A DNA stretch of 64,000 bases, from positions 1-64,000 of IMG/VR virus record IMGVR_UViG_3300046535_001151, one strand, 5' to 3'. The stretch comes from a virus. The position numbers and the translations under genes are program-made. Shown here one piece after another: positions 1-64,000 of this stretch; positions within the stretch are counted from its first letter, which is position 1, and the number at the start of each line of letters is the position of its first letter. The notes beneath the pieces were generated by a model. It worked only from the letters and a program-made list of their open reading frames with translations, ran no database searches and was not told the DNA's origin.

Positions 1-1700
1 GAGACAAAGACCGGATCGCTCGAGGTCAATTCCACCACCGGATTCCGAGCCCGCCCGAGACGGTTCAAATACGCCCGCGCCGTATACGCCCCGATCTTCC
101 CCGTCGCCATCTGGAGCTCGTCATCCCACGTCGCCCCACCATCCCGCGACAGCCGGAACATGACAATCGGGTTGTAGCCCTGCGTGGCGACGGTTCCTGA
201 GAGGCCATTCCCCGCCTGCATGATCAGTTCAACGCGACTGATCCGAATCCACTGATTCTGCGCAAAGGGCAGCGCGAACCGACGCAGCCGGCGAATGGGA
301 TATGAGGTCGAGACAATCGGCGGGACGGTCGCCTCCGTCACCAGCCACGTCCAACTCGTTCGCGTGGTCGAGGGTGTATCCGAGGCAATGCCCTTCAGGG
401 CGAGTCGATCCGCGACGCTCGTATAGGTCGCCACCGCATCGGATCCGACCGCCACTAAATCCGCATCCGACAACGTCACCGTGGCCGGCGTGTCCGCAAA
501 GTTTTTCCGGGTCGTAAAGGTGTAACTCTTCGCCGTGCCCGGGGCACTGTTGAACTGCATACACAGGCCGCTCAGTGAATAACTGTCAATCGGCCCCGGA
601 ATGCTCATCGAATATTCCGAGAACGGCCAGCGGTTCGGATCGTTGGTGTTGGGGGCGGGCGACCGTGCCGTGCTCCAGGCCCAGCCGCCATCATTCCCCA
701 CCGCGAAATCCGTAGACCCGTCCACAATCGGATTCGCGCTGCCCGTGTTGTAGCCGAGCGCCGACTGCCCATCAATATCCGCCGTCACCGCAATCGAATA
801 GGTCAGATAGGAGGCCGTGGGCTGCGTCCCCGCCGTCACCAACTGGGCAATTGAGAGCCGGTCCAAGACCGCAATCGGGAGCGTGAACGTCCCGAAGGCC
901 GACGTGGCGCTGCCACTGATCGTGACGCGGGTATCCACCGTGCCGCCGCTGCCATCCTGCAGGATCTCATTGAGATAGGCCGCAAATGTGCGCGTAATCC
1001 CCATCCCCGGCGGGATGTCAATGTTCACATCCAGACGCGTCACCGCGCCATTGAGGGGCACCACACTGAACGTGCCTGCATCGCCAGGGCTTGCCGTGGC
1101 CCAATCCGTCGGCCCGGTAAACGGCGCCGACAGCAGCAGATTCGTGGCCTGCACCGTGCCCGTGCTCGCGGGCGGCACCAGGGACGCATTCGCTGAGTGA
1201 CAGCCGCCGTAGGAACTTTCCCCGTCGTTGTCGCTCTCAAACGTCAGCGTCCACGCAAAGAGCGCCGTAAAGCTGTTGATCCCGACGTTCACATGACCGA
1301 CCCCGCGGTCAATCGTGACAATGTCCCCCGGCGCAATCGTGGCCGTGTCGGTCGTATTCGACGCGAACTGCAGATACCCAGGAGGAGGCGTGGCCGGCGC
1401 CGCGGCGGGCACCGTCACCGAGAGACCAGACGGGGACCCGTTCACCAGCAGCGTGAACGTCATCTCATCCCAGCCGCCGCCGGAGGGGTTCTCTTCCGGC
1501 CACATCACCTCGAAATACCAGTTTTTGAACGTCCCCGCCACCGACCAGGGATGCCCCCACGGGAACAAGTAGACATTCGGGACCGCCGTCGCCGTGCTGA
1601 AGGTTGTCCCACGTAAGGGACCATTGCAGGGCAGCACGACGTTATCGTTGGCGATCTGGCCGTTGACGCCCCAGCACTTCGAGGTAATCCACTGCTTCAC
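1..1700 (-). CDS. Virion protein with gp10-like C-terminal domain (partial at window edge)
   Basis: An open frame runs without a stop from a GTG at 1700 to the window edge (566 codons seen; the C-terminus is cut off). The GTG overlaps the TGA of the 56-aa gene upstream (GTGA). Residues about 1-460 are Thr/Gly/Ala-rich beta-type sequence that I do not recognise. The last 100 or so residues resemble the C-terminal part of P22 gp10-like packaged-DNA stabilisation proteins: a YPIRRLRRFALPF stretch, then RLSRDGGATWDDEL, GKIGAYTAR and RLGRARNPVVEL followed by SDPV. The N-terminal propeller half of that family is in the separate gene at 1864-2997. It is probably a tail or neck component. Ile codons here are mostly ATT, unlike most of the window. 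Confidence 0.72.
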   Translation of the reverse strand, partial: MKQWITSKCWGVNGQIANDNVVLPCNGPLRGTTFSTATAVPNVYLFPWGHPWSVAGTFKNWYFEVMWPEENPSGGGWDEMTFTLLVNGSPSGLSVTVPAAAPATPPPGYLQFASNTTDTATIAPGDIVTIDRGVGHVNVGINSFTALFAWTLTFESDNDGESSYGGCHSANASLVPPASTGTVQATNLLLSAPFTGPTDWATASPGDAGTFSVVPLNGAVTRLDVNIDIPPGMGITRTFAAYLNEILQDGSGGTVDTRVTISGSATSAFGTFTLPIAVLDRLSIAQLVTAGTQPTASYLTYSIAVTADIDGQSALGYNTGSANPIVDGSTDFAVGNDGGWAWSTARSPAPNTNDPNRWPFSEYSMSIPGPIDSYSLSGLCMQFNSAPGTAKSYTFTTRKNFADTPATVTLSDADLVAVGSDAVATYTSVADRLALKGIASDTPSTTRTSWTWLVTEATVPPIVSTSYPIRRLRRFALPFAQNQWIRISRVELIMQAGNGLSGTVATQGYNPIVMFRLSRDGGATWDDELQMATGKIGAYTARAYLNRLGRARNPVVELTSSDPVFV

Positions 1701-1867
1701 GAGGCCGCCTCGATCTGCGCCCGCATCTCAGCCGATACCAAGGTCAACACCTCGCCCAGATCCACGCCGAACCGCTCGCAGCAGGCCCGCAGCTTCTTGA
1801 CCCGTGTAGGCGTAATCGGCAGATCCGTCCGACGCGTCAGCGCGGCGGCAATCTCCGGCGCCTTCAT
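1697..1867 (-). CDS. Small helical hypothetical protein, 56 aa
   Basis: The frame starts MKAPEIAAALTRRTDL and ends in TGA. Its ATG overlaps the stop of the gp10-like gene (ATGA) and its own stop overlaps the GTG of the next gene (GTGA), so it is coupled on both sides. The sequence is predicted helical with Lys/Arg in the first half, and no family is recognised. It sits between the two apparent halves of a gp10-like protein. The double coupling argues that it is translated. Confidence 0.6.
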   Translation of the reverse strand: MKAPEIAAALTRRTDLPITPTRVKKLRACCERFGVDLGEVLTLVSAEMRAQIEAAS

Positions 1868-2997
1868 ACCGGCGCCACGATCTCGTCGGTGACAAACGCC
1901 ATGCTCATCTCATAGATCGCGCCCGAGAGCCGGTCCCCCACGTAGTGCTTCCCAAATTCAAAGACATGCGACCCAGCGACATGCGGCAACCAGACCGCGT
2001 TCGTGGTATCCCAGATGTTCCACTCCGCCCACGTATTCATCGTGATATCGAAGAGCCACGTCCGATCATTGCGCGGCAGGAGCAGCGCCACAAAGATGTG
2101 GCCGTTCATCTGAAAGGAGAACGTCACCGCGTCCGTCGGCACGTCCTGCATCTGCACTTGCTGCTCGAGGCCAAACGTGGAGACGCGCTGCGGGGTGTAG
2201 CCGTCGGCCCGGTTCATCATGCCCCAGCCATCCACGCTGCTCCCGAGCCAGAAGATTGTGTTGTCCGCCCGGTGCACGGAGAAGGGCCCAAGGACCCCAA
2301 ACTCAAGCACCACGCCAGAAACCGGCGCGAAGATCTCCGACGCCACCCCCGTGTTTACGTACACTTGACTAGTCTGCCCGCCCATGAACCAAATCTCTTC
2401 ATGGCTGCGAATCATGGCGCCGAGATTATCCGCCGTGCTCGAGCGTTCCGCCACGTCCAGCGGATCCCACGTCAGAAAGTCTTCAAGGTTCGACCACGAG
2501 AACGACCGCGACCCGCCACCCTGCAGGGCCATCCCATAGCCGTTCAGAAATTCCACCATGCGCGTCGGCACAGGGAAATCGGGATCGGTAATCTGCACGA
2601 AGACGTTGGTCAGCGTGTTGTAGACATACCCATCCCCGCCAGAGGAGAACATGATCTGATTGCCGGCCGTCCCATTGGAGCAGAACGACACCGGCTCGCT
2701 GTCGTTGGTCACCGTGTAGGTCGTGCCAATGGTCCCATCTGAGAACCACTCGCCAAACAAGGCCCCGCCCACCGCAAACGCTCGCCCATTGATCGAGAAG
2801 AGACCACGAATCGGCTGATCGGGCCAGACCAGCAAGGGATGGATCCCCGGCGTGCCCTGCAGATACTTCGGGGCTTTCGCATTCCCGCCGGGCTGCGTGG
2901 ATTCGGTGAACTCGTTGATCGTGCGCCCGATCTGCGCTTGCGGGCTACGCTCCGTGTTAGAGCCGTCCACGAAGCCGGGCACGCTGATGCGAGGCAC
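1864..2997 (-). CDS. P22 gp10-like packaged-DNA stabilisation protein, propeller part
   Basis: The protein is 377 aa from a GTG at 2997 that overlaps the preceding TAG (TAGTG) with GGGAG a few bases upstream; an upstream extension would run through the reverse frame of two other genes. Sequence such as EIWFMGGQTSQVYVNTG, FGVLGPFSVHRADNTIFWL, RVSTFGL and TWLFDITMNTWAEW matches the repeating blade pattern of P22 gp10-like proteins, which plug the portal vertex after packaging and connect to the tail needle. It ends after GDRLSGAIYEM and FVTDEIVAPV, just where other family members continue into a C-terminal beta domain. That domain appears in the gene at 1-1700. The assignment is by remembered motif similarity. 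Confidence 0.72.
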   Translation of the reverse strand: MPRISVPGFVDGSNTERSPQAQIGRTINEFTESTQPGGNAKAPKYLQGTPGIHPLLVWPDQPIRGLFSINGRAFAVGGALFGEWFSDGTIGTTYTVTNDSEPVSFCSNGTAGNQIMFSSGGDGYVYNTLTNVFVQITDPDFPVPTRMVEFLNGYGMALQGGGSRSFSWSNLEDFLTWDPLDVAERSSTADNLGAMIRSHEEIWFMGGQTSQVYVNTGVASEIFAPVSGVVLEFGVLGPFSVHRADNTIFWLGSSVDGWGMMNRADGYTPQRVSTFGLEQQVQMQDVPTDAVTFSFQMNGHIFVALLLPRNDRTWLFDITMNTWAEWNIWDTTNAVWLPHVAGSHVFEFGKHYVGDRLSGAIYEMSMAFVTDEIVAPV

Positions 2998-3110
2998 TAG
3001 CCGACTCCCATCAGCGGCAGCAAATGTAAGGTGCCCGGCGTCGGCGGCGTCGAGCCGACCGCTTGCGCGTAGAGCGCGAAATAGCCGCCCCCAAAGGGAA
3101 AGCCCCCCAT
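2997..3110 (-). CDS. Tiny Gly-rich hypothetical protein, 37 aa
   Basis: An ATG at 3110 sits in a TAATG overlap with the glycosyltransferase-like gene upstream, and the TAG overlaps the GTG of the gp10-like gene. The peptide begins MGGFPFGGGYFALYAQAVGS and is rich in Gly and Pro. No family is recognised. Double coupling and the absence of any other frame in this gap are the evidence that it is a gene. Alternatively it is only a spacer that carries ribosomes to the next start. Confidence 0.45.
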   Translation of the reverse strand: MGGFPFGGGYFALYAQAVGSTPPTPGTLHLLPLMGVG

Positions 3111-3676
3111 TAGGCGACCACCTCCTGCCGAAGCAGGCCGCACCGCTGCTCAACCAGCGGAATGTAATCGTAATGCCCCGGTTGCATGGACAACCGATCC
3201 GGCGCCCATGCCGACGGCAGATCCTCAATCGGCAGGTCGAGGCGCGTCTGCGGATACGACAGCCACGTCATAATCCGCTCCGTCTCACGTTTGTAGACGT
3301 GATCCTCGCCGTAGACCTGCCGATACTGATCGAGCACCTGGATCGTGCGCTTCGGGAAGATTGACCCCCAGCCGAGCAGCGCGATCCGGCTCGTGGCATA
3401 GGACGCCAAGTGCGATGGCTTCATGGCGCACGTAATGCGGTTCGGTTCCGCCGCGGCCAGCAACTCCGCTATCGGTGCAAGACAGTCGTCATCCTGGTAA
3501 TACAGATAATCGTGCTGCGCCTTGGCGAAGAGGTCCTGCTTCCGGTGCGGGCTGTCGCAGTTGGTGAGAAACAGGCACTCCCCGAAGCCCACCGCCATCA
3601 CGCGGTCCACGATCACCTGCGGATAGACGGGATCCTTCGTGATCAGAGCGCAGGAGACGTTACGCGGGTTTAGCAT
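3110..3676 (-). CDS. Glycosyltransferase-like protein (GT-A type)
   Basis: The protein is 188 aa. The N-terminus has a beta strand, VSCALITKDPVYP, typical of the start of a GT-A nucleotide-sugar fold, and YYQDDDC around residue 80 supplies an Asp-rich metal-binding motif of the DxD kind. A later GWGSIFPKR stretch fits an acceptor-side loop. It would transfer a sugar from a nucleotide donor in the host cytoplasm. The start overlaps the end of the HNH gene by 17 bases, and it is the last gene of the leftward glycan-modifying cluster before the tail genes. It is shorter than most GT2 enzymes, so the call is to fold class only. Confidence 0.6.
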   Translation of the reverse strand: MLNPRNVSCALITKDPVYPQVIVDRVMAVGFGECLFLTNCDSPHRKQDLFAKAQHDYLYYQDDDCLAPIAELLAAAEPNRITCAMKPSHLASYATSRIALLGWGSIFPKRTIQVLDQYRQVYGEDHVYKRETERIMTWLSYPQTRLDLPIEDLPSAWAPDRLSMQPGHYDYIPLVEQRCGLLRQEVVA

Positions 3677-4265
3677 ATGTCTCAGTCATGCGGTGACACG
3701 GCACACAAAGCGTTCTTCCGTTTCGAACATCCCATAGCCGATCACATTGGAGAGCCGCCTCGATTGAGGTGACCCTGCATTCATCTAATATTTTAGCGAA
3801 TGGATAAATGTGATCGGCATGTAGATCCGCGCCTGTGATTCCGCACTTCAAACAGGTATGGTTGTCCCTCGCGTAGACAGCCTTGCGCCATTCACGGTAT
3901 TCGAATATCTGCCTGATTTGTCTGCTGAGGCGAGTCTTTCCGTCCTTCCAGTTCCAATGCTTTGGTCCTTTTACGTTGAGGCCGCGAAGACGGCGCGCCT
4001 CGCTGCTTAGATTCATTGATCTACCCATCCGAGCAGCGCTCATCTTTGCCTTCGTGGCGTCAGACATTGGCGCTCTCATCCGGCCGGATAGACTCATCTT
4101 CTTTCTTGTTTCTTCACTTGGAATGCGCCCGGATTTACCCACCAAAGCGGCAGCTATCTTGGCCTTCCACTCTGGAGACATCGGCGGCCTTTTCTTGCCG
4201 CTCCAAGGACCTAGACCCTTCTTCCAGTAACCGTCGTTTCCGGGCTGACCGGGCTGCAGGCTCAT
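3660..4265 (-). CDS. HNH homing endonuclease with NUMOD3 repeats
   Basis: The protein is 201 aa from an ATG that overlaps the methyltransferase stop (ATGA). Residues about 20-105 carry repeated NUMOD3-type DNA-binding motifs (MSPEWKAKIAAALVGKSG, SEETRKKMSLSGR, MSDATKAKMSAARMG). The C-terminal 70 residues are an HNH domain with CLKCG, HADHIYPF and CVPCH. This is the standard layout of free-standing phage homing endonucleases. Its bases are visibly more AT-rich than the flanking genes and it breaks an otherwise continuous run of sugar-modifying genes, which suggests a recent insertion between coupled genes. The inserted reading frame nevertheless keeps short overlaps on both sides. Confidence 0.88.
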   Translation of the reverse strand: MSLQPGQPGNDGYWKKGLGPWSGKKRPPMSPEWKAKIAAALVGKSGRIPSEETRKKMSLSGRMRAPMSDATKAKMSAARMGRSMNLSSEARRLRGLNVKGPKHWNWKDGKTRLSRQIRQIFEYREWRKAVYARDNHTCLKCGITGADLHADHIYPFAKILDECRVTSIEAALQCDRLWDVRNGRTLCVPCHRMTETYAKPA

Positions 4266-5536
4266 GCGCCCACCACGTCGATGGTCGGCAGCGGGAAGAT
4301 CAGCTTGCCGCCACGCGCCAAGAAGGCCGCTTCGCGCTCGATGATGAAGTCGCGGAAGTGCCATGGCAGGACCAGAAAGTAATCCGGCTGCTGCGCATGC
4401 GCCTCCGCTTCCGAGACAATCGGGATGTGCGTCCCAGGCGTCACGCAGCCATGCTTGTCGGGATTGACATCCGCGATGCACGGTAGGTCATCAGCCGTCA
4501 AGCCGCAGGCTTGCAGCAGGACGTTGCCCTTTGTGGAGGCGCCGTAGCCGAATACCGTCTTGCCAGCCGCTCGCAGCGAGCGAATCAGCGCCGGCAGTTC
4601 GACGCGATGCCGTGCCACGGCCGATTGGAAGGCTGCGAAGCCGTCAGGCTCGTCCAGTCCACGACGACGCTCCGCGCCCAGGAGCAGCGCAAGATTGGCG
4701 CTATCTGAGCGATGCCGAGACTGCCGATGCGCGAACGTGACGGCTAATGATCCGCCGTTGGTGTCATTCTGCGTGGCCTCGATGATCCGCAGGTCTGCGC
4801 GGTCAGCCATCCACTGCAACTGCGTCAGGCCGTAATACTCCAGATGCTCGTGGCAGATCGTGTCATAGGCGCACTGGTCAAGCAGGGCCGGCAGGTAGCT
4901 CTGTTCCGTATACCAGATGCCATCATCGGCCAGAATGCGCGACACCGACTGCATGAACTCGAGTGGGCAATCAAGGTCATAGAGCATGGCGACCGAGGTC
5001 ACGATGCGCGCTGATTGGTCGCCCATGATCTGACGATACCGAGCCGCCGAAAAGAACTCAGTCACCGGCTGGATATGCGGCGCGTAGAACCGGCCAAACT
5101 TCGCCGCCGTCGGGTCCATGCCGAGAAACTTCTGGCCCATGTTCTCATAGGACCCGAGCAGCGTGCCGTCATTGCTGCCAATGTCCAGCACCACATCGCC
5201 GGCCCGCGTCGGACACCGCTTCTCCAGCGAGGCCGCAATGCCGGCCAAGTGCCGCACCATCGAGCCGTTCAACCCAGACCGATAGCCGTAGTGCTCGCCA
5301 TACATCAGCGAAGGCGCGTAACTCTGCCGCAACTGCACCAAGCCGCCATCAGGACACAACACCAGTTCGACCGGCCCGCTGGGCACCTCGACGCCCGGCT
5401 TCGGGAAGATGCCGGTCAGGGCCATCTCTCCGAGGTCCAGCAGGGACACAAGGTCCCGGCTGCCCGTCATCCGACAGGCGTCAATCTCCCGGTAGACCGA
5501 CGTTACCGGACGGGATAGGGTCGCAGTGCGGGCCAT
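4262..5536 (-). CDS. SAM-dependent sugar C-methyltransferase family protein, degenerate zinc site
   Basis: The protein is 424 aa from ATG 5536; a longer frame to 5593 overlaps the upstream gene more. The order is that of NDP-sugar C-methyltransferases: an N-terminal zinc-binding region (residues 20-70), a class I SAM fold with VVLDIGSNDGTLL near 116-127, a CHEHLEYYGL active-site segment, and a C-terminal domain with GYGASTKGNVLL and WHFRDFIIERE. In this copy the two expected CxxC pairs read CRMT (21-24) and CPDG (61-64), so one Cys of each pair is missing. The paralogue at 48096-49343 keeps both pairs. The likely role is to methylate a sugar later placed on a virion glycan; the substrate is unknown. 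Confidence 0.82.
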   Translation of the reverse strand: MARTATLSRPVTSVYREIDACRMTGSRDLVSLLDLGEMALTGIFPKPGVEVPSGPVELVLCPDGGLVQLRQSYAPSLMYGEHYGYRSGLNGSMVRHLAGIAASLEKRCPTRAGDVVLDIGSNDGTLLGSYENMGQKFLGMDPTAAKFGRFYAPHIQPVTEFFSAARYRQIMGDQSARIVTSVAMLYDLDCPLEFMQSVSRILADDGIWYTEQSYLPALLDQCAYDTICHEHLEYYGLTQLQWMADRADLRIIEATQNDTNGGSLAVTFAHRQSRHRSDSANLALLLGAERRRGLDEPDGFAAFQSAVARHRVELPALIRSLRAAGKTVFGYGASTKGNVLLQACGLTADDLPCIADVNPDKHGCVTPGTHIPIVSEAEAHAQQPDYFLVLPWHFRDFIIEREAAFLARGGKLIFPLPTIDVVGA

Positions 5537-6327
5537 GTTTTCGTGCTCAGGAAATGAAAGTAGGCAATCTCCCGCCCAAAGAAGCCCCGCCACGCGGGGT
5601 AATGTGTCAGCGGCGCAAAGTCATCGTTAAAGCACTCAATCAACGCGCCATCCGGCGCCAAGGAGAGATTCGGCGTCGGCTGATGCTGAATCAGCCGGTC
5701 GTAGCTATGCACCGCGAAATACGGCGGATGGCCGAAGCGAATCTGCCCCGCGTCCGCGAGCTGCCGCACAATCAGGTCGAAATAAATCTCATCAAACCCG
5801 AAGATCGGCCGCCCATTGACCTGGAACATCTCCTCCCAGTGCGGGACGAGCCGGTAGAGCGCATTGATCCGCGGCTCGTTCTTGTAGAGGCACCACAGGC
5901 TGTTGACGTGATGGTGATCGTCGGACCAGAGGTCATACTGTGCCAGTGTCTCGTCGGGCAGGAAGTGATCCAGTCGGCCGTAGAGCACATCCCAGTTGGT
6001 GATGCTCCAGTAGTCACAGTCGGTGAGGAGGTCCGCGAACAACTCCCCGAAGGCTGGGTAATAATCACTCAGGAGCTTCACCGGCAGGAAGTCGGCATCA
6101 AGGAAGTTGCCCGAGTCCACGCCAGTGATCGCTTTCACCCGCGCATCGAACTGCGCGAACGTCATCGGCACAATCTCGACGTTCGGGCTCTTCGACGTAT
6201 AGCTATGCGGCGTGAGAATCTTCCACGACCAGCCATAGGGCGCAAGGCTACCGATGTGCTCGAGATATTGCTCCGTCCACGGGAAGGGCGGCCCGAACTG
6301 CGGCAGGAGAAAGGTCTTTCTCAGCAC
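5503..6327 (-). CDS. DUF6625-like protein, putative glycosyltransferase
   Basis: The protein is 274 aa. The pattern matches DUF6625 proteins of capsule and glycan loci: an N-terminal LLPQFGPPFPW, then VEIVPMTFAQFDARVKA, a central YPAFGELFADLL, and DYWSITNWDVLYGRLDHF with an Asp-rich site. These resemble inverting or retaining GT-A enzymes but no activity is established that I know of. The gene overlaps its neighbours by 7 and 34 bases within the leftward glycan cluster, so a role in sugar transfer is inferred from family and context. Confidence 0.66.
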   Translation of the reverse strand: MLRKTFLLPQFGPPFPWTEQYLEHIGSLAPYGWSWKILTPHSYTSKSPNVEIVPMTFAQFDARVKAITGVDSGNFLDADFLPVKLLSDYYPAFGELFADLLTDCDYWSITNWDVLYGRLDHFLPDETLAQYDLWSDDHHHVNSLWCLYKNEPRINALYRLVPHWEEMFQVNGRPIFGFDEIYFDLIVRQLADAGQIRFGHPPYFAVHSYDRLIQHQPTPNLSLAPDGALIECFNDDFAPLTHYPAWRGFFGREIAYFHFLSTKTWPALRPYPVR

Positions 6328-7370
6328 GTGACCTTCCGATAGCGCACCCGCAGCGACTGCGCCCGCTTCACGCCGTCCTCTTCGACTTGCCAGTTCAGCA
6401 GATCCGCACTGACCTTCTTGAAACCGCCCTGAATGCCTTCAAAGGCCCGATCCTTCGCCCAGCGATGGGAGTCCACGTCGAAATGCTCGAAGACCTGCGC
6501 GTTCCAGTGGGACAGATGACTCGGGGAGCCGTAGGCATTCCGGCTGCCGGCGTTCGGCACGTAGTGCTCCATGACGCCCCCCGGCACGAGCACCCGGTTG
6601 ACTTCGTTGATCACCGCCACCCGACGCTCAGGCGGCAGATGCTCGAGGAAGTCCTCCGAGAACACATAATCGACGCTGGCGTCATCCAGCGGCAACGGTT
6701 CGGCCACGATGTCGCAGCGCGTAAAGAAGCTGCTGGGCACCGCCGGCGCTTTCCGGTCCACGTTGACCCAGCCGGGGAAGATGCGCGTACCACACCCGAG
6801 ATGCAGCCGGGAGAAGCCAGACAGCCACTCGCTGCGCCCTTCGACGGCCCGGAAGTGCATCGGGTTGACCCGCAGTTGGCTCTCATAACAGATCAACGCC
6901 TGCAGCTTCTGCTGATACTCGGGGCGCGTCCACTCCACTTCCGTCGTGCCCACCGGCTGCAGATCGACATCCCGATACTGACTGAGCTTCTGATAGGTCG
7001 CATAGCACTGTAGGGTCTCCGTCCCGAAGACCGCCGCCGCCGCAAGACTGACCAGATCATGGTGGGGATGCCCGCCCTCGAGCGCCGGGGCATACACCGT
7101 TTCCACGTCCGGCAGCGTGCCGAAGGCCGCGATCAGCGCCGCCATCGTCAACCCGTCGTCCGGCAGGCCGAGGCGCCGCGTCTGACAACCCAGCACCGCA
7201 TGGGCCTTCTCGGTCTCTTCCGCCCGTTCCTCCGCGGAACAGCCGGTCTCGCCACGCGCCGGCTGCACGACGGAATCCGTCACCACGACCACCGTCGGCT
7301 GCTCCCGTAGGCACGTCACGGCCGCAAAGAGCGCCGAATCGTCGTCATGAGGCGACAGGAGATAGTTCAT
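6321..7370 (-). CDS. PIG-L-like deacetylase fused to SAM methyltransferase
   Basis: The protein is 349 aa with two domains. Residues 1 to about 165 look like a PIG-L/LmbE N-acetylglucosamine deacetylase: SPHDDD at 6-11 and HPHHD at 101-105 are the usual zinc ligands and catalytic Asp. Residues about 185-345 are a class I methyltransferase: LHLGCGT at 189-195, then VDYVFSEDFLEHL at 233-245. The first domain would expose an amine on an N-acetyl sugar and the second could methylate the same or a neighbouring sugar. The fusion itself is seen directly; the shared pathway is inference. It is coupled to genes on both sides in the glycan cluster. Confidence 0.8.
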   Translation of the reverse strand: MNYLLSPHDDDSALFAAVTCLREQPTVVVVTDSVVQPARGETGCSAEERAEETEKAHAVLGCQTRRLGLPDDGLTMAALIAAFGTLPDVETVYAPALEGGHPHHDLVSLAAAAVFGTETLQCYATYQKLSQYRDVDLQPVGTTEVEWTRPEYQQKLQALICYESQLRVNPMHFRAVEGRSEWLSGFSRLHLGCGTRIFPGWVNVDRKAPAVPSSFFTRCDIVAEPLPLDDASVDYVFSEDFLEHLPPERRVAVINEVNRVLVPGGVMEHYVPNAGSRNAYGSPSHLSHWNAQVFEHFDVDSHRWAKDRAFEGIQGGFKKVSADLLNWQVEEDGVKRAQSLRVRYRKVTC

Positions 7371-8256
7371 GTGCGCAGAAAGAGCACGCCGTCGTTATCC
7401 GCCGTCTCCGCCATCCGCTTCCACTGATCCGCGTTCTTCTGCCAGCGGGGATTATTGGACCCGTCCCCTGCCAGTTCCGCCATGAACAGCACCGCTTCCT
7501 TGAAGCGAGGATTGATGATCAGGCATTGCACCAGCGCATCCCGCGCATCATCCGGCATGTGCAGCGCCCAATAGACCCGGGACATCGTCAGGAAGGCTTC
7601 GGCCTTCTCCGCGAGGAACCGGGACTGCTGGACGTAGCGCCCGAGCATCACCAGGGCTTGGTCATACTGGCCCCGGTAGAAGTATTCCCGGCCTAAATAG
7701 AACCGCTCGCGGATGCAATCGGGCCGATCCGCCACTTCCTTCTCCAGAATCCGCATCGAGCGCAGGGGATCCAGGGTGTGGGCCGGCGAATAGCCGTAGG
7801 TCAGTGTCACCGCGCCCACGTCCTCGCCCATCACGGAGATATGGTTATGAATCGCGCCTTCCCACCAGACATTCGGGGAGCGCAGAAAGAGCCGGGGGAA
7901 CCAGAAGTGGGACGGCGGGCCAGATTCGGCCGTCATCTTGACGTTGACCGCCATAAACCCCTTCGCCACCGCTTCGCGCACCGCGCTGAAGGGACAGGTC
8001 AGGTATTCATCGGCGTCAATCGAGAGCACCCAGTCGCCCGTGGCCTTGCTGAGCGCATGGTTCCGCGCCTTGGCGAAGTTGTCCTCCCAGACGTAATCCG
8101 TGAAGACCTTGTCCGTGAACTGCTGCGCAATCTCGATGGTGCGATCCGTGGAGCCTGTATCGCAAATGATAATCTCGTCGGCTTCTTTCACCGACTCCAG
8201 ACAGCGGGCCAGCACCGCCTCTTCGTTCTTGCAAATCATCACCACCGAGACGCGCA

Positions 8257-8257
<1 letters not shown>
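7367..8257 (-). CDS. Family 2 glycosyltransferase with C-terminal TPR region
   Basis: The protein is 296 aa. I chose ATG 8257, in a TAATG overlap with the fibre gene, over an upstream start inside the fibre frame. The N-terminus is a textbook GT2 domain: VSVVMICKNEE, EIIICDTGSTDRTIEIA, and SIDADEYL as the metal-binding DxD site near residue 100. Residues about 190-270 form tetratricopeptide-type helix pairs (FYLGREYFYRGQYDQALVML). GT2-TPR enzymes include protein and peptide glycosyltransferases. Being immediately downstream of, and coupled to, the collagen-like fibre makes that fibre the natural candidate acceptor. Confidence 0.87.
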
Positions 8258-10116
<1,859 letters not shown>

Positions 10117-10117
10117 G

Positions 10118-10936
10118 TTAGTTCGGGATCAGAAAGAACGTTTTGCCCGTCGTGACTGCGGGCACATGGAAGAACGTGCGATTACTGGGCGTCCAATACA
10201 GATCCCAGCGCGTCGGAGGGTTATACAGCCGGAAGACTTCCTCGTCGGTCAGCTTGCGCGTCCACTGCTGAATACATTCATAGAAGCAATCCGGCACGGA
10301 GCCGCCACCGGATGGATTCGATCCGAAGGCGGTCGTAATCACCCCGGAGAAGTCCCACGTGGATCCGCCACCCGGCGCACCCGTGCCCATCAGCACGCCA
10401 TTGAGCCAGCCGTCATAGGACGTGCTCACGGCGCCGCCATTACTCTGCCCACGCAGCACAATATCCCAGCGCGTCCCCGCCGTCAGCGGATTGAGGGCCG
10501 TGGCGATATTCACCGTGGTCAACTGAAACCCCGAAAACGTCACGATCCCGCTGCTATTCAGGAACGCGCTATTGGTGCGGCCGGGATCATCCAAGAGCGC
10601 CGTAAACGCACCGGGATAGTTCATCACCGTAAACACGAGGCGCTGTGTCCAGGTGCTCACCTTCGTCACATCACCCGTGCCGCCACCGACGAGCACCAGC
10701 GCCGATCCGCCCGTGGCATAGAAGCTCGATCCGCCCACGAAGGGATTGGGCAGAATCGTCGCCGTGCCCCCTGACCCAAAGCCCGTCTCGCCCGTGGGTT
10801 CCCCGTAGTCGTTGATCAGGCCATTCGCGTTCGGCTCCACCCAGGAGAGGAGTCCCTGCGCCAGCGACGAATCTTTGTTGACGCCATAAATCACGGGCGG
10901 CCGCGTGCCCGCTCGGCTCGGCAGTCTCAGGAACAT
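10118..10936 (-). CDS. Virion protein with LamG-like (concanavalin-type) fold
   Basis: The protein is 272 aa from ATG 10936, two bases after the TAA of the gene upstream. The middle and C-terminal parts have the alternating strand pattern of LamG/concanavalin-type jelly-roll domains ([55 protein letters not shown]). The last motif, with aromatic and acidic residues near the end, is typical of sugar-binding LamG modules on phage tails. It may bind a host surface glycan. The fold call is by pattern only. Confidence 0.6.
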
Positions 10937-10937
10937 C

Positions 10938-11447
10938 TTAGACGCCCTGCCACTGCACGCCCTGGATGTCAATGGCGTGGTTGCCGCCCGTCGCGTTCAG
11001 GTTCGCATCCGTGTTATGGGCGACGAAGAACACCACTTTCTGCGGCAGGATGCCCCCAAAGAGCGCCGCCACGGATTCGTTGCTGAAGTAATAGGTGCGA
11101 TTGCTGGTCGAGTCAATCAGCATCGCCTTGAGAATCTTCACCGCGCCGGTCTGCACGTTCACTGAGGTGAAGGTTTTCGCCGCATCCCCCGCGCCGGTAA
11201 TCACGTCGGGATAGGCATTCGCTTGCGCGTCCCACGCGGCCACATAGATATTGATCTGCGTGCTGACCGTCGGCGTGGTGCCCGTCGTAATCTTCCCCGA
11301 GACGAGTAGATCGTCGTAGAGGTTCGACGTGTTATCGATCTCGCTTGACTGGCGCCCGGCCGTCCAGTCGTTGGACTCTGCCAGCGAGGCCAGCGTAATC
11401 GTGACCGCGGCACCGGATGCGTAGCTTGGCTTGAACGTGGTCGCCAC
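10938..11447 (-). CDS. Hypothetical virion protein, 169 aa
   Basis: The protein is Ala/Thr-rich beta sequence beginning MATTFKPSYASGAAVTITL, with a hydrophobic AALFGGILPQKVVFFVAHN near the C-terminus. I recognise it only as a type common beside phage tail genes. It lies between a small unknown gene and the LamG-like gene in the leftward structural run, so a tail or decoration role is likely. Confidence 0.62.
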   Translation of the reverse strand: MATTFKPSYASGAAVTITLASLAESNDWTAGRQSSEIDNTSNLYDDLLVSGKITTGTTPTVSTQINIYVAAWDAQANAYPDVITGAGDAAKTFTSVNVQTGAVKILKAMLIDSTSNRTYYFSNESVAALFGGILPQKVVFFVAHNTDANLNATGGNHAIDIQGVQWQGV

Positions 11448-11807
11448 TTAGACTCCCTGCGGCGTCCACGCCGTCCCGTTATAGAACGTGCCGTAGCGAT
11501 TCCACGTGGTGAGTGCCGTGATCTGCGCTTGATAGTCCGTCTGACGGGTCACGAGTTCCGCCTGAATCTGCGGCAGCGTCTGCCCCCCGCCGCCCGTCAG
11601 CACGGACGTGATTTCAACGACCGCACCACTGACGAGCGCGGACGCATCAGGATCCGTATCCGGGGCCAACGGCTGAAACGGGCTTTTATACCCGGGCTTC
11701 GCATACAACGGCTGCCGCGCCACCGCCACATCCGCCCGCAGGAGATACGTATAGACCGGAGGACTCGTCGATTGCTGCAGGAGGATGATAATCGGCCGTG
11801 CGGGCAT
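11448..11807 (-). CDS. Hypothetical virion-module protein, 119 aa
   Basis: I chose ATG 11807, which overlaps the TAA upstream (TAATG). The sequence begins MPARPIIILLQQ and ends in WNRYGTFYNGTAWTPQGV. The C-terminal YGTFYNGTAW element is seen in other phage minor virion proteins. No enzyme motif is present. This gene marks the right edge of the ATT-rich codon block described in the findings. Confidence 0.6.
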   Translation of the reverse strand: MPARPIIILLQQSTSPPVYTYLLRADVAVARQPLYAKPGYKSPFQPLAPDTDPDASALVSGAVVEITSVLTGGGGQTLPQIQAELVTRQTDYQAQITALTTWNRYGTFYNGTAWTPQGV

Positions 11808-12079
11808 TATCGACGCTCCCACTGTTCAAGCTGGCGTTCGAGTGGGGTACAGATCCCCAGATCACAACAGGGGAGGCAGATCGCCTGCCCACAGAGATGA
11901 CAGCCCGCCCCGTCTTCCTCCGTCCACCGCCCGTCTCGATGAGGAATCAGGTAGATCGTCGAGAGGGTGTTCGGTTTGACGAAGACGACCTTCCCGCAGT
12001 GGCCACAGGAAATCGTGTCCCGTTCCCACAGCGGGCGATCGGGATCGACGATGGTCGCCAGCCCGTGGGGGGATCGCAC
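11807..12079 (-). CDS. Zinc-ribbon protein, 90 aa
   Basis: The start is a GTG at 12079, shortly after the stop of the preceding gene. Two Cys pairs are visible, CGHC near residue 25 and CHLC near 60, followed by CLPCC. This spacing fits one or two zinc sites. It lies between capsid-associated genes, so it may be a small structural or assembly protein; its binding partner is not known. Confidence 0.62.
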   Translation of the reverse strand: MRSPHGLATIVDPDRPLWERDTISCGHCGKVVFVKPNTLSTIYLIPHRDGRWTEEDGAGCHLCGQAICLPCCDLGICTPLERQLEQWERR

Positions 12080-12082
12080 AAC

Positions 12083-12532
12083 CTATTGCTCGTCCACGTA
12101 GACTTCAGCGGTGATGGCCACGAGACCCGTGGTAGGCGTGGCGACTCCGATGCCGTTGCTCGCGGTGGCCGGGTAGACGATCTCCTTGCCCTCGCGAGCC
12201 GCCCAGCGGAAGGTGGCGCGTTGGTTCAAGGGGATGGTCAGCTGGATCTGGTTCGCCACGTAGGTCGGTTCGATCGTGTGGTTCTGCCCGGCATCGAACT
12301 CGGTGGCGGCGTCAGCCGGATCCAGCGGCTGGGGGGTGACGCTAGTCGAGGTCCCGGCAGCCGTGAATCGCTGGAACACCCACAACATGGGATTGTCCGC
12401 GACGGTGCCTTCCGAGCCGACCACCACGTCGTAGATCTTCCCTCGACGGGGACGAGTCGCATCGGCAGCAACAGACCCTACTGAGAGAGTCGTTGAGCCC
12501 GTGCGTTGCATTCTCACAGCGTATGCGGCCAT
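12083..12532 (-). CDS. Hypothetical virion protein, 149 aa
   Basis: The ATG at 12532 has a good AGGAG site six bases upstream, which decides against the TTG one codon earlier. The protein is beta-rich (TLSVGSVAADATRPRRGKIYD, NPMLWVFQRFTAAG, ATFRWAAREGKEIVYP). It resembles a capsid- or neck-associated protein often found next to major capsid genes in environmental podoviruses. The function is inferred from position only. Confidence 0.65.
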   Translation of the reverse strand: MAAYAVRMQRTGSTTLSVGSVAADATRPRRGKIYDVVVGSEGTVADNPMLWVFQRFTAAGTSTSVTPQPLDPADAATEFDAGQNHTIEPTYVANQIQLTIPLNQRATFRWAAREGKEIVYPATASNGIGVATPTTGLVAITAEVYVDEQ

Positions 12533-12541
12533 CAACGTCTC

Positions 12542-12853
12542 CTAATATGGTATACCCAGGATGTGGAGGACTCCGGAGGTGCCGATCACCCAGAGGTCCG
12601 AGAGTTTCACGGGGCCATCGGGGAACGGGCCGATGTACAGCGGTTCCATCGAGGCCGTCTGCGCGAACAGCTTGAACCCGTAGACCGAGGTCGTCAGGCT
12701 GCTCGAGGAGCCGATGAAGCAGTCGGTCTCGGTGGTCAGGATGATCTGCCGGTAGGCTTCATCGACTGGACCGCCCCGCTGGCTCGGACTCAGCACCGAG
12801 GACAGTTGCTGGGCCGCGGCCGTGATCGTCAGGTTGAAGGATCGCGCAGCCAT
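12542..12853 (-). CDS. Hypothetical virion protein, 103 aa
   Basis: The sequence begins MAARSFNLTITAAAQQLSSVL and ends with SDLWVIGTSGVLHILGIPY. It is made of short beta strands without Cys or charged clusters, as in small phage decoration proteins. It stands between capsid-module genes with gaps under 10 bases. No family is recognised with confidence. Confidence 0.62.
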   Translation of the reverse strand: MAARSFNLTITAAAQQLSSVLSPSQRGGPVDEAYRQIILTTETDCFIGSSSSLTTSVYGFKLFAQTASMEPLYIGPFPDGPVKLSDLWVIGTSGVLHILGIPY

Positions 12854-13144
12854 TTACTTCTGATCGATCGTGCCGGGGTTGCGATCCGTGAGATCCGGCG
12901 GCGGCGGAGGATTGTCACTCGGTTCCCACCGGGCCGGCGTTGTGGGCAGGCCACTGACGGGATTCGGGGTTTCCTTGTCGGGAGGCACCTCCACGATCTG
13001 TTCCTTCGTCCAGAAGTCGATCAGGCCCGAGGTGCCGCCTGTGTCGATCAGCGGATCGCCGCCACGGTCGGTGACCAAGTCGCCACCGAGGTCCTGTGTC
13101 GGGACCGGAGGATTCTGCCAGAGAGGGTTGAAGCTACCAGCCAT
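12854..13144 (-). CDS. Pro/Gly-rich small virion protein, 96 aa
   Basis: It begins MAGSFNPLWQNPPVPTQDLGG and carries a proline run (DNPPPPPDLTD) near the C-terminus. The middle is acidic. It looks like a flexible linker or extended capsid or neck accessory protein and contains no catalytic motif. It is one base from the gene downstream. Confidence 0.58.
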   Translation of the reverse strand: MAGSFNPLWQNPPVPTQDLGGDLVTDRGGDPLIDTGGTSGLIDFWTKEQIVEVPPDKETPNPVSGLPTTPARWEPSDNPPPPPDLTDRNPGTIDQK

Positions 13145-13152
13145 GAAGCACC

Positions 13153-14094
13153 TCAGATGTAATCGGCCACGGTGGCGTCGGTTTGGCGCAGCAGGGACGC
13201 GGTCGGGGCAATCGCACCGATACGGCGGGCCCAGTTGACCACGCTGAGCTGCTGCGGATATTCATTGTCGTCGATCAACGTCAGTCGCTGCTTGGCCGCT
13301 TCCCACTGCTGCGAGAGGAGCTGGGCGGCGGCGAGACTGAAGGCCGGATTCTTCAGGTCGGTGGTGCCCGGCCACTGGGCCGCTTGGTAGCGAATGTAGG
13401 TCTTGAACACATCCGCCCGACGAGCAAACACTCCCGGGAGGACATCGGTATCGTTCAGGACCTGTGCCCCCTTCACGTAGAGGTAGGGGTAGGTTCTGAC
13501 GGAGGTCGGAGCGGGCCAGTACTCATACTGCACCTGACCCACCGTCGCGGTGGCCGTGGAGTATGCACGCGCTACGAGGTAGCGTGGCCCTGTGTCACTG
13601 ATCAGGTGACCAGGATCGGAGGTCGCGATGTCATCCTGGGTCAGCCAGAACGGAATGACTCTCTGGTAGTAGCGATCGAAGACCACGAGGAACATCCGGA
13701 AGTCGGCCGGCATGGTCGCATAACAGTCTTGGATGGTGGCTGAAGCAGCCCCTGAGTCCTCCGTGTAGACCTCAGACAGGACCGCGTTGCTCGCGTCCGT
13801 CACCGTGTCGATGGTGTAGACCGGCAGGCGCGTCACCCGGATCTGTCGCCCCGCATCCGTGGAGAGGAAGCCTGCCGTGGAGGTGATCGCTTTCGACCCT
13901 TGGGTGAAGGTCGTGGTCACGGTTCGTGCGGCCTGAATACTGATCGTGCCTTCGCCACGCAGGAAGGCCCAGTCCCAGTGATCACACACCTGGGTGAAGG
14001 CTTCCTGCGCCCATGATCGAACAAGGAGCGGAGGCACCGCTGGGAGTTCCAGATGTGCCCGCCGCCAGATGTCCGCGAAGGTCTCAGCCGCCAT
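13153..14094 (-). CDS. Head-to-tail adaptor, P22 gp4-like tail accessory protein
   Basis: The protein is 313 aa. The opening TFADIWRRAHLELPAVPP, then SWAQEAFTQVCDHWDWAFLRGEG, is the helix pair with a W/W motif typical of phage adaptor proteins that dock under the portal. Strand-rich sequence follows, then a helical C-terminus. Its place downstream of the coat gene and upstream of the gp10-like gene in transcription order matches gp4 in P22-like phages. Identity rests on motif pattern and synteny. Confidence 0.7.
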   Translation of the reverse strand: MAAETFADIWRRAHLELPAVPPLLVRSWAQEAFTQVCDHWDWAFLRGEGTISIQAARTVTTTFTQGSKAITSTAGFLSTDAGRQIRVTRLPVYTIDTVTDASNAVLSEVYTEDSGAASATIQDCYATMPADFRMFLVVFDRYYQRVIPFWLTQDDIATSDPGHLISDTGPRYLVARAYSTATATVGQVQYEYWPAPTSVRTYPYLYVKGAQVLNDTDVLPGVFARRADVFKTYIRYQAAQWPGTTDLKNPAFSLAAAQLLSQQWEAAKQRLTLIDDNEYPQQLSVVNWARRIGAIAPTASLLRQTDATVADYI

Positions 14095-14406
14095 TTACTT
14101 GCCGATGACTTCGATCCGGCCCGTGAACGCCGAGAGATCCGTCGCGTTGGTGACTTCGGTCGCGGTGGCCGACAGCCAGATGATCTTCTTGGTCGTCGAG
14201 TTCCAGAAGCCGGTGTAGAGATTCGTGCCGTTCCAGATGACCAGCCCAAGGACCGCGGCAATCATGCCGAGTTGGCACTGTTCTGGAGTCAGCGAATCGC
14301 CCCCCGTCGCATAGGACGAGGGGCCGGTGTAGCCGAGGATCCGACGCTCGTAGGCGCCGGACTTGTCGAATCCACCTTTGGTGACGTTACGGTCGAGCGT
14401 TGCCAT
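14095..14406 (-). CDS. Hypothetical capsid-module protein, 103 aa
   Basis: It begins MATLDRNVTKGGFDKSGAYE and contains SSYATGGDSLTPEQCQLGM and GFWNSTTKKIIWLSATATEV. The alternating small and hydrophobic residues suggest a beta fold, perhaps a decoration or cement protein. It abuts the adaptor gene. I do not recognise a named family. Confidence 0.6.
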   Translation of the reverse strand: MATLDRNVTKGGFDKSGAYERRILGYTGPSSYATGGDSLTPEQCQLGMIAAVLGLVIWNGTNLYTGFWNSTTKKIIWLSATATEVTNATDLSAFTGRIEVIGK

Positions 14407-14417
14407 TCACGCCCTCC

Positions 14418-14972
14418 TTAGGTGGTTTGCGGGACGTCGAGGTCGACCACGCCCACGGTGTTCGTGGCATCGTAGACACCCGCCGAGACGCCCAGCGGTG
14501 GATAGGTCGGTGCCGAGGCAGCCGCGAGGCAGTCGGCCTTGGCGTTGGTCGCCGACGGAATGACGAACAGGCCCGCCACGGTGGGGGCTGCGGTCACCGC
14601 GTCGATGAACTTCACCGTGGCCGGTCCACCGGTCTGGATGCACCCGTAGTTGCCCGAGGTGATCGCGTTCTGGAACACGCCTGCGATACGGCCTCGGCCG
14701 AGGGTGGTGACGGTTGTGGTCACCACGTAGCCGGTTTTGTCCGACCACCACGCCACGGCTCCCACGAAGGGGGCGACCGTCATGGTGGAGTCGGTCTTGA
14801 CGATCTGGTAGGTCTTCGATCGACCAGATTCCGCGCCCGGTGCGGAGCGGGTGGGCTGGATGACGGTGAACCGCATGCCCAGCTGACCCGGGTAGGCGAG
14901 GGTCGGGGTGTTTTCTTGTTCGGGATCACCAGACTGTAGAAAGACTGGCTGCATCCCCCAATTGTTCGGCAT
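14418..14972 (-). CDS. Hypothetical virion protein next to coat gene, 184 aa
   Basis: The sequence MPNNWGMQPVFLQSGDPEQE leads into GQLGMRFTVIQP and a Thr/Val-rich beta region (YVVTTTVTTLGRGRIAGVF). Being immediately downstream of the major capsid gene in transcription order, it is a good candidate for a head decoration protein. No similarity to a named family is claimed. Confidence 0.62.
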   Translation of the reverse strand: MPNNWGMQPVFLQSGDPEQENTPTLAYPGQLGMRFTVIQPTRSAPGAESGRSKTYQIVKTDSTMTVAPFVGAVAWWSDKTGYVVTTTVTTLGRGRIAGVFQNAITSGNYGCIQTGGPATVKFIDAVTAAPTVAGLFVIPSATNAKADCLAAASAPTYPPLGVSAGVYDATNTVGVVDLDVPQTT

Positions 14973-15020
14973 CAGAGACTCCTCTAAGTTTGAACCAGTG
15001 GAGCGTAGGCTCCAGTCTGA

Positions 15021-16094
15021 TTACGCAGTAATCCCGTGCATGACACGGCTCAGGCGTAGTGCTTTCACCAGTGGCCCGTTGCCGCCGAAGAGAATCTGAC
15101 CCGACACCTGGTTGTCGTCGCGAGCGCCTTTGAAGCCGGTGAAGCCGAACGCGAACTTCGCCGACTGCGCGATGTAGAGGCGGATGTAGGCGTCGTCACC
15201 CTGAGGACCGAAGTTCAGCCACCAGAAGGTCTCGCCAGCGGTCGCGAGGTAGTTGCCGAGATCCGCGTCGTTGGTGCCGTCCTGCCCCGGGCAGTAGTCG
15301 GACATCATGATCGTGGCGCGATCGAACTTCATCCCGGGCCACGCGATTTCCGGCTGCATCGTGTCGATGACCTGATGGGGGAGGAAGTTCTCGCTGATGA
15401 ACCCCATGGCTCGACGAGTGGTCAGACCAACCCCGGGGGCCTCGTTGCCGATGCAGGCCGAGAGGTAGGAGTGACGCAGGATGCGGTAGGAGATCGACCC
15501 CAGGTAGGGGCTGGCGGCGATGTTCGGGGTGGCGATCTGACCCAGCGGAGGCGTCAGGGCTGGCGACACGTCGGTGCGGGTCTGTCCACCGTAGGAGGGG
15601 AACAGGTTGCCGGCCCATGAGGCATTCACCCCGTCGTTCAGGGCTTCCTCGAGGCCGTTCAACTCGAGCGAGCGGTTGTCACCCACGAGGGCTTGACCGT
15701 GGTGGAAGGCCGCGATTTCGAGGATCGCACTCATGGTCAAGCTGGCCTGCGCCATGTCCGTGCGGATCACGCTGAAGGCTGCCCTCGGGCCCGCCATCTC
15801 GACTTCGAGATCTTCCAGGAACTCCGTGACGTTCACCTCGTAGTACCTCGGGGTGAACAGCATGCCCGTGCGGGTCTGCCGACGGGTGACGTCGAACGAG
15901 GCGCCCTTGCCGTAGGCCCCGCCCTTCATCGGCTTGTACATGAAGTTTTCCTGAATCGTCGGGCCGACCCACTTCCGGGTGAAGCGAGCCTTGCACATCG
16001 CGATCAGGGGACCGGCCTTGAAATAGCCGTCGACCACGCCGGGCGCAATTTCCTTGGTAACGACGGTGTTGACATCATCGAGCTGAATCGCCAT
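15021..16094 (-). CDS. Major capsid protein
   Basis: The protein is 357 aa, a usual length for an HK97-fold coat protein. Evidence is position (scaffold upstream, head-completion genes downstream) and sequence: an N-terminal arm with VVTKEIAPGVVDGYFKAGPL, a long KGASFDVTRRQTRTGMLF segment like an E-loop, a helix rich in Ala and Met (DMAQASLTMSAILEIAAFHH) as in the spine helix, and late beta strands with ISYRILRHSYLSACIGN. It would form the icosahedral shell. Family by motif recognition; no fold prediction was run. Confidence 0.8.
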   Translation of the reverse strand: MAIQLDDVNTVVTKEIAPGVVDGYFKAGPLIAMCKARFTRKWVGPTIQENFMYKPMKGGAYGKGASFDVTRRQTRTGMLFTPRYYEVNVTEFLEDLEVEMAGPRAAFSVIRTDMAQASLTMSAILEIAAFHHGQALVGDNRSLELNGLEEALNDGVNASWAGNLFPSYGGQTRTDVSPALTPPLGQIATPNIAASPYLGSISYRILRHSYLSACIGNEAPGVGLTTRRAMGFISENFLPHQVIDTMQPEIAWPGMKFDRATIMMSDYCPGQDGTNDADLGNYLATAGETFWWLNFGPQGDDAYIRLYIAQSAKFAFGFTGFKGARDDNQVSGQILFGGNGPLVKALRLSRVMHGITA

Positions 16095-16124
16095 TGAGAC
16101 TCCTGTATGCCAACACCACGGTCA

Positions 16125-16886
16125 CTAGCCGCGAGCCGACTGCAGCCGATCGTACTCGGCTACAGCAGTGTCGACGGTGTGATCGGTCGGCTTGCGATCG
16201 GGTTGTTCAAGAATGTCGAGGACCGAGGGCGAGGAGTTTTTCAGGGGGAAGGGCTGATCCCCACCCGACCGCTTCCGCTCCTCCACGAGCTTGGCCTCGA
16301 CGAGTTTGTTGATACGCAGATCTTCCTGTTCCTGGGCCTTCTTCTGCAGCGGTTCGGCAAACTTCTGCTGATAGGCGTCGAGAATCGGGAGGCGTGACTT
16401 CTGGGCGAAGACCACGAGGTCGTTCAGATCGAGGACATCACCAAAGGTCTGGAAATGCTTCAGGCTGAGCGCATTCGTGGTGTTGAAGTAGGTCGCCGCC
16501 GCCCGCTCGCGTTCCTCGATCTTCTTGTCGAAGTCGGCATCGGTCATCCCAGCGGGTTTGTCATCCCGAACGACAGTCGGAGGCTGTCCCTTGAGCCGCG
16601 CCACTTCAGCGGCCAGCGCGTCGTAGCCTTCTGCCTTCGGTTTGATCGTTTCGAACCAGGTGTTGAGACGGTCGAAGTCGGAGGTCAGGGTTTCCTCCTT
16701 CACCCGGAGGTCGTCCATCATCTTGCTGTAGTCGGCCCGGGCGAGCACACCGTCTCCCACAGCGGTGAGAGCGTCGGCAGCCTCCGGGGCGGTAAACGCA
16801 GATCGAGCAGACTCCCTCAAGTTTTCTGGCAACTTGGCGAGGACTCCCTCAATAAATGCTTTGCCGCTGTCGAGTGCTTTAGCCAT
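16125..16886 (-). CDS. Capsid scaffolding protein
   Basis: The protein is 253 aa, acidic and strongly helical, with heptad-like stretches (LRVKEETLTSDFDRLNTWFETI, FAEPLQKKAQEQEDLRINKLVEAKL) and a short charged C-terminal tail. This character, with its place between the portal side and the coat gene, is typical of phage scaffolds, which shape the procapsid and then leave. No protease domain is seen. Confidence 0.75.
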   Translation of the reverse strand: MAKALDSGKAFIEGVLAKLPENLRESARSAFTAPEAADALTAVGDGVLARADYSKMMDDLRVKEETLTSDFDRLNTWFETIKPKAEGYDALAAEVARLKGQPPTVVRDDKPAGMTDADFDKKIEERERAAATYFNTTNALSLKHFQTFGDVLDLNDLVVFAQKSRLPILDAYQQKFAEPLQKKAQEQEDLRINKLVEAKLVEERKRSGGDQPFPLKNSSPSVLDILEQPDRKPTDHTVDTAVAEYDRLQSARG

Positions 16887-16898
16887 GAGAACCTTCTC

Positions 16899-17294
16899 TT
16901 ATACGGCGCCAGCTCCGGCGATACCTCGGTCCATGCCACCTCCGGGGAAACCCGGGCCAGTGGCGGTTGGACTCACAGGGCCAGATCCTGCCTGCATAAG
17001 TTTTGCGAGGACAGCCGCGAGGCCATCCTTCAACTGGGCCCAGTCCGCTGCCAGATCGGGAGTGGCTTGGGCATAACTGTCGAACATCTGCGCGATCGTC
17101 TGGGCCGACTGCATGATCCCGGTCAGCATCTCCGGAGGCATTTGATTGCTCGGGACGGCTGGAGGGGTCAGGGCGGCGAGACTGAACGGAGTGGCAGATC
17201 CTGTGGGACCGGCGCCGTTGGCCTGAGGGGATGGCGGAGGTCCGTCCAAGGCGGAGGAACTCTGCGGCATCGGCGGGGCCATCGAGGGACCCAT
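16899..17294 (-). CDS. Pro/Gly/Ala-rich hypothetical protein, 131 aa
   Basis: The first 50 and last 30 residues are low-complexity Pro/Gly/Ser. The centre has two helices (GIMQSAQTIAQMFDSYAQA and DLAADWAQLKDGLAAVLAKLM). Such proteins are frequent between portal and scaffold genes. The role is unknown. The 3' end is 12 bases from the scaffold start. Confidence 0.6.
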   Translation of the reverse strand: MGPSMAPPMPQSSSALDGPPPSPQANGAGPTGSATPFSLAALTPPAVPSNQMPPEMLTGIMQSAQTIAQMFDSYAQATPDLAADWAQLKDGLAAVLAKLMQAGSGPVSPTATGPGFPGGGMDRGIAGAGAV

Positions 17295-17503
17295 CAGCGT
17301 TTGCCTCCGTGAATCGTGCGGGACATGATCCCCACGGCTCGCTTCACCTTCTTGTGATGCTTCCGCACGCCAGCCATGCGCTTGGGATCGGCTTGGATCT
17401 CGGCAGCGCGGCCCATCGTGCGGTGATCATCCTCGGCTTGGTAGTCGTGCTCGTGCATCGGACCGGCGCCGATGGAGGAACAGGAGGCTATTTTCGATCC
17501 CAT
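17294..17503 (-). CDS. Small basic His-containing protein, 69 aa
   Basis: The ATG overlaps the upstream TGA (ATGA) with AGGGA ahead of it, which supports this start over an internal ATG at 17458. The C-terminal half is very basic (RMAGVRKHHKKVKRAVGIM), which could bind nucleic acid or an acidic scaffold. It belongs to a run of four tiny coupled basic genes. Confidence 0.55.
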   Translation of the reverse strand: MGSKIASCSSIGAGPMHEHDYQAEDDHRTMGRAAEIQADPKRMAGVRKHHKKVKRAVGIMSRTIHGGKR

Positions 17504-17676
17504 CAGCGTTTCCCTGTCGACGCCCGGGCGGGGAGATTCTTCCGCTTGGTCGCCGCGAAATCGTGGAGTTGGGTGTGGGACATCTTGAGCAGCCCCTTGT
17601 TCTTCGACTGGAGCTTCTCGGGATCGTGTTCGGCAATCGCCATCGCGGCCTGTTGAGCCTTGGAGACAGCAGGCAT
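17503..17676 (-). CDS. DUF3008-like small protein, 57 aa
   Basis: The peptide begins MPAVSKAQQAAMAIAEHDPE and contains KMSHTQLHDFAATKRKNLP, matching the pattern of DUF3008-type proteins (MPA.SKAQQ at the start, an LxDFAxTKRK box near the end). Its ATG overlaps the preceding TGA (ATGA) and its own stop overlaps the next ATG. Function is unknown; such genes occur in phages and bacteria. Confidence 0.72.
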   Translation of the reverse strand: MPAVSKAQQAAMAIAEHDPEKLQSKNKGLLKMSHTQLHDFAATKRKNLPARASTGKR

Positions 17677-17909
17677 CAGCGGGTCACCTTCCGCTTCGGG
17701 AGACGAGGATCCACCCGGCCACGGTTCGGCAGGTTGATGTCCTTGGCGGCGGGAGATTTTCTCGTGGGGATCTTCGAGGCGATCAGCTGTTTGCCGCTGT
17801 CGATCGCGTTCTGGGTGACCTCGCCGACCTTCGCGATGCCTTGGCCGATCCGCATGAAGGGATCGCTCAGGGCGAGGTTTAGACCGAGGTCAGTCATGTC
17901 GTTGGGCAT
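17676..17909 (-). CDS. Small hypothetical protein, 77 aa
   Basis: I chose ATG 17909, which overlaps the upstream TGA (TGATG). Residues 20-45 form an amphipathic helix (MRIGQGIAKVGEVTQNAIDSG), and the C-terminus is basic with RGRVDPRLPKRKVTR. No family is recognised. It is one of four coupled small genes between the portal and scaffold modules. Confidence 0.55.
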   Translation of the reverse strand: MPNDMTDLGLNLALSDPFMRIGQGIAKVGEVTQNAIDSGKQLIASKIPTRKSPAAKDINLPNRGRVDPRLPKRKVTR

Positions 17910-18067
17910 CAGCGGCCGTGAACCTTCCGCAACCGAGGATTCCGCTTCTTCGCCACAGACGAGGCATGCCGGGAGGAATTGGCGAGGATGGCTCCGGCGC
18001 GATCCTTCGACACCCCTTCCTTGGCGGCGATCTTCGCTTGGACGGCTTTGAAACCGGGATGATCCAT
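17909..18067 (-). CDS. Small basic phage protein, 52 aa
   Basis: The peptide MDHPGFKAVQAKIAAKEGVS is followed by AGAILANSSRHASSVAKKRN and a basic end (NPRLRKVHGR). This pattern, an Ala-rich helix and a NPxLRKV tail, is common in tiny proteins beside phage portal genes. The stop overlaps the next ATG. It is the first gene of the small-gene run. Confidence 0.62.
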   Translation of the reverse strand: MDHPGFKAVQAKIAAKEGVSKDRAGAILANSSRHASSVAKKRNPRLRKVHGR

Positions 18068-18093
18068 AATTCCAGCCCCTGTACGCACAAACA

Positions 18094-18122
18094 GCCCAGA
18101 GACCGGTAGGGGTCGTCTGGGC
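18094..18122 (-). terminator. Possible hairpin terminator or attenuator
   Basis: Inverted arms GCCCAGA (18094-18100) and TCTGGGC (18116-18122) enclose a 15-base loop in the 144-base gap between two leftward genes. Reading leftward, the second arm is followed by TGTTTGTG, a weak T-rich stretch. It could limit read-through from the portal genes or protect mRNA ends. Confidence 0.35.
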
Positions 18123-18211
18123 CGGAGGCGGTGGCACCGCGATGGTCTGCGGGCGCGTCTGTGGGCTACTGAGCGGCTAGTGTGCGGGAGGAGGCTGAGG
18201 TTGTCAAGCGG

Positions 18212-18409
18212 TTAGGGAGTCAACTTGATCTGCGGAGCATCGAACTGGGCGATCTTGGCCTCTCCGTTGTGGAAGTGGAGGGTGATCGGGCCGGTGTAGC
18301 GGCGATCATGGAGGGCTTGGAGGAGGGTCGAGAAGTCAGACTCCACCGAGCGCGGTGGCGCGAGGAGTTGGTCGAGCCGATCGATCAGGACGAGGAGGGG
18401 CGGAGTCAT
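18212..18409 (-). CDS. Hypothetical protein coupled to portal, 65 aa
   Basis: The ATG overlaps the portal stop (ATGA). The peptide has a Leu-rich N-terminal helix (PPLLVLIDRLDQLLAPP) followed by short strands (YTGPITLHFHNGEAKIAQF). No family is recognised. It is the last gene of the portal unit before a 144-base gap with a hairpin. Confidence 0.58.
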   Translation of the reverse strand: MTPPLLVLIDRLDQLLAPPRSVESDFSTLLQALHDRRYTGPITLHFHNGEAKIAQFDAPQIKLTP

Positions 18410-20532
18410 TTCTTGGAGGTGGAGATGGTCTGCCGGCCACCGGGTTTGTCACCCTTGGTTTCACTGTGGGCGGGAGCCTCGTTGGTCGCCTTCCGGCCCT
18501 GTGCATTCGCCACCATACCGATACCCAACATCTGCTGAGCCTGTAACCGTTCGGTGATGGTGGTGGGGATGCGGATCTCCAGGATCTGCCCTGACGGATC
18601 CAGCAGGTACTGTTTCCCGCTGGTCGGGTCTACATAGGGCGAGGGCATCTGGCCTTGGAGCAACTGTTGCTGGGCCTGCATCTGCATCGCCATGACGATC
18701 TGGGGATCCACCGGTCTGAGCGGTGGTAACGGGATCGCGGGAGGCGCTCCCACATTCGGGGTTTCCATCACCTCGTGGAAGGTCCAGAAATCCACGTAGC
18801 CCATGGTGGCCTGCTGCATGGTCTGCATCTTCCGCTCGGTGGCGTGCATGGCGAGGATCGAGTTCGGAGCCGCCACGAAGATGAACTGCTTCGTCATGAA
18901 CTGGGCACGCTGATCGGCGGTGGTCAGATCGACGTCCAGTTCAGGGACGTAGCCGGGCTGACCGGGTTTCATGGCCGGGACGAGCTTGCCCGGGTCGAAG
19001 TCGAAGTCCTCCAGCACCACACCGGCATCGCCGAGGATCATCCTCCGTTTGGTCTGATCGAGGTACTGGAAGTAGTTGACCTTGGTCATCTCCGCCAGAT
19101 CGCGCATGAAGGCTTCGACCTGACGGGCCTCCTGGCGGATCTCGGGGGTCAGGGCTTCGTAGTACTTTTCGATGGTGTCAGCAGAAGGCAGCTGACGCAG
19201 TTGCAGCAACGCTGCCAGATTCGCCGTGCCGCTCAGGTCATTGTGTTTGGTGGTGAGTTTGTCCCACAGTTCACTACAGAGTTGGAGGGCTTGAGCCGAG
19301 GGGCCTTCCTGACGCTTGTAGGCATCGCCGAAGGAGGGATTCACCTTGATCCGCTTACCGGGACGGCGGGGATCCAGCCCTCGCATGGTCGATTCGCTGA
19401 CCGCGTTCCGGTTGTAGATGACATCCGGGTCGATCCACTGCTGGATCCCTAATCTCAGGTCGTTCACGGTGTCGTTGATCGCATCCTGCACCGGGAGGAG
19501 GTCGTTGAACAGAGGAATCCCGAGGAGTTGCCACGGGACGGACCACAACCGTAGTCTGCAGACCGGGAACATCCCATGACCATACGTATTGGGGCCGTCA
19601 TACAGGATGATCTCGTCGGTACTGACCACCAGTCGGCCACGGGGGTACATCGGGGCGTTCGGCTGGACGGTGTAGGCCCAGGCAGCGCCCGGAGTGCCCA
19701 TGACGATCGAACGGTTGGTCAGGTTGCGGGTGCGGTCGTGGAAGTAGGTCCGGTAGAGACACACAGACCCTGCTCGAGCCTGACGCGAGTGTGTTCCAGC
19801 CTGTCCGAGGGCATCTAAAGGGTCCGCTGGAGTAAGTAAGCGTGACGCAGCCGTACGGAACTTCCCCATCACTCGTCCCAAAGCCGTATCAGTGGCTGGG
19901 CGGAAGTAGGGGGCCTTGGTCGGATACATACCCCTGAGGGCGTTGACCGTGTGTTCCTCTCTGAGGGTCACGCCTTCCCAGAGTTGGAGGCTTCGGGACT
20001 GGGAGGGGCGGATCGGCAGGGTGTCTCGGGGGTCACGGGCTGAGAGGGCATTCGCTCCACCGAAGGGAGCATGCGGATCCCAGTCCACCACCAGATCACC
20101 GGTTCCAGCAGCCAGACCGTATTTGATGCAGTCGCCCAACTCCAAGTCAGCGAGGGTCGTGACCCATTCCGCCACGGCATATTTGTTCAGGAGATCCGCC
20201 TGCACCTCGTAGGCCGGGTTCATGGTCTTCCAGCCGAAAACAGGCCGAATATCGGTCAGGGCTGAGACATGGGCTTGGACGGCCTTGCGGGATTCGTTGA
20301 TCACGACCTGTGGGAGATACTTCAGCCGTTGACGCTCTGGCGACAACTGCTCCCCGACGATGTAGGACAGACTGCGGGAGATCTGGTCGTAGGAGGGGTC
20401 TGCCCGGTTGATCCGGTCTCCGTCCTGCACCGCTTCCTTGATCCACCCGAGGACTCGGGGATCACCTCGTAGGAGGGATTCGGCGGTGGTCGGGGGTAGA
20501 TCGAGGATGCCGGAGCTACTGAATTCGGCCAT
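18406..20532 (-). CDS. Portal protein
   Basis: The protein is 708 aa, the size of podovirus portals. Supporting sequence includes SYDQISRSLSYIVGEQ near the N-terminus, the central GIPLFNDLLPVQDAINDTVN helix typical of portal crown and stem regions, KTTKHNDLSGTAN-like and RQEARQVEAFMRDL helices, and a long Gln/Met-rich C-terminal region (MAMQMQAQQQLLQGQM) that may form the barrel. It would form a dodecameric DNA entry ring and bind the terminase. It lies downstream of the terminase gene and upstream of the scaffold, as expected. Confidence 0.85.
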   Translation of the reverse strand: MAEFSSSGILDLPPTTAESLLRGDPRVLGWIKEAVQDGDRINRADPSYDQISRSLSYIVGEQLSPERQRLKYLPQVVINESRKAVQAHVSALTDIRPVFGWKTMNPAYEVQADLLNKYAVAEWVTTLADLELGDCIKYGLAAGTGDLVVDWDPHAPFGGANALSARDPRDTLPIRPSQSRSLQLWEGVTLREEHTVNALRGMYPTKAPYFRPATDTALGRVMGKFRTAASRLLTPADPLDALGQAGTHSRQARAGSVCLYRTYFHDRTRNLTNRSIVMGTPGAAWAYTVQPNAPMYPRGRLVVSTDEIILYDGPNTYGHGMFPVCRLRLWSVPWQLLGIPLFNDLLPVQDAINDTVNDLRLGIQQWIDPDVIYNRNAVSESTMRGLDPRRPGKRIKVNPSFGDAYKRQEGPSAQALQLCSELWDKLTTKHNDLSGTANLAALLQLRQLPSADTIEKYYEALTPEIRQEARQVEAFMRDLAEMTKVNYFQYLDQTKRRMILGDAGVVLEDFDFDPGKLVPAMKPGQPGYVPELDVDLTTADQRAQFMTKQFIFVAAPNSILAMHATERKMQTMQQATMGYVDFWTFHEVMETPNVGAPPAIPLPPLRPVDPQIVMAMQMQAQQQLLQGQMPSPYVDPTSGKQYLLDPSGQILEIRIPTTITERLQAQQMLGIGMVANAQGRKATNEAPAHSETKGDKPGGRQTISTSKK

Positions 20533-21039
20533 TTACGGTTTCAAGTGATCGAGTGCCGAGGTGTTGGAGTCGTTCACGCCCGGACCATACGAGTGCTTCG
20601 GCTCTGCCTCACCACCGAGCACCTTCGTTGCTCCACGGAGACCCCATTTCCGCTTGGCCTCGGCAGAAGGCTTCTCCTGGGCGACGTCCCCGAAGGTGTT
20701 GTCGAGCCGATTGCCTCGGGTTTGGGAGTAGTTTCTGAAGACGACCTGCTGGCCTTCACCGTTTCGGGCGAGATCCTCAGATTCCTTCTCGACCTGACGG
20801 AGCTTTCTCAGGGAATCGATCTCGACCAGCTCGTTTCGACCATCCCGGCAGGTAAATTTGGGGATCTGGCTCTGTTCCGAATCCGACCGGCAGTCGAACT
20901 GAGCCTGCGGAACCCAGTCCATCGGCCGGCCACAGTCGGGACAGACTGGCGGAGTTGCCTGACCGCCCTCCTGTACTGATCGGTACTGATCAATGACGGC
21001 CACTCGGCAATTCCCGCAAAAATAGTCGTGGTTGGGCAT
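20533..21039 (-). CDS. Zinc-ribbon phage protein (FmdB-like N-terminus), 168 aa
   Basis: The N-terminus MPNHDYFCGNCRVAVIDQY with a later CPDCGRPM forms a CxxC...CxxC ribbon like FmdB-type putative regulators. A charged, mostly helical C-terminal part follows. Such proteins often precede portal genes in environmental phages. The DNA around 20973-20992, inside this gene, is a degenerate copy of the GTACTGATC tandem repeat found elsewhere in the window. Confidence 0.65.
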   Translation of the reverse strand: MPNHDYFCGNCRVAVIDQYRSVQEGGQATPPVCPDCGRPMDWVPQAQFDCRSDSEQSQIPKFTCRDGRNELVEIDSLRKLRQVEKESEDLARNGEGQQVVFRNYSQTRGNRLDNTFGDVAQEKPSAEAKRKWGLRGATKVLGGEAEPKHSYGPGVNDSNTSALDHLKP

Positions 21040-21552
21040 CTAGGACGACCAGATGTCCTGACAAATTTTGTCAACGATCTGTTTCACGAGGGATTCCACC
21101 GAAATTCCCCGTTTGGTGGCGCGGTGGGCCAGTTCTTCCCATTGGCCGGGGGTGAAATCTACGTCAATCGTGCCGATGGTCAGGTGGGCAAGGCGTGTGG
21201 CCGCGGTGACGAGGTGCTGAGGGGTGTCGGTGGATCCAAACCCGAGGGCGCGGGCCACCTCGGCGCGATCCGCTCCGGTCAGGGTCAGGGCGTGCTCGTC
21301 GACCGGGATGTATTCCTGCTGGTAGACGTCGGTCGGGAGGACCGCGAGGACGGTGGATCCCCGGCTGATGACCCAGTTGCCGGGATGGCCGAGGGAATTC
21401 ATCCCGTTGGCAAGGACGAACCGGCCTTCCGACTCGAGCTGGGTGGCGGTCAGGGGTTCCACCTGAATCCGGGGGCGGACCTGCTTCTTCAGCGGGACCG
21501 TCTTAGGCGGAGGAGCGGTCGCTGCCGAAGTAGAGGGCGTCTGGGGCGTCAT
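21040..21552 (-). CDS. Hypothetical protein with ribbon-helix-helix-like C-terminus, 170 aa
   Basis: I chose ATG 21552 because AGGGA lies seven bases upstream; it overlaps the terminase 3' end by 50 bases. The centre (GMNSLGHPGNWVISRGSTVLAVLPTD, given here in parts: NSLGHPGNWVIS and STVLAVLPTDVYQQEY) resembles the small beta domain seen in phage proteins of the PGDW type. The C-terminal 40 residues (TPGQWEELAHRATKRGIS, then SLVKQIVDKI) look like a ribbon-helix-helix. A DNA-binding or packaging-accessory role is possible. Confidence 0.55.
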   Translation of the reverse strand: MTPQTPSTSAATAPPPKTVPLKKQVRPRIQVEPLTATQLESEGRFVLANGMNSLGHPGNWVISRGSTVLAVLPTDVYQQEYIPVDEHALTLTGADRAEVARALGFGSTDTPQHLVTAATRLAHLTIGTIDVDFTPGQWEELAHRATKRGISVESLVKQIVDKICQDIWSS

Positions 21553-23650
21553 CGTCGATCCCTTCTCGGGCATCATCCACTCCTAAGTTCTGATCCTCGG
21601 CTGTCGATGCAGAGTTTCGGAAGTCTCGCTTCGGTCCACCAGTGGCTTGGAGGTGGGCCACCATGGCGTCTCGCCTCCGCCTGCGTTCGGCCACCGGTTC
21701 GGCTTCACCACCCGCGGCTTGATGAGCCACATAGTAACCGATCGCACTGGAAAAGATGGCGTCATCGTGCTGACCCCGGGCGTGCTCGGCATCCTCCAAG
21801 GCTCCTTCGGTCACAAAGTGGTGTAACTCCCCCCGAGTGACGGTGGAGTTGAGTCTGAAGTCGGCGACTCCAGACAGGGGGTCTCGGGTGGTCACGGCAT
21901 CGTGGAACTTCTCGATCAGGAGCGGTCGAGTGCGAGCAGACGTGAGCCACCCTATTCGGCGAGTAAACCTCGACGAGGCGTCGGCGGCATCGACGACCTC
22001 CCAGATGTAGAAATTGGAGTAGCCCAGATGTAACTGGAGCAGGTTTTGTACGACGGCTCCATGCTTTTCGAGTTCGATCGCGGCGAGGGCTTCGAGGCCA
22101 TCTTCGTCGGTGTAGAACCTCCCGATCGCATCGGCGATGAACGCGATCTGGGCGGGCCGAATCGTATTCGACACATATTGGGCCACATCCTCGGCGGGTT
22201 CTTCGATCGTGGGTTCTCGCACCACGGTGATCACGGTGTAGTCCTGACCGATCCCGTCGCCAGCATCCACCGCCATGTAGTACCGACGTCGGCCTCGGGC
22301 GCGAGGGTATTCGAAGATCGTCAACACCGAGGCTCTCAGGGATGGAAGTTCCTGGAGTTCTGGACCGCTGATCCGTCTGAAGCCATAGCCCGGGGGAACC
22401 GGATACTGCTCTGCTTCTCGGACTGGCATTCGCGTGCTGAGCGGGGCAGCGGGACGTGTGTCGGCGTGGAGAGCTGCGGCTTTCGGGTCGTCCAGATCGG
22501 CATGGCGGAGTTCGGCGATCTCTCTGCTCGGTTCCACCGCCCAGACATCGCGGATCGGTCGGGCGGACTGATCGATCGCTTGGAGTTCGTCGAGGGTGAA
22601 CACACTTCTCCCGGCGTACTGGAAGGATTCCTCGGGGTTGGAGGGGAATTCCTTCAGGAAGGTGTGGAGATTGCCCTTCTTGAGGTAGTAGGCCCGAGTC
22701 GTCTCATACCAGTAGAGCTGATCGCGGGTGAGATCGAGCTTCCGTCCAATCCATCTGGGGCAGTCCCGATCGAGTTGGGCAGCAACTTTGAGGGTCTCTG
22801 CCGAAGGACTCCAGTCAGTCGGCGCTGGCGAGGAGTATTTGCTCGCCTCCACACACCACGGGATGAACTGGTTGACGAACCGACCTTCTCCATCCTCCGC
22901 CGCGAGCCACTGTTGATGCCACCAGTCACCCGCGAGTTCAGCGGTGGATTCAAAGAGGACCAGCACATCGGGGTTGATCGGAATGCCGGGGAGGAGGGAG
23001 GAGTCGAGCTGCTCGGGGTTGTCCCAGGTGGCTAACTCAGAGATGTGCACCACCGAGTTGGTACGGCCTCTCTCGATATTGCCCTTCTTCCCACCGACTT
23101 CCTGTAGGGCTCCACGGGTCGTCTTGCCCCAGGCGGTTTTGATCGACGAGTAGTTGGTGAGATGGAGTTCTCGACCGGCACTGTAGGGCACGGCCCGTTC
23201 GGGTTTGAGGAACCACGGGAGGTGGTCGTAGATCCGCTCGACCATCCGAAACAAATAGCGGGCCTGTTCCTCGGTGTCGGACCCGGCAATGGCGCGGATG
23301 TACGGCTGCTGGAAGATCCGCTGGCTCACCAAGGCCATTCCCCACGTGGAGATCCCGAGCTGACGGGCCTTGAGAATGTTCAGTAAGAGTCCATCGCGGG
23401 ACTTCGTACGATACCGCTGCATCTCCAAGGTGGCCAGCCGGTCGAGGACAAATTGCTGCGATTCCCAGAAGGGATACAGGGGCCGAATCCCGTGGCCCTC
23501 CTCGTCGATCACCACAAAGGTCTGGAGGTAGAAGGGGGTGTCGTAGGTCGCCCGGAGCTTGGCGGTCGCGGCGAATTGCTCCTCCTCCTCGGTGAGGGAT
23601 CGCATCGGTTCTCCGGCGCCATCGCGACTCGCGACGATCTGAGCCGTCAA
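21503..23650 (-). CDS. terL: Terminase large subunit
   Basis: The protein is 715 aa from TTG 23650. ATPase signs: LKARQLGIST near 93-102 as a deviant Walker A, and VVHISELATW near 200 as Walker B. Nuclease signs: YYMAVDAGDGIGQDYTVI near 465 with the first catalytic Asp, and DAIFSSAIGYY late. It would cut and pump DNA through the portal. The frame stays open upstream with protein-like sequence (LYHPRLIAARDEQILRDP) to a CTG at 23767 that has AGGAG five bases ahead. The true start may therefore be that CTG, giving 754 aa. Confidence 0.88.
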   Translation of the reverse strand: MTAQIVASRDGAGEPMRSLTEEEEQFAATAKLRATYDTPFYLQTFVVIDEEGHGIRPLYPFWESQQFVLDRLATLEMQRYRTKSRDGLLLNILKARQLGISTWGMALVSQRIFQQPYIRAIAGSDTEEQARYLFRMVERIYDHLPWFLKPERAVPYSAGRELHLTNYSSIKTAWGKTTRGALQEVGGKKGNIERGRTNSVVHISELATWDNPEQLDSSLLPGIPINPDVLVLFESTAELAGDWWHQQWLAAEDGEGRFVNQFIPWCVEASKYSSPAPTDWSPSAETLKVAAQLDRDCPRWIGRKLDLTRDQLYWYETTRAYYLKKGNLHTFLKEFPSNPEESFQYAGRSVFTLDELQAIDQSARPIRDVWAVEPSREIAELRHADLDDPKAAALHADTRPAAPLSTRMPVREAEQYPVPPGYGFRRISGPELQELPSLRASVLTIFEYPRARGRRRYYMAVDAGDGIGQDYTVITVVREPTIEEPAEDVAQYVSNTIRPAQIAFIADAIGRFYTDEDGLEALAAIELEKHGAVVQNLLQLHLGYSNFYIWEVVDAADASSRFTRRIGWLTSARTRPLLIEKFHDAVTTRDPLSGVADFRLNSTVTRGELHHFVTEGALEDAEHARGQHDDAIFSSAIGYYVAHQAAGGEAEPVAERRRRRDAMVAHLQATGGPKRDFRNSASTAEDQNLGVDDAREGIDDDAPDALYFGSDRSSA

Positions 23651-23775
23651 GGCTCGTGCGTCATCGACGCTGTAGGTGGGGAATCGTCCCGAGGGAAAGA
23701 GCGACCCGAAACGAGGATCCCGAAGGATTTGTTCGTCTCGGGCCGCGATGAGGCGGGGATGGTACAGAGAGGCTC

Positions 23776-23952
23776 CTACTGAGGGGGAATGCTATCGACC
23801 GCGGCCTTGATCGTGTCGAGACCCGAGGCAATCGTGTCGAGATCCGCCTGCGTAGCGACCGCAGGTCCACGGGCAGCAATCGCCGTGGCGAGCGTGGTGA
23901 TCGCGGTGGATAGGTCAGCGAGTTTGGTCGTGATGTCAGCGACAGTAGCCAT
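23776..23952 (-). CDS. Small coiled-coil protein, 58 aa
   Basis: I chose ATG 23952 with AGGAGAG directly upstream. The whole peptide (MATVADITTKLADLSTAITT and onwards) reads as an amphipathic helix with Ala, Thr and Leu at heptad spacing, so an oligomeric coil is likely. It stands just upstream of the terminase start. It could be a membrane-associated lysis helper or a packaging accessory; no family is recognised. Confidence 0.58.
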   Translation of the reverse strand: MATVADITTKLADLSTAITTLATAIAARGPAVATQADLDTIASGLDTIKAAVDSIPPQ

Positions 23953-23990
23953 GAAATCTCTCCTCCTGAAAATGATGAATCCGAAAAAAG

Positions 23991-24329
23991 TCATGCACCA
24001 ACCACATCGAGGGCGAGTTCAAGGGCCATCACCGTGGCGAGGATCGCGGGGTTGTCTTGATCCGCGGCGGGGAGATCCTGATAGACCGTGGTCAGGGCTA
24101 TTCGGGCAATCGCAGGCCACTTGGATCCACTCGCGTCAGCAGCGATGGCTTTCTGGGCCGTGTCCAAGGCGATCGACACCGCGGGTGGCACGTTCGGCAG
24201 CGCGTTGACCTCGGCTTGGAGCGTGGTGAGAAGCGCGGCGATCTGCGAGGGGGTCAGGTGGACCCGGCAGGCCGTCCCGAAGAGGAGCGAGACACTGAGC
24301 ACCGCCGCACACAGTCGGGATCGGATCAT
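23991..24329 (-). CDS. Putative lipoprotein, possibly lysis-related, 112 aa
   Basis: From ATG 24329 the N-terminus MIRSRLCAAVLSVSLLFGTAC is a signal peptide with a lipobox-like GTAC. The mature part is Ala-rich helix (LTPSQIAALLTTLQAEVNAL and further). A small lipoprotein next to a holin-like gene suggests an outer-membrane spanin-type lysis protein, which would also hint at a Gram-negative host. The Pro-rich composition of typical o-spanins is missing, so the role is uncertain. Confidence 0.58.
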   Translation of the reverse strand: MIRSRLCAAVLSVSLLFGTACRVHLTPSQIAALLTTLQAEVNALPNVPPAVSIALDTAQKAIAADASGSKWPAIARIALTTVYQDLPAADQDNPAILATVMALELALDVVGA

Positions 24330-24330
24330 C

Positions 24331-24681
24331 TTAGGCCCCTCTGAACATGGGAAATTTCTGATCGAGTTTGGCGAGGAGTTCGCCGGTGTTTTGGAGCGCA
24401 CAGATCACCGCGGTGGCCGAGGCGATCACGAGGATCTCGCGGATCTTGATGTGATCGAGAACCTGGAGGTTGATCACCGTGCCGGCGATCCCGAGGCCCG
24501 AGGTGGCCAGTAGCGATTGGATGAAGGCCCGCCCCGAGCGGATCAGGATCGAGGCGATCGGGGTGATCGTCTGGTAGATGATGTTCGGTTCGTGCTCGCG
24601 GGTTTCGATGATCCCGGTGATGGGCTGATCGTCTCGGCGCACACCGGTCACGACAATGGACGGTTCAGTCGTCGAGGCCAT
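24331..24681 (-). CDS. Holin-like membrane protein, 116 aa
   Basis: After a polar N-terminus of 35 residues come two hydrophobic segments (about 40-72, with SLLATSGLGIAGTVINLQVL; and 80-100, with EILVIASATAVICAL) and a charged C-terminus (LLAKLDQKFPMF). This topology fits a small class II-like holin. Neighbours are a lipoprotein and a zinc-ribbon gene, with a lysis-type group upstream. Similar genes near terminases are often annotated as holins, but holin identity rests on topology alone. Confidence 0.55.
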   Translation of the reverse strand: MASTTEPSIVVTGVRRDDQPITGIIETREHEPNIIYQTITPIASILIRSGRAFIQSLLATSGLGIAGTVINLQVLDHIKIREILVIASATAVICALQNTGELLAKLDQKFPMFRGA

Positions 24682-24881
24682 CAGGTGTCCTTCACCGGAA
24701 ACGAGTCACCACACTGGTGGCAGTGGGCCGTGCCGTCCCGATGGAGGGTGATTCTATGCGACTCGGTAGTGTTTGCACAGGTGCAGGTCGGGCAGATCAA
24801 GGTCAGGGCCACGGCGTGACGATGCGCGTCGTCGAGGAAGGGGAAGACCGTGCGAATCGCCTCGTGAAATTGATCGGGCAT
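24681..24881 (-). CDS. Zinc-ribbon protein, 66 aa
   Basis: I chose the ATG that overlaps the upstream TGA (TGATG). The pairs CPTC near 31-34 and CHQC near 54-57 form a classic zinc ribbon, preceded by a short helix (FHEAIRTVFPFLDDAHRHAV). It probably binds nucleic acid or a protein. It is coupled to the holin-like gene downstream. Confidence 0.62.
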   Translation of the reverse strand: MPDQFHEAIRTVFPFLDDAHRHAVALTLICPTCTCANTTESHRITLHRDGTAHCHQCGDSFPVKDT

Positions 24882-25984
24882 CACGGTTTCACGAAGACTT
24901 GACAGTTCATCCCCATCGCATCGCAGAAGCGGAACGTCGGCGGCACGCTGTTATCCTGTTGGAAGATTCCCGGCAGCGTCGTCCACACCGGCGGCGGCGG
25001 GGTATCTCCCACCTGCACCGTGACCACCAGCAGGGACGTAGCCTGCTCATTCGCCTGAATCCCCGGCCTCCCGCCGTTGCTGTCCTGTTGCCAGATCGCC
25101 GCCACCTTATGCGTCCCCGGCCCGAGAATCGCCGGATCGAACGGCGAGGGCAGGATCAGCGTCCGGTTGGCGGGCGCCGTGCCTTCGTTAATCAGGATGC
25201 CTTCGCTGTCATGGTGCAGGTCCATGTCGTAGCGCGTCATGCCGATGCCATCCGGCAGGTCGGGATCCACGATGTAGCCAAAGAGCTTCGGCGTGGTGCC
25301 CGTAATCGCGGTCGTAATCGGCGCCAGAATCGGGATGATGTAATCGTATTGCGTGGCCGTCCCGCCAATCTTGCCTTCGGGCATATCGTGCAGCGACGAC
25401 GGGTTGTTGTTCGTGCCGATGTAGGGTCCACCCTGAGCTAAGAACTCCTCCGGCGCCGACGGGTCCACCATCGAGAAGAACGGCAGGATCAGGATGTTAT
25501 CCGTGAAGTCGCCGTTTTTGAAGTAGGTCCGCGCAATGGCCTGGACGGCAAACCAGCCCTTCTTCGGCACGGTATGCCCCGACACCCCGTCATTCCACGA
25601 GAGGCTGAAATCCACGGTGAAGTGTCCGGTGATGCTGACCACCCCAGTCGGATCGCCGACCAGCGGCAGGGGCCGGTCAAAGACCACGTTGTTAATCAGC
25701 GGTCCCCGCACCGGCACATAATCCGTGATCGCGCCTTCGACCTGAAACAGCGTGATACTGAAGGGCACCGTAAAACTGGCGCCCATCTCCCCATACACCG
25801 GGCTCGTGATGTCCAGATGTGTATGCGCCAGCGAGGGCGAGTGCATCTGGGGCACCGTCGTGGGGTCTGGATTGCTGTTCCCCGGCCGCCAGTGGGCTTG
25901 CGCCGAGATAGTGGGCCACTTCGACGGGTCTGCGTATTCCGTCACCGTCGGATCATAGGGATAGGCGTGAATCTTGATGGACAC
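24881..25984 (-). CDS. Secreted or virion beta-sandwich protein of unknown function, 367 aa
   Basis: The GTG at 25984 overlaps the preceding TAG and has AGGAG seven bases upstream, which fixes the start at SIKIHAYPYDPTVTEYADP. The protein is made of beta strands with few charged clusters, for example SITGHFTVDFSLSWND and a C-terminal GPGTHKVAAIWQQDSNGG that resembles an Ig-like or fibronectin-like strand pair. No signal peptide is obvious. Its ATT/ACG/GCG-rich codons match the leftmost 11.8 kb more than its neighbours. A tail or surface-binding role is possible. Confidence 0.58.
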   Translation of the reverse strand: MSIKIHAYPYDPTVTEYADPSKWPTISAQAHWRPGNSNPDPTTVPQMHSPSLAHTHLDITSPVYGEMGASFTVPFSITLFQVEGAITDYVPVRGPLINNVVFDRPLPLVGDPTGVVSITGHFTVDFSLSWNDGVSGHTVPKKGWFAVQAIARTYFKNGDFTDNILILPFFSMVDPSAPEEFLAQGGPYIGTNNNPSSLHDMPEGKIGGTATQYDYIIPILAPITTAITGTTPKLFGYIVDPDLPDGIGMTRYDMDLHHDSEGILINEGTAPANRTLILPSPFDPAILGPGTHKVAAIWQQDSNGGRPGIQANEQATSLLVVTVQVGDTPPPPVWTTLPGIFQQDNSVPPTFRFCDAMGMNCQVFVKP

Positions 25985-27141
25985 TAGGTTCTCCTGAATC
26001 GGGTTAGCCCCTGCGAGGGGCCGGATTGATCGGCTTGCCAGCCGGCGCATGCCGTGGGCTGACTCCGCTGCGTCTGCACTTGTGTCACCCAGCACTGCGG
26101 TTCGATGATCTTGCCGTAGCTACGGGTTTCGAGATCGTCGCTGTGGTGACAGATTGCGGGGGCGTCTAACGGGGCGTAGGTCCAGTGACAGCCGCCATCG
26201 CCCTGTTCTTCGCCGCGCATGAACAACTCGATCTGGGTTTGTGCGGGTACCCACGCGGCAGCTTGGAAGAAGGCCACGGCACAGGATCGCTGAATCGGCT
26301 GGAGAGGACGAGACAAGATCCCGCTGTCGGAGTGGAAGGTGGATCCGGCTCCTTCGAGTTGTCCTACCGCGGCGGCATCGGCGAAGTTCCCCGGGTCCGT
26401 GTCGCGCTTCCCGTCGATGGCGACTTCAGCCGCCCCCATGATCTCGTCAGAGACGACTGGGACATGGGCGATCTGTCGGACGTCGAGTTCATCTTTCAGG
26501 TGCCTCGGCCAGTCGGCTGATCGGGGAGGGTGGATCGTGACCCAGTCGCCTGCGTAGGATCCATCACCGGCTCCTGTGGCGATCATGCGGCCGGGACCTT
26601 TGATCCGCTGGTAGATCGCATACGCCCGTGCATCGCCACCATTCAGGTTGCTGTGCTGACTCGGTTCGTTGGCGACTTCTCCGAAGGCGTTTGGCTCATC
26701 GAGAATCTCAGCGGCCCGATCGATATGGGCATCCAGCTCCGCGTCGGACATGATGTCGGCACTGTCGGCGCAGAACACAAACGAGAAGCGGCAGCTCCAG
26801 CGGGAGAAGAGGTAGCGAGCGAAGGGTTTGAGTTCGGTGTAGTACGTCTCACCCCAGTCTTGTGGATGGAGACGAGCGAAGGAGTTCACCATCCCGAGGA
26901 CCCGCATCGTGTTGGGGCCGGGATTCAGCGAGAGATAGTCGGCCATGGTGGGATCGATCGCGGCGGGACCGCCCATCAGCCAGAGCTGGTAGAGGAGGAA
27001 GTTGGTCATGCCGCGGTAGGGCCAGATCGCGTTCTGCTCGTCCTTGAAGACGAGGCCGTCAATGTGGATCCGGCCGGTCTGTCCAGCCCCGGATCCGCCA
27101 CCGCTGCCGCCGAGGATCACATGGGCGAGCGCGGGTCTCAT
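25984..27141 (-). CDS. Glycoside-hydrolase-like TIM-barrel protein
   Basis: I chose ATG 27141 (ATGA overlap), giving 385 aa. The opening RIHIDGLVFKDEQNAIWPYRG resembles the first strand of GH5-type barrels. Two Glu sites fit a retaining hydrolase: GEVANEPSQHSN (E159, possible acid/base) and PVVSDEIMGA (E233, possible nucleophile). After about residue 300 the sequence changes to a Cys-containing tail (GGCHWTYAP, PQCWVTQ, TACAGW). It may degrade a host capsule or cell-wall polymer as a lysin or depolymerase. The substrate is unknown and the two Glu roles are inferred. Confidence 0.62.
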   Translation of the reverse strand: MRPALAHVILGGSGGGSGAGQTGRIHIDGLVFKDEQNAIWPYRGMTNFLLYQLWLMGGPAAIDPTMADYLSLNPGPNTMRVLGMVNSFARLHPQDWGETYYTELKPFARYLFSRWSCRFSFVFCADSADIMSDAELDAHIDRAAEILDEPNAFGEVANEPSQHSNLNGGDARAYAIYQRIKGPGRMIATGAGDGSYAGDWVTIHPPRSADWPRHLKDELDVRQIAHVPVVSDEIMGAAEVAIDGKRDTDPGNFADAAAVGQLEGAGSTFHSDSGILSRPLQPIQRSCAVAFFQAAAWVPAQTQIELFMRGEEQGDGGCHWTYAPLDAPAICHHSDDLETRSYGKIIEPQCWVTQVQTQRSQPTACAGWQADQSGPSQGLTRFRRT

Positions 27142-27422
27142 AGCATCGTCAGTCCGGCGCCGGGAATGATCGTGCCCGGGCAGTTGGGCCGGTCGGGCAC
27201 CATCAGCAGGTTGCCGTTCACGATCGAGTAGATCGTAAAGCCGCTCACCTGATCGGGCGGGACGGCTTCGAGTCTCACCGGGGTCTCGGTGAAGAAGGTG
27301 GCGAGAATGGTCGCGGATCCGCGTGGGTAGTGCACACAGACCTTCCCGGGGATCCGGTTCCCGTCGCTGTTGATCGCGGGAAACAGTTGATCCTGGAGAA
27401 TGATGTCGACGTGATCGATCAT
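27138..27422 (-). CDS. Hypothetical beta protein, 94 aa
   Basis: The frame begins MIDHVDIILQDQLFPAINSDG and ends NCPGTIIPGAGLTML. The sequence is strand-rich (GKVCVHYPRGSATILATFF, FTIYSIVNGNLLMV). Its stop overlaps the ATG of the hydrolase-like gene and its start is coupled to the DUF5675 gene, so it belongs to the lysis-like group. No family is recognised. Confidence 0.6.
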   Translation of the reverse strand: MIDHVDIILQDQLFPAINSDGNRIPGKVCVHYPRGSATILATFFTETPVRLEAVPPDQVSGFTIYSIVNGNLLMVPDRPNCPGTIIPGAGLTML

Positions 27423-27814
27423 GCAACAGCTCCTTCTGGCACAGTTTGGATCGTGAGTCGGACGTCTTCGTGACTCGCCAGCGCCTGTGCGATCATGCCT
27501 TGGACCTTGGTGAGGGCGATCCGGGATTCACTCAGGCTGTCCACGAGGACTCCACGCCCGACGAGGATACACCCATCGGTATCCAAGTCGGTATTGCCGG
27601 CGTGGATGCGGATCCCTGATCGGCCTTCGACATTCTCCACGAGCGGGAGGAGACGACCGAATCGTGTGGAGGGGGTGATCACCACCGGATACGTGCCGAG
27701 GGGGATCATGCGGGAGGATTTTTCAAGGGTGAAACAGATCCAGACGCCGTCGATTAGGAGATCGCCCAGGACGACCCCGTCCGCCGGCACTTGACGGGTG
27801 AGCGTCATTCTCAC
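27419..27814 (-). CDS. DUF5675 family protein
   Basis: The protein is 131 aa and fits the DUF5675 pattern: an opening MRMTLTRQVPADGVVLGDLL, then CFTLEKSSRMIPLGTYPV, SGIRIHAGN and GCILVGRG. Members resemble small peptidoglycan-associated proteins carrying a conserved His and Cys, but I know of no proven reaction. Here it sits in a coupled group with a hydrolase-like and a membrane-coil gene, so a role in host wall breakdown is plausible. Confidence 0.76.
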   Translation of the reverse strand: MRMTLTRQVPADGVVLGDLLIDGVWICFTLEKSSRMIPLGTYPVVITPSTRFGRLLPLVENVEGRSGIRIHAGNTDLDTDGCILVGRGVLVDSLSESRIALTKVQGMIAQALASHEDVRLTIQTVPEGAVA

Positions 27815-28095
27815 CTGTTACCCTCACCACTTCTGTTTCCAGTTTGGAAGTCGATTCGATTCTGTGTCGCTTCGACCCGACCGATCATTCTGGCCAACCG
27901 TTCCCCCACCACCACCTGGGTTTCTTCGTAGCGATCGAGCCGGTCGGCGTGCTGGCTGAGGATCGAGGTATGCCCTTGCACCAACTGTTGGAGGGTGCCG
28001 AGGCGAAGGCCAATCCCGATGGCGGCGGTCAGGATACTCACGGCAATGGCCAGACTTCCCAACAGATCACTCGTGACTTGGAGTCCGAACAGCAT
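27811..28095 (-). CDS. Membrane-anchored coiled-coil protein, possible holin or spanin subunit
   Basis: The protein is 94 aa with one transmembrane segment at about residues 10-33 (LLGSLAIAVSILTAAIGIGL) and then a long charged coil (LVQGHTSILSQHADRLDRYE). One membrane helix followed by a periplasmic coil is the topology of inner-membrane spanins and of some holins. It overlaps the end of the zinc-finger gene by 29 bases and is followed by the DUF5675 gene. Confidence 0.55.
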   Translation of the reverse strand: MLFGLQVTSDLLGSLAIAVSILTAAIGIGLRLGTLQQLVQGHTSILSQHADRLDRYEETQVVVGERLARMIGRVEATQNRIDFQTGNRSGEGNR

Positions 28096-28831
28096 CAGGG
28101 GGATCCTCCGGGGGCAATTCGATCGGGGTACGGAGGATCCCGCTCAGGGCATCGTGCAGCCGATCGAGGGTACCGCCGGGTCTCCCACCACTCGCGGTGG
28201 CGATGACATTCGTTTGGACGTTGGTGTTGACGTTGACACTGCCACCCTTCTGCAGGAAGCCCAGAAGGCCGAGGACGACCTTCTGATGATCGAGGCTGGA
28301 GGCGATCACGACGGACCCGGATCCTTTGCAGGTGCCACAGTCCTTCGCGTCGATCTCACCCGAGCCTTCACAACTTGCACAGGGCTGGGTCGTGGTCTGG
28401 CATTTGTCGAGGATGTCTTTGACGATGGCGGGGACTTGATCGGCGATCTCGCTGATGGCCTGCACATGGGCTCGAGCGAGATGTCCCCGCTTGTAGGCAT
28501 CGAACAGCTGGCCGATCGTGCAGTCCGCTTCCACACAGAGTTCCACGAGCGGAAGGGATTTCAGTGTGGAGGTCGCGAGTTTGTTGACGAGGCGCTGTTC
28601 GAACGGCTGGAGCTTCGGGTTCGATTCGATCACCGCGATCAACTGGGCTCGTCCACCGACGGTGTCTTCAAAGGTGGCGAGCGCGTCTTGTACAGGTGAG
28701 GGAGGGAAATCTTCGGGATCGATCACCGCGAGGGACTGTGGTTCGGACTGTTGTGGGCGTCGATGGCCTCGTCCCCCGGTCAGCCCGGGACCGTGCATAT
28801 TGCCGCGGGGGGTCTGCATCAGGACTTTCAT
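28067..28831 (-). CDS. Terminase-small-subunit-like protein with DnaJ-type zinc finger
   Basis: The protein is 254 aa. Residues about 75-140 are helical with a helix-turn-helix-like order (LVELCVEADCTIGQLFDAYK, then AHVQAISEIADQV). Residues 151-172 hold two CxxCxGSG repeats (CASCEGSG, CGTCKGSG), the zinc knuckle of DnaJ proteins. The C-terminus is Pro/Asp-rich. A DNA-binding helical domain upstream of the terminase large gene suggests a small terminase, which recognises packaging sites. That function is inferred; the zinc motif is seen directly. Confidence 0.58.
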   Translation of the reverse strand: MKVLMQTPRGNMHGPGLTGGRGHRRPQQSEPQSLAVIDPEDFPPSPVQDALATFEDTVGGRAQLIAVIESNPKLQPFEQRLVNKLATSTLKSLPLVELCVEADCTIGQLFDAYKRGHLARAHVQAISEIADQVPAIVKDILDKCQTTTQPCASCEGSGEIDAKDCGTCKGSGSVVIASSLDHQKVVLGLLGFLQKGGSVNVNTNVQTNVIATASGGRPGGTLDRLHDALSGILRTPIELPPEDPPDAVRTPSHE

Positions 28832-29148
28832 TGAACCCGCAGACCGCCAGTGCCTAACTTTTCATCGAGGAAATCCACGATCTCCTGCTCCGTCGGAATA
28901 TGGCCGGTTTGTTCGTAGACCTTCTGGGTGAAGGCAGCAATGGCCACCTGTTCAGCATCTCTGGAGTAGGTGATATTGGTGACTTCTTTCACGGCCACAT
29001 CATCCAGTGGTTCCTCAGGCATCGGGATGAGATACGGCGCGAGCTTCTCCAGCAGCAGGGTTTGTTTGCGCTGTGACTCCGCAAGGGATTCCACCGCACG
29101 AATGAATCTGCGTTGACTGAACAGGCTGGCGAACCGCGGCAGTTTCAC
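28828..29148 (-). CDS. Hypothetical helical protein, 106 aa
   Basis: I chose GTG 29148, because AAGGAGG stands six bases ahead and the GTG overlaps the upstream TGA. The N-terminus is basic (KLPRFASLFSQRRFIRAVES) and the rest is helical with an acidic end (PTEQEIVDFLDEKLGTGG). It overlaps the next gene by four bases. No family is recognised; it is the second gene of the leftward transcript. Confidence 0.58.
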   Translation of the reverse strand: MKLPRFASLFSQRRFIRAVESLAESQRKQTLLLEKLAPYLIPMPEEPLDDVAVKEVTNITYSRDAEQVAIAAFTQKVYEQTGHIPTEQEIVDFLDEKLGTGGLRVQ

Positions 29149-29327
29149 TCCAACCCTCCTTTGGCTACATGAAACTGCACCACACACGCCGCACAGTGAC
29201 ACCGTCCTCGCCCAATCCAGGTGATCTTCTTCTCCTGAATCAACAACAGCACCTCTTCCTCACAGAAGATACACCGTTTATGGATCAGTTCATCGCCGCC
29301 GAGGAGGGTTTCGACCAGTGTGGTCAT
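29145..29327 (-). CDS. Small zinc-binding protein, 60 aa
   Basis: From ATG 29327 the peptide MTTLVETLLGGDELIHKRC leads to CIFCEEE and CHCAAC, two Cys pairs that fit one zinc site. A longer frame extends upstream through the control region but contains the tandem repeats, so I reject it. This is the first gene of the leftward unit; it may be a regulator of the late genes. Confidence 0.55.
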   Translation of the reverse strand: MTTLVETLLGGDELIHKRCIFCEEEVLLLIQEKKITWIGRGRCHCAACVVQFHVAKGGLE

Positions 29328-29524
29328 GGAGAATCTCTGCCGGAGAGTATAGAGGGAAGTGGGGAAATGTGGATCACAGGGGGGTGCACACAAAAATATA
29401 TCGTGCAACAACTTGAAAAAATTATCGGTGAAGTCAGTGCACGGACAGCCACCCCCCACCCTACCCTCCCGGACAATGACCCGCCTATCGTCGACGGCCG
29501 CGGGACAGTCGAGCGGGACTAGAC

Positions 29525-29582
29525 AGCTGTCGACACTCGACCTCGAGCTAGTGAGCTGTCGACACTGCCGGCTCGAGCTGTA
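29525..29582. repeat. 29-base tandem repeat, two copies
   Basis: Copies at 29525-29553 and 29554-29582 share AGCTGTCGACACT and CTCGAGCT with four or five variable bases between. Each copy contains the palindromes GTCGAC and CTCGAG. This is a likely protein-binding site in the control region. Confidence 0.65.
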
Positions 29583-29611
29583 GATCTGTTGGTGGTCGAC
29601 CGATAGTCTAA

Positions 29612-29648
29612 TTGACAGGTTGACAGGTTGACAGGATGTATGTATAGT
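29612..29648 (+). promoter_or_regulatory. Rightward sigma70-type promoter with triplicated -35 element
   Basis: TTGACAGG is repeated three times at 8-base spacing (29612, 29620, 29628). The second TTGACA is exactly 17 bases from TATAGT (29643-29648), a near-consensus promoter for the gene starting at 29667. The other copies could be operator half-sites. Confidence 0.75.
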
Positions 29649-29666
29649 TGGATTGGAGGTAGGGAG

Positions 29667-29888
29667 ATGAGACGAGCTAAGTTTGACGGCGGCCGTTATC
29701 ACGTGGTCATTGTTGACGAACAAGATCTAAACGCGGTCGAGCCCGAGTCTGCACTGATCGAAAAGGACGATTTGGAGTTGTGTAAGAACATCCTGGCGGA
29801 ATATCTCAGTGATACTGCCGGCATTGTTCGGGCGTTTATCGAGGATTCGACCACAGGTAAACACGTCTATACCTGGATTAGGAACTAA
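29667..29888 (+). CDS. Early hypothetical protein, 73 aa
   Basis: I chose ATG 29667, with GGAGG seven bases upstream. The peptide starts MRRAKFDGGRYHVVIVDEQD and is acidic in the middle (ALIEKDDLELCKNILAEYL). It is the first gene behind the strong rightward promoter and is followed by an operator array, so it could be an early regulator or host-takeover protein. No family is recognised. Confidence 0.58.
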   Translation: MRRAKFDGGRYHVVIVDEQDLNAVEPESALIEKDDLELCKNILAEYLSDTAGIVRAFIEDSTTGKHVYTWIRN

Positions 29889-29901
29889 CTACTCCCAGTG
29901 A

Positions 29902-29956
29902 TGACAATTTTTGTCACGACTGACACTTTTTGTCACTTACCTGTCAGGTTGACAGG
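29902..29956. promoter_or_regulatory. Array of three TGACA/TGTCA palindromes
   Basis: TGACA-n5-TGTCA at 29902-29916, the same at 29921-29935, and the inverted form TGTCA-n3-TGACA inside 29940-29956. Their centres are 19 and 20 bases apart, about two helical turns, so a protein would bind all three on one face. The third overlaps the -35 box of the next promoter. Confidence 0.7.
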
Positions 29957-29977
29957 CGCCCGCGACTCTGCTACATT
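29949..29977 (+). promoter_or_regulatory. Sigma70-type promoter for the DUF932 gene
   Basis: TTGACA at 29949-29954, a 17-base spacer, and TACATT at 29972-29977. Its -35 box lies inside a palindromic operator, as expected for a repressed promoter. Confidence 0.7.
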
Positions 29978-30033
29978 CAGTTTGCCCACAGTCGCTAGCA
30001 TTCAGCTAGCACGGTTGGGCGGAGGTGATGCAC

Positions 30034-31116
30034 ATGGAACTTTTTCACGCCAATCAACAGTGGTCGACCCGTCCCGCAGATCAGGAATTCCCCACCGTTC
30101 AGGCGTTGTTCGATGCCACCAAGGCGTACGCGGATACCGCAAGGGAACGTCCAAACGTATCGGTTAACTCCCTCAGAGTTGAGGCGATCGACGGTGATGT
30201 TCAGCTTGTCGGCCGCGGCGGAGTGCCCGCACGGTTGACCCACTGGTCATTCGGTCAGCTCGCCGCACGGGTTGAGGCGCCCGCCAGCTACTTGCGCGAT
30301 CTCCCTGCCACCCTCGCGGCACAGAACCTCAATCACGGGCTAGCCCGGAGGGTTGCCTCCGATCAGGATGCGACCGCGAACCTACTGTTTCACACCAACG
30401 GGTCGCTGCTACTGCGGGCGATTACCTCGGACAAGTACTCACGCGTCTGGAACTATGAGGTAGCCGAGCGCTTGCTCGAGCTGCAGGCGAGTGGATGGAC
30501 TCCGGCAACTCCGGACGTGCGGTCGATGGGTGAGGGCGATCGGGTTCCGCTGTACGCCAGTGACCACGATATGTTCGCATTTCTGATGCATCCTGATCGT
30601 GAGGTCAGGGAGATCGGGAACCCGTCAGGACTCAAACGCGGATTGATCGCGGGTAACTCCGAGGTCGGAGGCGGGTCACTGTGGCTGTTGAGGTTTCTGT
30701 ACCGTGAAATGTGCGGGAATCACATTATCTGGGGGGCGGAAGATGTCAGCGAGATCCGGGCCCGGCATGTGGGCAACGTCCGGGACACCTTCGCGAAGTG
30801 GCAGATCGACATCCGGCGATATCTGGACGAGTCGCCGCTTGCCCAGGAAGCGAAGATCGCTGAGGCACAGACCCGCAAGATCGCCGGCACGAAGGAGCAG
30901 CTGTTAGACGCCTTGTTCGGTAAACGGTCACTGGGACTCAGTCGCAAGGCGTTAGAGGCGTCATTCGACGCGGTCGTACCGGATCAGGATGGTGACCCGT
31001 TGACGGTCTGGGGGTACGCCCAAGGCGTCACGCGATACAGTCAGACCCTCGATTACACCGATGAACGAGTCAAGATCGATCGGGCCGCGGGCAAACTGTT
31101 AGAGATGGCATTCTAG
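30034..31116 (+). CDS. DUF932 family phage/plasmid protein
   Basis: The protein is 360 aa from ATG 30034, eight bases after GGAGG; earlier GTG/ATG codons are too close to that site. The family pattern is clear: LLLRAITSDKYSRVWNYEV, then VPLYASDHDMFAFLMHP, and GNSEVGGGSLWLLRFLYREM followed by CGNHIIWG. DUF932 proteins are widespread on plasmids and phages and stand near replication or recombination genes; the reaction is unknown to me. It has its own operator-controlled promoter, so it is an early gene under tight control. Confidence 0.82.
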   Translation: MELFHANQQWSTRPADQEFPTVQALFDATKAYADTARERPNVSVNSLRVEAIDGDVQLVGRGGVPARLTHWSFGQLAARVEAPASYLRDLPATLAAQNLNHGLARRVASDQDATANLLFHTNGSLLLRAITSDKYSRVWNYEVAERLLELQASGWTPATPDVRSMGEGDRVPLYASDHDMFAFLMHPDREVREIGNPSGLKRGLIAGNSEVGGGSLWLLRFLYREMCGNHIIWGAEDVSEIRARHVGNVRDTFAKWQIDIRRYLDESPLAQEAKIAEAQTRKIAGTKEQLLDALFGKRSLGLSRKALEASFDAVVPDQDGDPLTVWGYAQGVTRYSQTLDYTDERVKIDRAAGKLLEMAF

Positions 31117-31176
31117 GTTCGTACCTTGCGTGAGATCCGGAACTAGTACGCCCGGATCTCAGCGGAGGGTACGAGC
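31117..31176 (+). promoter_or_regulatory. Long hairpin covering the next gene's ribosome site
   Basis: Arms at 31117-31140 and 31152-31176 pair almost fully (TGAGATCCGG with CCGGATCTCA, plus GTACC with GGGTAC-type pairing) around an 11-base loop. The 3' arm contains GCGGAGGG, the ribosome site for ATG 31178, so the fold would hide it. There is no T-run, so translation control is more likely than termination. Confidence 0.68.
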
Positions 31177-31177
31177 T

Positions 31178-31945
31178 ATGCGTCGTGGTGGTGGTGGTTT
31201 ACCCAAGTCTGTAATTGTCTATCGCGGGCCTAGTCGATTCGACGGGGCGCCGATCGTGGCGATCGTCACGGGGCTACGTCGACCGTCGAATAATCCCAAA
31301 ACCGGCAGAATGGCGCAGCTGTGGATCCTACGATCGGATATGTCCCCACTCGAAGCGATCGACAAGCGGGCGGATTATTCGGTGTGCGCGGATTGTCGGC
31401 TACGGGGGACCGGATCCAAGGATCGATCGTGCTATGTCAGTATGAAAAACGCCCCACTCGCAGTGTATCGGGCGTTTAAACGGGGGATGTATCCTACGGT
31501 CGACCCTTCCATAGTGGCCGAGTACCTCCGATCGGCCGATCTGTCGATACGGTTCGGGGCGTACGGGGAACCGACAGCGCTACCGCGGTGGATCCTGGAC
31601 GATCTGGCGGAGGGTACCACCTACACCGGATATACCCATCAGTGGAATTCGTCAGGGATAGCGGCCTACCGTCATTTACTGATGGCTAGCGTGGATTCGA
31701 CGTCGGAAGCTGTACAGGCCGCTAGTCTCGGGTGGCGTACGTTCAGAACACGTACGGCTGAGAGTCCCCTGCTACCCCGAGAGATTGCGTGCCCGGCGTC
31801 TGATGAAATGGGACACCGGACTACGTGTGCGGAGTGTGCACTGTGCGACGGGGCGAGAGCGGGCGATCGGCGGAAACAGATCGCGATCGTGGTGCATGGA
31901 TCGGGGAAAACTCACTATATGCAATTGATACGGAAGGGGTTGTAA
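31178..31945 (+). CDS. Conserved Cys-rich phage protein, 255 aa
   Basis: The start is ATG 31178, behind GGAGGG. Sequence features are KSVIVYRGPSRFDGAPIVAI, a SNNPKTGRMAQLWILR block, CADCRLRG with a following CYV, and a second Cys group near the C-terminus (CPASDEMGH, CAECALCDG). I recognise the GPSxxDGxPIVAI and NxKTGxMxQ pattern as a protein common in phages but not its function. The Cys groups suggest metal or iron-sulphur binding. Its ribosome site lies in a hairpin, implying regulated translation. Confidence 0.68.
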   Translation: MRRGGGGLPKSVIVYRGPSRFDGAPIVAIVTGLRRPSNNPKTGRMAQLWILRSDMSPLEAIDKRADYSVCADCRLRGTGSKDRSCYVSMKNAPLAVYRAFKRGMYPTVDPSIVAEYLRSADLSIRFGAYGEPTALPRWILDDLAEGTTYTGYTHQWNSSGIAAYRHLLMASVDSTSEAVQAASLGWRTFRTRTAESPLLPREIACPASDEMGHRTTCAECALCDGARAGDRRKQIAIVVHGSGKTHYMQLIRKGL

Positions 31946-32184
31946 TGCCGATCATCTGGACGGGTGACGAACGCACGCAGGCCGATCAGGATCGATCAGT
32001 ACTGATCAGTACTAAGAGACGGATCTCTCCCTCTGTGCAGTCCGGTGGAGGGACGGATCCGGCCTGGCGAGCGGATCAGGACAGGCGGAAGGAGGATCGA
32101 CGGGTGCAGAGGTGGATCGAACTGGGGATCGGGGTGGGGATCTTGTTGGGTCTGGTGGTGTGGGAGACGTGGATCCATAGCTGA
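31945..32184 (+). CDS. Small single-pass membrane protein, 79 aa
   Basis: The ATG overlaps the previous TAA (TAATG). The first 55 residues are polar and charged; residues about 57-76 (WIELGIGVGILLGLVVWETW) form one C-terminal transmembrane segment. Codons 17-23 are made from the tandem GATCAGTACT repeat, giving DRSVLIST. The role is unknown. Confidence 0.6.
   Translation: MPIIWTGDERTQADQDRSVLISTKRRISPSVQSGGGTDPAWRADQDRRKEDRRVQRWIELGIGVGILLGLVVWETWIHS
31994..32013. repeat. Tandem GATCAGTACT, two copies
   Basis: Two exact 10-base units inside a small coding gene. The pair contains the 16-base palindrome AGTACTGATCAGTACT. The same array occurs at 37658 and 38370. Confidence 0.8.
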
Positions 32185-32198
32185 GGGAGGGTAGGGGT

Positions 32199-32672
32199 AT
32201 GTGCTGTTGTCAACAACCGACGATCAACGGGGAAATGGGCTATCAGTGGGGCGTACGCGATGCACCAACGGTACGCGCCGTCAATCCACCAGACACAATC
32301 GAGAACATCCTGTACGACGAACCGGGCCGCTGTGGCGGGCAGGACAGCCATTGTCACCACTATCGGGTCGTGGGTGTGTCGACGGGCGCACGGTTCCCGC
32401 GGTTACTGGTACGGCATGGCGGAGGGGATGAATCGATCCGGCTGTCGAATGGCGGGGCGGTGCTTCGGGCGCTGAGTATGCTGGATTCAAACGGTCGGTA
32501 CTGGCTCCTCAATGCGCTCTATCACGCGCAGGCAGACGCACGGCACGCGGGGCGTGAGGCGGTGGATGCGCTCTGGCGCCGGGCCGCGGCAGAGAAGCGG
32601 ATCACGGTCAGGAAACAGCGCGGGCGAGAGGCTTTTACGGTTCACATTGAGGAGGCGGGGGCGAAAGTTTAG
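32199..32672 (+). CDS. Hypothetical Cys/His-containing protein, 157 aa
   Basis: The sequence starts MCCCQQPTINGEMGYQWGVR and has further Cys/His at GRCGGQDSHCHHYRVV. The C-terminal half is helical and basic (ALYHAQADARHAGREAVDAL, EKRITVRKQRGREA). A metal site near the N-terminus and a basic helix suggest nucleic-acid contact. No family is recognised. It ends at the iteron region and converges with the ATPase gene. Confidence 0.6.
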   Translation: MCCCQQPTINGEMGYQWGVRDAPTVRAVNPPDTIENILYDEPGRCGGQDSHCHHYRVVGVSTGARFPRLLVRHGGGDESIRLSNGGAVLRALSMLDSNGRYWLLNALYHAQADARHAGREAVDALWRRAAAEKRITVRKQRGREAFTVHIEEAGAKV

Positions 32673-32706
32673 TAACGAAGGGGTATAAGGGTGGGGGGTA
32701 AAATGA

Positions 32707-32899
32707 CTGGCCTAACGGTAACTTACTGATTCTATTGGCTTAGAATCGGCCAATCGTTAGGCCAGTTAGGCCAGTTTACTGACCCAATGTGACAAAAGTA
32801 AGAACGTAAGGCCAGTAAGGCCAGTCGTGAATTGGCCTATTATTAAACCTATAAGTACTACTATATATAGGGGGTTACGTCTAAGGCCAGTAAGGCCAG
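32707..32899. repeat. Iteron array around an AT-rich core, candidate replication origin
   Basis: Nine-base units T(A/T)AGGCCAG occur as three tandem pairs (32757-32774, 32807-32824, 32882-32899), with one inverted copy at 32707-32715. Between the second and third pairs lies an AT-rich core (about 32838-32870). The 235-base gap separates two convergent genes, where promoters are not needed, and adjoins a RecA-like ATPase gene. Confidence 0.62.
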
Positions 32900-32907
32900 T
32901 CTCCCCC

Positions 32908-33912
32908 TTAGGAAGGGGTCGGTCGGGAGTACTGACCTCGGCCGGTACGGACCACTCGCCCATCTAACAGCAGGTCGTGGAGTTTGGTCTTAGCGCGGGA
33001 TACTTCGACCTGACACACACGCTGGATCAGCTCGAGCAGAACCGCGTAAGCCATGCTCTCGGGCTGCTTCGGTACGACCTGGATCACGCCGTAGAGGGGA
33101 TCGTCGGCAAGGATACTGAGGGATTCGGGATGGTACATGTCAAACAGGCCGGTCTCAGGGTTCTGGACGAGGTCGAAGGTACCCGCTTTCGCATGCGTAG
33201 GCAGCCATCCGAACGTGTGGTGAGGGTTGCCGGTATCCTCGGGGCCGAGCAGGTACATGGTGGTATCCGAATACCCGACGAGGGCGCCAGAGCCACTCAC
33301 ACGCTCATGAGGGCGGAGATAGCGGTCCTTGGGGTCGGTACGCTGCTTCGACATGTGCCCGACCGCGAGACAGGTCAGCTCGTGGGCATCGAGCACCTGA
33401 GTCATGGAGCCAATCCCTGCGACGACTTCGTTGTAGTCGTTCAGTTTGTTGGTGATGAACACAGTAGCGACGTCGATCACGAGGAAGGCACCAGGGGGGA
33501 GTTTCAGCTTGTCGAGCGCGTATTTGAGGAGGGTGATCCGGGTAGCCGGCGAGGTCCGCATGTCGGCCCAGTTGAGGCGGGAATCGTCTCGGAGGCTGTA
33601 GAACTTGGGGATGAGCCCGACCTTCTCAAACCACGCGCCCTGATTGAGGGCCCATTTGTGGTCAGTGGTGATGACCCCTACGGCATTCGGCGCGTTGGTC
33701 GACTGGCCACAGATGCTACGACCTTCGAGCAGCCGCGGCACCCACGACGCGTAGAGGCTGGTCTTGCCGGTCTTGGGCGGGCCTACAAAGAGACAGAAGG
33801 ACCCGAACGGGATAATCCCGGGGATCGGGTCCGGATACGGTTGTGGGGCAGCCTCGTCAGCTTGTGGGGCTATTTGACGGGAGTCAGGACTTGGTGGTAG
33901 ATTCTCTGGCAT
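32908..33912 (-). CDS. RecA-like AAA ATPase, RepA/AAA_25-type replication protein
   Basis: The protein is 334 aa. Walker A is GPPKTGKTS at 44-52 and Walker B is FLVID near 143-147, followed by a VGHMSKQR sensor-like segment and an SGSGALVGYSDTTMYL stretch as in RepA-type hexameric helicases. The C-terminal 45 residues (AKTKLHDLLLDGRVVRTGRG) resemble a winged helix. It may load or act as the replicative helicase. It is the only leftward gene in the right arm and ends beside the iteron array. GGGAG precedes the ATG by five bases. Confidence 0.74.
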   Translation of the reverse strand: MPENLPPSPDSRQIAPQADEAAPQPYPDPIPGIIPFGSFCLFVGPPKTGKTSLYASWVPRLLEGRSICGQSTNAPNAVGVITTDHKWALNQGAWFEKVGLIPKFYSLRDDSRLNWADMRTSPATRITLLKYALDKLKLPPGAFLVIDVATVFITNKLNDYNEVVAGIGSMTQVLDAHELTCLAVGHMSKQRTDPKDRYLRPHERVSGSGALVGYSDTTMYLLGPEDTGNPHHTFGWLPTHAKAGTFDLVQNPETGLFDMYHPESLSILADDPLYGVIQVVPKQPESMAYAVLLELIQRVCQVEVSRAKTKLHDLLLDGRVVRTGRGQYSRPTPS

Positions 33913-34040
33913 GTGATCTCCCTACGAGGTCGACGGCTTCATCTCCCGCCGCCCTCTGTCGTTCCCTTCAGCTCAAGCCGCCAGTCAGCGCCCGATCAGG
34001 ACACCCCCCCGGTCGGGCGTTCGACTGTACGGAAGCCGAG

Positions 34041-34069
34041 ACTCTACCACAAAATATACCCACAACCAA
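34041..34069 (-). promoter_or_regulatory. Leftward promoter for the RecA-like ATPase gene
   Basis: Reading leftward, TTGGTT (34069-34064), a 17-base spacer and TAGAGT (34046-34041). The -10 box is the same TAGAGT as in the two rightward promoters nearby. The surrounding 209-base gap (33913-34121) holds no gene. Confidence 0.5.
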
Positions 34070-34077
34070 ACTGCCAC

Positions 34078-34106
34078 TTGACAACCTGTCAGATACGCAG
34101 TAGAGT
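34078..34106 (+). promoter_or_regulatory. Rightward promoter with overlapping operator palindrome
   Basis: TTGACA (34078-34083), 17 bases, TAGAGT (34101-34106). The -35 box is part of TGACA-acc-TGTCA, the half-sites seen in the array at 29902-29956. A repressor bound here could control both this promoter and the leftward one. Confidence 0.68.
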
Positions 34107-34121
34107 CATAGAGTCCTAACC

Positions 34122-34469
34122 ATGAAAGTCACCGCCCAGCACAATCTCGAGAGCAAAACCGCCCTGCAGAAGGCTGCGGAACTCTCGCCCCACGAGATCC
34201 GGATCCGCATCCAACCCGGGGTGTATCAGAAGGATAACGGCAATTACCTCAGCTGGCGGGATGTGAGTTGGACGGTGATCGTGGAGTCCGAGCGGGAGGC
34301 CCAGAGATTCAGGTCTGCCCTCGCGGCCTTCTTCGTCAGACTCGACCGGGTCGGGCTCGATGTGGTCCGTATGGAACTCGAGGCCACGAACCGGGGCCTC
34401 ACGTCGAGTCAAGTCGAGGAGCTGCTGAAGGATAAGGATGAGTCTGAGATCGTCAGCTTGACAGATTAG
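34122..34469 (+). CDS. Hypothetical protein, 115 aa
   Basis: The peptide MKVTAQHNLESKTALQKAAE precedes strands (EIRIRIQPGVYQKDNGNYLS, DVSWTVIVES) and two helices. It is the first gene after the promoter at 34078. There is only a weak ribosome site. No family is recognised; its place at the head of the recombination genes suggests an accessory nucleic-acid role. Confidence 0.6.
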   Translation: MKVTAQHNLESKTALQKAAELSPHEIRIRIQPGVYQKDNGNYLSWRDVSWTVIVESEREAQRFRSALAAFFVRLDRVGLDVVRMELEATNRGLTSSQVEELLKDKDESEIVSLTD

Positions 34470-34486
34470 CAGTTGTCCTGTAGAGT
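34458..34486 (+). promoter_or_regulatory. Promoter for the nuclease-recombinase operon
   Basis: TTGACA (34458-34463) inside the end of the preceding gene, 17-base spacer, TAGAGT (34481-34486). It stands 28 bases before ATG 34514. Confidence 0.66.
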
Positions 34487-34513
34487 CTGAGTAGTTGTGG
34501 TGGTGGAGGTGGT

Positions 34514-35911
34514 ATGCAGACGTTGTGGTTGACCGACAGAACACGATACTCAACCGGCACCGGCCGCTGTGCCCAGGAACGCTACCTCACCAACCATTTC
34601 GGTCCCACCGGTTACGGGATCGTCCCCCGATCAGACTCGCTGCCACTGGCCACCGGCATCTACGTGCACAAGGCCCTCGAGACCCTGTTCCAGCACCTCG
34701 CGGAGACCGATACCTTCCCACCGCTGAGCCTGATTCGATCAGCCATCCAGAAGGCGAGTGACGACTACGAAGCCAAGATCGAAGGATCCGGCTATCGCGG
34801 TCTGCTGGCGTCCGAGTCCTCGAGTCGAATCGTGCAGGAACAGAAACTCCTCCTGGCTGGACTGATCTATGCCCTCTGTCGCCAGCTCCTGCCGTGGCTG
34901 TGGAGGAACTACCGGGTGTTGGAGGCGGAGACCGAGTCGATCGTGGTGCTCGACTGCACATGCGGACTGGGGTCGACCACGGTCGAATCCCTGAATGCGG
35001 CCGAGCATGCCAGCCGCGACTGTCTCGGCATCGGTCAGATGCTGCGGCAGGATGTGATCGCCGAGCACCGTGAGACCAAACGCCTCGCCTACTTCGAAGC
35101 CAAGACCACGGGACAGGCGGGAGAATCGTGGGCGCCAGCCTGGGAGACCAAGCCTCAGTTAGGCATCGGGACCTTTGGTATCGAAGCCCGATACGGTAAG
35201 TCCGTATCAGAGTTCTACATCATCGGGCTCTACAAAGGTCGACGGCAGAAGGTGGAGGATCCCTTCGAAGGCACCTGGTATCGACAGGATTCACCCTTCT
35301 GCTACGGGTTCTGTCGACCGGGGAATCCACCGTTAGCTCCTGACGATTGGCTACCCGCGTATGAGTGGGTGAATGCTGATGGTGAGACCAAGCGAGCCGG
35401 CAGGACCTATCAGAAGCGGAGCATTGCTGACCTGATCAACTCCGACTGGCCCACATGGTTGGAACGAGCGGATCAGGCGATGACTCCGGGCGAGTTCTGG
35501 ATCAACTTCCTGCCGCCGTCGGTGGTGGAGAAGCAGGTCTTTCTGGTCGGACCCCTGATCCCTCAGCAGGCGCAGATCGAAACCCTCAAGCATGCGATCG
35601 TGGGCGAGGAGCGGAAGTGGCAGGACATCCTGTGGAAGCTGTACGAATATCAGATCGATCATCCTTGGGAGAGTCCCGAGTTCCAGGCCAAGCTGAATAG
35701 CCTTGTGCCGCCGAGTTTTGAGTGTCGACGGTTCGGGCTGAGACATGAGTGTGCCTTCGTCCCGATCTGTTTTAAGCAGGCGGGCTGGGAAGATCCTCTC
35801 GGTGGTGGGAAGTTTGTCCCCAGACGTCCACACCATGAGCCCGAGCTGCAGGCCGCGATCGAACGGGGGCTGCTGCCCGAGCAGGCTGAGGAAAGTGAGG
35901 AAGAGGAATGA
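34514..35911 (+). CDS. PD-(D/E)XK nuclease of the Cas4/RecB type with iron-sulphur Cys ligands
   Basis: The protein is 465 aa. Nuclease residues: H52 in IYVHKALE, D180 in RQDVIAEH, and E195/K197 in YFEAKTTG. Cys ligands: C19 near the N-terminus (TGTGRCAQERYL) and C404, C413 and C419 at the C-terminus (FECRRFGLRHECAFVPIC). One Cys before and three after the nuclease domain is the iron-sulphur layout of Cas4 and AddB. It would resect DNA ends to give single strands for the ERF recombinase four genes downstream. It is coupled to the next gene (ATGA). Confidence 0.8.
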   Translation: MQTLWLTDRTRYSTGTGRCAQERYLTNHFGPTGYGIVPRSDSLPLATGIYVHKALETLFQHLAETDTFPPLSLIRSAIQKASDDYEAKIEGSGYRGLLASESSSRIVQEQKLLLAGLIYALCRQLLPWLWRNYRVLEAETESIVVLDCTCGLGSTTVESLNAAEHASRDCLGIGQMLRQDVIAEHRETKRLAYFEAKTTGQAGESWAPAWETKPQLGIGTFGIEARYGKSVSEFYIIGLYKGRRQKVEDPFEGTWYRQDSPFCYGFCRPGNPPLAPDDWLPAYEWVNADGETKRAGRTYQKRSIADLINSDWPTWLERADQAMTPGEFWINFLPPSVVEKQVFLVGPLIPQQAQIETLKHAIVGEERKWQDILWKLYEYQIDHPWESPEFQAKLNSLVPPSFECRRFGLRHECAFVPICFKQAGWEDPLGGGKFVPRRPHHEPELQAAIERGLLPEQAEESEEEE

Positions 35912-36408
35912 GCCCAGTAGAAGGTTCTCGCTTCGGTACCAACCGTCCAGCCCCTGCCGCCATCCTCTGGCACTGTCCCGCCTGTGGACAGGAGCAGAGT
36001 GGCCCGGTGGAACTCGGCTGTGCCAGCTGTGGAAATGGACAACCTGGGAGGCATAGCGGGGAGACGACGCCAGCGGGGAAGCGGCCCATTGAGGACGCGA
36101 GTGGACACAGTAGTTCTATCCTCGATCAAGCCTTCACTGCGTGGCACAAGGAACAACCGGCTGTCGAGAAGAAGATCTTTGTTGAGCGGTGGACGGCCTT
36201 CAAAGCGGGATGGGAGATCGCGATGGGTCAGTTACAGACGGCTCAATCGTCTTCTCCACTGACCGGCACGATCCAATCCCGCACCATTCGTGCCGCCTTG
36301 GAGTTCTTCCGCGAACAGATTCTCACCGCCCAGCCTGAAGAGGTCACGACCGGGGAGTGGCTGAGTGCAGAAGCTGTGACAGAGATGTTAAGGGAGTACC
36401 CAGTATGA
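35908..36408 (+). CDS. Hypothetical protein with N-terminal zinc ribbon, 166 aa
   Basis: The start overlaps the nuclease stop (ATGA). HCPACGQ near residue 22 and GCASCGNG near 37 form a zinc ribbon. The rest is helical (AFTAWHKEQPAVEKKIFVER, RTIRAALEFFREQIL). Membership in the nuclease-ERF operon suggests a helper in recombination or replication. No named family. Confidence 0.6.
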   Translation: MSPVEGSRFGTNRPAPAAILWHCPACGQEQSGPVELGCASCGNGQPGRHSGETTPAGKRPIEDASGHSSSILDQAFTAWHKEQPAVEKKIFVERWTAFKAGWEIAMGQLQTAQSSSPLTGTIQSRTIRAALEFFREQILTAQPEEVTTGEWLSAEAVTEMLREYPV

Positions 36409-36635
36409 TCGACGACTATCTCGACCCCGAAGGAGCCGTATCCTTCCCCCGTCGGTACAATCCGTGGCACGAACTGGACATGCTGAACCACGCACACGTT
36501 CCTACTGAACATCCAGGGATCGTGATGCTGGGCGAACTACGACAGGGCGAGCGCTCTGCCAACCATCGGGACTGCCTCGGCCCGAGTCTGACGCAACTCT
36601 TCGAGGAGGAAGGAGATCGTCATGGACGGGACTGA
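36405..36635 (+). CDS. Small hypothetical protein, 76 aa
   Basis: I chose ATG 36405 (ATGA overlap). The sequence MIDDYLDPEGAVSFPRRYNP is followed by a His/Pro-rich part and an acidic end (LTQLFEEEGDRHGRD). No family or fold is recognised. It overlaps the next gene by 14 bases. Confidence 0.55.
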   Translation: MIDDYLDPEGAVSFPRRYNPWHELDMLNHAHVPTEHPGIVMLGELRQGERSANHRDCLGPSLTQLFEEEGDRHGRD

Positions 36636-36852
36636 GTTGGCGAAGCATATCTTTGACACGGGCGTGAGCATGAACCGCGTCCTCGCACAGGCCGTGGCGG
36701 ATGGTGGAGGTGGGCTACTCCCACACATCTATCTGCTGGAGGGCTGCCTCAGCTACGCCGCCCTCGGCGTGTTCTCGACGCGAGCGAAGGCCGAGGCCGT
36801 GCAGCGGAATCTCGACTTCCCCACGACCATTCGGGAAGAGGTGGTGTACTAA
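36622..36852 (+). CDS. Small hypothetical protein, 76 aa
   Basis: The start ATG 36622 is preceded by GGAGGAAGGAG. The peptide MDGTELAKHIFDTGVSMNRV leads into a helix and strand (YLLEGCLSYAALGVFSTRA). The C-terminus TTIREEVVY is typical of small phage proteins that end in a strand. Its TAA overlaps the ERF start (TAATG). Confidence 0.56.
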   Translation: MDGTELAKHIFDTGVSMNRVLAQAVADGGGGLLPHIYLLEGCLSYAALGVFSTRAKAEAVQRNLDFPTTIREEVVY

Positions 36853-37658
36853 TGGAGAATGGACTGAGCCCCGTCGGAAAGATCCCCACGCCCTCGCCAG
36901 TCGAGCCCAAACCGGATGGTCCGGTGCTTAGCCCGATTGCAGGCGTTCCGGGAGCTGGGACCGGCGGGGCTCCTCGCCCTCCAACCGGGGAGGAGATCAA
37001 GCAGCAGGCAGCCAAGGAGCGGGAGGAGCAGATCAAGGCGGCTCAGGAGGATGCTCGACTGGGCGTCAGACGGTCTGCCACGATCGGCAAGCTGGTCCTC
37101 GCGCTATCGAAGGCGCAGGGCCAGATCAAGCCGGCGCTGCGGAAGTCGGACAATCCCTTCTTCAAGTCGAAGTTTGCCGACCTCGCCGCGACGTGGGATG
37201 CCTGTCGGGCTGCACTGGCGGAGAACGAGATCGCGGTGATCCAGCCGGTGAAGACCTCGGGGACCGTCGTGGTGGTGACCACCCTGCTGGCTCACAGCTC
37301 AGACGAGTGGGTGGAGGAATCTCTCACCATGCTGGCGGCACAGAACACCCCGCAGGCCATCGGGAGCACGATCACCTACGCTCGCCGATACGGCCTCGCA
37401 GCGATGGTGGGGGTGGCACCGGAGGACGATGACGGACAGGCAGCCTCCACCGATCTCCCACCGAGTGTGAAGCAGGACACCGGAGTCAGGAGCAACCTGC
37501 AGCGGTCAGCGGGATCTGGTGTCAGCGATGAGATCCAGACGCCACAGGCCGCGGTCGTCAGTCGGCCGATCGCCTCACCTCGTCCCATGGTCAGTGCAGT
37601 CGGGAATCCACCCCCACCACCCGGACCCAAACCGCCTGAACGGGCACCAGGATCGTAG
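36852..37658 (+). CDS. ERF family single-strand annealing recombinase
   Basis: The protein is 268 aa. The ERF core spans about residues 75-195: IGKLVLALSKAQGQIKPALR, NPFFKSKFADLAATWDACRA, and IGSTITYARRYGLAAMVGV followed by an Asp-rich EDDDGQAA. The first 70 residues are Pro-rich and then charged coil, and the last 60 are a flexible Pro tail. It would anneal single strands made by the nuclease upstream, for recombination or end-joining of replicating phage DNA. A tandem GATCAGTACT array starts at its stop codon. Confidence 0.87.
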   Translation: MENGLSPVGKIPTPSPVEPKPDGPVLSPIAGVPGAGTGGAPRPPTGEEIKQQAAKEREEQIKAAQEDARLGVRRSATIGKLVLALSKAQGQIKPALRKSDNPFFKSKFADLAATWDACRAALAENEIAVIQPVKTSGTVVVVTTLLAHSSDEWVEESLTMLAAQNTPQAIGSTITYARRYGLAAMVGVAPEDDDGQAASTDLPPSVKQDTGVRSNLQRSAGSGVSDEIQTPQAAVVSRPIASPRPMVSAVGNPPPPPGPKPPERAPGS

Positions 37659-37687
37659 ATCAGTACTGATCAGTACTGATCAGTACA
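37658..37687. repeat. Tandem GATCAGTACT, three copies
   Basis: Three 10-base units run from the ERF stop codon (37658) to 37687, the last ending in A in place of T. TAGAGAG follows at once and could serve as a -10 box. This is the longest of the three arrays. Confidence 0.82.
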
Positions 37688-37728
37688 GTAGAGAGTCGTC
37701 AACCTCGTGAAGTGTAGGAGTTCAAGTT

Positions 37729-38364
37729 ATGAGTGGCAAGAGTCTGAGTGAATTGGAACTGAAAGAAGAAACCCTCCCGGCACAGGCGTTCGACGATCTC
37801 CCGGACTTCGGGGCCTTCACCCCACCGCCCCAGCCCGGCCCGTATCGGTTCACCCTGCCGGCCGATCTGTCGAAGACGTGGGATGTCTACGAGACCGCCA
37901 AGGGGCAGCGGGTGAGACTCGTGTTGGATCGTGACGCTCCGCTGACGATCGTCGCCAGCCCGGGCAACAAGGCGAACGGCGACAGCTTCCAGACCCGCCT
38001 GTCGAATCAGGAGCGGAAGCGCGGCAACGTGGAGGCGTCCGATCTCGACTACCTCCTCCGAGCCTTCGGGGTGAAGACCCGTCCAGCGGGGAACAAGGCC
38101 ACGGTCGAAGTGGTCTCGGGATTCGCGGGGAAGACCTTCGGGGCAGACATCACCTATTCCTTCGGCTGCAACGACACCAAGAATATTCGGGTGGTTGGGG
38201 CGGATGGGAAGCTCGAGGAGGTTCAGGGTCGTCTGGGCTGCGGGAAGAAGTACTACCAGAAGGATCTCTCCAAGGATGCCCAGGGGAACTATCCCGATCA
38301 GGTGCAGTGTGCCTGTGGGGCGGTGCTGCGGGTGTTCGCCAATCTGGACAACATTCGGGCCTAG
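37729..38364 (+). CDS. Putative single-stranded-DNA-binding or recombination accessory protein, 211 aa
   Basis: The sequence has an acidic N-terminus (ELELKEETLPAQAFDDLPDF), a strand-rich middle (GPYRFTLPADLSKTWDVYE, GQRVRLVLDRDAPLTIVAS) compatible with an OB fold, and a C-terminal Cys set (FGC, LGCGKKYY, CACGAVLRVF) that fits a zinc ribbon. Its place after the ERF recombinase and between two operator-like arrays suggests an SSB partner. The function is inferred from context; no family is named. Confidence 0.58.
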   Translation: MSGKSLSELELKEETLPAQAFDDLPDFGAFTPPPQPGPYRFTLPADLSKTWDVYETAKGQRVRLVLDRDAPLTIVASPGNKANGDSFQTRLSNQERKRGNVEASDLDYLLRAFGVKTRPAGNKATVEVVSGFAGKTFGADITYSFGCNDTKNIRVVGADGKLEEVQGRLGCGKKYYQKDLSKDAQGNYPDQVQCACGAVLRVFANLDNIRA

Positions 38365-38369
38365 TACTA

Positions 38370-38389
38370 GATCAGTACTGATCAGTACT
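38370..38389. repeat. Tandem GATCAGTACT, two copies
   Basis: Two exact units follow CTAGTACTAG just after the stop of the preceding gene. Together they again form AGTACTGATCAGTACT. Array position between genes suggests an operator or a transcript-end signal. Confidence 0.82.
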
Positions 38390-38443
38390 GAACAGCCGTG
38401 TGGTCCCGAGCGGTGGGTCGGGGCACCCTTGAAGGAGTTGTGT

Positions 38444-38674
38444 ATGCCGCGAGCACAGGTTCATCCGATGGTTGAAGCGTTGAAGTACTTCGAGGAGGCC
38501 CCCCTCCACGACGTCGATACCGCCATCGCGTTAGTCAAGGAGATCGGTCGACGTCGTCACGCAGGAGAATCCATCCTCACCGTCAATGGGCCGAAGGTGG
38601 ATCCCCCACAGCGGAAGCGGAGACTCGCCACCCCGCCCGAGAACACCGCGACCCAGCCAGGTGGTGAAGGGTAG
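38444..38674 (+). CDS. Small basic hypothetical protein, 76 aa
   Basis: I chose ATG 38444, with AAGGAG six bases upstream. The first half is helical (VHPMVEALKYFEEAPLHDVD), the second basic and Pro-rich (GPKVDPPQRKRRLATPPEN). The stop overlaps the GTG of the glycosyltransferase. No family is recognised. Confidence 0.56.
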   Translation: MPRAQVHPMVEALKYFEEAPLHDVDTAIALVKEIGRRRHAGESILTVNGPKVDPPQRKRRLATPPENTATQPGGEG

Positions 38675-39831
38675 TGGATCGAGTCCCCTTCATGCTCGTC
38701 GGCGACGGTCCAGCCGATCCTACGGGTCTCGGCCGCATCGCTCGGGACCTTGCGGGTCTGATCGTGGCGAGCGATCTCCCGGTGGAGTTTGTCCAGATTG
38801 GAGGGTCTGTCCCTCCACCATGGACCGCGTGGCGACACTTCCCCCTTGATCGATCAGATGACTGGGGAGCCGCCTGCACCGCGAGATACTGGCAGGATCT
38901 CTTCGGGACCCAACCGGGGATCCTCTTCACCGTCTGGGATCCAGGGAGGTTGGTGGACTACGCCAACCTCGATCTACCCGTGCAGAAGTGGGCCTATACG
39001 GCCATCGACGCGACGAATAGGAATGGCGTGATCAATGGTCCCGCAGCAGCAGCCCTGAGCCGGTTCGATCGGGTGCTGGCGTACGGGCGGTGGGGGGCGG
39101 AGGTCCTGAAGGCGACCTACGGGAAGGAGATCTCCTACCTCCCACATGGGATCACACCAGAGGTGTTTGCCATTCCTCCGAGCGTGGAAGAGTACAAGTG
39201 GGTTGCGGCCACTCTCGGGCCCCATGTGGGTACCGCCGACGTCCTCGGAATGGTCGCAGCCAATCAGCCCCGGAAGGACTTCTCGATCTTCTTCGAGACC
39301 CTCGCCCTGTTGCGCCACCGCGGTCGGCATGTCTACGGCTGGCTCCATACCGATACCCCCGTGAAGGCATGGGCGGTGGCGCAGCTCGTGGAGGACTGCG
39401 GGCTGCAGCAGCGGATCACCCTGACCCTGGATCAGTTTACCGACCGGCAGCTGGCCCTCCTGTATCAGCGGTGTGGCTGCACGATGCTGACGAGCCTTGG
39501 AGAGGGATTCGGCTATCCGATCGTGGAGAGCCTCGCCAGCGGAACCCCAGTGGTGAGTGGTGAATGTGCGGGAGGCCGTGAGCTACTCCCCAAGGCTGCG
39601 TGGAAGGTGCCCGTGCGTTTACAACGCACCGAGAGCGTATACGCTCTCAAACGGCCAGTGTTCCTCGTGGAGGACTGGGCCAACGCGGTGGAACGGGCGA
39701 TGGGGTGGAAGGCAACGGTGGGTGCAGAGGTGGCGGGTGCATACTGCAGGGGTACGGTAGCCCATCTTGACTGGGCTGCACTGTGGCCACGATGGCGCGG
39801 ATGGATCCGTCAAGGGTTGGAGGGCCGATGA
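38674..39831 (+). CDS. GT4-type glycosyltransferase (GT-B fold)
   Basis: The protein is 385 aa from a GTG in a TAGTG overlap. The C-terminal nucleotide-sugar half is typical: AANQPRKDFSIFFETLALL, then GFGYPIVESLASGTPVV with the catalytic Glu, and a late ERAMGWKA helix. The N-terminal half has LVGDGPADPTGLGRIARDLA and VLAYGRWGAEVL with PHGITPEVF. These fit family 4 retaining transferases. It opens the larger glycan cluster of the right arm. Confidence 0.84.
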   Translation: MDRVPFMLVGDGPADPTGLGRIARDLAGLIVASDLPVEFVQIGGSVPPPWTAWRHFPLDRSDDWGAACTARYWQDLFGTQPGILFTVWDPGRLVDYANLDLPVQKWAYTAIDATNRNGVINGPAAAALSRFDRVLAYGRWGAEVLKATYGKEISYLPHGITPEVFAIPPSVEEYKWVAATLGPHVGTADVLGMVAANQPRKDFSIFFETLALLRHRGRHVYGWLHTDTPVKAWAVAQLVEDCGLQQRITLTLDQFTDRQLALLYQRCGCTMLTSLGEGFGYPIVESLASGTPVVSGECAGGRELLPKAAWKVPVRLQRTESVYALKRPVFLVEDWANAVERAMGWKATVGAEVAGAYCRGTVAHLDWAALWPRWRGWIRQGLEGR

Positions 39832-40103
39832 CCACGCCGTCTCGTATCAGCGGGAAAGCCATCCTGATCAACTTCGACGAACTGAGCGGGGAACAGGCCC
39901 TGCTGGCAGAGATCACGATCGACTGTCCGCACTGCGGCACGCACAGCCTGCGGATCGCGGGTCACCACCTCCGCACCCTGCAGCGGCTACTGGCGGAGTG
40001 GATTGAAGACTTTCCTGATCTCACCGGGAATGAATCCGGGATCGAGGTCATCAACCGCATGAAGTACGGGGGAATCCCTCCGACCGATCCGAGGATGAAC
40101 TAA
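39828..40103 (+). CDS. Hypothetical protein, 91 aa
   Basis: I chose ATG 39828 (ATGA overlap). It carries CPHCGTHSLRIAGHH, one Cys pair with nearby His residues that could form a zinc site, then a helix (LRTLQRLLAEWIEDFPDL). It lies between two glycosyltransferase genes but shows no sugar-related motif. Confidence 0.55.
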   Translation: MTTPSRISGKAILINFDELSGEQALLAEITIDCPHCGTHSLRIAGHHLRTLQRLLAEWIEDFPDLTGNESGIEVINRMKYGGIPPTDPRMN

Positions 40104-40450
40104 TGGGCCAAGAGAGTCGTTTGAATCCGTTCGCCAAGGAACACCGGGATCTCACGATCACCCCCGGACAGGTCCACGATGCCTTCAACCGGGTACTCCA
40201 CGAAGGGGATCTGATCTTCCTCCAGGTGGCCGTGCCGCCGATCTTCCGGGTGCACCGGATCACGAAGCCGCTCGATCCCAACGCGCCGGCAGGACTGTTG
40301 GAGATTACGGTCTCCAGCACGCTGAAGTTTGCTGCGCCACAGGGGCAGGTCAATCAGGAGTTCGTGCGGGTGATCGAAGCCAGCGAGGCCCAGCCACCCA
40401 CCGCCAAGCCGAGCCTGGAGATTGTCCGGCCAGAGGAGCCGATCCTATGA
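40103..40450 (+). CDS. Hypothetical protein, 115 aa
   Basis: The start overlaps the previous TAA (TAATG). Sequence MGQESRLNPFAKEHRDLTIT is followed by beta strands (VLHEGDLIFLQVAVPPIFRV) and a Pro-rich C-terminus. No family is recognised; it precedes a GT2 gene with an ATGA overlap. Confidence 0.56.
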   Translation: MGQESRLNPFAKEHRDLTITPGQVHDAFNRVLHEGDLIFLQVAVPPIFRVHRITKPLDPNAPAGLLEITVSSTLKFAAPQGQVNQEFVRVIEASEAQPPTAKPSLEIVRPEEPIL

Positions 40451-41277
40451 GCCTGACCTTGGCGATTGTCACGGCCTCGACCAATCTCGAGCGGGCCGCA
40501 CCCTGTCTCAAATCATGGCGGAAGGATGACGAGGTGCCGCTGATCATCGTGCTCCAGACCGATCAGGACGACTGGCGCACCGTGGTTACCGCCACCCATG
40601 TCGTGAGTCGAGACTACCTCGGCACGGTTCCAGCGTTCAGGCTGGGGGTGGACTATGCCCTCCGCGAGACCGATGCCGACATCATCGCCTGTCTCCATGA
40701 TGACGTGGAGCTGCTCCAGCCGGACTGGATCCAGCGGACCATTCGCCACTTTGAACTGACCGAGAACTGTGGGCTGCTCGGGTTCGGTGGGGCGATTGGC
40801 CTCGGGGCGGATGACATCTACAAGAAGCCCTACGATCCCATGCAGCTGGCGAGGATTGGGTTCCGATCGAATCTGGTCGATGCCGAGGTGCACGGACTGC
40901 GAAGTCTGTTGGCTGAACCTGTAGCTTGTTTAGACGGATTCAGTCAGGTCGGGCGGAGGGCCTTCTTCGAAGGAGACGCCAGTCCGCACACGCCCTCGTC
41001 ACAGGACTACGAACGGCCGTGGAGCTATCTGGAGGATCACGGGATTGTCCACCACCTCTACGACGGTCTGCTCGGGGCCCTCGCCGCTCGCCAAGGCTGG
41101 GAAGCGTGGTATCTGCCTATCAGGTGTCGACATCTCGGTGGACAGACGGCCGTGGGCGAGCGTGGCTACAGTGAGTGGGCCAAGCAGCAGATTCCCGAGG
41201 GCGATCACGGCTTCTGGCAGCAGAGTCACAAGATCGGGTACGAACTCTTCCGCGATCAGCTTCCGCTGAGGGTGTGA
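40447..41277 (+). CDS. Family 2 glycosyltransferase
   Basis: The protein is 276 aa, GT-A fold: LAIVTASTNLERAAPCLKSW at the start, VPAFRLGVDYALRETDADII, then CLHDDVELLQPDWI with the metal-binding Asp pair near residue 80, and CLDGFSQVGRRAFFEGDAS for the acceptor side. A late GWEAWYLPIRCRHLGG supplies a His typical of the GT2 C-terminal loop. It probably adds one sugar to a lipid or protein-bound glycan. Confidence 0.84.
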   Translation: MSLTLAIVTASTNLERAAPCLKSWRKDDEVPLIIVLQTDQDDWRTVVTATHVVSRDYLGTVPAFRLGVDYALRETDADIIACLHDDVELLQPDWIQRTIRHFELTENCGLLGFGGAIGLGADDIYKKPYDPMQLARIGFRSNLVDAEVHGLRSLLAEPVACLDGFSQVGRRAFFEGDASPHTPSSQDYERPWSYLEDHGIVHHLYDGLLGALAARQGWEAWYLPIRCRHLGGQTAVGERGYSEWAKQQIPEGDHGFWQQSHKIGYELFRDQLPLRV

Positions 41278-41540
41278 TGGCGCATATCAAACAGCGACGA
41301 GAAGCTCTGGAGGCCCAGCCTGATCCTGATCGCGTCCTCGGCAAGATCGCCCGGGTGTTCCCGTTGAAGGGCTTCGGGTTTCTCAAGGATGAAAACGGCG
41401 AGGAGTACTTCTTCCACCGGTCGGAGGTGCTCAGCGGTGGGCCGTTCGATGATCTCCAGGAGGGCTGGCGGGTCCAGTTCGTGAAGGGTCAGGGGCCGAA
41501 GGGGCTGAGAGCGAGTGAAGTTACAGTGCAGCGTCCCTAG
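41277..41540 (+). CDS. Cold-shock domain protein
   Basis: I chose ATG 41277 (TGATG overlap), giving 87 aa. Residues about 20-75 form a cold-shock OB domain: GKIARVFPLKGFGFLKDENG with the RNP1 motif KGFGFL, then EYFFHRSEV with RNP2. The domain binds single-stranded RNA or DNA and may act as an RNA chaperone. A short intergenic stretch with AAGGCCGTCTAGGCCG follows. Confidence 0.84.
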   Translation: MAHIKQRREALEAQPDPDRVLGKIARVFPLKGFGFLKDENGEEYFFHRSEVLSGGPFDDLQEGWRVQFVKGQGPKGLRASEVTVQRP

Positions 41541-41602
41541 TACGTACGTCTAAGGCCGTCTAGGCCGAAGACGGACGGGGTGGAGGTTGTGGTGGTGAAC
41601 AT

Positions 41603-42421
41603 ATGTTGAGTGTCACATTTCCGGGGCGTGCGGGAGACCTGTTATGGTCGTTGCCCACCGTCCGAGCCCTCGCCGAGATCCACGGGCCCGTCTCGCTGAG
41701 AATCGCCGGCGAGTTCGCCAGCATGCTGCCCCTGCTGCAGCAACAGCCCTACCTCAAAGTCGTGGTGGCGGATCATGCCTGGAGTCTCACACCTCCCAAT
41801 GAGTGGCAACCTCCTACTGTAGAAGAGGGGGAGATTCATCTGGGCTACCGCGGCTGGCCGGATCAACCCCTCGCGCAGTACATCTACGGGATTCTCAAGT
41901 ACCACTATCCGCATCTGGCGGTGGCAGGACTGGACCTAGACACCCCGTGGATCACCCTGCCCCCACTGCCGACTCGCTGGGGAACCTCTGCGACTCCTGT
42001 GGGGTTTACTGAGGCGTGGTTCGAACTGAAGGTCGGCCTGCTCCACATTCTCGATCGCGAATTCGAGTGGACGAAGGAGCGGGAGGAATCGGGACAGCCC
42101 TATACCGCCCTGATGCAAATGGCAGCACCCGGAGGTCGCTGGGAGAAACTCGGGTGGCCAGCCTACTCATGGTTGGAATCGGCGGAATTCATCACCGCGA
42201 GTAGCTTGTTCGTGGGGGACTGTTCAGCCCTCCATGTGCTCGCGGTGGCCTGTGGGACTCCGGTGATCGTAGTGGAACCGATGGAGGCACGCTGGAATGA
42301 CATCTTCTATCCAGTCGGGAAGGTGGGGCGCGTACACCTGGTTACCGGCAACGACGGACTCCCCACATTCGACGCTCGGCATGTCGCAGACACGATTCGA
42401 GGGGCGCTTAATGGGCGATGA
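41603..42421 (+). CDS. GT9-like (heptosyltransferase-type) glycosyltransferase
   Basis: The protein is 272 aa. An N-terminal LSVTFPGRAGDLLWSLPTVR matches the GDxLxxxP start of heptosyltransferases, and SLFVGDCSALHVLAVACGTP near the C-terminus is the family's nucleotide-binding stretch ahead of a VIVVEP strand. It is shorter than bacterial WaaC/WaaF enzymes (about 320-350 aa). It would add a sugar from an activated donor; whether heptose is used is unknown. Confidence 0.78.
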   Translation: MLSVTFPGRAGDLLWSLPTVRALAEIHGPVSLRIAGEFASMLPLLQQQPYLKVVVADHAWSLTPPNEWQPPTVEEGEIHLGYRGWPDQPLAQYIYGILKYHYPHLAVAGLDLDTPWITLPPLPTRWGTSATPVGFTEAWFELKVGLLHILDREFEWTKEREESGQPYTALMQMAAPGGRWEKLGWPAYSWLESAEFITASSLFVGDCSALHVLAVACGTPVIVVEPMEARWNDIFYPVGKVGRVHLVTGNDGLPTFDARHVADTIRGALNGR

Positions 42422-43106
42422 AGTCGTCACCACTCCGTATGGGAAATTCTTCGTCGACCCCGAGGACTGCATCGGTGGCACCCTGAAAGCTGGCACCATC
42501 TGGGACGGGCCAGGATTCCTCCAAGTCGTCCTCAAGGACTACACGACAGTCGGCACGACTGTCATTGACATCGGCGCCAACTTCGGCAGCTTCACCGTCT
42601 ACTGTGCCTCCAAAGGCTACAAGGTGATCGCGGTCGAACCCATGCCGGAGACCCTGAGATACCTCCGTGCCACCTTGGACCTGAACCAGGATTCGTGTGC
42701 GGACAAGGTGATCCTCCTGCCGTTCGCGGCCTATGACAAGCGGTGCTTCCTGACCAATCACGACTTCGTGGATCACAACTTCGGCAGTCCGAGCCTCGTG
42801 CCCATGCAGGAGGGAGACAAGCTGTTCGCCGAGGCCGTCCCGCTCGACGACTACCGCATGCTGTTCGGCTCGGTCGGGTTGATCAAGGTGGATGCTCAGG
42901 GCTGTGATGCCGTGGCCATCTTCGGCCTCGAGAAGACGATCCGCAAGCAGCACCCCACCATCGTGTTTGAGTGGGAAGAGGAGATGGCCAAACCACATGG
43001 CTACAACCTGAACAATCTCATCGCCACGCTGGAGGTCTGGGGCTACCAAGTCATCCAGTGGCCGAGCCACCGGTCGAACTATCTCGCGGTCTGGGGGACA
43101 CGGTGA
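42411..43106 (+). CDS. FkbM family methyltransferase
   Basis: The protein is 231 aa from ATG 42411, overlapping the gene before. SAM fold: GTTVIDIGANFGSFTVYCAS near 45-64, then VIAVEPMPETLRYLRATL, and GLIKVDAQGCDAVAIFGLEK, the DxEGxE-like FkbM signature. FkbM enzymes O-methylate sugars and polyketides. Here it probably caps a sugar of the phage-made glycan. It is coupled to the DUF6165 gene (GTGA). Confidence 0.84.
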   Translation: MGDEVVTTPYGKFFVDPEDCIGGTLKAGTIWDGPGFLQVVLKDYTTVGTTVIDIGANFGSFTVYCASKGYKVIAVEPMPETLRYLRATLDLNQDSCADKVILLPFAAYDKRCFLTNHDFVDHNFGSPSLVPMQEGDKLFAEAVPLDDYRMLFGSVGLIKVDAQGCDAVAIFGLEKTIRKQHPTIVFEWEEEMAKPHGYNLNNLIATLEVWGYQVIQWPSHRSNYLAVWGTR

Positions 43107-43495
43107 GACTGAAGAACTACGGAGCCGGCGAGGTGAGTGATCGACTGTCCATTCTCGCCCTGAAGCGGCTGTTCGGGACTGAGGCTGGCAAGGATGTCAA
43201 ACACTTCGAGGCCGAGCACGCGGTCCTGTTGAGTGAGATTCGTACCCGCACCCTGAATGGCAAGTGGTTCGATGCCTACACCCAGCTCGCGGCGGTGAAT
43301 GCGGCTCTGTGGCATGCGGAGGATGATCTCCGATCACTCCGTACCGAGGATCCGCCGGTGAATCTCATCGGGTGGCAGGCCGCGGGAGAATTGGCCTTCC
43401 GTATTCAGGGACTGAACGACCGCCGAGCGGAGTTGGTTCGCCTGATCAACCATGATGCCGGAGACGCGATTGGAGAAGAGAAGATCAATGGCTAA
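43103..43495 (+). CDS. DUF6165-like protein
   Basis: I chose GTG 43103, overlapping the FkbM stop. The 130-aa sequence fits the pattern of DUF6165: AGEVSDRLSILALKRLFG, a helical middle, YTQLAAVNAALWHAEDDLRS, and LNDRRAELVRLIN ending in EEKING. Members occur in glycosyltransferase loci, often as fusions or neighbours, with no known activity. It probably supports the transferases around it, perhaps as a complex subunit. Confidence 0.72.
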   Translation: MRLKNYGAGEVSDRLSILALKRLFGTEAGKDVKHFEAEHAVLLSEIRTRTLNGKWFDAYTQLAAVNAALWHAEDDLRSLRTEDPPVNLIGWQAAGELAFRIQGLNDRRAELVRLINHDAGDAIGEEKING

Positions 43496-44435
43496 CCCCC
43501 TCCATGTGCTGCTGGTCACCTCGTGGGGTCAGCTCCAATGCGGCATTCAGGCGCATAGCAAGCAGCTGATCCACTACGTGAAACAGGCCGATCCCGACAT
43601 CGTGATCACCCCATCCGCCGACTCCCTCGATCCGGTCGAATGTGGAAAGCAGCCTCCACCGGTCGATGTAATCCATCTGAACTGGCACCGGGCCCTCCAC
43701 TCCCGCTGGAGTCCGGCGTGGATCCGTCAGTACCAACAGCTTGGGGTGAAGTTCGTGGTGACCTGGCACGATACGATGGGCCACGAACCCCCCGACCAGC
43801 TGTCGAAGGAGGTCCACGACGTCGCGGATGCCTTCATCGTCCACGAACCGGTCATCGGGCTGGAGCAGGCGATCTACTGGCGACAGGCGGTCCCGGAGAT
43901 GAATGGCTACCAAGCAGACCGTACTGGGATCTATGGGCGTCCCTTCGTGGGCTCGGTGGGGTTCGACTTCGGCTGGAAGAATTACGATCGCCTCTGTGAG
44001 ATTGCCTATGCTGTGGGCTGGGGAGTCGCCCTGTGTGTGCCGGAGATGTCGAAGGATCGAGAGGCCGATCTCCGTCAGCGCAATCCATGGCTCGTCGTGC
44101 GGAGGAACGAAGGACTGCAAGAGGTCCTCGCCCTCCTCCATGTCTGCCAAGCGACCGCCTTCCTCTACGTGAATGGCAACTCAGGCACCTCGGCCGCGAT
44201 CCGCATCGGGATTGGGGCGAGGAAGCCGGTGATCGCCATGGCTGGCCAGCGGCAGTTCAGGGATCTCCACGATGAGATGGCCATTCGCTGGTCCACGAGC
44301 ATGGAGCACGCACAAGATCTCCTCGTGGGTCTGCGCTGTGGTGACTGGGATGGACGCACGGTCGAACTCGCGAATCGTGACAGCTGGAGACACGCGGGAC
44401 GGAAGCACGCGGAGTTGTATCGGAGCCTGGTATGA
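43488..44435 (+). CDS. Glycosyltransferase-like protein, GT-B type
   Basis: The protein is 315 aa from ATG 43488. The N-terminal LHVLLVTSWGQLQCGIQAHS and DVIHLNWHRALHS, then KFVVTWHDTMGHE, are typical of the acceptor half of GT4-like enzymes (GCGIxxY pattern, HxxW). The C-terminal half has FDFGWKNYDRLCEIAYAVG and FLYVNGNSGTSAAIRIGIGA, in which the usual catalytic ExxGxxxxE is not clear. It could be a GT4 relative with changed chemistry or a degenerate paralogue. Confidence 0.7.
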   Translation: MANPLHVLLVTSWGQLQCGIQAHSKQLIHYVKQADPDIVITPSADSLDPVECGKQPPPVDVIHLNWHRALHSRWSPAWIRQYQQLGVKFVVTWHDTMGHEPPDQLSKEVHDVADAFIVHEPVIGLEQAIYWRQAVPEMNGYQADRTGIYGRPFVGSVGFDFGWKNYDRLCEIAYAVGWGVALCVPEMSKDREADLRQRNPWLVVRRNEGLQEVLALLHVCQATAFLYVNGNSGTSAAIRIGIGARKPVIAMAGQRQFRDLHDEMAIRWSTSMEHAQDLLVGLRCGDWDGRTVELANRDSWRHAGRKHAELYRSLV

Positions 44436-44653
44436 CCCCCGACTGGGTGATCGCCCTCCAAGCCCGCTATCCCCGGAACCCCGCTACCGTGCGGGCCAGT
44501 GCTCGGCGCCGGCAGCGACGACTCTACAACCGCCGACGGGCTAAACAGGTCTGTCCCAAATGCGGGGTGAAGACGCAGAAGTTTGTCTACTGTCTCCACC
44601 ACCGTACATTACATGCCGAGATGGATCGACGTCGACGAGCACTGGAGAATTGA
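44432..44653 (+). CDS. Small basic zinc-ribbon protein, 73 aa
   Basis: The start overlaps the transferase stop (ATGA). The centre is strongly basic (ARRRQRRLYNRRRAKQ), followed by CPKCGVKTQKFVYCLHH, a likely zinc knuckle. It looks like a nucleic-acid-binding protein. It ends the first half of the glycan cluster. Confidence 0.64.
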   Translation: MTPDWVIALQARYPRNPATVRASARRRQRRLYNRRRAKQVCPKCGVKTQKFVYCLHHRTLHAEMDRRRRALEN

Positions 44654-44655
44654 GT

Positions 44656-44979
44656 ATGCCGAGGACCCCCGCCCCGCTCACCGTGGAACAGCTCAGGCTG
44701 AGAGGCCGCTATTCGTGGTGGAACCTCACCGATCCTGACGGCAACGTCGTCGCTGAGTTTCGTGAGGAAGCGGACGCCCGCGCCTTCGTGGCGCTGCCCG
44801 CGCTGATTGAGGCGAGTAGAACGCTGCTTAAATACTGTTCGCGTCGTGACGGTAGCATCGCCTCTCACGAGGACTGCGTGATGACGTTTGTCGAGGATGG
44901 TTCCACGCTCAGCGAGTGCATCGAAAAGGCTCAAGCCGCCCTCGCGCAGGCGGACGGCCCCTCGCAGGAGCAGGGATGA
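44656..44979 (+). CDS. Small hypothetical protein, 107 aa
   Basis: I chose ATG 44656, eight bases after GGAG. The sequence begins MPRTPAPLTVEQLRLRGRYS; a strand-turn-strand (WWNLTDPDGNVVAEF) is followed by helices. It opens a run of tiny genes (44.66-47.2 kb) with different composition from the surrounding transferase genes. Confidence 0.58.
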   Translation: MPRTPAPLTVEQLRLRGRYSWWNLTDPDGNVVAEFREEADARAFVALPALIEASRTLLKYCSRRDGSIASHEDCVMTFVEDGSTLSECIEKAQAALAQADGPSQEQG

Positions 44980-45203
44980 CTGAGCAACATTTACAGGAAT
45001 GTCTTGAGCGGCTGGACGACGCGAAACGTCTGATCGAGGCAATCCGCGTGGACTTGCGTGGCGCTCAGGAATTTCGTGATGCCGTCTTCGATCTGCTAGA
45101 AGACACGCCATTTCATTCTAGGGCAGAAGGTTACGACGGACTCTATGACCGTGTGCGTGCAGCAATCAATGCGGCCCCTGACGGCCCCGAGGAGGCGCGA
45201 TGA
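44976..45203 (+). CDS. Small helical hypothetical protein, 75 aa
   Basis: I chose ATG 44976 (ATGA overlap). The peptide MTEQHLQECLERLDDAKRLI reads as a charged amphipathic helix and ends ADGPEE-like (NAAPDGPEEAR), similar in wording to its neighbours. No family is recognised. Confidence 0.55.
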   Translation: MTEQHLQECLERLDDAKRLIEAIRVDLRGAQEFRDAVFDLLEDTPFHSRAEGYDGLYDRVRAAINAAPDGPEEAR

Positions 45204-45415
45204 GCCTCGTAGCAGATCGCTACTCCTGGGAAGTGGACGAGTGGCGCGAGAAGGCCCACGATGCTTACGCCAAGCTCGACAGGTGTGAGAAAGAGCGGGA
45301 GTTTCACACCAGAAAACTGGAGCAGACCGTGGCATGGCTCACCGTTCAACTTCGTGAGAAGGATGAAATGATCGCGGCGTTGAAGGCGGCGGGCGCTGAG
45401 AGGACCGACCCATGA
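45200..45415 (+). CDS. Small coiled-coil protein, 71 aa
   Basis: The ATG overlaps the previous stop (ATGA). The sequence is one long charged helix (REKAHDAYAKLDRCEKEREF, then LREKDEMIAALKAAG), consistent with a coiled coil. It belongs to the tiny-gene block. Confidence 0.56.
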   Translation: MSLVADRYSWEVDEWREKAHDAYAKLDRCEKEREFHTRKLEQTVAWLTVQLREKDEMIAALKAAGAERTDP

Positions 45416-45489
45416 TCGCAGGCGCTTTTCTCGCAGGGTTTATTGTTGGGGCGTTGTTCTGTTCGTGCCTCGTGTTCTGGCGGTATTGA
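45412..45489 (+). CDS. Tiny single-pass membrane peptide, 25 aa
   Basis: The ATG at 45412 overlaps the previous TGA (ATGA). The peptide is MIAGAFLAGFIVGALFCSCL followed by VFWRY, almost wholly hydrophobic with a basic end, so it would insert in the membrane. Size and topology resemble small phage membrane toxins or anchors. It is supported by its coupling and by a perfect transmembrane composition; expression is unproven. Confidence 0.5.
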   Translation: MIAGAFLAGFIVGALFCSCLVFWRY

Positions 45490-45500
45490 GGAGGTCGCTG

Positions 45501-45737
45501 ATGTCTGAGTCCCGCCCCCCACAACGGATTCTGCGTCACCCAGCCACGGTGCGTCTGTTCCAATCGGCCGCGCAACGATTTCTGGCCTTGCAGGCGCGGC
45601 ACCGGGAATCGTGCGATCTGCTGTGGGCGGGGACGTTGGCGAGCCAGTTCACAGCGGCGGAACTCTCACTGCTTAGTGACTACCTATGCCCACGAGACCA
45701 TCACTTACTCCATGCTATAAAGAAGGCAGGCCGATGA
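45501..45737 (+). CDS. Small hypothetical protein, 78 aa
   Basis: I chose ATG 45501, six bases after GGAGG. It begins MSESRPPQRILRHPATVRLF and is helical and basic, with HRESCDLLWAGTLASQF and a final HHLLHAIKKAGR. No family is recognised. Its start repeats the SRPP wording found in the next genes. Confidence 0.56.
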   Translation: MSESRPPQRILRHPATVRLFQSAAQRFLALQARHRESCDLLWAGTLASQFTAAELSLLSDYLCPRDHHLLHAIKKAGR

Positions 45738-45931
45738 CCGCGTCCCGCCCCCCTGACGACAAACGGAAGTCGAAGAAGCCACGCTATCGCCTCCATTGGA
45801 ACTCTAGCGGCGAGCCACGGCGAGAATTGAAGTGGGCCATCTATGACTGGCGCTTGATCTGTCCAGTGGCCTACTCGGAGACTCGCGTAGGCGGTCGTAG
45901 GTTGTGTGCGTTTCTCAATGCGGAGGCGTGA
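45734..45931 (+). CDS. Small basic hypothetical protein, 65 aa
   Basis: I chose ATG 45734 (ATGA overlap). The N-terminus MTASRPPDDKRKSKKPRYRL has the SRPPDD phrase shared with the gene at 46197, then an aromatic core (KWAIYDWRLICPVAYSE). The DNA of the first 27 bases is nearly the same in both genes. No family is recognised. Confidence 0.58.
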   Translation: MTASRPPDDKRKSKKPRYRLHWNSSGEPRRELKWAIYDWRLICPVAYSETRVGGRRLCAFLNAEA

Positions 45932-46200
45932 TGGAAATCGTTGACCCACGGATAGATCCGGCGCTCGTTCCATCCGGTTCGCGTGCCGTGGTGATTGCAG
46001 AGCACCAGAGCGAATACCGCGACTTGCCATCGGTGCGGACGCCTGACGGCCAAGTGATTACGCGCTGGACACTGAGCGACGAGGAGCGAGCGGCTATCGT
46101 GCGTGGCGAGGACATCTTCGTGACGCTGCTCTCGCGCGGCATGATCAACCCGTTGTTTGTCACCGTCGGGCCTGTGAATTGGGCCGAGGTAAACCGATGA
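45931..46200 (+). CDS. Small hypothetical protein, 89 aa
   Basis: The ATG overlaps the previous TGA (TGATG). Sequence MEIVDPRIDPALVPSGSRAV, a strand-rich VITRWTLSDEERAAIVRGED, and a C-terminal NPLFVTVGPVNWAEV resemble small phage proteins with an alpha-beta fold; a similar DEERxAIxxGxDI phrase is common in phage accessory proteins. Function unknown. Confidence 0.6.
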   Translation: MEIVDPRIDPALVPSGSRAVVIAEHQSEYRDLPSVRTPDGQVITRWTLSDEERAAIVRGEDIFVTLLSRGMINPLFVTVGPVNWAEVNR

Positions 46201-46859
46201 CCGCCGCGTCCCGCCCCCCTGACGACACCCCGCCGCAAGTATTTGTGCAGCCTTCGTGGTATCTGGAGTGTCGGCTGCACGGCCACGATGCTGATTACGT
46301 CAACGTGCGCGAAGGTGGTGGCGCGGCCACTCAATGCCGGATCTTTCGATGTCGAGAGTGCGACTGTTCAGAAACGGTAGAACCGACAACGGCGCTGCAT
46401 CCCGTCGCCCCTGACGACACCCCGCCGCACGAGGGGGATCCAGTTGAGTTGGATTATCAGCTTCTCTTGCGGCTAAAACTCGCCGAGGCCGAAGTCACCC
46501 GGCTCCGCGAGAGCGACAAAGTTGTGCCGCCGACCTGCACTTGTTGGCTAGGCAAGCGCGATGCGACTTTCGGCAGTTCCGAAGAACGGTATTATTGCCG
46601 GGTTCACGGTGATGACACCCCGCATTGGCAACCGATTGAGACGGCTCCGAGGGAACGTTATGTCCTACTCACGGAAGTCACCGAGCCAAGCGCGTCAGAC
46701 CTGCATCAGCATCCAGACTCCCAGCCAATAGCGCGGACCACGGTTGGCCGACTGGCGCATTGGGACGGTGAGTGGCGATGGGAACGCTATGGCATCGGCA
46801 ACATCTCGACTCGGCGGTTGACCCATTGGATGCCTTTACCGGAGCCGCCACATGAATAA
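46197..46859 (+). CDS. DUF551-type protein with Cys-rich N-terminus
   Basis: I chose ATG 46197 (ATGA overlap), giving 220 aa. The C-terminus has the DUF551 layout: WQPIETAPRERYVLLTEV, a middle WDGEWRWERYG, and LTHWMPLPEPP. The N-terminal half has two groups of Cys/His (CRLHGHD with CRECDC; CTCWLGK with YYCRVHG) that may bind zinc, plus the phrase VAPDDTPP repeated from other genes in the block. DUF551 occurs in many phages at the early region; its role is unknown to me. Confidence 0.7.
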   Translation: MTAASRPPDDTPPQVFVQPSWYLECRLHGHDADYVNVREGGGAATQCRIFRCRECDCSETVEPTTALHPVAPDDTPPHEGDPVELDYQLLLRLKLAEAEVTRLRESDKVVPPTCTCWLGKRDATFGSSEERYYCRVHGDDTPHWQPIETAPRERYVLLTEVTEPSASDLHQHPDSQPIARTTVGRLAHWDGEWRWERYGIGNISTRRLTHWMPLPEPPHE

Positions 46860-47211
46860 GCCTGACCAGCCCGTCGCCCCTGACGACACCCCCACACGCC
46901 TCCTGACGATGAATTTAGATGAGGCGCTTGCAATGGCAGAAACCATCGAGGAGTTACGCGCCGAAGTCTCCCGTCTCCGCGAGGAAATGGCCCCTCTCTA
47001 CAACACGGAGCAGTGGTTGAGGTGGTGTGACATCAGAGTCCTCGAACGCGCTGAAGCGGCCGAGGCCGACGTCTCCCGTCTCCAGCAGGAGAACGCCCTC
47101 CTGAAACGGAGTCTGTCGATGCTGACGAAACAACTAGAACAGAAGGAAGCTGAATGGGAAGCCCAGCGGGACGATGAACGCTACCGAGATCGTACATCTG
47201 ATCATGAGTAA
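46852..47211 (+). CDS. Coiled-coil protein, 119 aa
   Basis: The sequence MNKPDQPVAPDDTPTRLLTM is followed by a long coiled coil (AETIEELRAEVSRLREEMAP, EADVSRLQQENALLKRSLSM). The heptad pattern SRLxxE is clear. The PDDT phrase again links it to the genes before. It overlaps the next transferase gene. Confidence 0.64.
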   Translation: MNKPDQPVAPDDTPTRLLTMNLDEALAMAETIEELRAEVSRLREEMAPLYNTEQWLRWCDIRVLERAEAAEADVSRLQQENALLKRSLSMLTKQLEQKEAEWEAQRDDERYRDRTSDHE

Positions 47212-48112
47212 CCCCCTCCGTGTCTGTCTCATCGGCAACCTCTCCGACCGTCGCTGTGGCTTCCAGAACGTGACCCAGCAGATGATCACCGCGCTGGAGC
47301 GGACGCCAGCAGTGGACCTGACGGTCTGGGACGGCACCTACTCGGCGATCTACGCCCGTCAGCAGGAAGGGGAGACCGGCTTCTTCCCCCTCGACATCCT
47401 CGACGGTCGCTACGACGTGGTACATCTCATCTGGAACGCCATGACCATGAACCACTACACCGGAGCCCGCTGGCAGTTGCTGCTCGATCAGGGCATCGTG
47501 ACCTCGTGGTGGGACGGTGGACCCTCCGATGCCTCCTGCCCATTCATCGACTTCCAGCAGGTGCGGTGGAGTGACTACCCCCGTGAGGGCTATACCCATC
47601 TCGACTACCCCGTGCCCGATTGGATCGATCACCTCCCTCCTCCGGATCCCACCTTCACCGTGGGGGCGAGTAGTGTGCGTGGAGACGGCATCGCCGAGAT
47701 CCAGTACATCTGTGAATCCAAAGGCTGGGCACTGAATCTCCCGACCCCCGGGGCGTGGCTGAGTGTCGAGGACGAAGTCCGTCGCCTCGCTCGGTCCACC
47801 GTGAATGTCTGTTGGTACAAGACCCCGCCGCTCTGGCTGAACCGAGCCTCGGCCCCCTCCATGCTGCTGGCCTCGCACCGGCCGCTGCTCATTAACAAGG
47901 ATCTGCTCGTGGCCCACCTCTGGGACGATCCGGAGATTTACCACGAAGCCATCACGACCCGTGGAGAGGAAGGGTTGGAGTCCGCCCTCATGAAGATCTA
48001 TCGTGCCGATCCGTTGTCGATTCCCCGGGCAGCCATCGATCGGATGTCCTGGAGTCGCGCCACCCAAACCTTTGTGTCTGTCTGGAGTGCTGCCCATGCT
48101 GCTCGCGCCTGA
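47204..48112 (+). CDS. Glycosyltransferase-like protein, 302 aa
   Basis: I chose ATG 47204. The N-terminal RVCLIGNLSDRRCGFQNVTQ and YDVVHLIWNAMTM, then IVTSWWDGGPSD, match the acceptor half of a GT-B fold. The C-terminal part (GWALNLPTPGAWLSVEDEVR, PPLWLNRASAPSMLLASHRP) carries an RASAPSMLLAS segment where the GT4 donor motif would be. It seems related in layout to the gene at 43488. Donor and acceptor are unknown. Confidence 0.66.
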   Translation: MSNPLRVCLIGNLSDRRCGFQNVTQQMITALERTPAVDLTVWDGTYSAIYARQQEGETGFFPLDILDGRYDVVHLIWNAMTMNHYTGARWQLLLDQGIVTSWWDGGPSDASCPFIDFQQVRWSDYPREGYTHLDYPVPDWIDHLPPPDPTFTVGASSVRGDGIAEIQYICESKGWALNLPTPGAWLSVEDEVRRLARSTVNVCWYKTPPLWLNRASAPSMLLASHRPLLINKDLLVAHLWDDPEIYHEAITTRGEEGLESALMKIYRADPLSIPRAAIDRMSWSRATQTFVSVWSAAHAARA

Positions 48113-49343
48113 GAATCTGACCTGCCGCACCACCTGTCGCGCCTGTGGCGGCCCCCTCGATCCGCTCCTCGACCTCGGCACCCCAGCCCTGAGCGGCTTC
48201 GTCAAACCCGAGGACCCGGATCCGCCCTCCGCTCCCCTCGCCGCGGTGATCTGTCAAACCTGCGATCTGGTGCAGCTCTCGGTGAGTGTCAACCCACAAC
48301 TCCTCTATGGTGAGCAGTATTGGTATCACTCGGGCATCAACGAGATCATGGTGGAGGAGTTGAACTCGATCGCCAAGGAGGTCTGCTGGCGGGTACCACT
48401 CACCAGAACGACCAGAGTCCTCGACATCGGCGCGAACGATGGCACCCTGCTCCAGCAGTATGCGGTCCTCCGCGGGGATCAGTGTCCGACTCGTATGGCG
48501 GTCGAACCCGCGGCGAGTCTGATCCATGGACTGGCCGACAAGGCTCATACGGTGATTCACGGCTACTTCCCGCAGGGCACCTACGCCTTTCCCTCCGCGT
48601 CGATCCAGGCCATCACCTCGATCGCCTGCTTCTACGACATCGAGGATCCACGAGCAGCGGTCAGAGAGATCGACCGGCTCCTCACTGGAGTAGGCGTGTG
48701 GATTCTCCAGCTGCAGGATCTCCTCCAGATGGTCAAGGCCACCGCGTGGGACAACTTCTGCTTCGAGCACCTGACCTACTACTCCCTCCATACCTTCGAA
48801 CTCCTGCTGCGGGGGACTGACCTCCATGTCATCGCGGTCGAGCCGAGGAAGATCAACGGTGGGAGTATTCGGATCGTGGTGGCCCGGAGGAGTCAGGCAC
48901 CGGAGGAATCGGTTGATCGGTGGCGGCAGGCGGAACTCGGGCTGACTAGACGGAGGCTGAGTGTGTTTGCGTGGGAAGCCAAGGAACACTGCCAGCGCCT
49001 CGCCGACACCGTCCAACACTACGTCTTCGACCAAGGCATCCCGATCGACCTCTATGCCTGCTCGACCAAGGCCAACACCCTCCTGCAGTGGGCCAAGATT
49101 GGCCGGCGCCAGATCCGTTTTGGTGTGGAGCGGAGTCCGTTCAAGGTGGGACTGGTCACGGGCTGCACACGGATCCCGATCATCAGCGAGGAGACGTGGA
49201 GAGCGGATCCAGCCCCGATTGTACTTTTGGGAGCATGGCAATTCAGAGATGCCGTGATCAAGCGCGAAGCCGCGTATCTGGAATCTGGTGGGACCTTCCT
49301 CGTCCCGCTGCCCTCGGTGGAGGTGATCCGTGGCCGCTCCTGA
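48096..49343 (+). CDS. SAM-dependent sugar C-methyltransferase family protein, intact zinc site
   Basis: The protein is 415 aa from ATG 48096. The N-terminal zinc site is complete: C14/C17 in TCRACGG and C53/C56 in ICQTCDLVQ. SAM motif VLDIGANDGTLL lies near 108-119; FEHLTYYSLHTFELLL is the active-site segment; ACSTKANTLLQW and WQFRDAVIKREAAYL belong to the C-terminal domain. These are the parts of the NDP-hexose C-methyltransferase family. It is a clear paralogue of the gene at 4262-5536 in the left arm. Confidence 0.83.
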   Translation: MLLAPENLTCRTTCRACGGPLDPLLDLGTPALSGFVKPEDPDPPSAPLAAVICQTCDLVQLSVSVNPQLLYGEQYWYHSGINEIMVEELNSIAKEVCWRVPLTRTTRVLDIGANDGTLLQQYAVLRGDQCPTRMAVEPAASLIHGLADKAHTVIHGYFPQGTYAFPSASIQAITSIACFYDIEDPRAAVREIDRLLTGVGVWILQLQDLLQMVKATAWDNFCFEHLTYYSLHTFELLLRGTDLHVIAVEPRKINGGSIRIVVARRSQAPEESVDRWRQAELGLTRRRLSVFAWEAKEHCQRLADTVQHYVFDQGIPIDLYACSTKANTLLQWAKIGRRQIRFGVERSPFKVGLVTGCTRIPIISEETWRADPAPIVLLGAWQFRDAVIKREAAYLESGGTFLVPLPSVEVIRGRS

Positions 49344-49479
49344 GATCCCCCAACCGATCTGCCCCTTCTGCGGCTGTGATGACGAGCGGGTCGAAGCCCT
49401 CGTCACTACCAAGCGATCCATCGCCATGGCCTGTGGGAACTGTAGCAAGACCTGGTCGATTCCCAAGGAGGGAGCATGA
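49330..49479 (+). CDS. Tiny zinc-ribbon protein, 49 aa
   Basis: The GTG at 49330 overlaps the end of the methyltransferase by 14 bases and the TGA overlaps the next ATG. The pairs CPFCGC and CGNCSKTW are spaced as a zinc ribbon (about 24 residues apart). It may be a DNA- or RNA-binding helper. Coupling on the 3' side supports translation. Confidence 0.6.
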   Translation: MAAPEIPQPICPFCGCDDERVEALVTTKRSIAMACGNCSKTWSIPKEGA

Positions 49480-49655
49480 CCCAGGCCCAGATCCGTATCG
49501 GTGTCCTGCTGTTCCTCACCGGCGCTGCGGGCTTCTGCCTGATCGTGGGCCTGACCAATATTCCCCACTGGAACCGCTGGGGGACAGCGGGGATCGTGTT
49601 CTACGTGCTGGCGTATGTGTATAGTCAGGTGACCAAGTCGAGGGGGTTGATGTGA
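49476..49655 (+). CDS. Small two-helix membrane protein, 59 aa
   Basis: The ATG overlaps the previous stop (ATGA). Two hydrophobic segments (GVLLFLTGAAGFCLIVGLT and GTAGIVFYVLAYVY) are joined by a short polar loop with NIPHWNRW. It may anchor a glycan-assembly step at the membrane, or act as a small lysis-type protein; no family is recognised. The stop overlaps the next GTG. Confidence 0.6.
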   Translation: MTQAQIRIGVLLFLTGAAGFCLIVGLTNIPHWNRWGTAGIVFYVLAYVYSQVTKSRGLM

Positions 49656-50497
49656 TTCCGATTGTGATGCCGGTACTGGGAGCCCCTGAACTCACTGAAG
49701 CAGCCATCGCAGACTGTCTCGCACAGAGCATCCCCACGAGGCTGCTCATAGTGAATCAAGGGGTCCCCACTCCGTTCCGGTCGAGGCTGGAGCAGATCGC
49801 GGAGGAATACGCCGACCGGATCCTCCTCTGGCATCACGATCCCCCACTGCCCAGTCTGTCGGCGACGTGGAACCGAGCACTGAGGTTCTGTTGGGAGTCT
49901 GGAGCCGACAGGGCGTTAGTCATCAACAACGATGTGCGGCTGTCGGATCTCACCGTCGGGATGCTCAGCATGAACATGGATCGCGCAGACGCCCTGTTCA
50001 TCACCGCTGTCGGTGTGACTGGAGAACAGTTCGCCGCGTGGCCGGAGAGTGATGCCATGTCCTTCTGGACACGAGAGACGACCAGTGGGATTCCCCCGAA
50101 TAGCAAGGGAGGACCCGACTTCTCCTGCTACCTGATCTCCAAAGAGGCGCACGAGAAGTACCCCTTCGACGAAGCCTTCATCCCGGCCTTCTGTGAAGAC
50201 CTCGACACCCACCGGCGCTATATGCTCGGCGGTGACGGCCATCGGATCTTCTCGATCAACCTCCCCTTCCACCACATCGGTGGCGGATCGCAGACCCTGA
50301 AGTCGATGAGTCCCGAGGCTCGGGCCAAGCATGAAGCCCGAATTGGGATCTCCCGTGCTCACTACAAGGCCAAATGGGGTGGGGATGTGAACCAGGAACG
50401 CTACACGATCCCGTTTGATCCACAGAGTGATCAGGACGGGGTGACCACTCCTGAACTCCAGAAGGCTATTCAGGCTGCCGAGGCTGTCGGTGTATAA
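49652..50497 (+). CDS. Family 2 glycosyltransferase-like protein
   Basis: The protein is 281 aa from a GTG at 49652 (GTGA overlap). GT-A features: IPIVMPVLGAPELTEAAIAD, then LSATWNRALRFCWESGADRA, and VINNDVRLSDL where NND stands for the DxD metal site. An FCEDLDTHRRYMLGGDG segment with acidic residues and a late LPFHHIGGGSQTL give the C-terminal His. It likely adds a sugar to the same glycan as the cluster neighbours. Confidence 0.76.
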   Translation: MIPIVMPVLGAPELTEAAIADCLAQSIPTRLLIVNQGVPTPFRSRLEQIAEEYADRILLWHHDPPLPSLSATWNRALRFCWESGADRALVINNDVRLSDLTVGMLSMNMDRADALFITAVGVTGEQFAAWPESDAMSFWTRETTSGIPPNSKGGPDFSCYLISKEAHEKYPFDEAFIPAFCEDLDTHRRYMLGGDGHRIFSINLPFHHIGGGSQTLKSMSPEARAKHEARIGISRAHYKAKWGGDVNQERYTIPFDPQSDQDGVTTPELQKAIQAAEAVGV

Positions 50498-50945
50498 CTT
50501 CACCGGCAAAATCTTCGATGCCGAGCAGGTCGCCTACCTCCTCAGCCGCCTGAGCGTGTTCGATCTCTCCGCCCCGGGAGGGTCGTTCATGCCGGAGAGT
50601 GATCGCGTCAAGGCACGGTTCTATCCCTTCCTCAAGGATTCCTTCAAGGGGGTCTGGGCCTATGCCACCCTCGTGGTACTGGAGCCCTCCGCGCAGATCG
50701 TGGCGCACAAGGACGAGTGGACGGGAGCGTTGACCCGCTACCATATTCCTCTACAACTCAATGAATGGTGTTGGGTCTATACCGAAGCTGACTGGCGGCG
50801 TGACGTAGGATTCAACGGCTGGCAGCAACTTGAACTCGGCTATGTCTATAAGATGAACCCCGGTCTGCCCCACGGGGCGGTGAACTGGGGAACCACGCGG
50901 CGAATCCACCTCCTGATCGACACCCCGAATGTTACTGAAGCCTAG
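50490..50945 (+). CDS. 2-oxoglutarate/Fe(II) oxygenase, Asp/Asn beta-hydroxylase-like
   Basis: The protein is 151 aa. Iron ligands fit HxD...H: H73 and D75 in IVAHKDEWTG, and H128 in GLPHGAVNWG; R138 in TTRRIHLLID is the likely 2-oxoglutarate-binding Arg. The RYHIPLQLNEW and YKMNPGLPHGAVN order is that of aspartyl/asparaginyl beta-hydroxylases. It would hydroxylate a protein side chain or small molecule. Standing at the end of the glycan cluster, it could make hydroxyl groups for later glycosylation. The target is unknown. Confidence 0.76.
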   Translation: MYNFTGKIFDAEQVAYLLSRLSVFDLSAPGGSFMPESDRVKARFYPFLKDSFKGVWAYATLVVLEPSAQIVAHKDEWTGALTRYHIPLQLNEWCWVYTEADWRRDVGFNGWQQLELGYVYKMNPGLPHGAVNWGTTRRIHLLIDTPNVTEA

Positions 50946-53937
50946 CGCCTGCGCCGGCTGTGTCCTCGCCGACAGCGGGAAGGGCTATGCCCCGGCAGAC
51001 GGACCCGACACCTCTCCACTCCTGCTGGTGGGAGAAGCCCTCGGCGCGACTGAAGCGGCAGTGGGGAAGCCGTTCGTCGGTGATGCCGGATCCATGCTCG
51101 CTCGCCTGTTCAAGATGCTCGGCTGGGAGCGAGAGCACCTCCGGATAGACAACAGTATTCGTTGCCGCCCACCTAATGATTGGTTGGAAGGGGCTCCGTG
51201 GCAGTATGCCGCCCTCGATGCCTGTGCCCCCTACCTGAACGACAGCCTCGCGAGTCCGTATCTGAAGGTGGTCGTCCCAATGGGCACCACAGCCATCAAA
51301 CGGGTCATGCGGATCAGCGGGAAGAAGATCGGCCCGAACAACTTCCATGGCACGGTGACGAGAGATCCGCTCGACCGCTTCTGGATCGTCCCGACCTTCC
51401 ACCCCTCCTACCTCCAGCGTGGGGCTCACAATCTGATAGGTACAGTCCTCTGGGATCTGCAGCAGGCATTCAAGGCGATCACAGACAACCCTCCACCCGA
51501 TCCCGCGTCCATCGTCTGCGATCCTCCGCTCGAGTGGTTCACCGCTTGGGTCGATCTGGTCATCGCCGCTCGCCAGCAGGATCCTGCCGCCTATCCGATC
51601 TCCTCCGACATCGAGACCCCGGACAAGGCTGGTGGGCAGGATGAAGGGGAGATCTCCTCCGACGATCGCAGCTTCACGATCCTCCGGTGGAATGTGAGCT
51701 GTCACCAGGATGAAGGGATCACGGTTCCGTTCCAAGGTCCGTACATCGACGAGTTGATCCGTCTCCATCAGTCTCCCGGCCCGATCTGGGGCTGGAACTT
51801 CACCGGCTACGACTTCGAGAGAGCCGTCGCAGCAGGCGTGATGAAGGCGGAGGACTTCCACAAGGTCCTCGATCTGATGTGGGTAGCCCACCAGCTCCAG
51901 TCAGACGTCCCGAGAGGGTTAGGTTTCTGGGCGCCGTTCTATTCCAGCTTCGGCCCATGGAAACACCTCGCGGATTCAGAGCCTGCTCGCTACGCTGCCA
52001 TCGACGGCTTCCAGACCCACCGAGTCGGATTCGGCCTGCTGCGCGATCATCAAAAGTTGGGTACCTGGCCCACCGTGGCTCGGCATGTCCACCAGCTCCA
52101 CCACCTCGTCCTGAAGCCAGCCCAGATCATCGGCGTGAAAGTCGACCGTGAGCGGCTGACCCTCTTTAAGTCCACTTTATCGGACAAAGCGACCACCCTG
52201 TTGAACAAGCTCCAAGAGTCCTATCCCGACGGCCTCCGTAACCTGACCCCCAAGCAGGGTCTCGTGTCTCGTCCCAAGGAGAATGTCCTCCATGTCAAAG
52301 CCTCAGCCTTCACACGCAAAGGGAAGAAGCGGAAGGGGAAGGACGTCACCGACCTCAAACTCGATCTCTATCGGCAAGCCGTCGTGGTCGAGCGTGAACT
52401 TGTCCGAGAAGTTCGCTGCTGCGAAAGCTGCGGTGGTGTGGGCGTGCATACGAAGCATCGATGCAAAGATCGATCGCTTGTCCCGGCAACGGTCCTCCGC
52501 CTTGAGACGGTTACTCGCTATTTCTGGTCGGAGCCGTTCAACCCGGACAGCTGGCAACAGGTCCTGAACTACATCAAGTTCAAGAAGCATCAGCCCGGGA
52601 AGGCCAAGAAGACCAAGAAGGATTCGACCGACCGAGAAACCCTGGACAGGCTGTCACGAACCGGCGATCCCCTCTACCTCACCCTGCTGGACTACCGCGC
52701 CGTGATCAAAGTGAAGGGCACCTATGTCGAAGGCACCGAACGGAGAATGGATGATGAGGGACGAATCCATCCCGAACCTACGTTCAAGCCGTCCACCTCA
52801 AGGCTGTCCTATGTCAACCCTAACATTACGAATGTCATTACCCGGGTCCGTGAGGGACGTGAGAATCTGGCCGCAGGCTTCCGTCGGTGTCTTGTGGCTA
52901 GTCCGGGATGTCGACTGTTGGAAGTGGACTTTGGGGGAAGCGAACAGGTGGATGTTGGGTGGTACTCCCGTGACCCGAATCACATCCGTCTGGCTCGGTT
53001 GGGGATCCATGCCGGTCTCGCCAGCCACGTCCTGAAGCGGCCCTACGACCCAAGCTGGAGTCCGGAGGTCCTCGGGGCCTACTTCAAGGAGATCAAGCAG
53101 GCCGAGGATGAGAAGACCCAGGCGGTCTATGAACGATCCAAACGGTTCGTCCACGGCTTCAGCTACGGCCTGACGATCCCCGGCATGGTCCTTCAATTCC
53201 CGGAGACCTTCCCGAACCACAAGGTGGCGGAGGAATACGCTGATATCTTCCGGTCGATGGCCCCGAAGATTCCCGCGTGGCAGCGACAGGTCAGGGAGCG
53301 GGCCTTCAAGCAGCATTATCTCGGTGGACCGGGCGATCATCCCTTCGGGTACAAACATTGGTTCTGGTCGGTCTTCACCTACAAGAAGATCACCGCGGGG
53401 CAGTACTGGGCGATCGTCCAGAAGATGAAGCGGAAGGGGATCGAAGAAGGCGATTCTCCGGTGGCGGTGATCAACGGGCAGTACTTCCGGATCAACCTTG
53501 GTGAGGATGCCAAACGGTGTGTGGCGTTCTACCCCCAGTCCACTACCGCGGGGAAGCTCAAGGAAGCGATGCTGCGGTTATTCGATCCTGAACAGCCTGC
53601 GTACATCGGAGATGTCTACTTCGGCAAGACCCCCCTCCGCGCTCCAATCCACGATTCCCTGCTGCTCGAGATTCCCACCAAGGTGTTCGATCTCACCGCG
53701 AGTATCGTCGTGCAGGAGATGCAGCGACCGCTGACCATGATGCCGTGTCCAGAGGAATGGCAGCTCGGACCCTACCTCTCGACTGGGGTCTCGGTGAAGG
53801 TCGGGACCGATGGGGGTGACTGGGCGAGTCTCTCTACGATTGCGGTGACCGAACTTGGAGTGGGCAGTGATGTGCTGACCACTGCCGCGGTGGGGGATGA
53901 AGAGGAAGTCGCTGACCTTGGTCGGGAGGTGGCTTAG
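50929..53937 (+). CDS. Uracil-DNA glycosylase fused to family A DNA polymerase
   Basis: The protein is 1002 aa. Residues 1 to about 190 form a family 4-type uracil-DNA glycosylase: C8/C11, C79 and C99 as iron-sulphur ligands, GEALGATE at 35-42 and HPSYLQRG at 158-165. Residues about 220-370 form a 3'-5' exonuclease with D227/E229, D295 and D359. The polymerase follows: motif A D667 (LLEVDFGGSEQ), motif B K738 with FVHGFSYG, and motif C H908/D909 (PIHDSLLLEI). Motif B has His742 where E. coli Pol I has Phe762. It is the phage replicative polymerase with built-in uracil surveillance. Confidence 0.9.
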   Translation: MLLKPSACAGCVLADSGKGYAPADGPDTSPLLLVGEALGATEAAVGKPFVGDAGSMLARLFKMLGWEREHLRIDNSIRCRPPNDWLEGAPWQYAALDACAPYLNDSLASPYLKVVVPMGTTAIKRVMRISGKKIGPNNFHGTVTRDPLDRFWIVPTFHPSYLQRGAHNLIGTVLWDLQQAFKAITDNPPPDPASIVCDPPLEWFTAWVDLVIAARQQDPAAYPISSDIETPDKAGGQDEGEISSDDRSFTILRWNVSCHQDEGITVPFQGPYIDELIRLHQSPGPIWGWNFTGYDFERAVAAGVMKAEDFHKVLDLMWVAHQLQSDVPRGLGFWAPFYSSFGPWKHLADSEPARYAAIDGFQTHRVGFGLLRDHQKLGTWPTVARHVHQLHHLVLKPAQIIGVKVDRERLTLFKSTLSDKATTLLNKLQESYPDGLRNLTPKQGLVSRPKENVLHVKASAFTRKGKKRKGKDVTDLKLDLYRQAVVVERELVREVRCCESCGGVGVHTKHRCKDRSLVPATVLRLETVTRYFWSEPFNPDSWQQVLNYIKFKKHQPGKAKKTKKDSTDRETLDRLSRTGDPLYLTLLDYRAVIKVKGTYVEGTERRMDDEGRIHPEPTFKPSTSRLSYVNPNITNVITRVREGRENLAAGFRRCLVASPGCRLLEVDFGGSEQVDVGWYSRDPNHIRLARLGIHAGLASHVLKRPYDPSWSPEVLGAYFKEIKQAEDEKTQAVYERSKRFVHGFSYGLTIPGMVLQFPETFPNHKVAEEYADIFRSMAPKIPAWQRQVRERAFKQHYLGGPGDHPFGYKHWFWSVFTYKKITAGQYWAIVQKMKRKGIEEGDSPVAVINGQYFRINLGEDAKRCVAFYPQSTTAGKLKEAMLRLFDPEQPAYIGDVYFGKTPLRAPIHDSLLLEIPTKVFDLTASIVVQEMQRPLTMMPCPEEWQLGPYLSTGVSVKVGTDGGDWASLSTIAVTELGVGSDVLTTAAVGDEEEVADLGREVA

Positions 53938-56270
53938 GGAACCGAGGCTTGAACAGTCGTCGGCTTCGGTGGAGGACCGACAGGCTGCGCCGGTTCCTCA
54001 CTTCGACCAGGAAATACGAGTCGTCCTAGATCCGCCAGCGCCATCCCCGGCTCCGGTCCCGTCAGCGCCTTGATCAACCACTGGGTTCGCTGTGGGGTAT
54101 AGGCTGCCCACTGTGTGAGATCGGCGATTCTCGGTCCCTTCAAGATGGATCGGGTGACCGCGCCAACCTTGGTAATCGGGTGTCCTGGCACAAGCAGCCC
54201 GTAGGCAATATCGCGTGTCGCTGTAGCCGCACTCGGAGCAGTCGCAATCGTCGATCCCTCAAAGGCTTGCTTCTGTGCCGCAGCACCTACCTCAAACGCC
54301 TTCTTCTCGGTTGCCGCTGCGAGTTCTTTCTGTTGGAGCGACTGGAATGCCTCGCCGATTTGTTTCAGATTCCCCCAGACCGTCTGCCCTGCAGGATCCC
54401 CATACATGGTCTTGATAAACTCCTGCCCATTACCCGATCCTTCCATCTTCTGCATCTCTGCAATCATCTTCTCCGGGCCGAGCCGCACGAGTTTCTCATG
54501 GGTCCAGGATGCCCGCAGTGCATTCCACGCGGCCTCCCCCTGTTGGGCACCCGCCTCGGCTCCCTGCTTCGGGACATCGACTGTGAGATTCTTCAGGAGC
54601 CTTGCCTGCGTTGGGTGCTGCCAGTCAATCTTCCGTATCACGACCTCGGGATCATCAAGGATGGCCTTGTGGAGCTTCGGCGTGACACCCTTCTCGTAGA
54701 GCTTCGCGACCTGTGCATAGTCCGAGGTGGCTTGGTTGTAGGGTTCGTGAGCTGCCATGAGATCCCGTAGGGTGACTCTGAACCCCTTGGTAATCTGCTG
54801 CACCTGTTTCTTGGCCGGTGAGTCCCAGTTCACTGCCTCGTCGAGGAGCCGCTTCATCTTGTGGGCATCGTCGAACTCAATATGAGGATTCTCGGTAATC
54901 TTCTGATAAATGTCAGAGAGGACACCGGGGAGCGGATGATCGGGTCCGGTGGACTGCGCAAGGAGATCCTTGAGTTCAGCCGGTGTGAGCGCACCCGATG
55001 TGCTCTTCCGCGTGGCCAAGTCTGACTTGATCCCACTTTCGGCTACAGGTTCCGACGCCTGTGCCACGGTCTCGAGTGCGGCCGGTTCGTGGCTCGCCAT
55101 CGGCGTGATCTGATTGGAGAGTTCTTCTGCCCGCTTGACGAGAGGAGCGGTAGGCAGCCGCGGGCCAGACTGTGCGGTCGCTAGTACGTTCTTCCCCAGT
55201 TGATCCTTGACATCCTTCGCCGGACCCTGTGCTACGCCCTCGACCATCTGTCCCGCACGACTTGGGGTAACAGGAGACTGTGTCGCCGCCAACCGAGATC
55301 TCGCAGCCGTAGTATCCGACGCGGCGACGTCGATAGCCTTGTTGAGTTCCCCTCGCATGTTACTGTGTGCAGCAAAGAGACCCTCTCGGACCTTGTTGCC
55401 AATACCAGAGGCCGCAATGCGTCGACCGAAGGCTTGTCCAACCCCAGTTATCAGTTGTCCCGTCGCGTCGTAGTACATCTGCCGACGTCCAGCGGATTGA
55501 ATAGTTGGCCAGTCTCGGGCTCCAGAGGCTGCGGTCTGTGTCGCTCCTCCCACATAGGCCCCGACGAGCGGCACCGCAGCGGTATAGGCGCGACTGATGA
55601 GGGCGGGGAGTTCCAGTTCAGGGGCCACCATCGTGGCGGCGGCTGCTCCTACCATCCCGCCCAGCATCTCGTGATCGGGTGACGGCGTGAGGGCGGTGGA
55701 GGCGTCCTGCTGAGCAGCAGCGGTTCGGGGATCAGTCGCCGATGCTGGATGGGCAAACTTGGAGACGAGATCCGTGATCTTGCTGGTTAGGGAACTTGAG
55801 GGCGGTCGGGTCGTCGAGGAGGGCGTCGAGGGTGGCGCGATCGACGAAGGCGTATGGGACGGTGCTGGCGGTGGTGGAGCAGTCGTCGTTCCACCTTGGT
55901 AGGTTTTCAGTTTCCCCAGTACACCCGGAATGTAATTGTTCGCGGTCGACGCAGGAGGCGTAGTTGCCCGTCCCTCGCCAGCGTTGTAGGCCGCGAGCGT
56001 CTTGGACACATCTCCCTTGTACTGATCCATGAGGAAGCGGAGATGCTGCACGCCCCCACGAATGTTCTGTCCGGCGTTAGACGGATCCACCCCGTAATGC
56101 TTCGCGGTGTTCGGCATCAACTGCATGACGCCGAGTTCGCCCGAGGTGCCTACTTTCGTCGGATCGAAACTGGATTCCTGATCAGCGACCGCGAGGGCGA
56201 GGGCGGGATCGACACCCTGCCGTGTCGCTTCCTGACGAATGGCGTCTTGGACGGAGGGATCCTGCGGCAT
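53934..56270 (-). CDS. Ejection protein with N-terminal lytic transglycosylase domain
   Basis: The protein is 778 aa. Residues 1 to about 125 are an SLT domain: E32 in ADQESSFDP (catalytic Glu), GVMQLMPNT at 47-55 and AAYNAGEG at 93-100. A Pro/Ser/Thr linker (about 130-165) leads to a long Ala-rich helical body with one hydrophobic stretch near 215 (MLGGMVGAAAATMVAP). Such proteins are carried in the virion, open the peptidoglycan and help DNA cross it. Its stop overlaps the polymerase stop on the other strand. Confidence 0.84.
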   Translation of the reverse strand: MPQDPSVQDAIRQEATRQGVDPALALAVADQESSFDPTKVGTSGELGVMQLMPNTAKHYGVDPSNAGQNIRGGVQHLRFLMDQYKGDVSKTLAAYNAGEGRATTPPASTANNYIPGVLGKLKTYQGGTTTAPPPPAPSHTPSSIAPPSTPSSTTRPPSSSLTSKITDLVSKFAHPASATDPRTAAAQQDASTALTPSPDHEMLGGMVGAAAATMVAPELELPALISRAYTAAVPLVGAYVGGATQTAASGARDWPTIQSAGRRQMYYDATGQLITGVGQAFGRRIAASGIGNKVREGLFAAHSNMRGELNKAIDVAASDTTAARSRLAATQSPVTPSRAGQMVEGVAQGPAKDVKDQLGKNVLATAQSGPRLPTAPLVKRAEELSNQITPMASHEPAALETVAQASEPVAESGIKSDLATRKSTSGALTPAELKDLLAQSTGPDHPLPGVLSDIYQKITENPHIEFDDAHKMKRLLDEAVNWDSPAKKQVQQITKGFRVTLRDLMAAHEPYNQATSDYAQVAKLYEKGVTPKLHKAILDDPEVVIRKIDWQHPTQARLLKNLTVDVPKQGAEAGAQQGEAAWNALRASWTHEKLVRLGPEKMIAEMQKMEGSGNGQEFIKTMYGDPAGQTVWGNLKQIGEAFQSLQQKELAAATEKKAFEVGAAAQKQAFEGSTIATAPSAATATRDIAYGLLVPGHPITKVGAVTRSILKGPRIADLTQWAAYTPQRTQWLIKALTGPEPGMALADLGRLVFPGRSEEPAQPVGPPPKPTTVQASVP

Positions 56271-56273
56271 ACG

Positions 56274-58313
56274 CTACTGCAGGGGCTTGATCTTGTAGCC
56301 GCCCTGTGGACCGAGCGTGGGATCCCAGTACGCCTCACCGGGGCCTGCGGTCTCCACCGTCTTGGCTCCAGCAGGCGTTGAGGTAGCGGGGGATGTCCGA
56401 GCGGGAGGTGGAGTGGCCCCGTGTGAGGAGGCAGGACTCACCCCGGTCGCGGTCTGTTGAATATCCCGGAGGAAGGCGGCATTCGCATCCCGCAGCCCGA
56501 CCAGCTTCTGGTACATCTGGGCCGGCGAGTCGAACCCACCCTCATCGCCTTCCTTGAGTTGGGACAGCGCCGAGACCCGATCCGCATTCAGCCCGGGCAC
56601 GTTGTGGGCGAACATGATCTGCCGACCCGAGGGCAATCGAGGGGTGTGCTGACGGCGATCCGCATAGATCCGCTGCGACCGGCTGGCCCCACCCAAGTTG
56701 GACGAGGCCGACTGCTGGAGACCCGCGAGGTCTGGGAGTTGAGCCGCGGCCAGCGCAATCGGATTCCCTTCGGTTCCGGATCGATACTTCTCGACCAGCT
56801 TCATCGTGCCTTCGAGCGAGGTGTCGTTCTTGAACGGCTCGAGAGCGGCGAGGGCAGCGGTGATGTTGTCGTTCATCGACTCGGTACGGGAGATCGCGGT
56901 CTGCACCGAGGCTGGCACAGGCTTCCCGGTTTCTCGCGACTGCCCTGCCATCTCAGGAGGCGCCCCAGCCAGGGTACGTGCACGGAGTCCAGCCGGCTTG
57001 GTCGGTGTAGCCGTGGGAGCCGTGGGAGCCGCTGTCGGTGCTGCGGTCGTGATCGGCGCTGCTCCACCGCTGCTCGGCGCTGCTCCTGCGGGTGCGGGTG
57101 GTGGAGTCGCAGGGGCTCCAGCCTGAGCCGGTGGAGGGGTGGCGCCGGGAGCCGTGGGGGCTGCTCCTTCATCTGGGAGTGGAGCCGCGGTACCCTGCAG
57201 CAACTGTTCACCCAGCGTCAGGACCTGATCCACCGTGCCATTCGGCAACATCCCCCGAGCCGCACTGAGAGCTTGGTTATTCGTAAGCTGGCCCTTCTGC
57301 TGGGCAACCAACGCGAGCGTGTGCTGCTGCTGCCCCTGACTCAGCCGACCAAACGGCTTGTGGTAGGTGGCCTGTGCCACCGACTCGTTACTGACCCCGT
57401 AGGTCTGATTCGCGGTCGCCGACTTCGGACGGAATCCCGGGATCGGCTGACCGTTCGCATCCTCATACTGGTTGGTGAACTTGTTGAAGCTCCCGAAGCG
57501 CAGCTCCACATTCCCGTCAGGAGTGGTCACCTCGCCCTGAATTGACTGGTAGGGGGCGGCAGCAGATCCACGATACTGGCGTTGGAGGAGGGCCAAGGCT
57601 TCCGGCCGGCTCATCCCCGCGGCGACCATGCCCGCGACCTTCCCCTCGACATCCCCCGACTGCACCGCGATCGCATGCTTCTTGGCAGCCTCTTCAGCGG
57701 TGTCAAAAATCTGACGTGGATGGCTCCCTGTGACAAAGCTCGGACTGGGCGGTCCCTGCAACCCGGGAGGCGCCACCGCCGGCTGTGAACGCGGAAAGAC
57801 CCCCGACTGTCCACTCACCACCGGCGGTGATCCCGGCACAGTCTGGGTCCCTGTGGTCACCGGAGGCGGTCCACCCTGCACAGGAGACGTCGCAGACTGA
57901 GCCGAGGGCGCTGGAGGAGGCAGCGCCGTCACCGTGGCCTGCGGGGTGCCGATCGGTCCTTCGACCTTCCCGGGCAGGCTCCGCTCGATCGGGAGTTCAG
58001 GACTACGAGGTCCGGGTGTGGAGGAGGTCTCCTGCACCGGCGTCGAGATATATTGCTGCAGCTGCTGGTAGAGCGGACTCTTCTGCCGCTCGCCCATCCA
58101 GCCCCTCAGCCCACCGGCCTTCTTCCCCGGCAGCGCGGATTCGAACAGGCCACTGAGGGCCATCGACTGGACATGGGGGTCGGAGGAGTTCAGGAGGGCT
58201 TCGTAGATCTTCCCTTCCTTGTCCCGAGACTGGATGTCATCCTGCCGGTTCCGTTCCTCGACATACCGCTGCCGACCCACGAAGCCCGGGACGAGTTCGT
58301 CGAGGAAGCTCAT
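56274..58313 (-). CDS. Large internal virion protein, Pro/Ala-rich
   Basis: I chose ATG 58313 (ATGA overlap), giving 679 aa. The opening MSFLDELVPGFVGRQRYVEE and early helices are followed by a long Pro/Ala/Thr-rich region (residues about 95-200 and 400-470) and helical domains. No enzymatic motif is visible. Position between two internal virion-type genes suggests an ejection protein that is packed in the head and enters the host with DNA. Confidence 0.68.
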   Translation of the reverse strand: MSFLDELVPGFVGRQRYVEERNRQDDIQSRDKEGKIYEALLNSSDPHVQSMALSGLFESALPGKKAGGLRGWMGERQKSPLYQQLQQYISTPVQETSSTPGPRSPELPIERSLPGKVEGPIGTPQATVTALPPPAPSAQSATSPVQGGPPPVTTGTQTVPGSPPVVSGQSGVFPRSQPAVAPPGLQGPPSPSFVTGSHPRQIFDTAEEAAKKHAIAVQSGDVEGKVAGMVAAGMSRPEALALLQRQYRGSAAAPYQSIQGEVTTPDGNVELRFGSFNKFTNQYEDANGQPIPGFRPKSATANQTYGVSNESVAQATYHKPFGRLSQGQQQHTLALVAQQKGQLTNNQALSAARGMLPNGTVDQVLTLGEQLLQGTAAPLPDEGAAPTAPGATPPPAQAGAPATPPPAPAGAAPSSGGAAPITTAAPTAAPTAPTATPTKPAGLRARTLAGAPPEMAGQSRETGKPVPASVQTAISRTESMNDNITAALAALEPFKNDTSLEGTMKLVEKYRSGTEGNPIALAAAQLPDLAGLQQSASSNLGGASRSQRIYADRRQHTPRLPSGRQIMFAHNVPGLNADRVSALSQLKEGDEGGFDSPAQMYQKLVGLRDANAAFLRDIQQTATGVSPASSHGATPPPARTSPATSTPAGAKTVETAGPGEAYWDPTLGPQGGYKIKPLQ

Positions 58314-59014
58314 CAGCCTTCCATGGGGTTGGGGTTGGCGTATTGGGGGTAGCCTGAACCGACCGGGACATACCCGCCGCTGTTCCATGTCCCATTGGGA
58401 GAGGCAGAAGGTTTGTTCCGGTTCCCGATCCCATTGAGAATATCGAACAGCATCGACCCGACCGCCTGCCCGTTGCCCGATCCCTGCTGCGAGATGAACC
58501 GCTGCTGCTGGAGCCGTTCGCCCATGATCCCGCCGTAGGTCCCCGCCGCGCCACTCAACCCAGCGAATCCATGCCCCCGCTCAGCCTCACCCAGATCCCC
58601 GAGTGCTGCCGCCGCCATCGGTTGGACACCCATGGTCAGGTGGGCCACATCGCCAGCCCGAGACCGTGAGAGATTCGCCTTGGCGAGATCCCTGACCGCC
58701 CCTTGCACCCCCGACCGTTCCAGACTCCGGCCGGCGCCAGCATACTGATCGTTGATGGCCTTCCTCGGTCCCGCCGTGGCCTCGGCCATCTGGGAGCGAT
58801 TCCCCCGGAGCAGGGTGTCGTAGTAGCTCCCGGCATGCTGGACCAGCGGAGTGCCAATGTCGAAGGCTTGATTGGCCCGCTTCTCCTGTGAGGCCGCGAT
58901 CCCCTCGGAGTTGGCGGTGGCGGCATTCAGGGCGCCTTGGGCCTTGTGCTGCTGGTAGGCATTGACGCCCATCCCCACCGCCGAGACAATCGCCGGAATC
59001 GCAATCGCCGGCAT
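58313..59014 (-). CDS. Internal virion protein, T7 gp14-like in type
   Basis: I chose ATG 59014 (ATGA overlap), giving 233 aa. The first 20 residues are hydrophobic (PAIAIPAIVSAVGMGVNAYQ), followed by a long helix rich in Ala, Gln and Asn (KAQGALNAATANSEGIAASQ) and a Gly-rich C-terminus. This is the composition of small ejection proteins such as T7 gp14, which form the outer-membrane part of the channel. The relation is by type, not by alignment. Confidence 0.66.
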   Translation of the reverse strand: MPAIAIPAIVSAVGMGVNAYQQHKAQGALNAATANSEGIAASQEKRANQAFDIGTPLVQHAGSYYDTLLRGNRSQMAEATAGPRKAINDQYAGAGRSLERSGVQGAVRDLAKANLSRSRAGDVAHLTMGVQPMAAAALGDLGEAERGHGFAGLSGAAGTYGGIMGERLQQQRFISQQGSGNGQAVGSMLFDILNGIGNRNKPSASPNGTWNSGGYVPVGSGYPQYANPNPMEG

Positions 59015-59415
59015 CAGCGAGACTCCGGCACCGGAAACACCCACGTCTGCCCCGGCACAGGCGTGCCCCCGATGTGCTCGAGCAGCTGATCAATCTGTGG
59101 ATCCACCGACTGGGTCAGGACATTCCGCACCCCGGCCTGCTGAAGGTGCTGCACCATCGCCGTGAACAGCAACCGGCTCACGCCGCCCTTGCCCCGGTGA
59201 TCGGGATGTTCCCACAAGCCTTCGACATGGTCGGTGAGCATCCGGGCCCAGCAGCCGATGATCTCCCCGTCCTGTTCCACCACGAGGACCCAGGTGAGGA
59301 TCGGGGCGGTGATGTCGGCGAGATAGGCCAGTTCGGTGCCACGGAGCTTGGCCCATTCCGCTTGGGGGAGTTCGCGGGCGGTCAGCGCGGTGGCGACCTC
59401 GGGCATGGGGGCCAT
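59014..59415 (-). CDS. GNAT acetyltransferase-like protein
   Basis: I chose ATG 59415, giving 133 aa; another ATG lies three codons later. GNAT motif A is VEGLWEHPDHRGKGGVSRLL with HRGKGG for coenzyme A pyrophosphate binding; ILTWVLVVEQDGEIIGCWAR is the preceding strand pair and VLTQSVDPQI follows. It would transfer an acetyl group to an unknown amine. GNAT genes amid virion genes occur in several podoviruses; a role in modifying virion or host proteins is possible. Confidence 0.78.
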   Translation of the reverse strand: MAPMPEVATALTARELPQAEWAKLRGTELAYLADITAPILTWVLVVEQDGEIIGCWARMLTDHVEGLWEHPDHRGKGGVSRLLFTAMVQHLQQAGVRNVLTQSVDPQIDQLLEHIGGTPVPGQTWVFPVPESR

Positions 59416-59416
59416 T

Positions 59417-60058
59417 CTAGCAGGGAAGAGCCGGGTCGGTGGCAATATGATACCGGTCTGGGGTCACGAAGCCGTCATCGACCCACTGCGGGGTGTTGTT
59501 CCCGCCCGGACCCGCATCCCCTAGCACTTTGAAAATGTGTCCATCGGGATAGCAGACCCGTGAGATCGAGTAGGTTTCCCCACCGCAGGTATAGATGTTG
59601 TCGCCACTGCCCTTCAGCAGGAGCCCGAGGGGGAAGGGGGTGCCGTTGATCACCTCCGCATTGAGCGCCCACGCCACCCGCTGGACGAACTTGAAGATGG
59701 TTCCGGCACTGGTCGTATCCACCGGAGTCGCCGCCTGTACCACGAGGACCGTGTCGGCGTAGTGATCGGGAATCGTCATCGATCCAGGCGGCGGTGGGAG
59801 CTGGCCTCCACCAGGGGTGACCGTGGTGGACTTCTTCGCTGCGGCCAGTTCGACCCGTCGGATATTCACGTTGTTCGTGGCGACTCCAGCCTGTACCTGC
59901 TGGAGGGCGGACTGGAGCTGGGTGATGGTCGTGGCCTGATCCGCGATCGTGGCGTTGTTGGTGTCGAAGAGATCGGTGTGGCGGTGGAGCTGATCCCAGA
60001 TCGCCCGGAGATTCTCGGGGCTGGGTTCGGTGTTGTAGTAGCGGCCCTTCTTCGCCAC
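59417..60058 (-). CDS. Virion protein with coiled-coil N-terminus, 213 aa
   Basis: The start is a GTG overlapping the TAG of the giant gene. Residues 15-75 form a coil (NLRAIWDQLHRHTDLFDTNN, ATTITQLQSALQQVQAGVAT), residues about 80-95 are a Pro/Gly linker, and the rest is beta (TIFKFVQRVAWALNAEVING, YTCGGETYSIS). It resembles short tail-fibre or fibre-connector proteins with a trimeric coil. No receptor motif is known. Confidence 0.65.
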   Translation of the reverse strand: MAKKGRYYNTEPSPENLRAIWDQLHRHTDLFDTNNATIADQATTITQLQSALQQVQAGVATNNVNIRRVELAAAKKSTTVTPGGGQLPPPPGSMTIPDHYADTVLVVQAATPVDTTSAGTIFKFVQRVAWALNAEVINGTPFPLGLLLKGSGDNIYTCGGETYSISRVCYPDGHIFKVLGDAGPGGNNTPQWVDDGFVTPDRYHIATDPALPC

Positions 60059-63000
60059 TAGGCACTCCCACCATCACGAGCGGCGGCGACATCGGCGTTG
60101 GTCATCCCACGGGTGGGATCGAGATCATCATTCCCCCACGGATGCGTGATGACATCCTGTTCCGATCCCCAGGGCTGCATGCGGACGACGGATTCCTCCC
60201 GGTAGAGCCGGAAGGGCGCGGAGGCTGCGAAGTAGTACTTCCGCTTCACACCCTTGACCGGCAGGAAGGAGATGTAGCGATCCAGCTTGGCCCCATCGGT
60301 CGAGGGGATCACATAGTTGTGCGATTCCACCGCGCCGTCTCCATCCTGACTCCGCTGAATGGAAAGCGTCAGGGTCACCTCGGTCGTCGAGACGAGCGTG
60401 ATGTTCGCGTCGATCCACTGCTTGTAGCCGGGAACCCCGTCATCACCTTCTTGGGTCTGCCACACGGTGAGCGAGTAAGGCTCAGCGTCGAAGATACTGA
60501 GAATCGTATAGGGACGAGAGGGGTTCCCGTCGGTGGGATAGATCCGCAGTACACGACCGAGACGCTGGGTGGCCAGCGCATGATGGATGACTTGGCGCCC
60601 GGTGGTGTTGACGGAGAAGGTCTCCACAACTGTGCCGTCGAGATCGACCGTGACCGTTTTGTTCTGCCCAAAGGTATCCACCTCAAACAGGAACGCCTTG
60701 AACCATTTGTCTGCGAGTGTGCCGTGGACCGAGTAGCCCTGATTCCAGTTCGACTGCTCTGACGGCTCAGGGACGAGGAACCACTTGTGCCGGTAGAGCA
60801 GACCGATGTTCAGATCGGTGGCTTCGAAGTGGAACACATGCCCACGGCCCGCGAGGAAGGTCAGATGGATCCACTGACGGCCCACGGTGGTGACGGACCA
60901 GTACTGGAGACCGGTATATGGGTTGGTCAGGACGGATCCATCCACCGTGACCTTGACCCGCTTCTCCGCCCCGCCCGTGTCACAGTAGAGATCGAGCCCT
61001 GTGTAGTACTGATCCCCATCCGCCTCGTAGTGAATATCCCACGCCGCGATCCTCGGGGGTTCGTTGACCTTGATCCAGTCGGCCTGATAGAGGATCCACG
61101 CGATACAGTCATCGGTCGGGCGGATGCGGACCTTCCGTGCCTGCTGCCCGAGCCACGAGAAACTCAGCTTGTGCCGACCGTTGGCATTGACCAGCAGGGT
61201 GGCTACGGTGGTGACGAGTCCGTTGTAATCCTTCTCGATGATGATGGTCCGATCGATCCCACCGGTGTCACAGTCGAACGTCACCCCGGTCAGGTAGAAC
61301 TCATCGGGATGCCCGAGGTCGTCCCACTGGGTCATCCGGTTGAGGGTCTGATCGGGTTCGGGGATGTAGCTGATCCCCATGAAATAGAGCACCGGCCGAC
61401 CTGTGCTCGATGACCACGAGATCGTAGTCGCCACGTTTCGTGCTCGCTGTGGAACAGTCCCGAAGCTGTCGAAGGTATAGCGCAGCCGTCCAGTCCCGGC
61501 ATCGAAGGTCTGGGTCCCGTTGACCACGGTCTCATTGTTCAAGAGGGTGGTCAGGCTGAGAGTCGCGCCTTGGGGATCCGCATCCACGATCAGATCGCCG
61601 AGGAGCTTATCCTCTCGGGGACGATCCATGTCCCAGTCTTTAGTACGGATCGTACAGGTGATCGCCACTCCGTCGTCACTGAAGGCGGCAGGATCGTAGA
61701 GATAGGACTTGCCGGTCGTCAGCCCACCCACGAACAGTAGGGCTACTGGCGTGTCCTCATCCGGGAGGAGGTAGGTGGTCTGCTTCCCAAAGCTCCACGG
61801 CGTCCAGAACTTGAACAGGATCGCGTAGACGACCGTGTAGCGGTTGCCGTCCGTGCCTTGGTAGTGGAGGAACAACTGATCCAAGTAGCAGGACAGGCGA
61901 ATCGCGGTGGGCACCGTGAAGTCGATCGGTTGATACCCGTTCCACACCGTGCCACGGAACAGCGGCTGAATATCCAGTGAGATGATCTCTTCCACCCCGC
62001 CGCCGGTGTTGAAGATGCCGTCCTTCGCCACCCCGTAGATCCCCCCGAGACCGATCGCCCATGCCCAGCGAGAGACGATCCCTCTCCGGCAGGCGGTGGT
62101 GGTGGCGGTGACCTCGATGTCTCCAGTCAGGTTCGGGTAGATCGCGTAGAGGCGTTCACGGCTGAAGGTCAGTGGCTGCGGCCCATACATCAGGCCGGCC
62201 ATCAACTCCTCGGAGGGGGAACACACCTCGAGATTGGATTCGGCTGGCCAGTGATCAGGCTCACCGGGAATACACCAGTAGAGATGACCGGGTCGGTTGG
62301 GATCACCCAGACCGAACAGCAGACCCTGAGCAGGTCCGAAGAGCACCGGGACTGGTTGGGCAAGGATGGTGTTGCCGTTCACATCCTGAGTCGGCACCGC
62401 TTCAAAATGATCGAGGTTGACGGTGCCTGCTGTGGAGACCTCATCATCCGAGAAGAGATCGAGATACGCCCCTCCGTCACTCGCGTTCACATCGACGAAG
62501 AACCAATCATCCACATTGGTCCCACCACGTCGGTAGATCCGCTGGCGAATCGCGGCATCTCCGTAGGCCGCAGGCTGGACGATGATCCCTCGGCGGATCG
62601 CATCGATGAACAGCGTCAGGTCGGTCTGCTCGTCGGTCGGATTCCCCTCCGCTCCTGTGCGCGGATCGTAGTTGGTGTAGCGGTAGTCGTAGGAGTTGAC
62701 GCCCGGATCCATCGTGTCAGGACCCGCCCCACCAGTGAGCTTCCAGTCCTGCAGGGTGATCGAGGTCACCCCGGTGACATGATCCAGCACCGCGTAGAAG
62801 AGGATCAGCCCGGTGATGGTCGACCAGTCACAGCCGGGCGTGGTGCCGAACCGGCGGAAGTCACTCCTCCGCAGTGAATAGCCCACCGAGCCAAACTCGC
62901 GGACCTCATTGGAGATCGCCGCAGCCCGGAGGCTGATCGAGCGGAGATATTCGGCGGTGACGAAGGCATCGGTAGCCCGGCGAATCTGTCCCGCCTTCCC

Positions 63001-63996
63001 CTGTCCCACCGCGGCGAACCCACCAGGAATGTTCTGGGCGTTGGTGAGATTGGTCAGGGCGACCTGTCCAGCGAGGGTCAACTCGGCGTCAAGGGTAGCT
63101 TCGTCAGTGGACTGATAGGGATTCACGACTCGAGCGAAGGCATCCGGCACGAACGCCTTCATGTAGAAATCGGAGTTCAACCCACCGGAGTTCACCCCCG
63201 GCAGGACTTGTGGCGAGAAGTTGTTGCTGCAGACCAGATACAGCCGGACTTCCTTCACGAATTCGGGATTCACCAGCTGGAGCTTGAGGTGCATCGCGTC
63301 TTCGTCATCGGCATCCTTGACCGTGCCAGTGCCGTTGGCCTTCAGTTTGGTGAGATCGAGGCTCTTGGCCAGCCCCCAGAAGGAGTACCAGCCGTCATTC
63401 GGAGTGGTCGCGGCCAGTCCGGGCGTGAGGAGGAACACCGAGTCGTCCACCATCGTTGGGACCCCGGTATGGACGGGCGCATTCCCCACGAGAGGATCTG
63501 GGAAGGTGTAGCCGGCGTTGGGTGTCCATGCTGTGGCATTGGTCGAGTCCACATGATCCACCCGGGCGATCTGGGTGAAGTATTCCGTGTCGAGAGACAT
63601 CGTGGGGATCGTGGCCGGCGCCGGCAACCCAATCGGCACATCGAGGCCATCGACCCGCACCTTCCGCATCCGAGATCGATCCGCTACGAACATCCACGGA
63701 GCCCCAGAGAGCGGTGGACGATGCGGGAGGAGGACCAGTGGATCGCCCGAATAGCCCGTGTCGATGATCGCCACCGCACCCGACTGGCCGATGCGGAGAT
63801 CCTGATCCGTCCCCCACAGGCGGGTGTAGGTGCTGTTCAGCGGATCACTGAGTCGTCGAACCGAGTGATGCTTGGTGCCACCAGTCGCGTAGGAGGAAAG
63901 TCCATATCTCGTAGTCGCCCCCCGATCCATCGTGTGGGTCAGGTTGGTGTGCAGTGCGAACTGACCAACCGGGATCTGGTCGGCTTGGTCTTTCAT
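60058..63996 (-). CDS. Giant virion/tail protein with propeller-like region, 1312 aa
   Basis: The frame starts with ATG 63996, four bases from the window end, so a longer N-terminus cannot be excluded. A central region (LFGLGDPNRPGHLYWCIPG, GLGGIYGVAKDGIFNTGGG, FKFWTPWSFGKQTTYLLPD) has the repeated blade pattern of propeller tail proteins like gp10. C-terminally, beta repeats recur three times around DTGGxxxxIxI and DCDTGG/YCDTGG phrases (near residues 960, 1055 and a related DTFGQN near 1140). It is probably a tail or neck protein. Reading-frame integrity is certain; function is inferred. Confidence 0.72.
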   Translation of the reverse strand: MKDQADQIPVGQFALHTNLTHTMDRGATTRYGLSSYATGGTKHHSVRRLSDPLNSTYTRLWGTDQDLRIGQSGAVAIIDTGYSGDPLVLLPHRPPLSGAPWMFVADRSRMRKVRVDGLDVPIGLPAPATIPTMSLDTEYFTQIARVDHVDSTNATAWTPNAGYTFPDPLVGNAPVHTGVPTMVDDSVFLLTPGLAATTPNDGWYSFWGLAKSLDLTKLKANGTGTVKDADDEDAMHLKLQLVNPEFVKEVRLYLVCSNNFSPQVLPGVNSGGLNSDFYMKAFVPDAFARVVNPYQSTDEATLDAELTLAGQVALTNLTNAQNIPGGFAAVGQGKAGQIRRATDAFVTAEYLRSISLRAAAISNEVREFGSVGYSLRRSDFRRFGTTPGCDWSTITGLILFYAVLDHVTGVTSITLQDWKLTGGAGPDTMDPGVNSYDYRYTNYDPRTGAEGNPTDEQTDLTLFIDAIRRGIIVQPAAYGDAAIRQRIYRRGGTNVDDWFFVDVNASDGGAYLDLFSDDEVSTAGTVNLDHFEAVPTQDVNGNTILAQPVPVLFGPAQGLLFGLGDPNRPGHLYWCIPGEPDHWPAESNLEVCSPSEELMAGLMYGPQPLTFSRERLYAIYPNLTGDIEVTATTTACRRGIVSRWAWAIGLGGIYGVAKDGIFNTGGGVEEIISLDIQPLFRGTVWNGYQPIDFTVPTAIRLSCYLDQLFLHYQGTDGNRYTVVYAILFKFWTPWSFGKQTTYLLPDEDTPVALLFVGGLTTGKSYLYDPAAFSDDGVAITCTIRTKDWDMDRPREDKLLGDLIVDADPQGATLSLTTLLNNETVVNGTQTFDAGTGRLRYTFDSFGTVPQRARNVATTISWSSSTGRPVLYFMGISYIPEPDQTLNRMTQWDDLGHPDEFYLTGVTFDCDTGGIDRTIIIEKDYNGLVTTVATLLVNANGRHKLSFSWLGQQARKVRIRPTDDCIAWILYQADWIKVNEPPRIAAWDIHYEADGDQYYTGLDLYCDTGGAEKRVKVTVDGSVLTNPYTGLQYWSVTTVGRQWIHLTFLAGRGHVFHFEATDLNIGLLYRHKWFLVPEPSEQSNWNQGYSVHGTLADKWFKAFLFEVDTFGQNKTVTVDLDGTVVETFSVNTTGRQVIHHALATQRLGRVLRIYPTDGNPSRPYTILSIFDAEPYSLTVWQTQEGDDGVPGYKQWIDANITLVSTTEVTLTLSIQRSQDGDGAVESHNYVIPSTDGAKLDRYISFLPVKGVKRKYYFAASAPFRLYREESVVRMQPWGSEQDVITHPWGNDDLDPTRGMTNADVAAARDGGSA

Positions 63997-64000
63997 GTTC

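Follow-up and report, generated by a model that had tools for sequence, protein, structure and literature searches.

An Iteron Array Beside a Winged-Helix RecA-Fold ATPase as the Probable Replication Origin of a Tailed Phage

Introduction

A replicative helicase of the DnaB/RepA fold usually depends on a separate initiator and loader to set it on the origin. In SaPI/PICI elements the origin lies 3' of rep, two sets of iterons surround an AT-rich region and the iterons are recognized by the C-terminal domain of the helicase (PMC6092414, PMC7581432). This plan is said to be shared by no other known bacterial replicon (PMC6092414).

The locus described here is a repeat array beside an ATPase gene in a window of 64,000 nucleotides, bases 1 to 64,000 of a virus record of 76,271 bp. 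It resembles the SaPI/PICI rep-ori in that the array (32706-32900) lies directly 3' of the proposed initiator-helicase gene, adjoining its stop at 32908, and in that its iterons flank an AT-rich stretch on either side. It differs in its helicase, which has a RecA fold (AAA_25). The PICI Rep initiator is not known to be a RecA-fold protein, and this difference in motor fold therefore suggests similar working and not SaPI/PICI membership. The contig is also that of a tailed phage with its own polymerase, no recognized primase and no tyrosine integrase, and not that of an integrating satellite. Where the SaPI/PICI helicase recognizes its iterons by the C-terminal domain, the observation in this phage is a covariation of predicted recognition helix and repeat word.

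Other described systems share single features with the locus. SCCmec Cch2 has, as its putative origin, direct repeats directly downstream of the helicase operon which are needed for helicase binding, and its C-terminal domain has been tested on them; it differs in its helicase class, its three 5-nt iterons and its place in a staphylococcal cassette (PMC7581432). RSF1010 RepA and GP46 of phage F13 have the same RecA-fold AAA_25 motor, and GP46, which is of the AAA_25/RepA type, has demonstrated 5'-3' helicase activity (PMC8965321). The motor of the ATPase has its closest family in the hexameric helicases of the RepA cluster. In RSF1010 a separate RepC opens oriV, whereas the motor in the contig itself carries a winged helix that apparently reads the words. 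The RepA-ori of PLE, which are Vibrio satellites, and ICP1 Odn are similar in that modular, compatible initiator-origin pairs are exchanged as units and iterons diversify; PLE has three semi-palindromic repeats of about 30 bp, and its RepA is not known as a RecA-fold helicase (PMC8263062). In geminiviruses iteron position is conserved while iteron sequence is highly diverse among close relatives and matched to Rep (PMC12548392). These are rolling-circle ssDNA plant viruses with an unrelated initiator. In pRN1 the minimal replicon needs 166 bp downstream of the replication-protein gene, as here on the 3' side, although pRN1 is an archaeal plasmid with another replication protein (PMC4234260).

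Results

Phage Contig

The contig is from an uncultivated phage, and its structural genes included terminase, portal and tail fibers. The GenBank phage set held no close relatives of the contig, and the terminase was about 23% identical to that of Tunturiibacter phages. The arm that holds the array also encodes the family A DNA polymerase of the phage and its Erf annealing protein. No primase was recognized in the contig (Toprim_2 and Prim-Pol were searched and both were absent), and no protein anywhere in it matched DnaB_C or Helicase_C.

Repeat Array and AT-Rich Core

A sequence-only reading of the window had described six direct and one inverted repeat unit flanking an AT-rich core between convergent genes. 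The units were found as seven copies of WAGGCCAGT within 195 bp, arranged as three tandem pairs with a period of 9 and one inverted copy (Table 1). This word occurred once more in the 64 kb, giving eight copies against 0.61 expected by chance, and no shuffle reached eight. ACTGGCC had seven exact copies in the gap compared to a maximum of four in shuffles. A tandem pair of WAGGCCAGT was unique to the array within the 76,271-bp contig, and the array was the top-ranked window when the entire contig was scanned for repeats plus AT content. The core also stood up to measurement, as the stretches of the contig richest in AT, at lengths of 60, 100 and 200 bp, all fall in the gap (32673-32907). Two words lie on one side of the core and five on the other. 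A TAACC element precedes the last word of the array, which is suggestive only.

Table 1. Coordinates of the features in the window.
Feature	Position	Strand	Remarks
Cassette replaced as a unit in L027	32202..33962		ATPase, array and convergent small ORF; flanks 88% identical
Convergent small ORF	32199..32672	+	Far side of array; also replaced in L027
Imperfect palindrome	32704..32766		Distal array end; 12-bp arms 32706-32717 / 32755-32766, inner hairpin
Iteron array	32706..32900	.	Seven copies of WAGGCCAGT (ACTGGCCTW on ATPase strand)
Array copy, inverted	32706-32714	-	
Array copies, direct	32758-32766, 32767-32775, 32808-32816, 32817-32825, 32883-32891, 32892-32900	+	
AT-rich core with GTAC element	32831..32870 (about)		CCTATAAGTACTACTATATATAG; putative unwinding element; words on both sides
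RecA-fold AAA_25 ATPase	32908..33912	-	RepA/DnaB-like helicase with C-terminal winged helix; proposed initiator-helicase
C-terminal winged-helix domain	32911..33123	-	About residues 264-334; recognition helix about residues 304-316

The gap is convergent, as had been stated, with the small ORF on the plus strand running toward the ATPase gene on the minus strand. It could for this reason be a bidirectional transcription terminator, the refutation that the earlier reading had itself named, and the gap strand can form a hairpin (whole-gap DNA fold z = -3.46). The search for terminator-like sites (a GC-rich stem-loop followed by a T run) found none in 32673-32907, most copies are direct tandem repeats, and the words vary with the recognition helix of the ATPase (see below), which makes a terminator highly improbable. 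As a guess, the palindrome at the distal end of the array may be a single-strand or priming signal.

Two further points of the sequence-only reading fared less well. The similar motif that it placed near 41554 is AAGGCCGTCTAGGCC, which lacks the CAGT half of the word and has only AGGCC in common with it; it was rejected as part of the array. The sequence at 41540-41575, GTACGTACGTCTAAGGCCGTCTAGGCC, is a short direct repeat adjoining a GTACGTACG run and differs from the array word. A GC-skew plot had been proposed as a check on the origin. The skew showed no sign change at the array, and since skew does not mark the array the test is uninformative here.

ATPase and Winged Helix

The protein encoded beside the array matched Pfam AAA_25 and has the core of a RecA-fold P-loop ATPase. 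An AlphaFold2 model built with 17 family members (mean pLDDT 84.5) comprised a RecA core and a C-terminal winged helix, and an earlier, shallow model likewise had the winged helix, in agreement with what had been read from the translation. The best PDB fold matches were Twinkle, DnaB, RecA/Rad51, RadA and KaiC. The best viral fold matches were primase-polymerase and replicative helicases. No Pfam match to a Rep_3-type double winged-helix initiator was found among the ATPase and the neighboring ORFs tested.

Winged helices are common in transcription regulators, and one or two family members of the ATPase had GntR, HTH_24 or AbiEi_4 Pfam matches. The array could thus be an operator at which the ATPase or another regulator controls nearby transcription and replication is not started. 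Against this, the gap adjoins the 3' ends of convergent genes, here and by ORF layout in several relatives, so that neither flanking gene starts there. No promoter-like match was found within 32673-32907, and the domain that probably reads the array is joined to the fold of a replicative helicase. An operator is considered unlikely.

Array Layout in Relatives

Single-protein searches with the ATPase of the contig found zero relatives, so alignments of the polymerase and a two-member ATPase alignment were needed; the relatives were gathered with alignments of these two proteins. A six-member ATPase alignment found no relatives in viral contigs or genome contigs. A pattern search of viral contigs with the exact tandem word gave scattered matches without a matching array.

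Of 26 related loci, 24 had an array of the same layout 3' of the ATPase. In 22 it lay directly 3' of the ATPase stop, with an AT-rich core and a short word repeated several times in both orientations, and in two (L072 and L086) it was displaced behind one inserted gene. The words differed by lineage (AGGGTCA, AGTCCCA, CGTCTCA, CTGGACA, AAGAGTGTCA, TGCGCCA, CTGCCAC, ATGGTCA and others) and were usually of the form TG-NNNN. Word counts above those of dinucleotide shuffles (p<=0.01) were obtained for 16 of 25 gaps, and most of these had a word of their own. The other nine fell short of individual significance when tested with exact 7-mers; for two of these the reason was the displaced array. Upstream control windows of the same loci had few repeats.

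Details of the layout recurred. An upstream word was present in about 16 relatives and the nearest one was always oriented toward the core, while the last word pointed back in 19 of 23 by exact match. GTAC was found in the core of 17 of 24 phages compared to 11% of control segments. L089 had a palindromic repeat of another form. In L090, the most divergent ATPase relative, an array was looked for and not found. A second, degenerate cluster of CCAGTAG-like repeats was seen at L022 17555-17698, about 0.9 kb from the origin-like array of the relative G001.

Cassette Exchange

One relative, L027, was 88% identical in DNA to the contig at 33963-39868 and at 31938-32201. Between these flanks the ATPase, array and small ORF had been swapped. 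The ATPase of L027 was 36% identical to that of the contig and its array word was TGGCAGTA, compared to TGGCCTAA in the contig. The ATPase and array therefore travel together.

This joint exchange bears on the possibility that the array is an attachment, centromere-like or packaging site. Sites of these kinds may contain short repeats flanking AT-rich DNA. An array that travels with an ATPase argues against all three. The contig also had no match to Phage_integrase, the Pfam family searched for tyrosine integrases, the large terminase gene is about 9 kb from the array, and a PHROGs scan of the ORFs, which was not exhaustive, turned up no protein resembling ParA or ParB. A site of any of these kinds is extremely unlikely.

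Covariation of Recognition Helix and Words

To do without hand-picked words, the 26 phages were compared by the spectra of repeated 6-mers from their 300-bp gaps. Repeat similarity tracked identity over eight residues of the predicted recognition helix (Mantel r 0.37, p 1e-4), a moderate correlation in which the shared ancestry of the phages is corrected only roughly by the Mantel and partial tests. The helix retained its correlation after identity of the ATPase core was taken into account (partial r 0.34, p 1e-4), and the core contributed nothing once the helix was given (r -0.02, p 0.58). These eight residues had been picked before a sliding-window scan was made. Out of its 294 windows of eight residues, the recognition helix came first with 6-mers and with 7-mers, and with 5-mers the first-placed window overlapped it. 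When hand-picked words were compared in a frame-free way the partial correlations were weaker, with p of about 0.03 for helix and core alike, and the conclusions therefore rest on the word-free spectrum test.

Helix classes came back with the same words, even in distantly related proteins. The class SxATxKR went with TGAGC in L083, L108, L110 and L072. L083 and L110 share only 36% of the ATPase core, yet have the same helix class and word. The class SRxTxxR with A or F at helix position 6 went with TGAGA in L074, L076 and L086, the class TxKTV[QH]R with TGTCC in four phages, and the class P-x-R-T with TGGC. The helix class of L072 was already established when its displaced array was read, and the word agreed with it. 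L108 and L110, which came to light after the first test, both conformed to the L083 class. The code is partial, since some identical words go with unlike helices (L076/L084 and L068/L069). That the repeats track the recognition helix best of 294 windows points to the winged helix of the ATPase itself as very probably the reader of the array.

Arrays in Other Phages

Annotated primase-helicases, of the RepA type, were reached through a distant relative found in Salicola phage CGphi29. In this small and non-random sample, in which CGphi29, 1N2-2, XX1924, PB15 and CRP-823 are cultured phages, arrays lay directly 3' of the primase-helicase gene in CGphi29 (TGTCCC-type, 10 copies), Idiomarinaceae phage 1N2-2 (TGTACC, 11 copies), Alteromonas phages XX1924 and PB15 (TGAACC, 12-13 copies) and ct3Oc712 (TGTCC, 11 copies). 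Roseobacter phage CRP-823 had 11 CTACAAA copies directly 3' of its annotated primase/helicase gene (L131 3520-3700). In Vibrio phage 1.210.O the array was one gene beyond the primase-helicase gene. In three Microbacterium phages the helicase ended without a winged-helix tail and no array was found after the gene. Caulobacter GB2A, Vibrio 168E36-1 and ct76p945 had no adjacent array.

The array might also be a recombination or loading site, with the RecA-like ATPase as a recombination mediator that acts with Erf and the words marking the start. RecA/Rad51 and RadA are among the fold matches, and the Erf protein is in the same arm. The viral fold matches are nevertheless primase-helicases, arrays follow annotated primase-helicases in the cultured phages, and known initiator-helicase origins have this layout, in which words flank AT-rich DNA on the 3' side of the helicase gene (PMC6092414). 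A recombination site is thus held to be improbable.

Proposed Replication Origin Model

The array is very likely the replication origin of the tailed phage, with the adjoining RecA-fold ATPase as both initiator and replicative helicase. The iteron-origin idea of the sequence-only reading is supported by the conserved layout, the joint swap of ATPase and array and the words that track the recognition helix. A self-addressing initiator-helicase with a phage-specific origin is a sharpened form of that idea.

The C-terminal winged helix of the ATPase would bind the 9-bp words flanking the AT-rich core. Several bound copies could then set helicase rings around the core, which would melt and allow replication forks to start, and the family A polymerase of the phage would extend. 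With no primase recognized in the contig, a host enzyme or an unrecognized phage protein may prime. The word, and the recognition helix that reads it, would differ from lineage to lineage, and initiator and origin would therefore form an exclusive pair moving as one cassette.

There is about an even chance that the RepA/DnaB-fold helicases and primase-helicases of many tailed phages are self-addressing in this way. A fused winged helix would read a phage-specific word 3' of the gene, usually TG plus about four variable bases, with word and helix evolving as lock and key. Co-infecting phages would then fall into replication-compatibility groups and could swap origins as whole cassettes. The literature searched, with incomplete coverage, yielded no description of this array layout for phage RepA-type helicases.

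One protein seems to act as motor and address reader at once. For uncultivated phages, origins and initiators could then become predictable from sequence, and the helix-to-word table is a concrete recognition code that can be tested. The turnover of words among close relatives raises the question of whether origins diversify to avoid other phages, satellites or origin-targeting nucleases.

Other Features of the Contig

The family A DNA polymerase (window 50929-53937) has an N-terminal domain of the uracil-DNA-glycosylase superfamily at residues 24-168. A block of glycosyltransferases and sugar or FkbM-type methyltransferases lies within the replication arm (window 38674-50497). A 465-aa protein (window 34514-35911) had no family match and by eye was similar to Cas4/RecB-type nucleases. 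Two parallel cassettes, each with a methyltransferase-like gene and a tail-fiber gene of the same PHROGs, were found at window 4262-10116 and contig 70209-75100 (L004:10209-15100).
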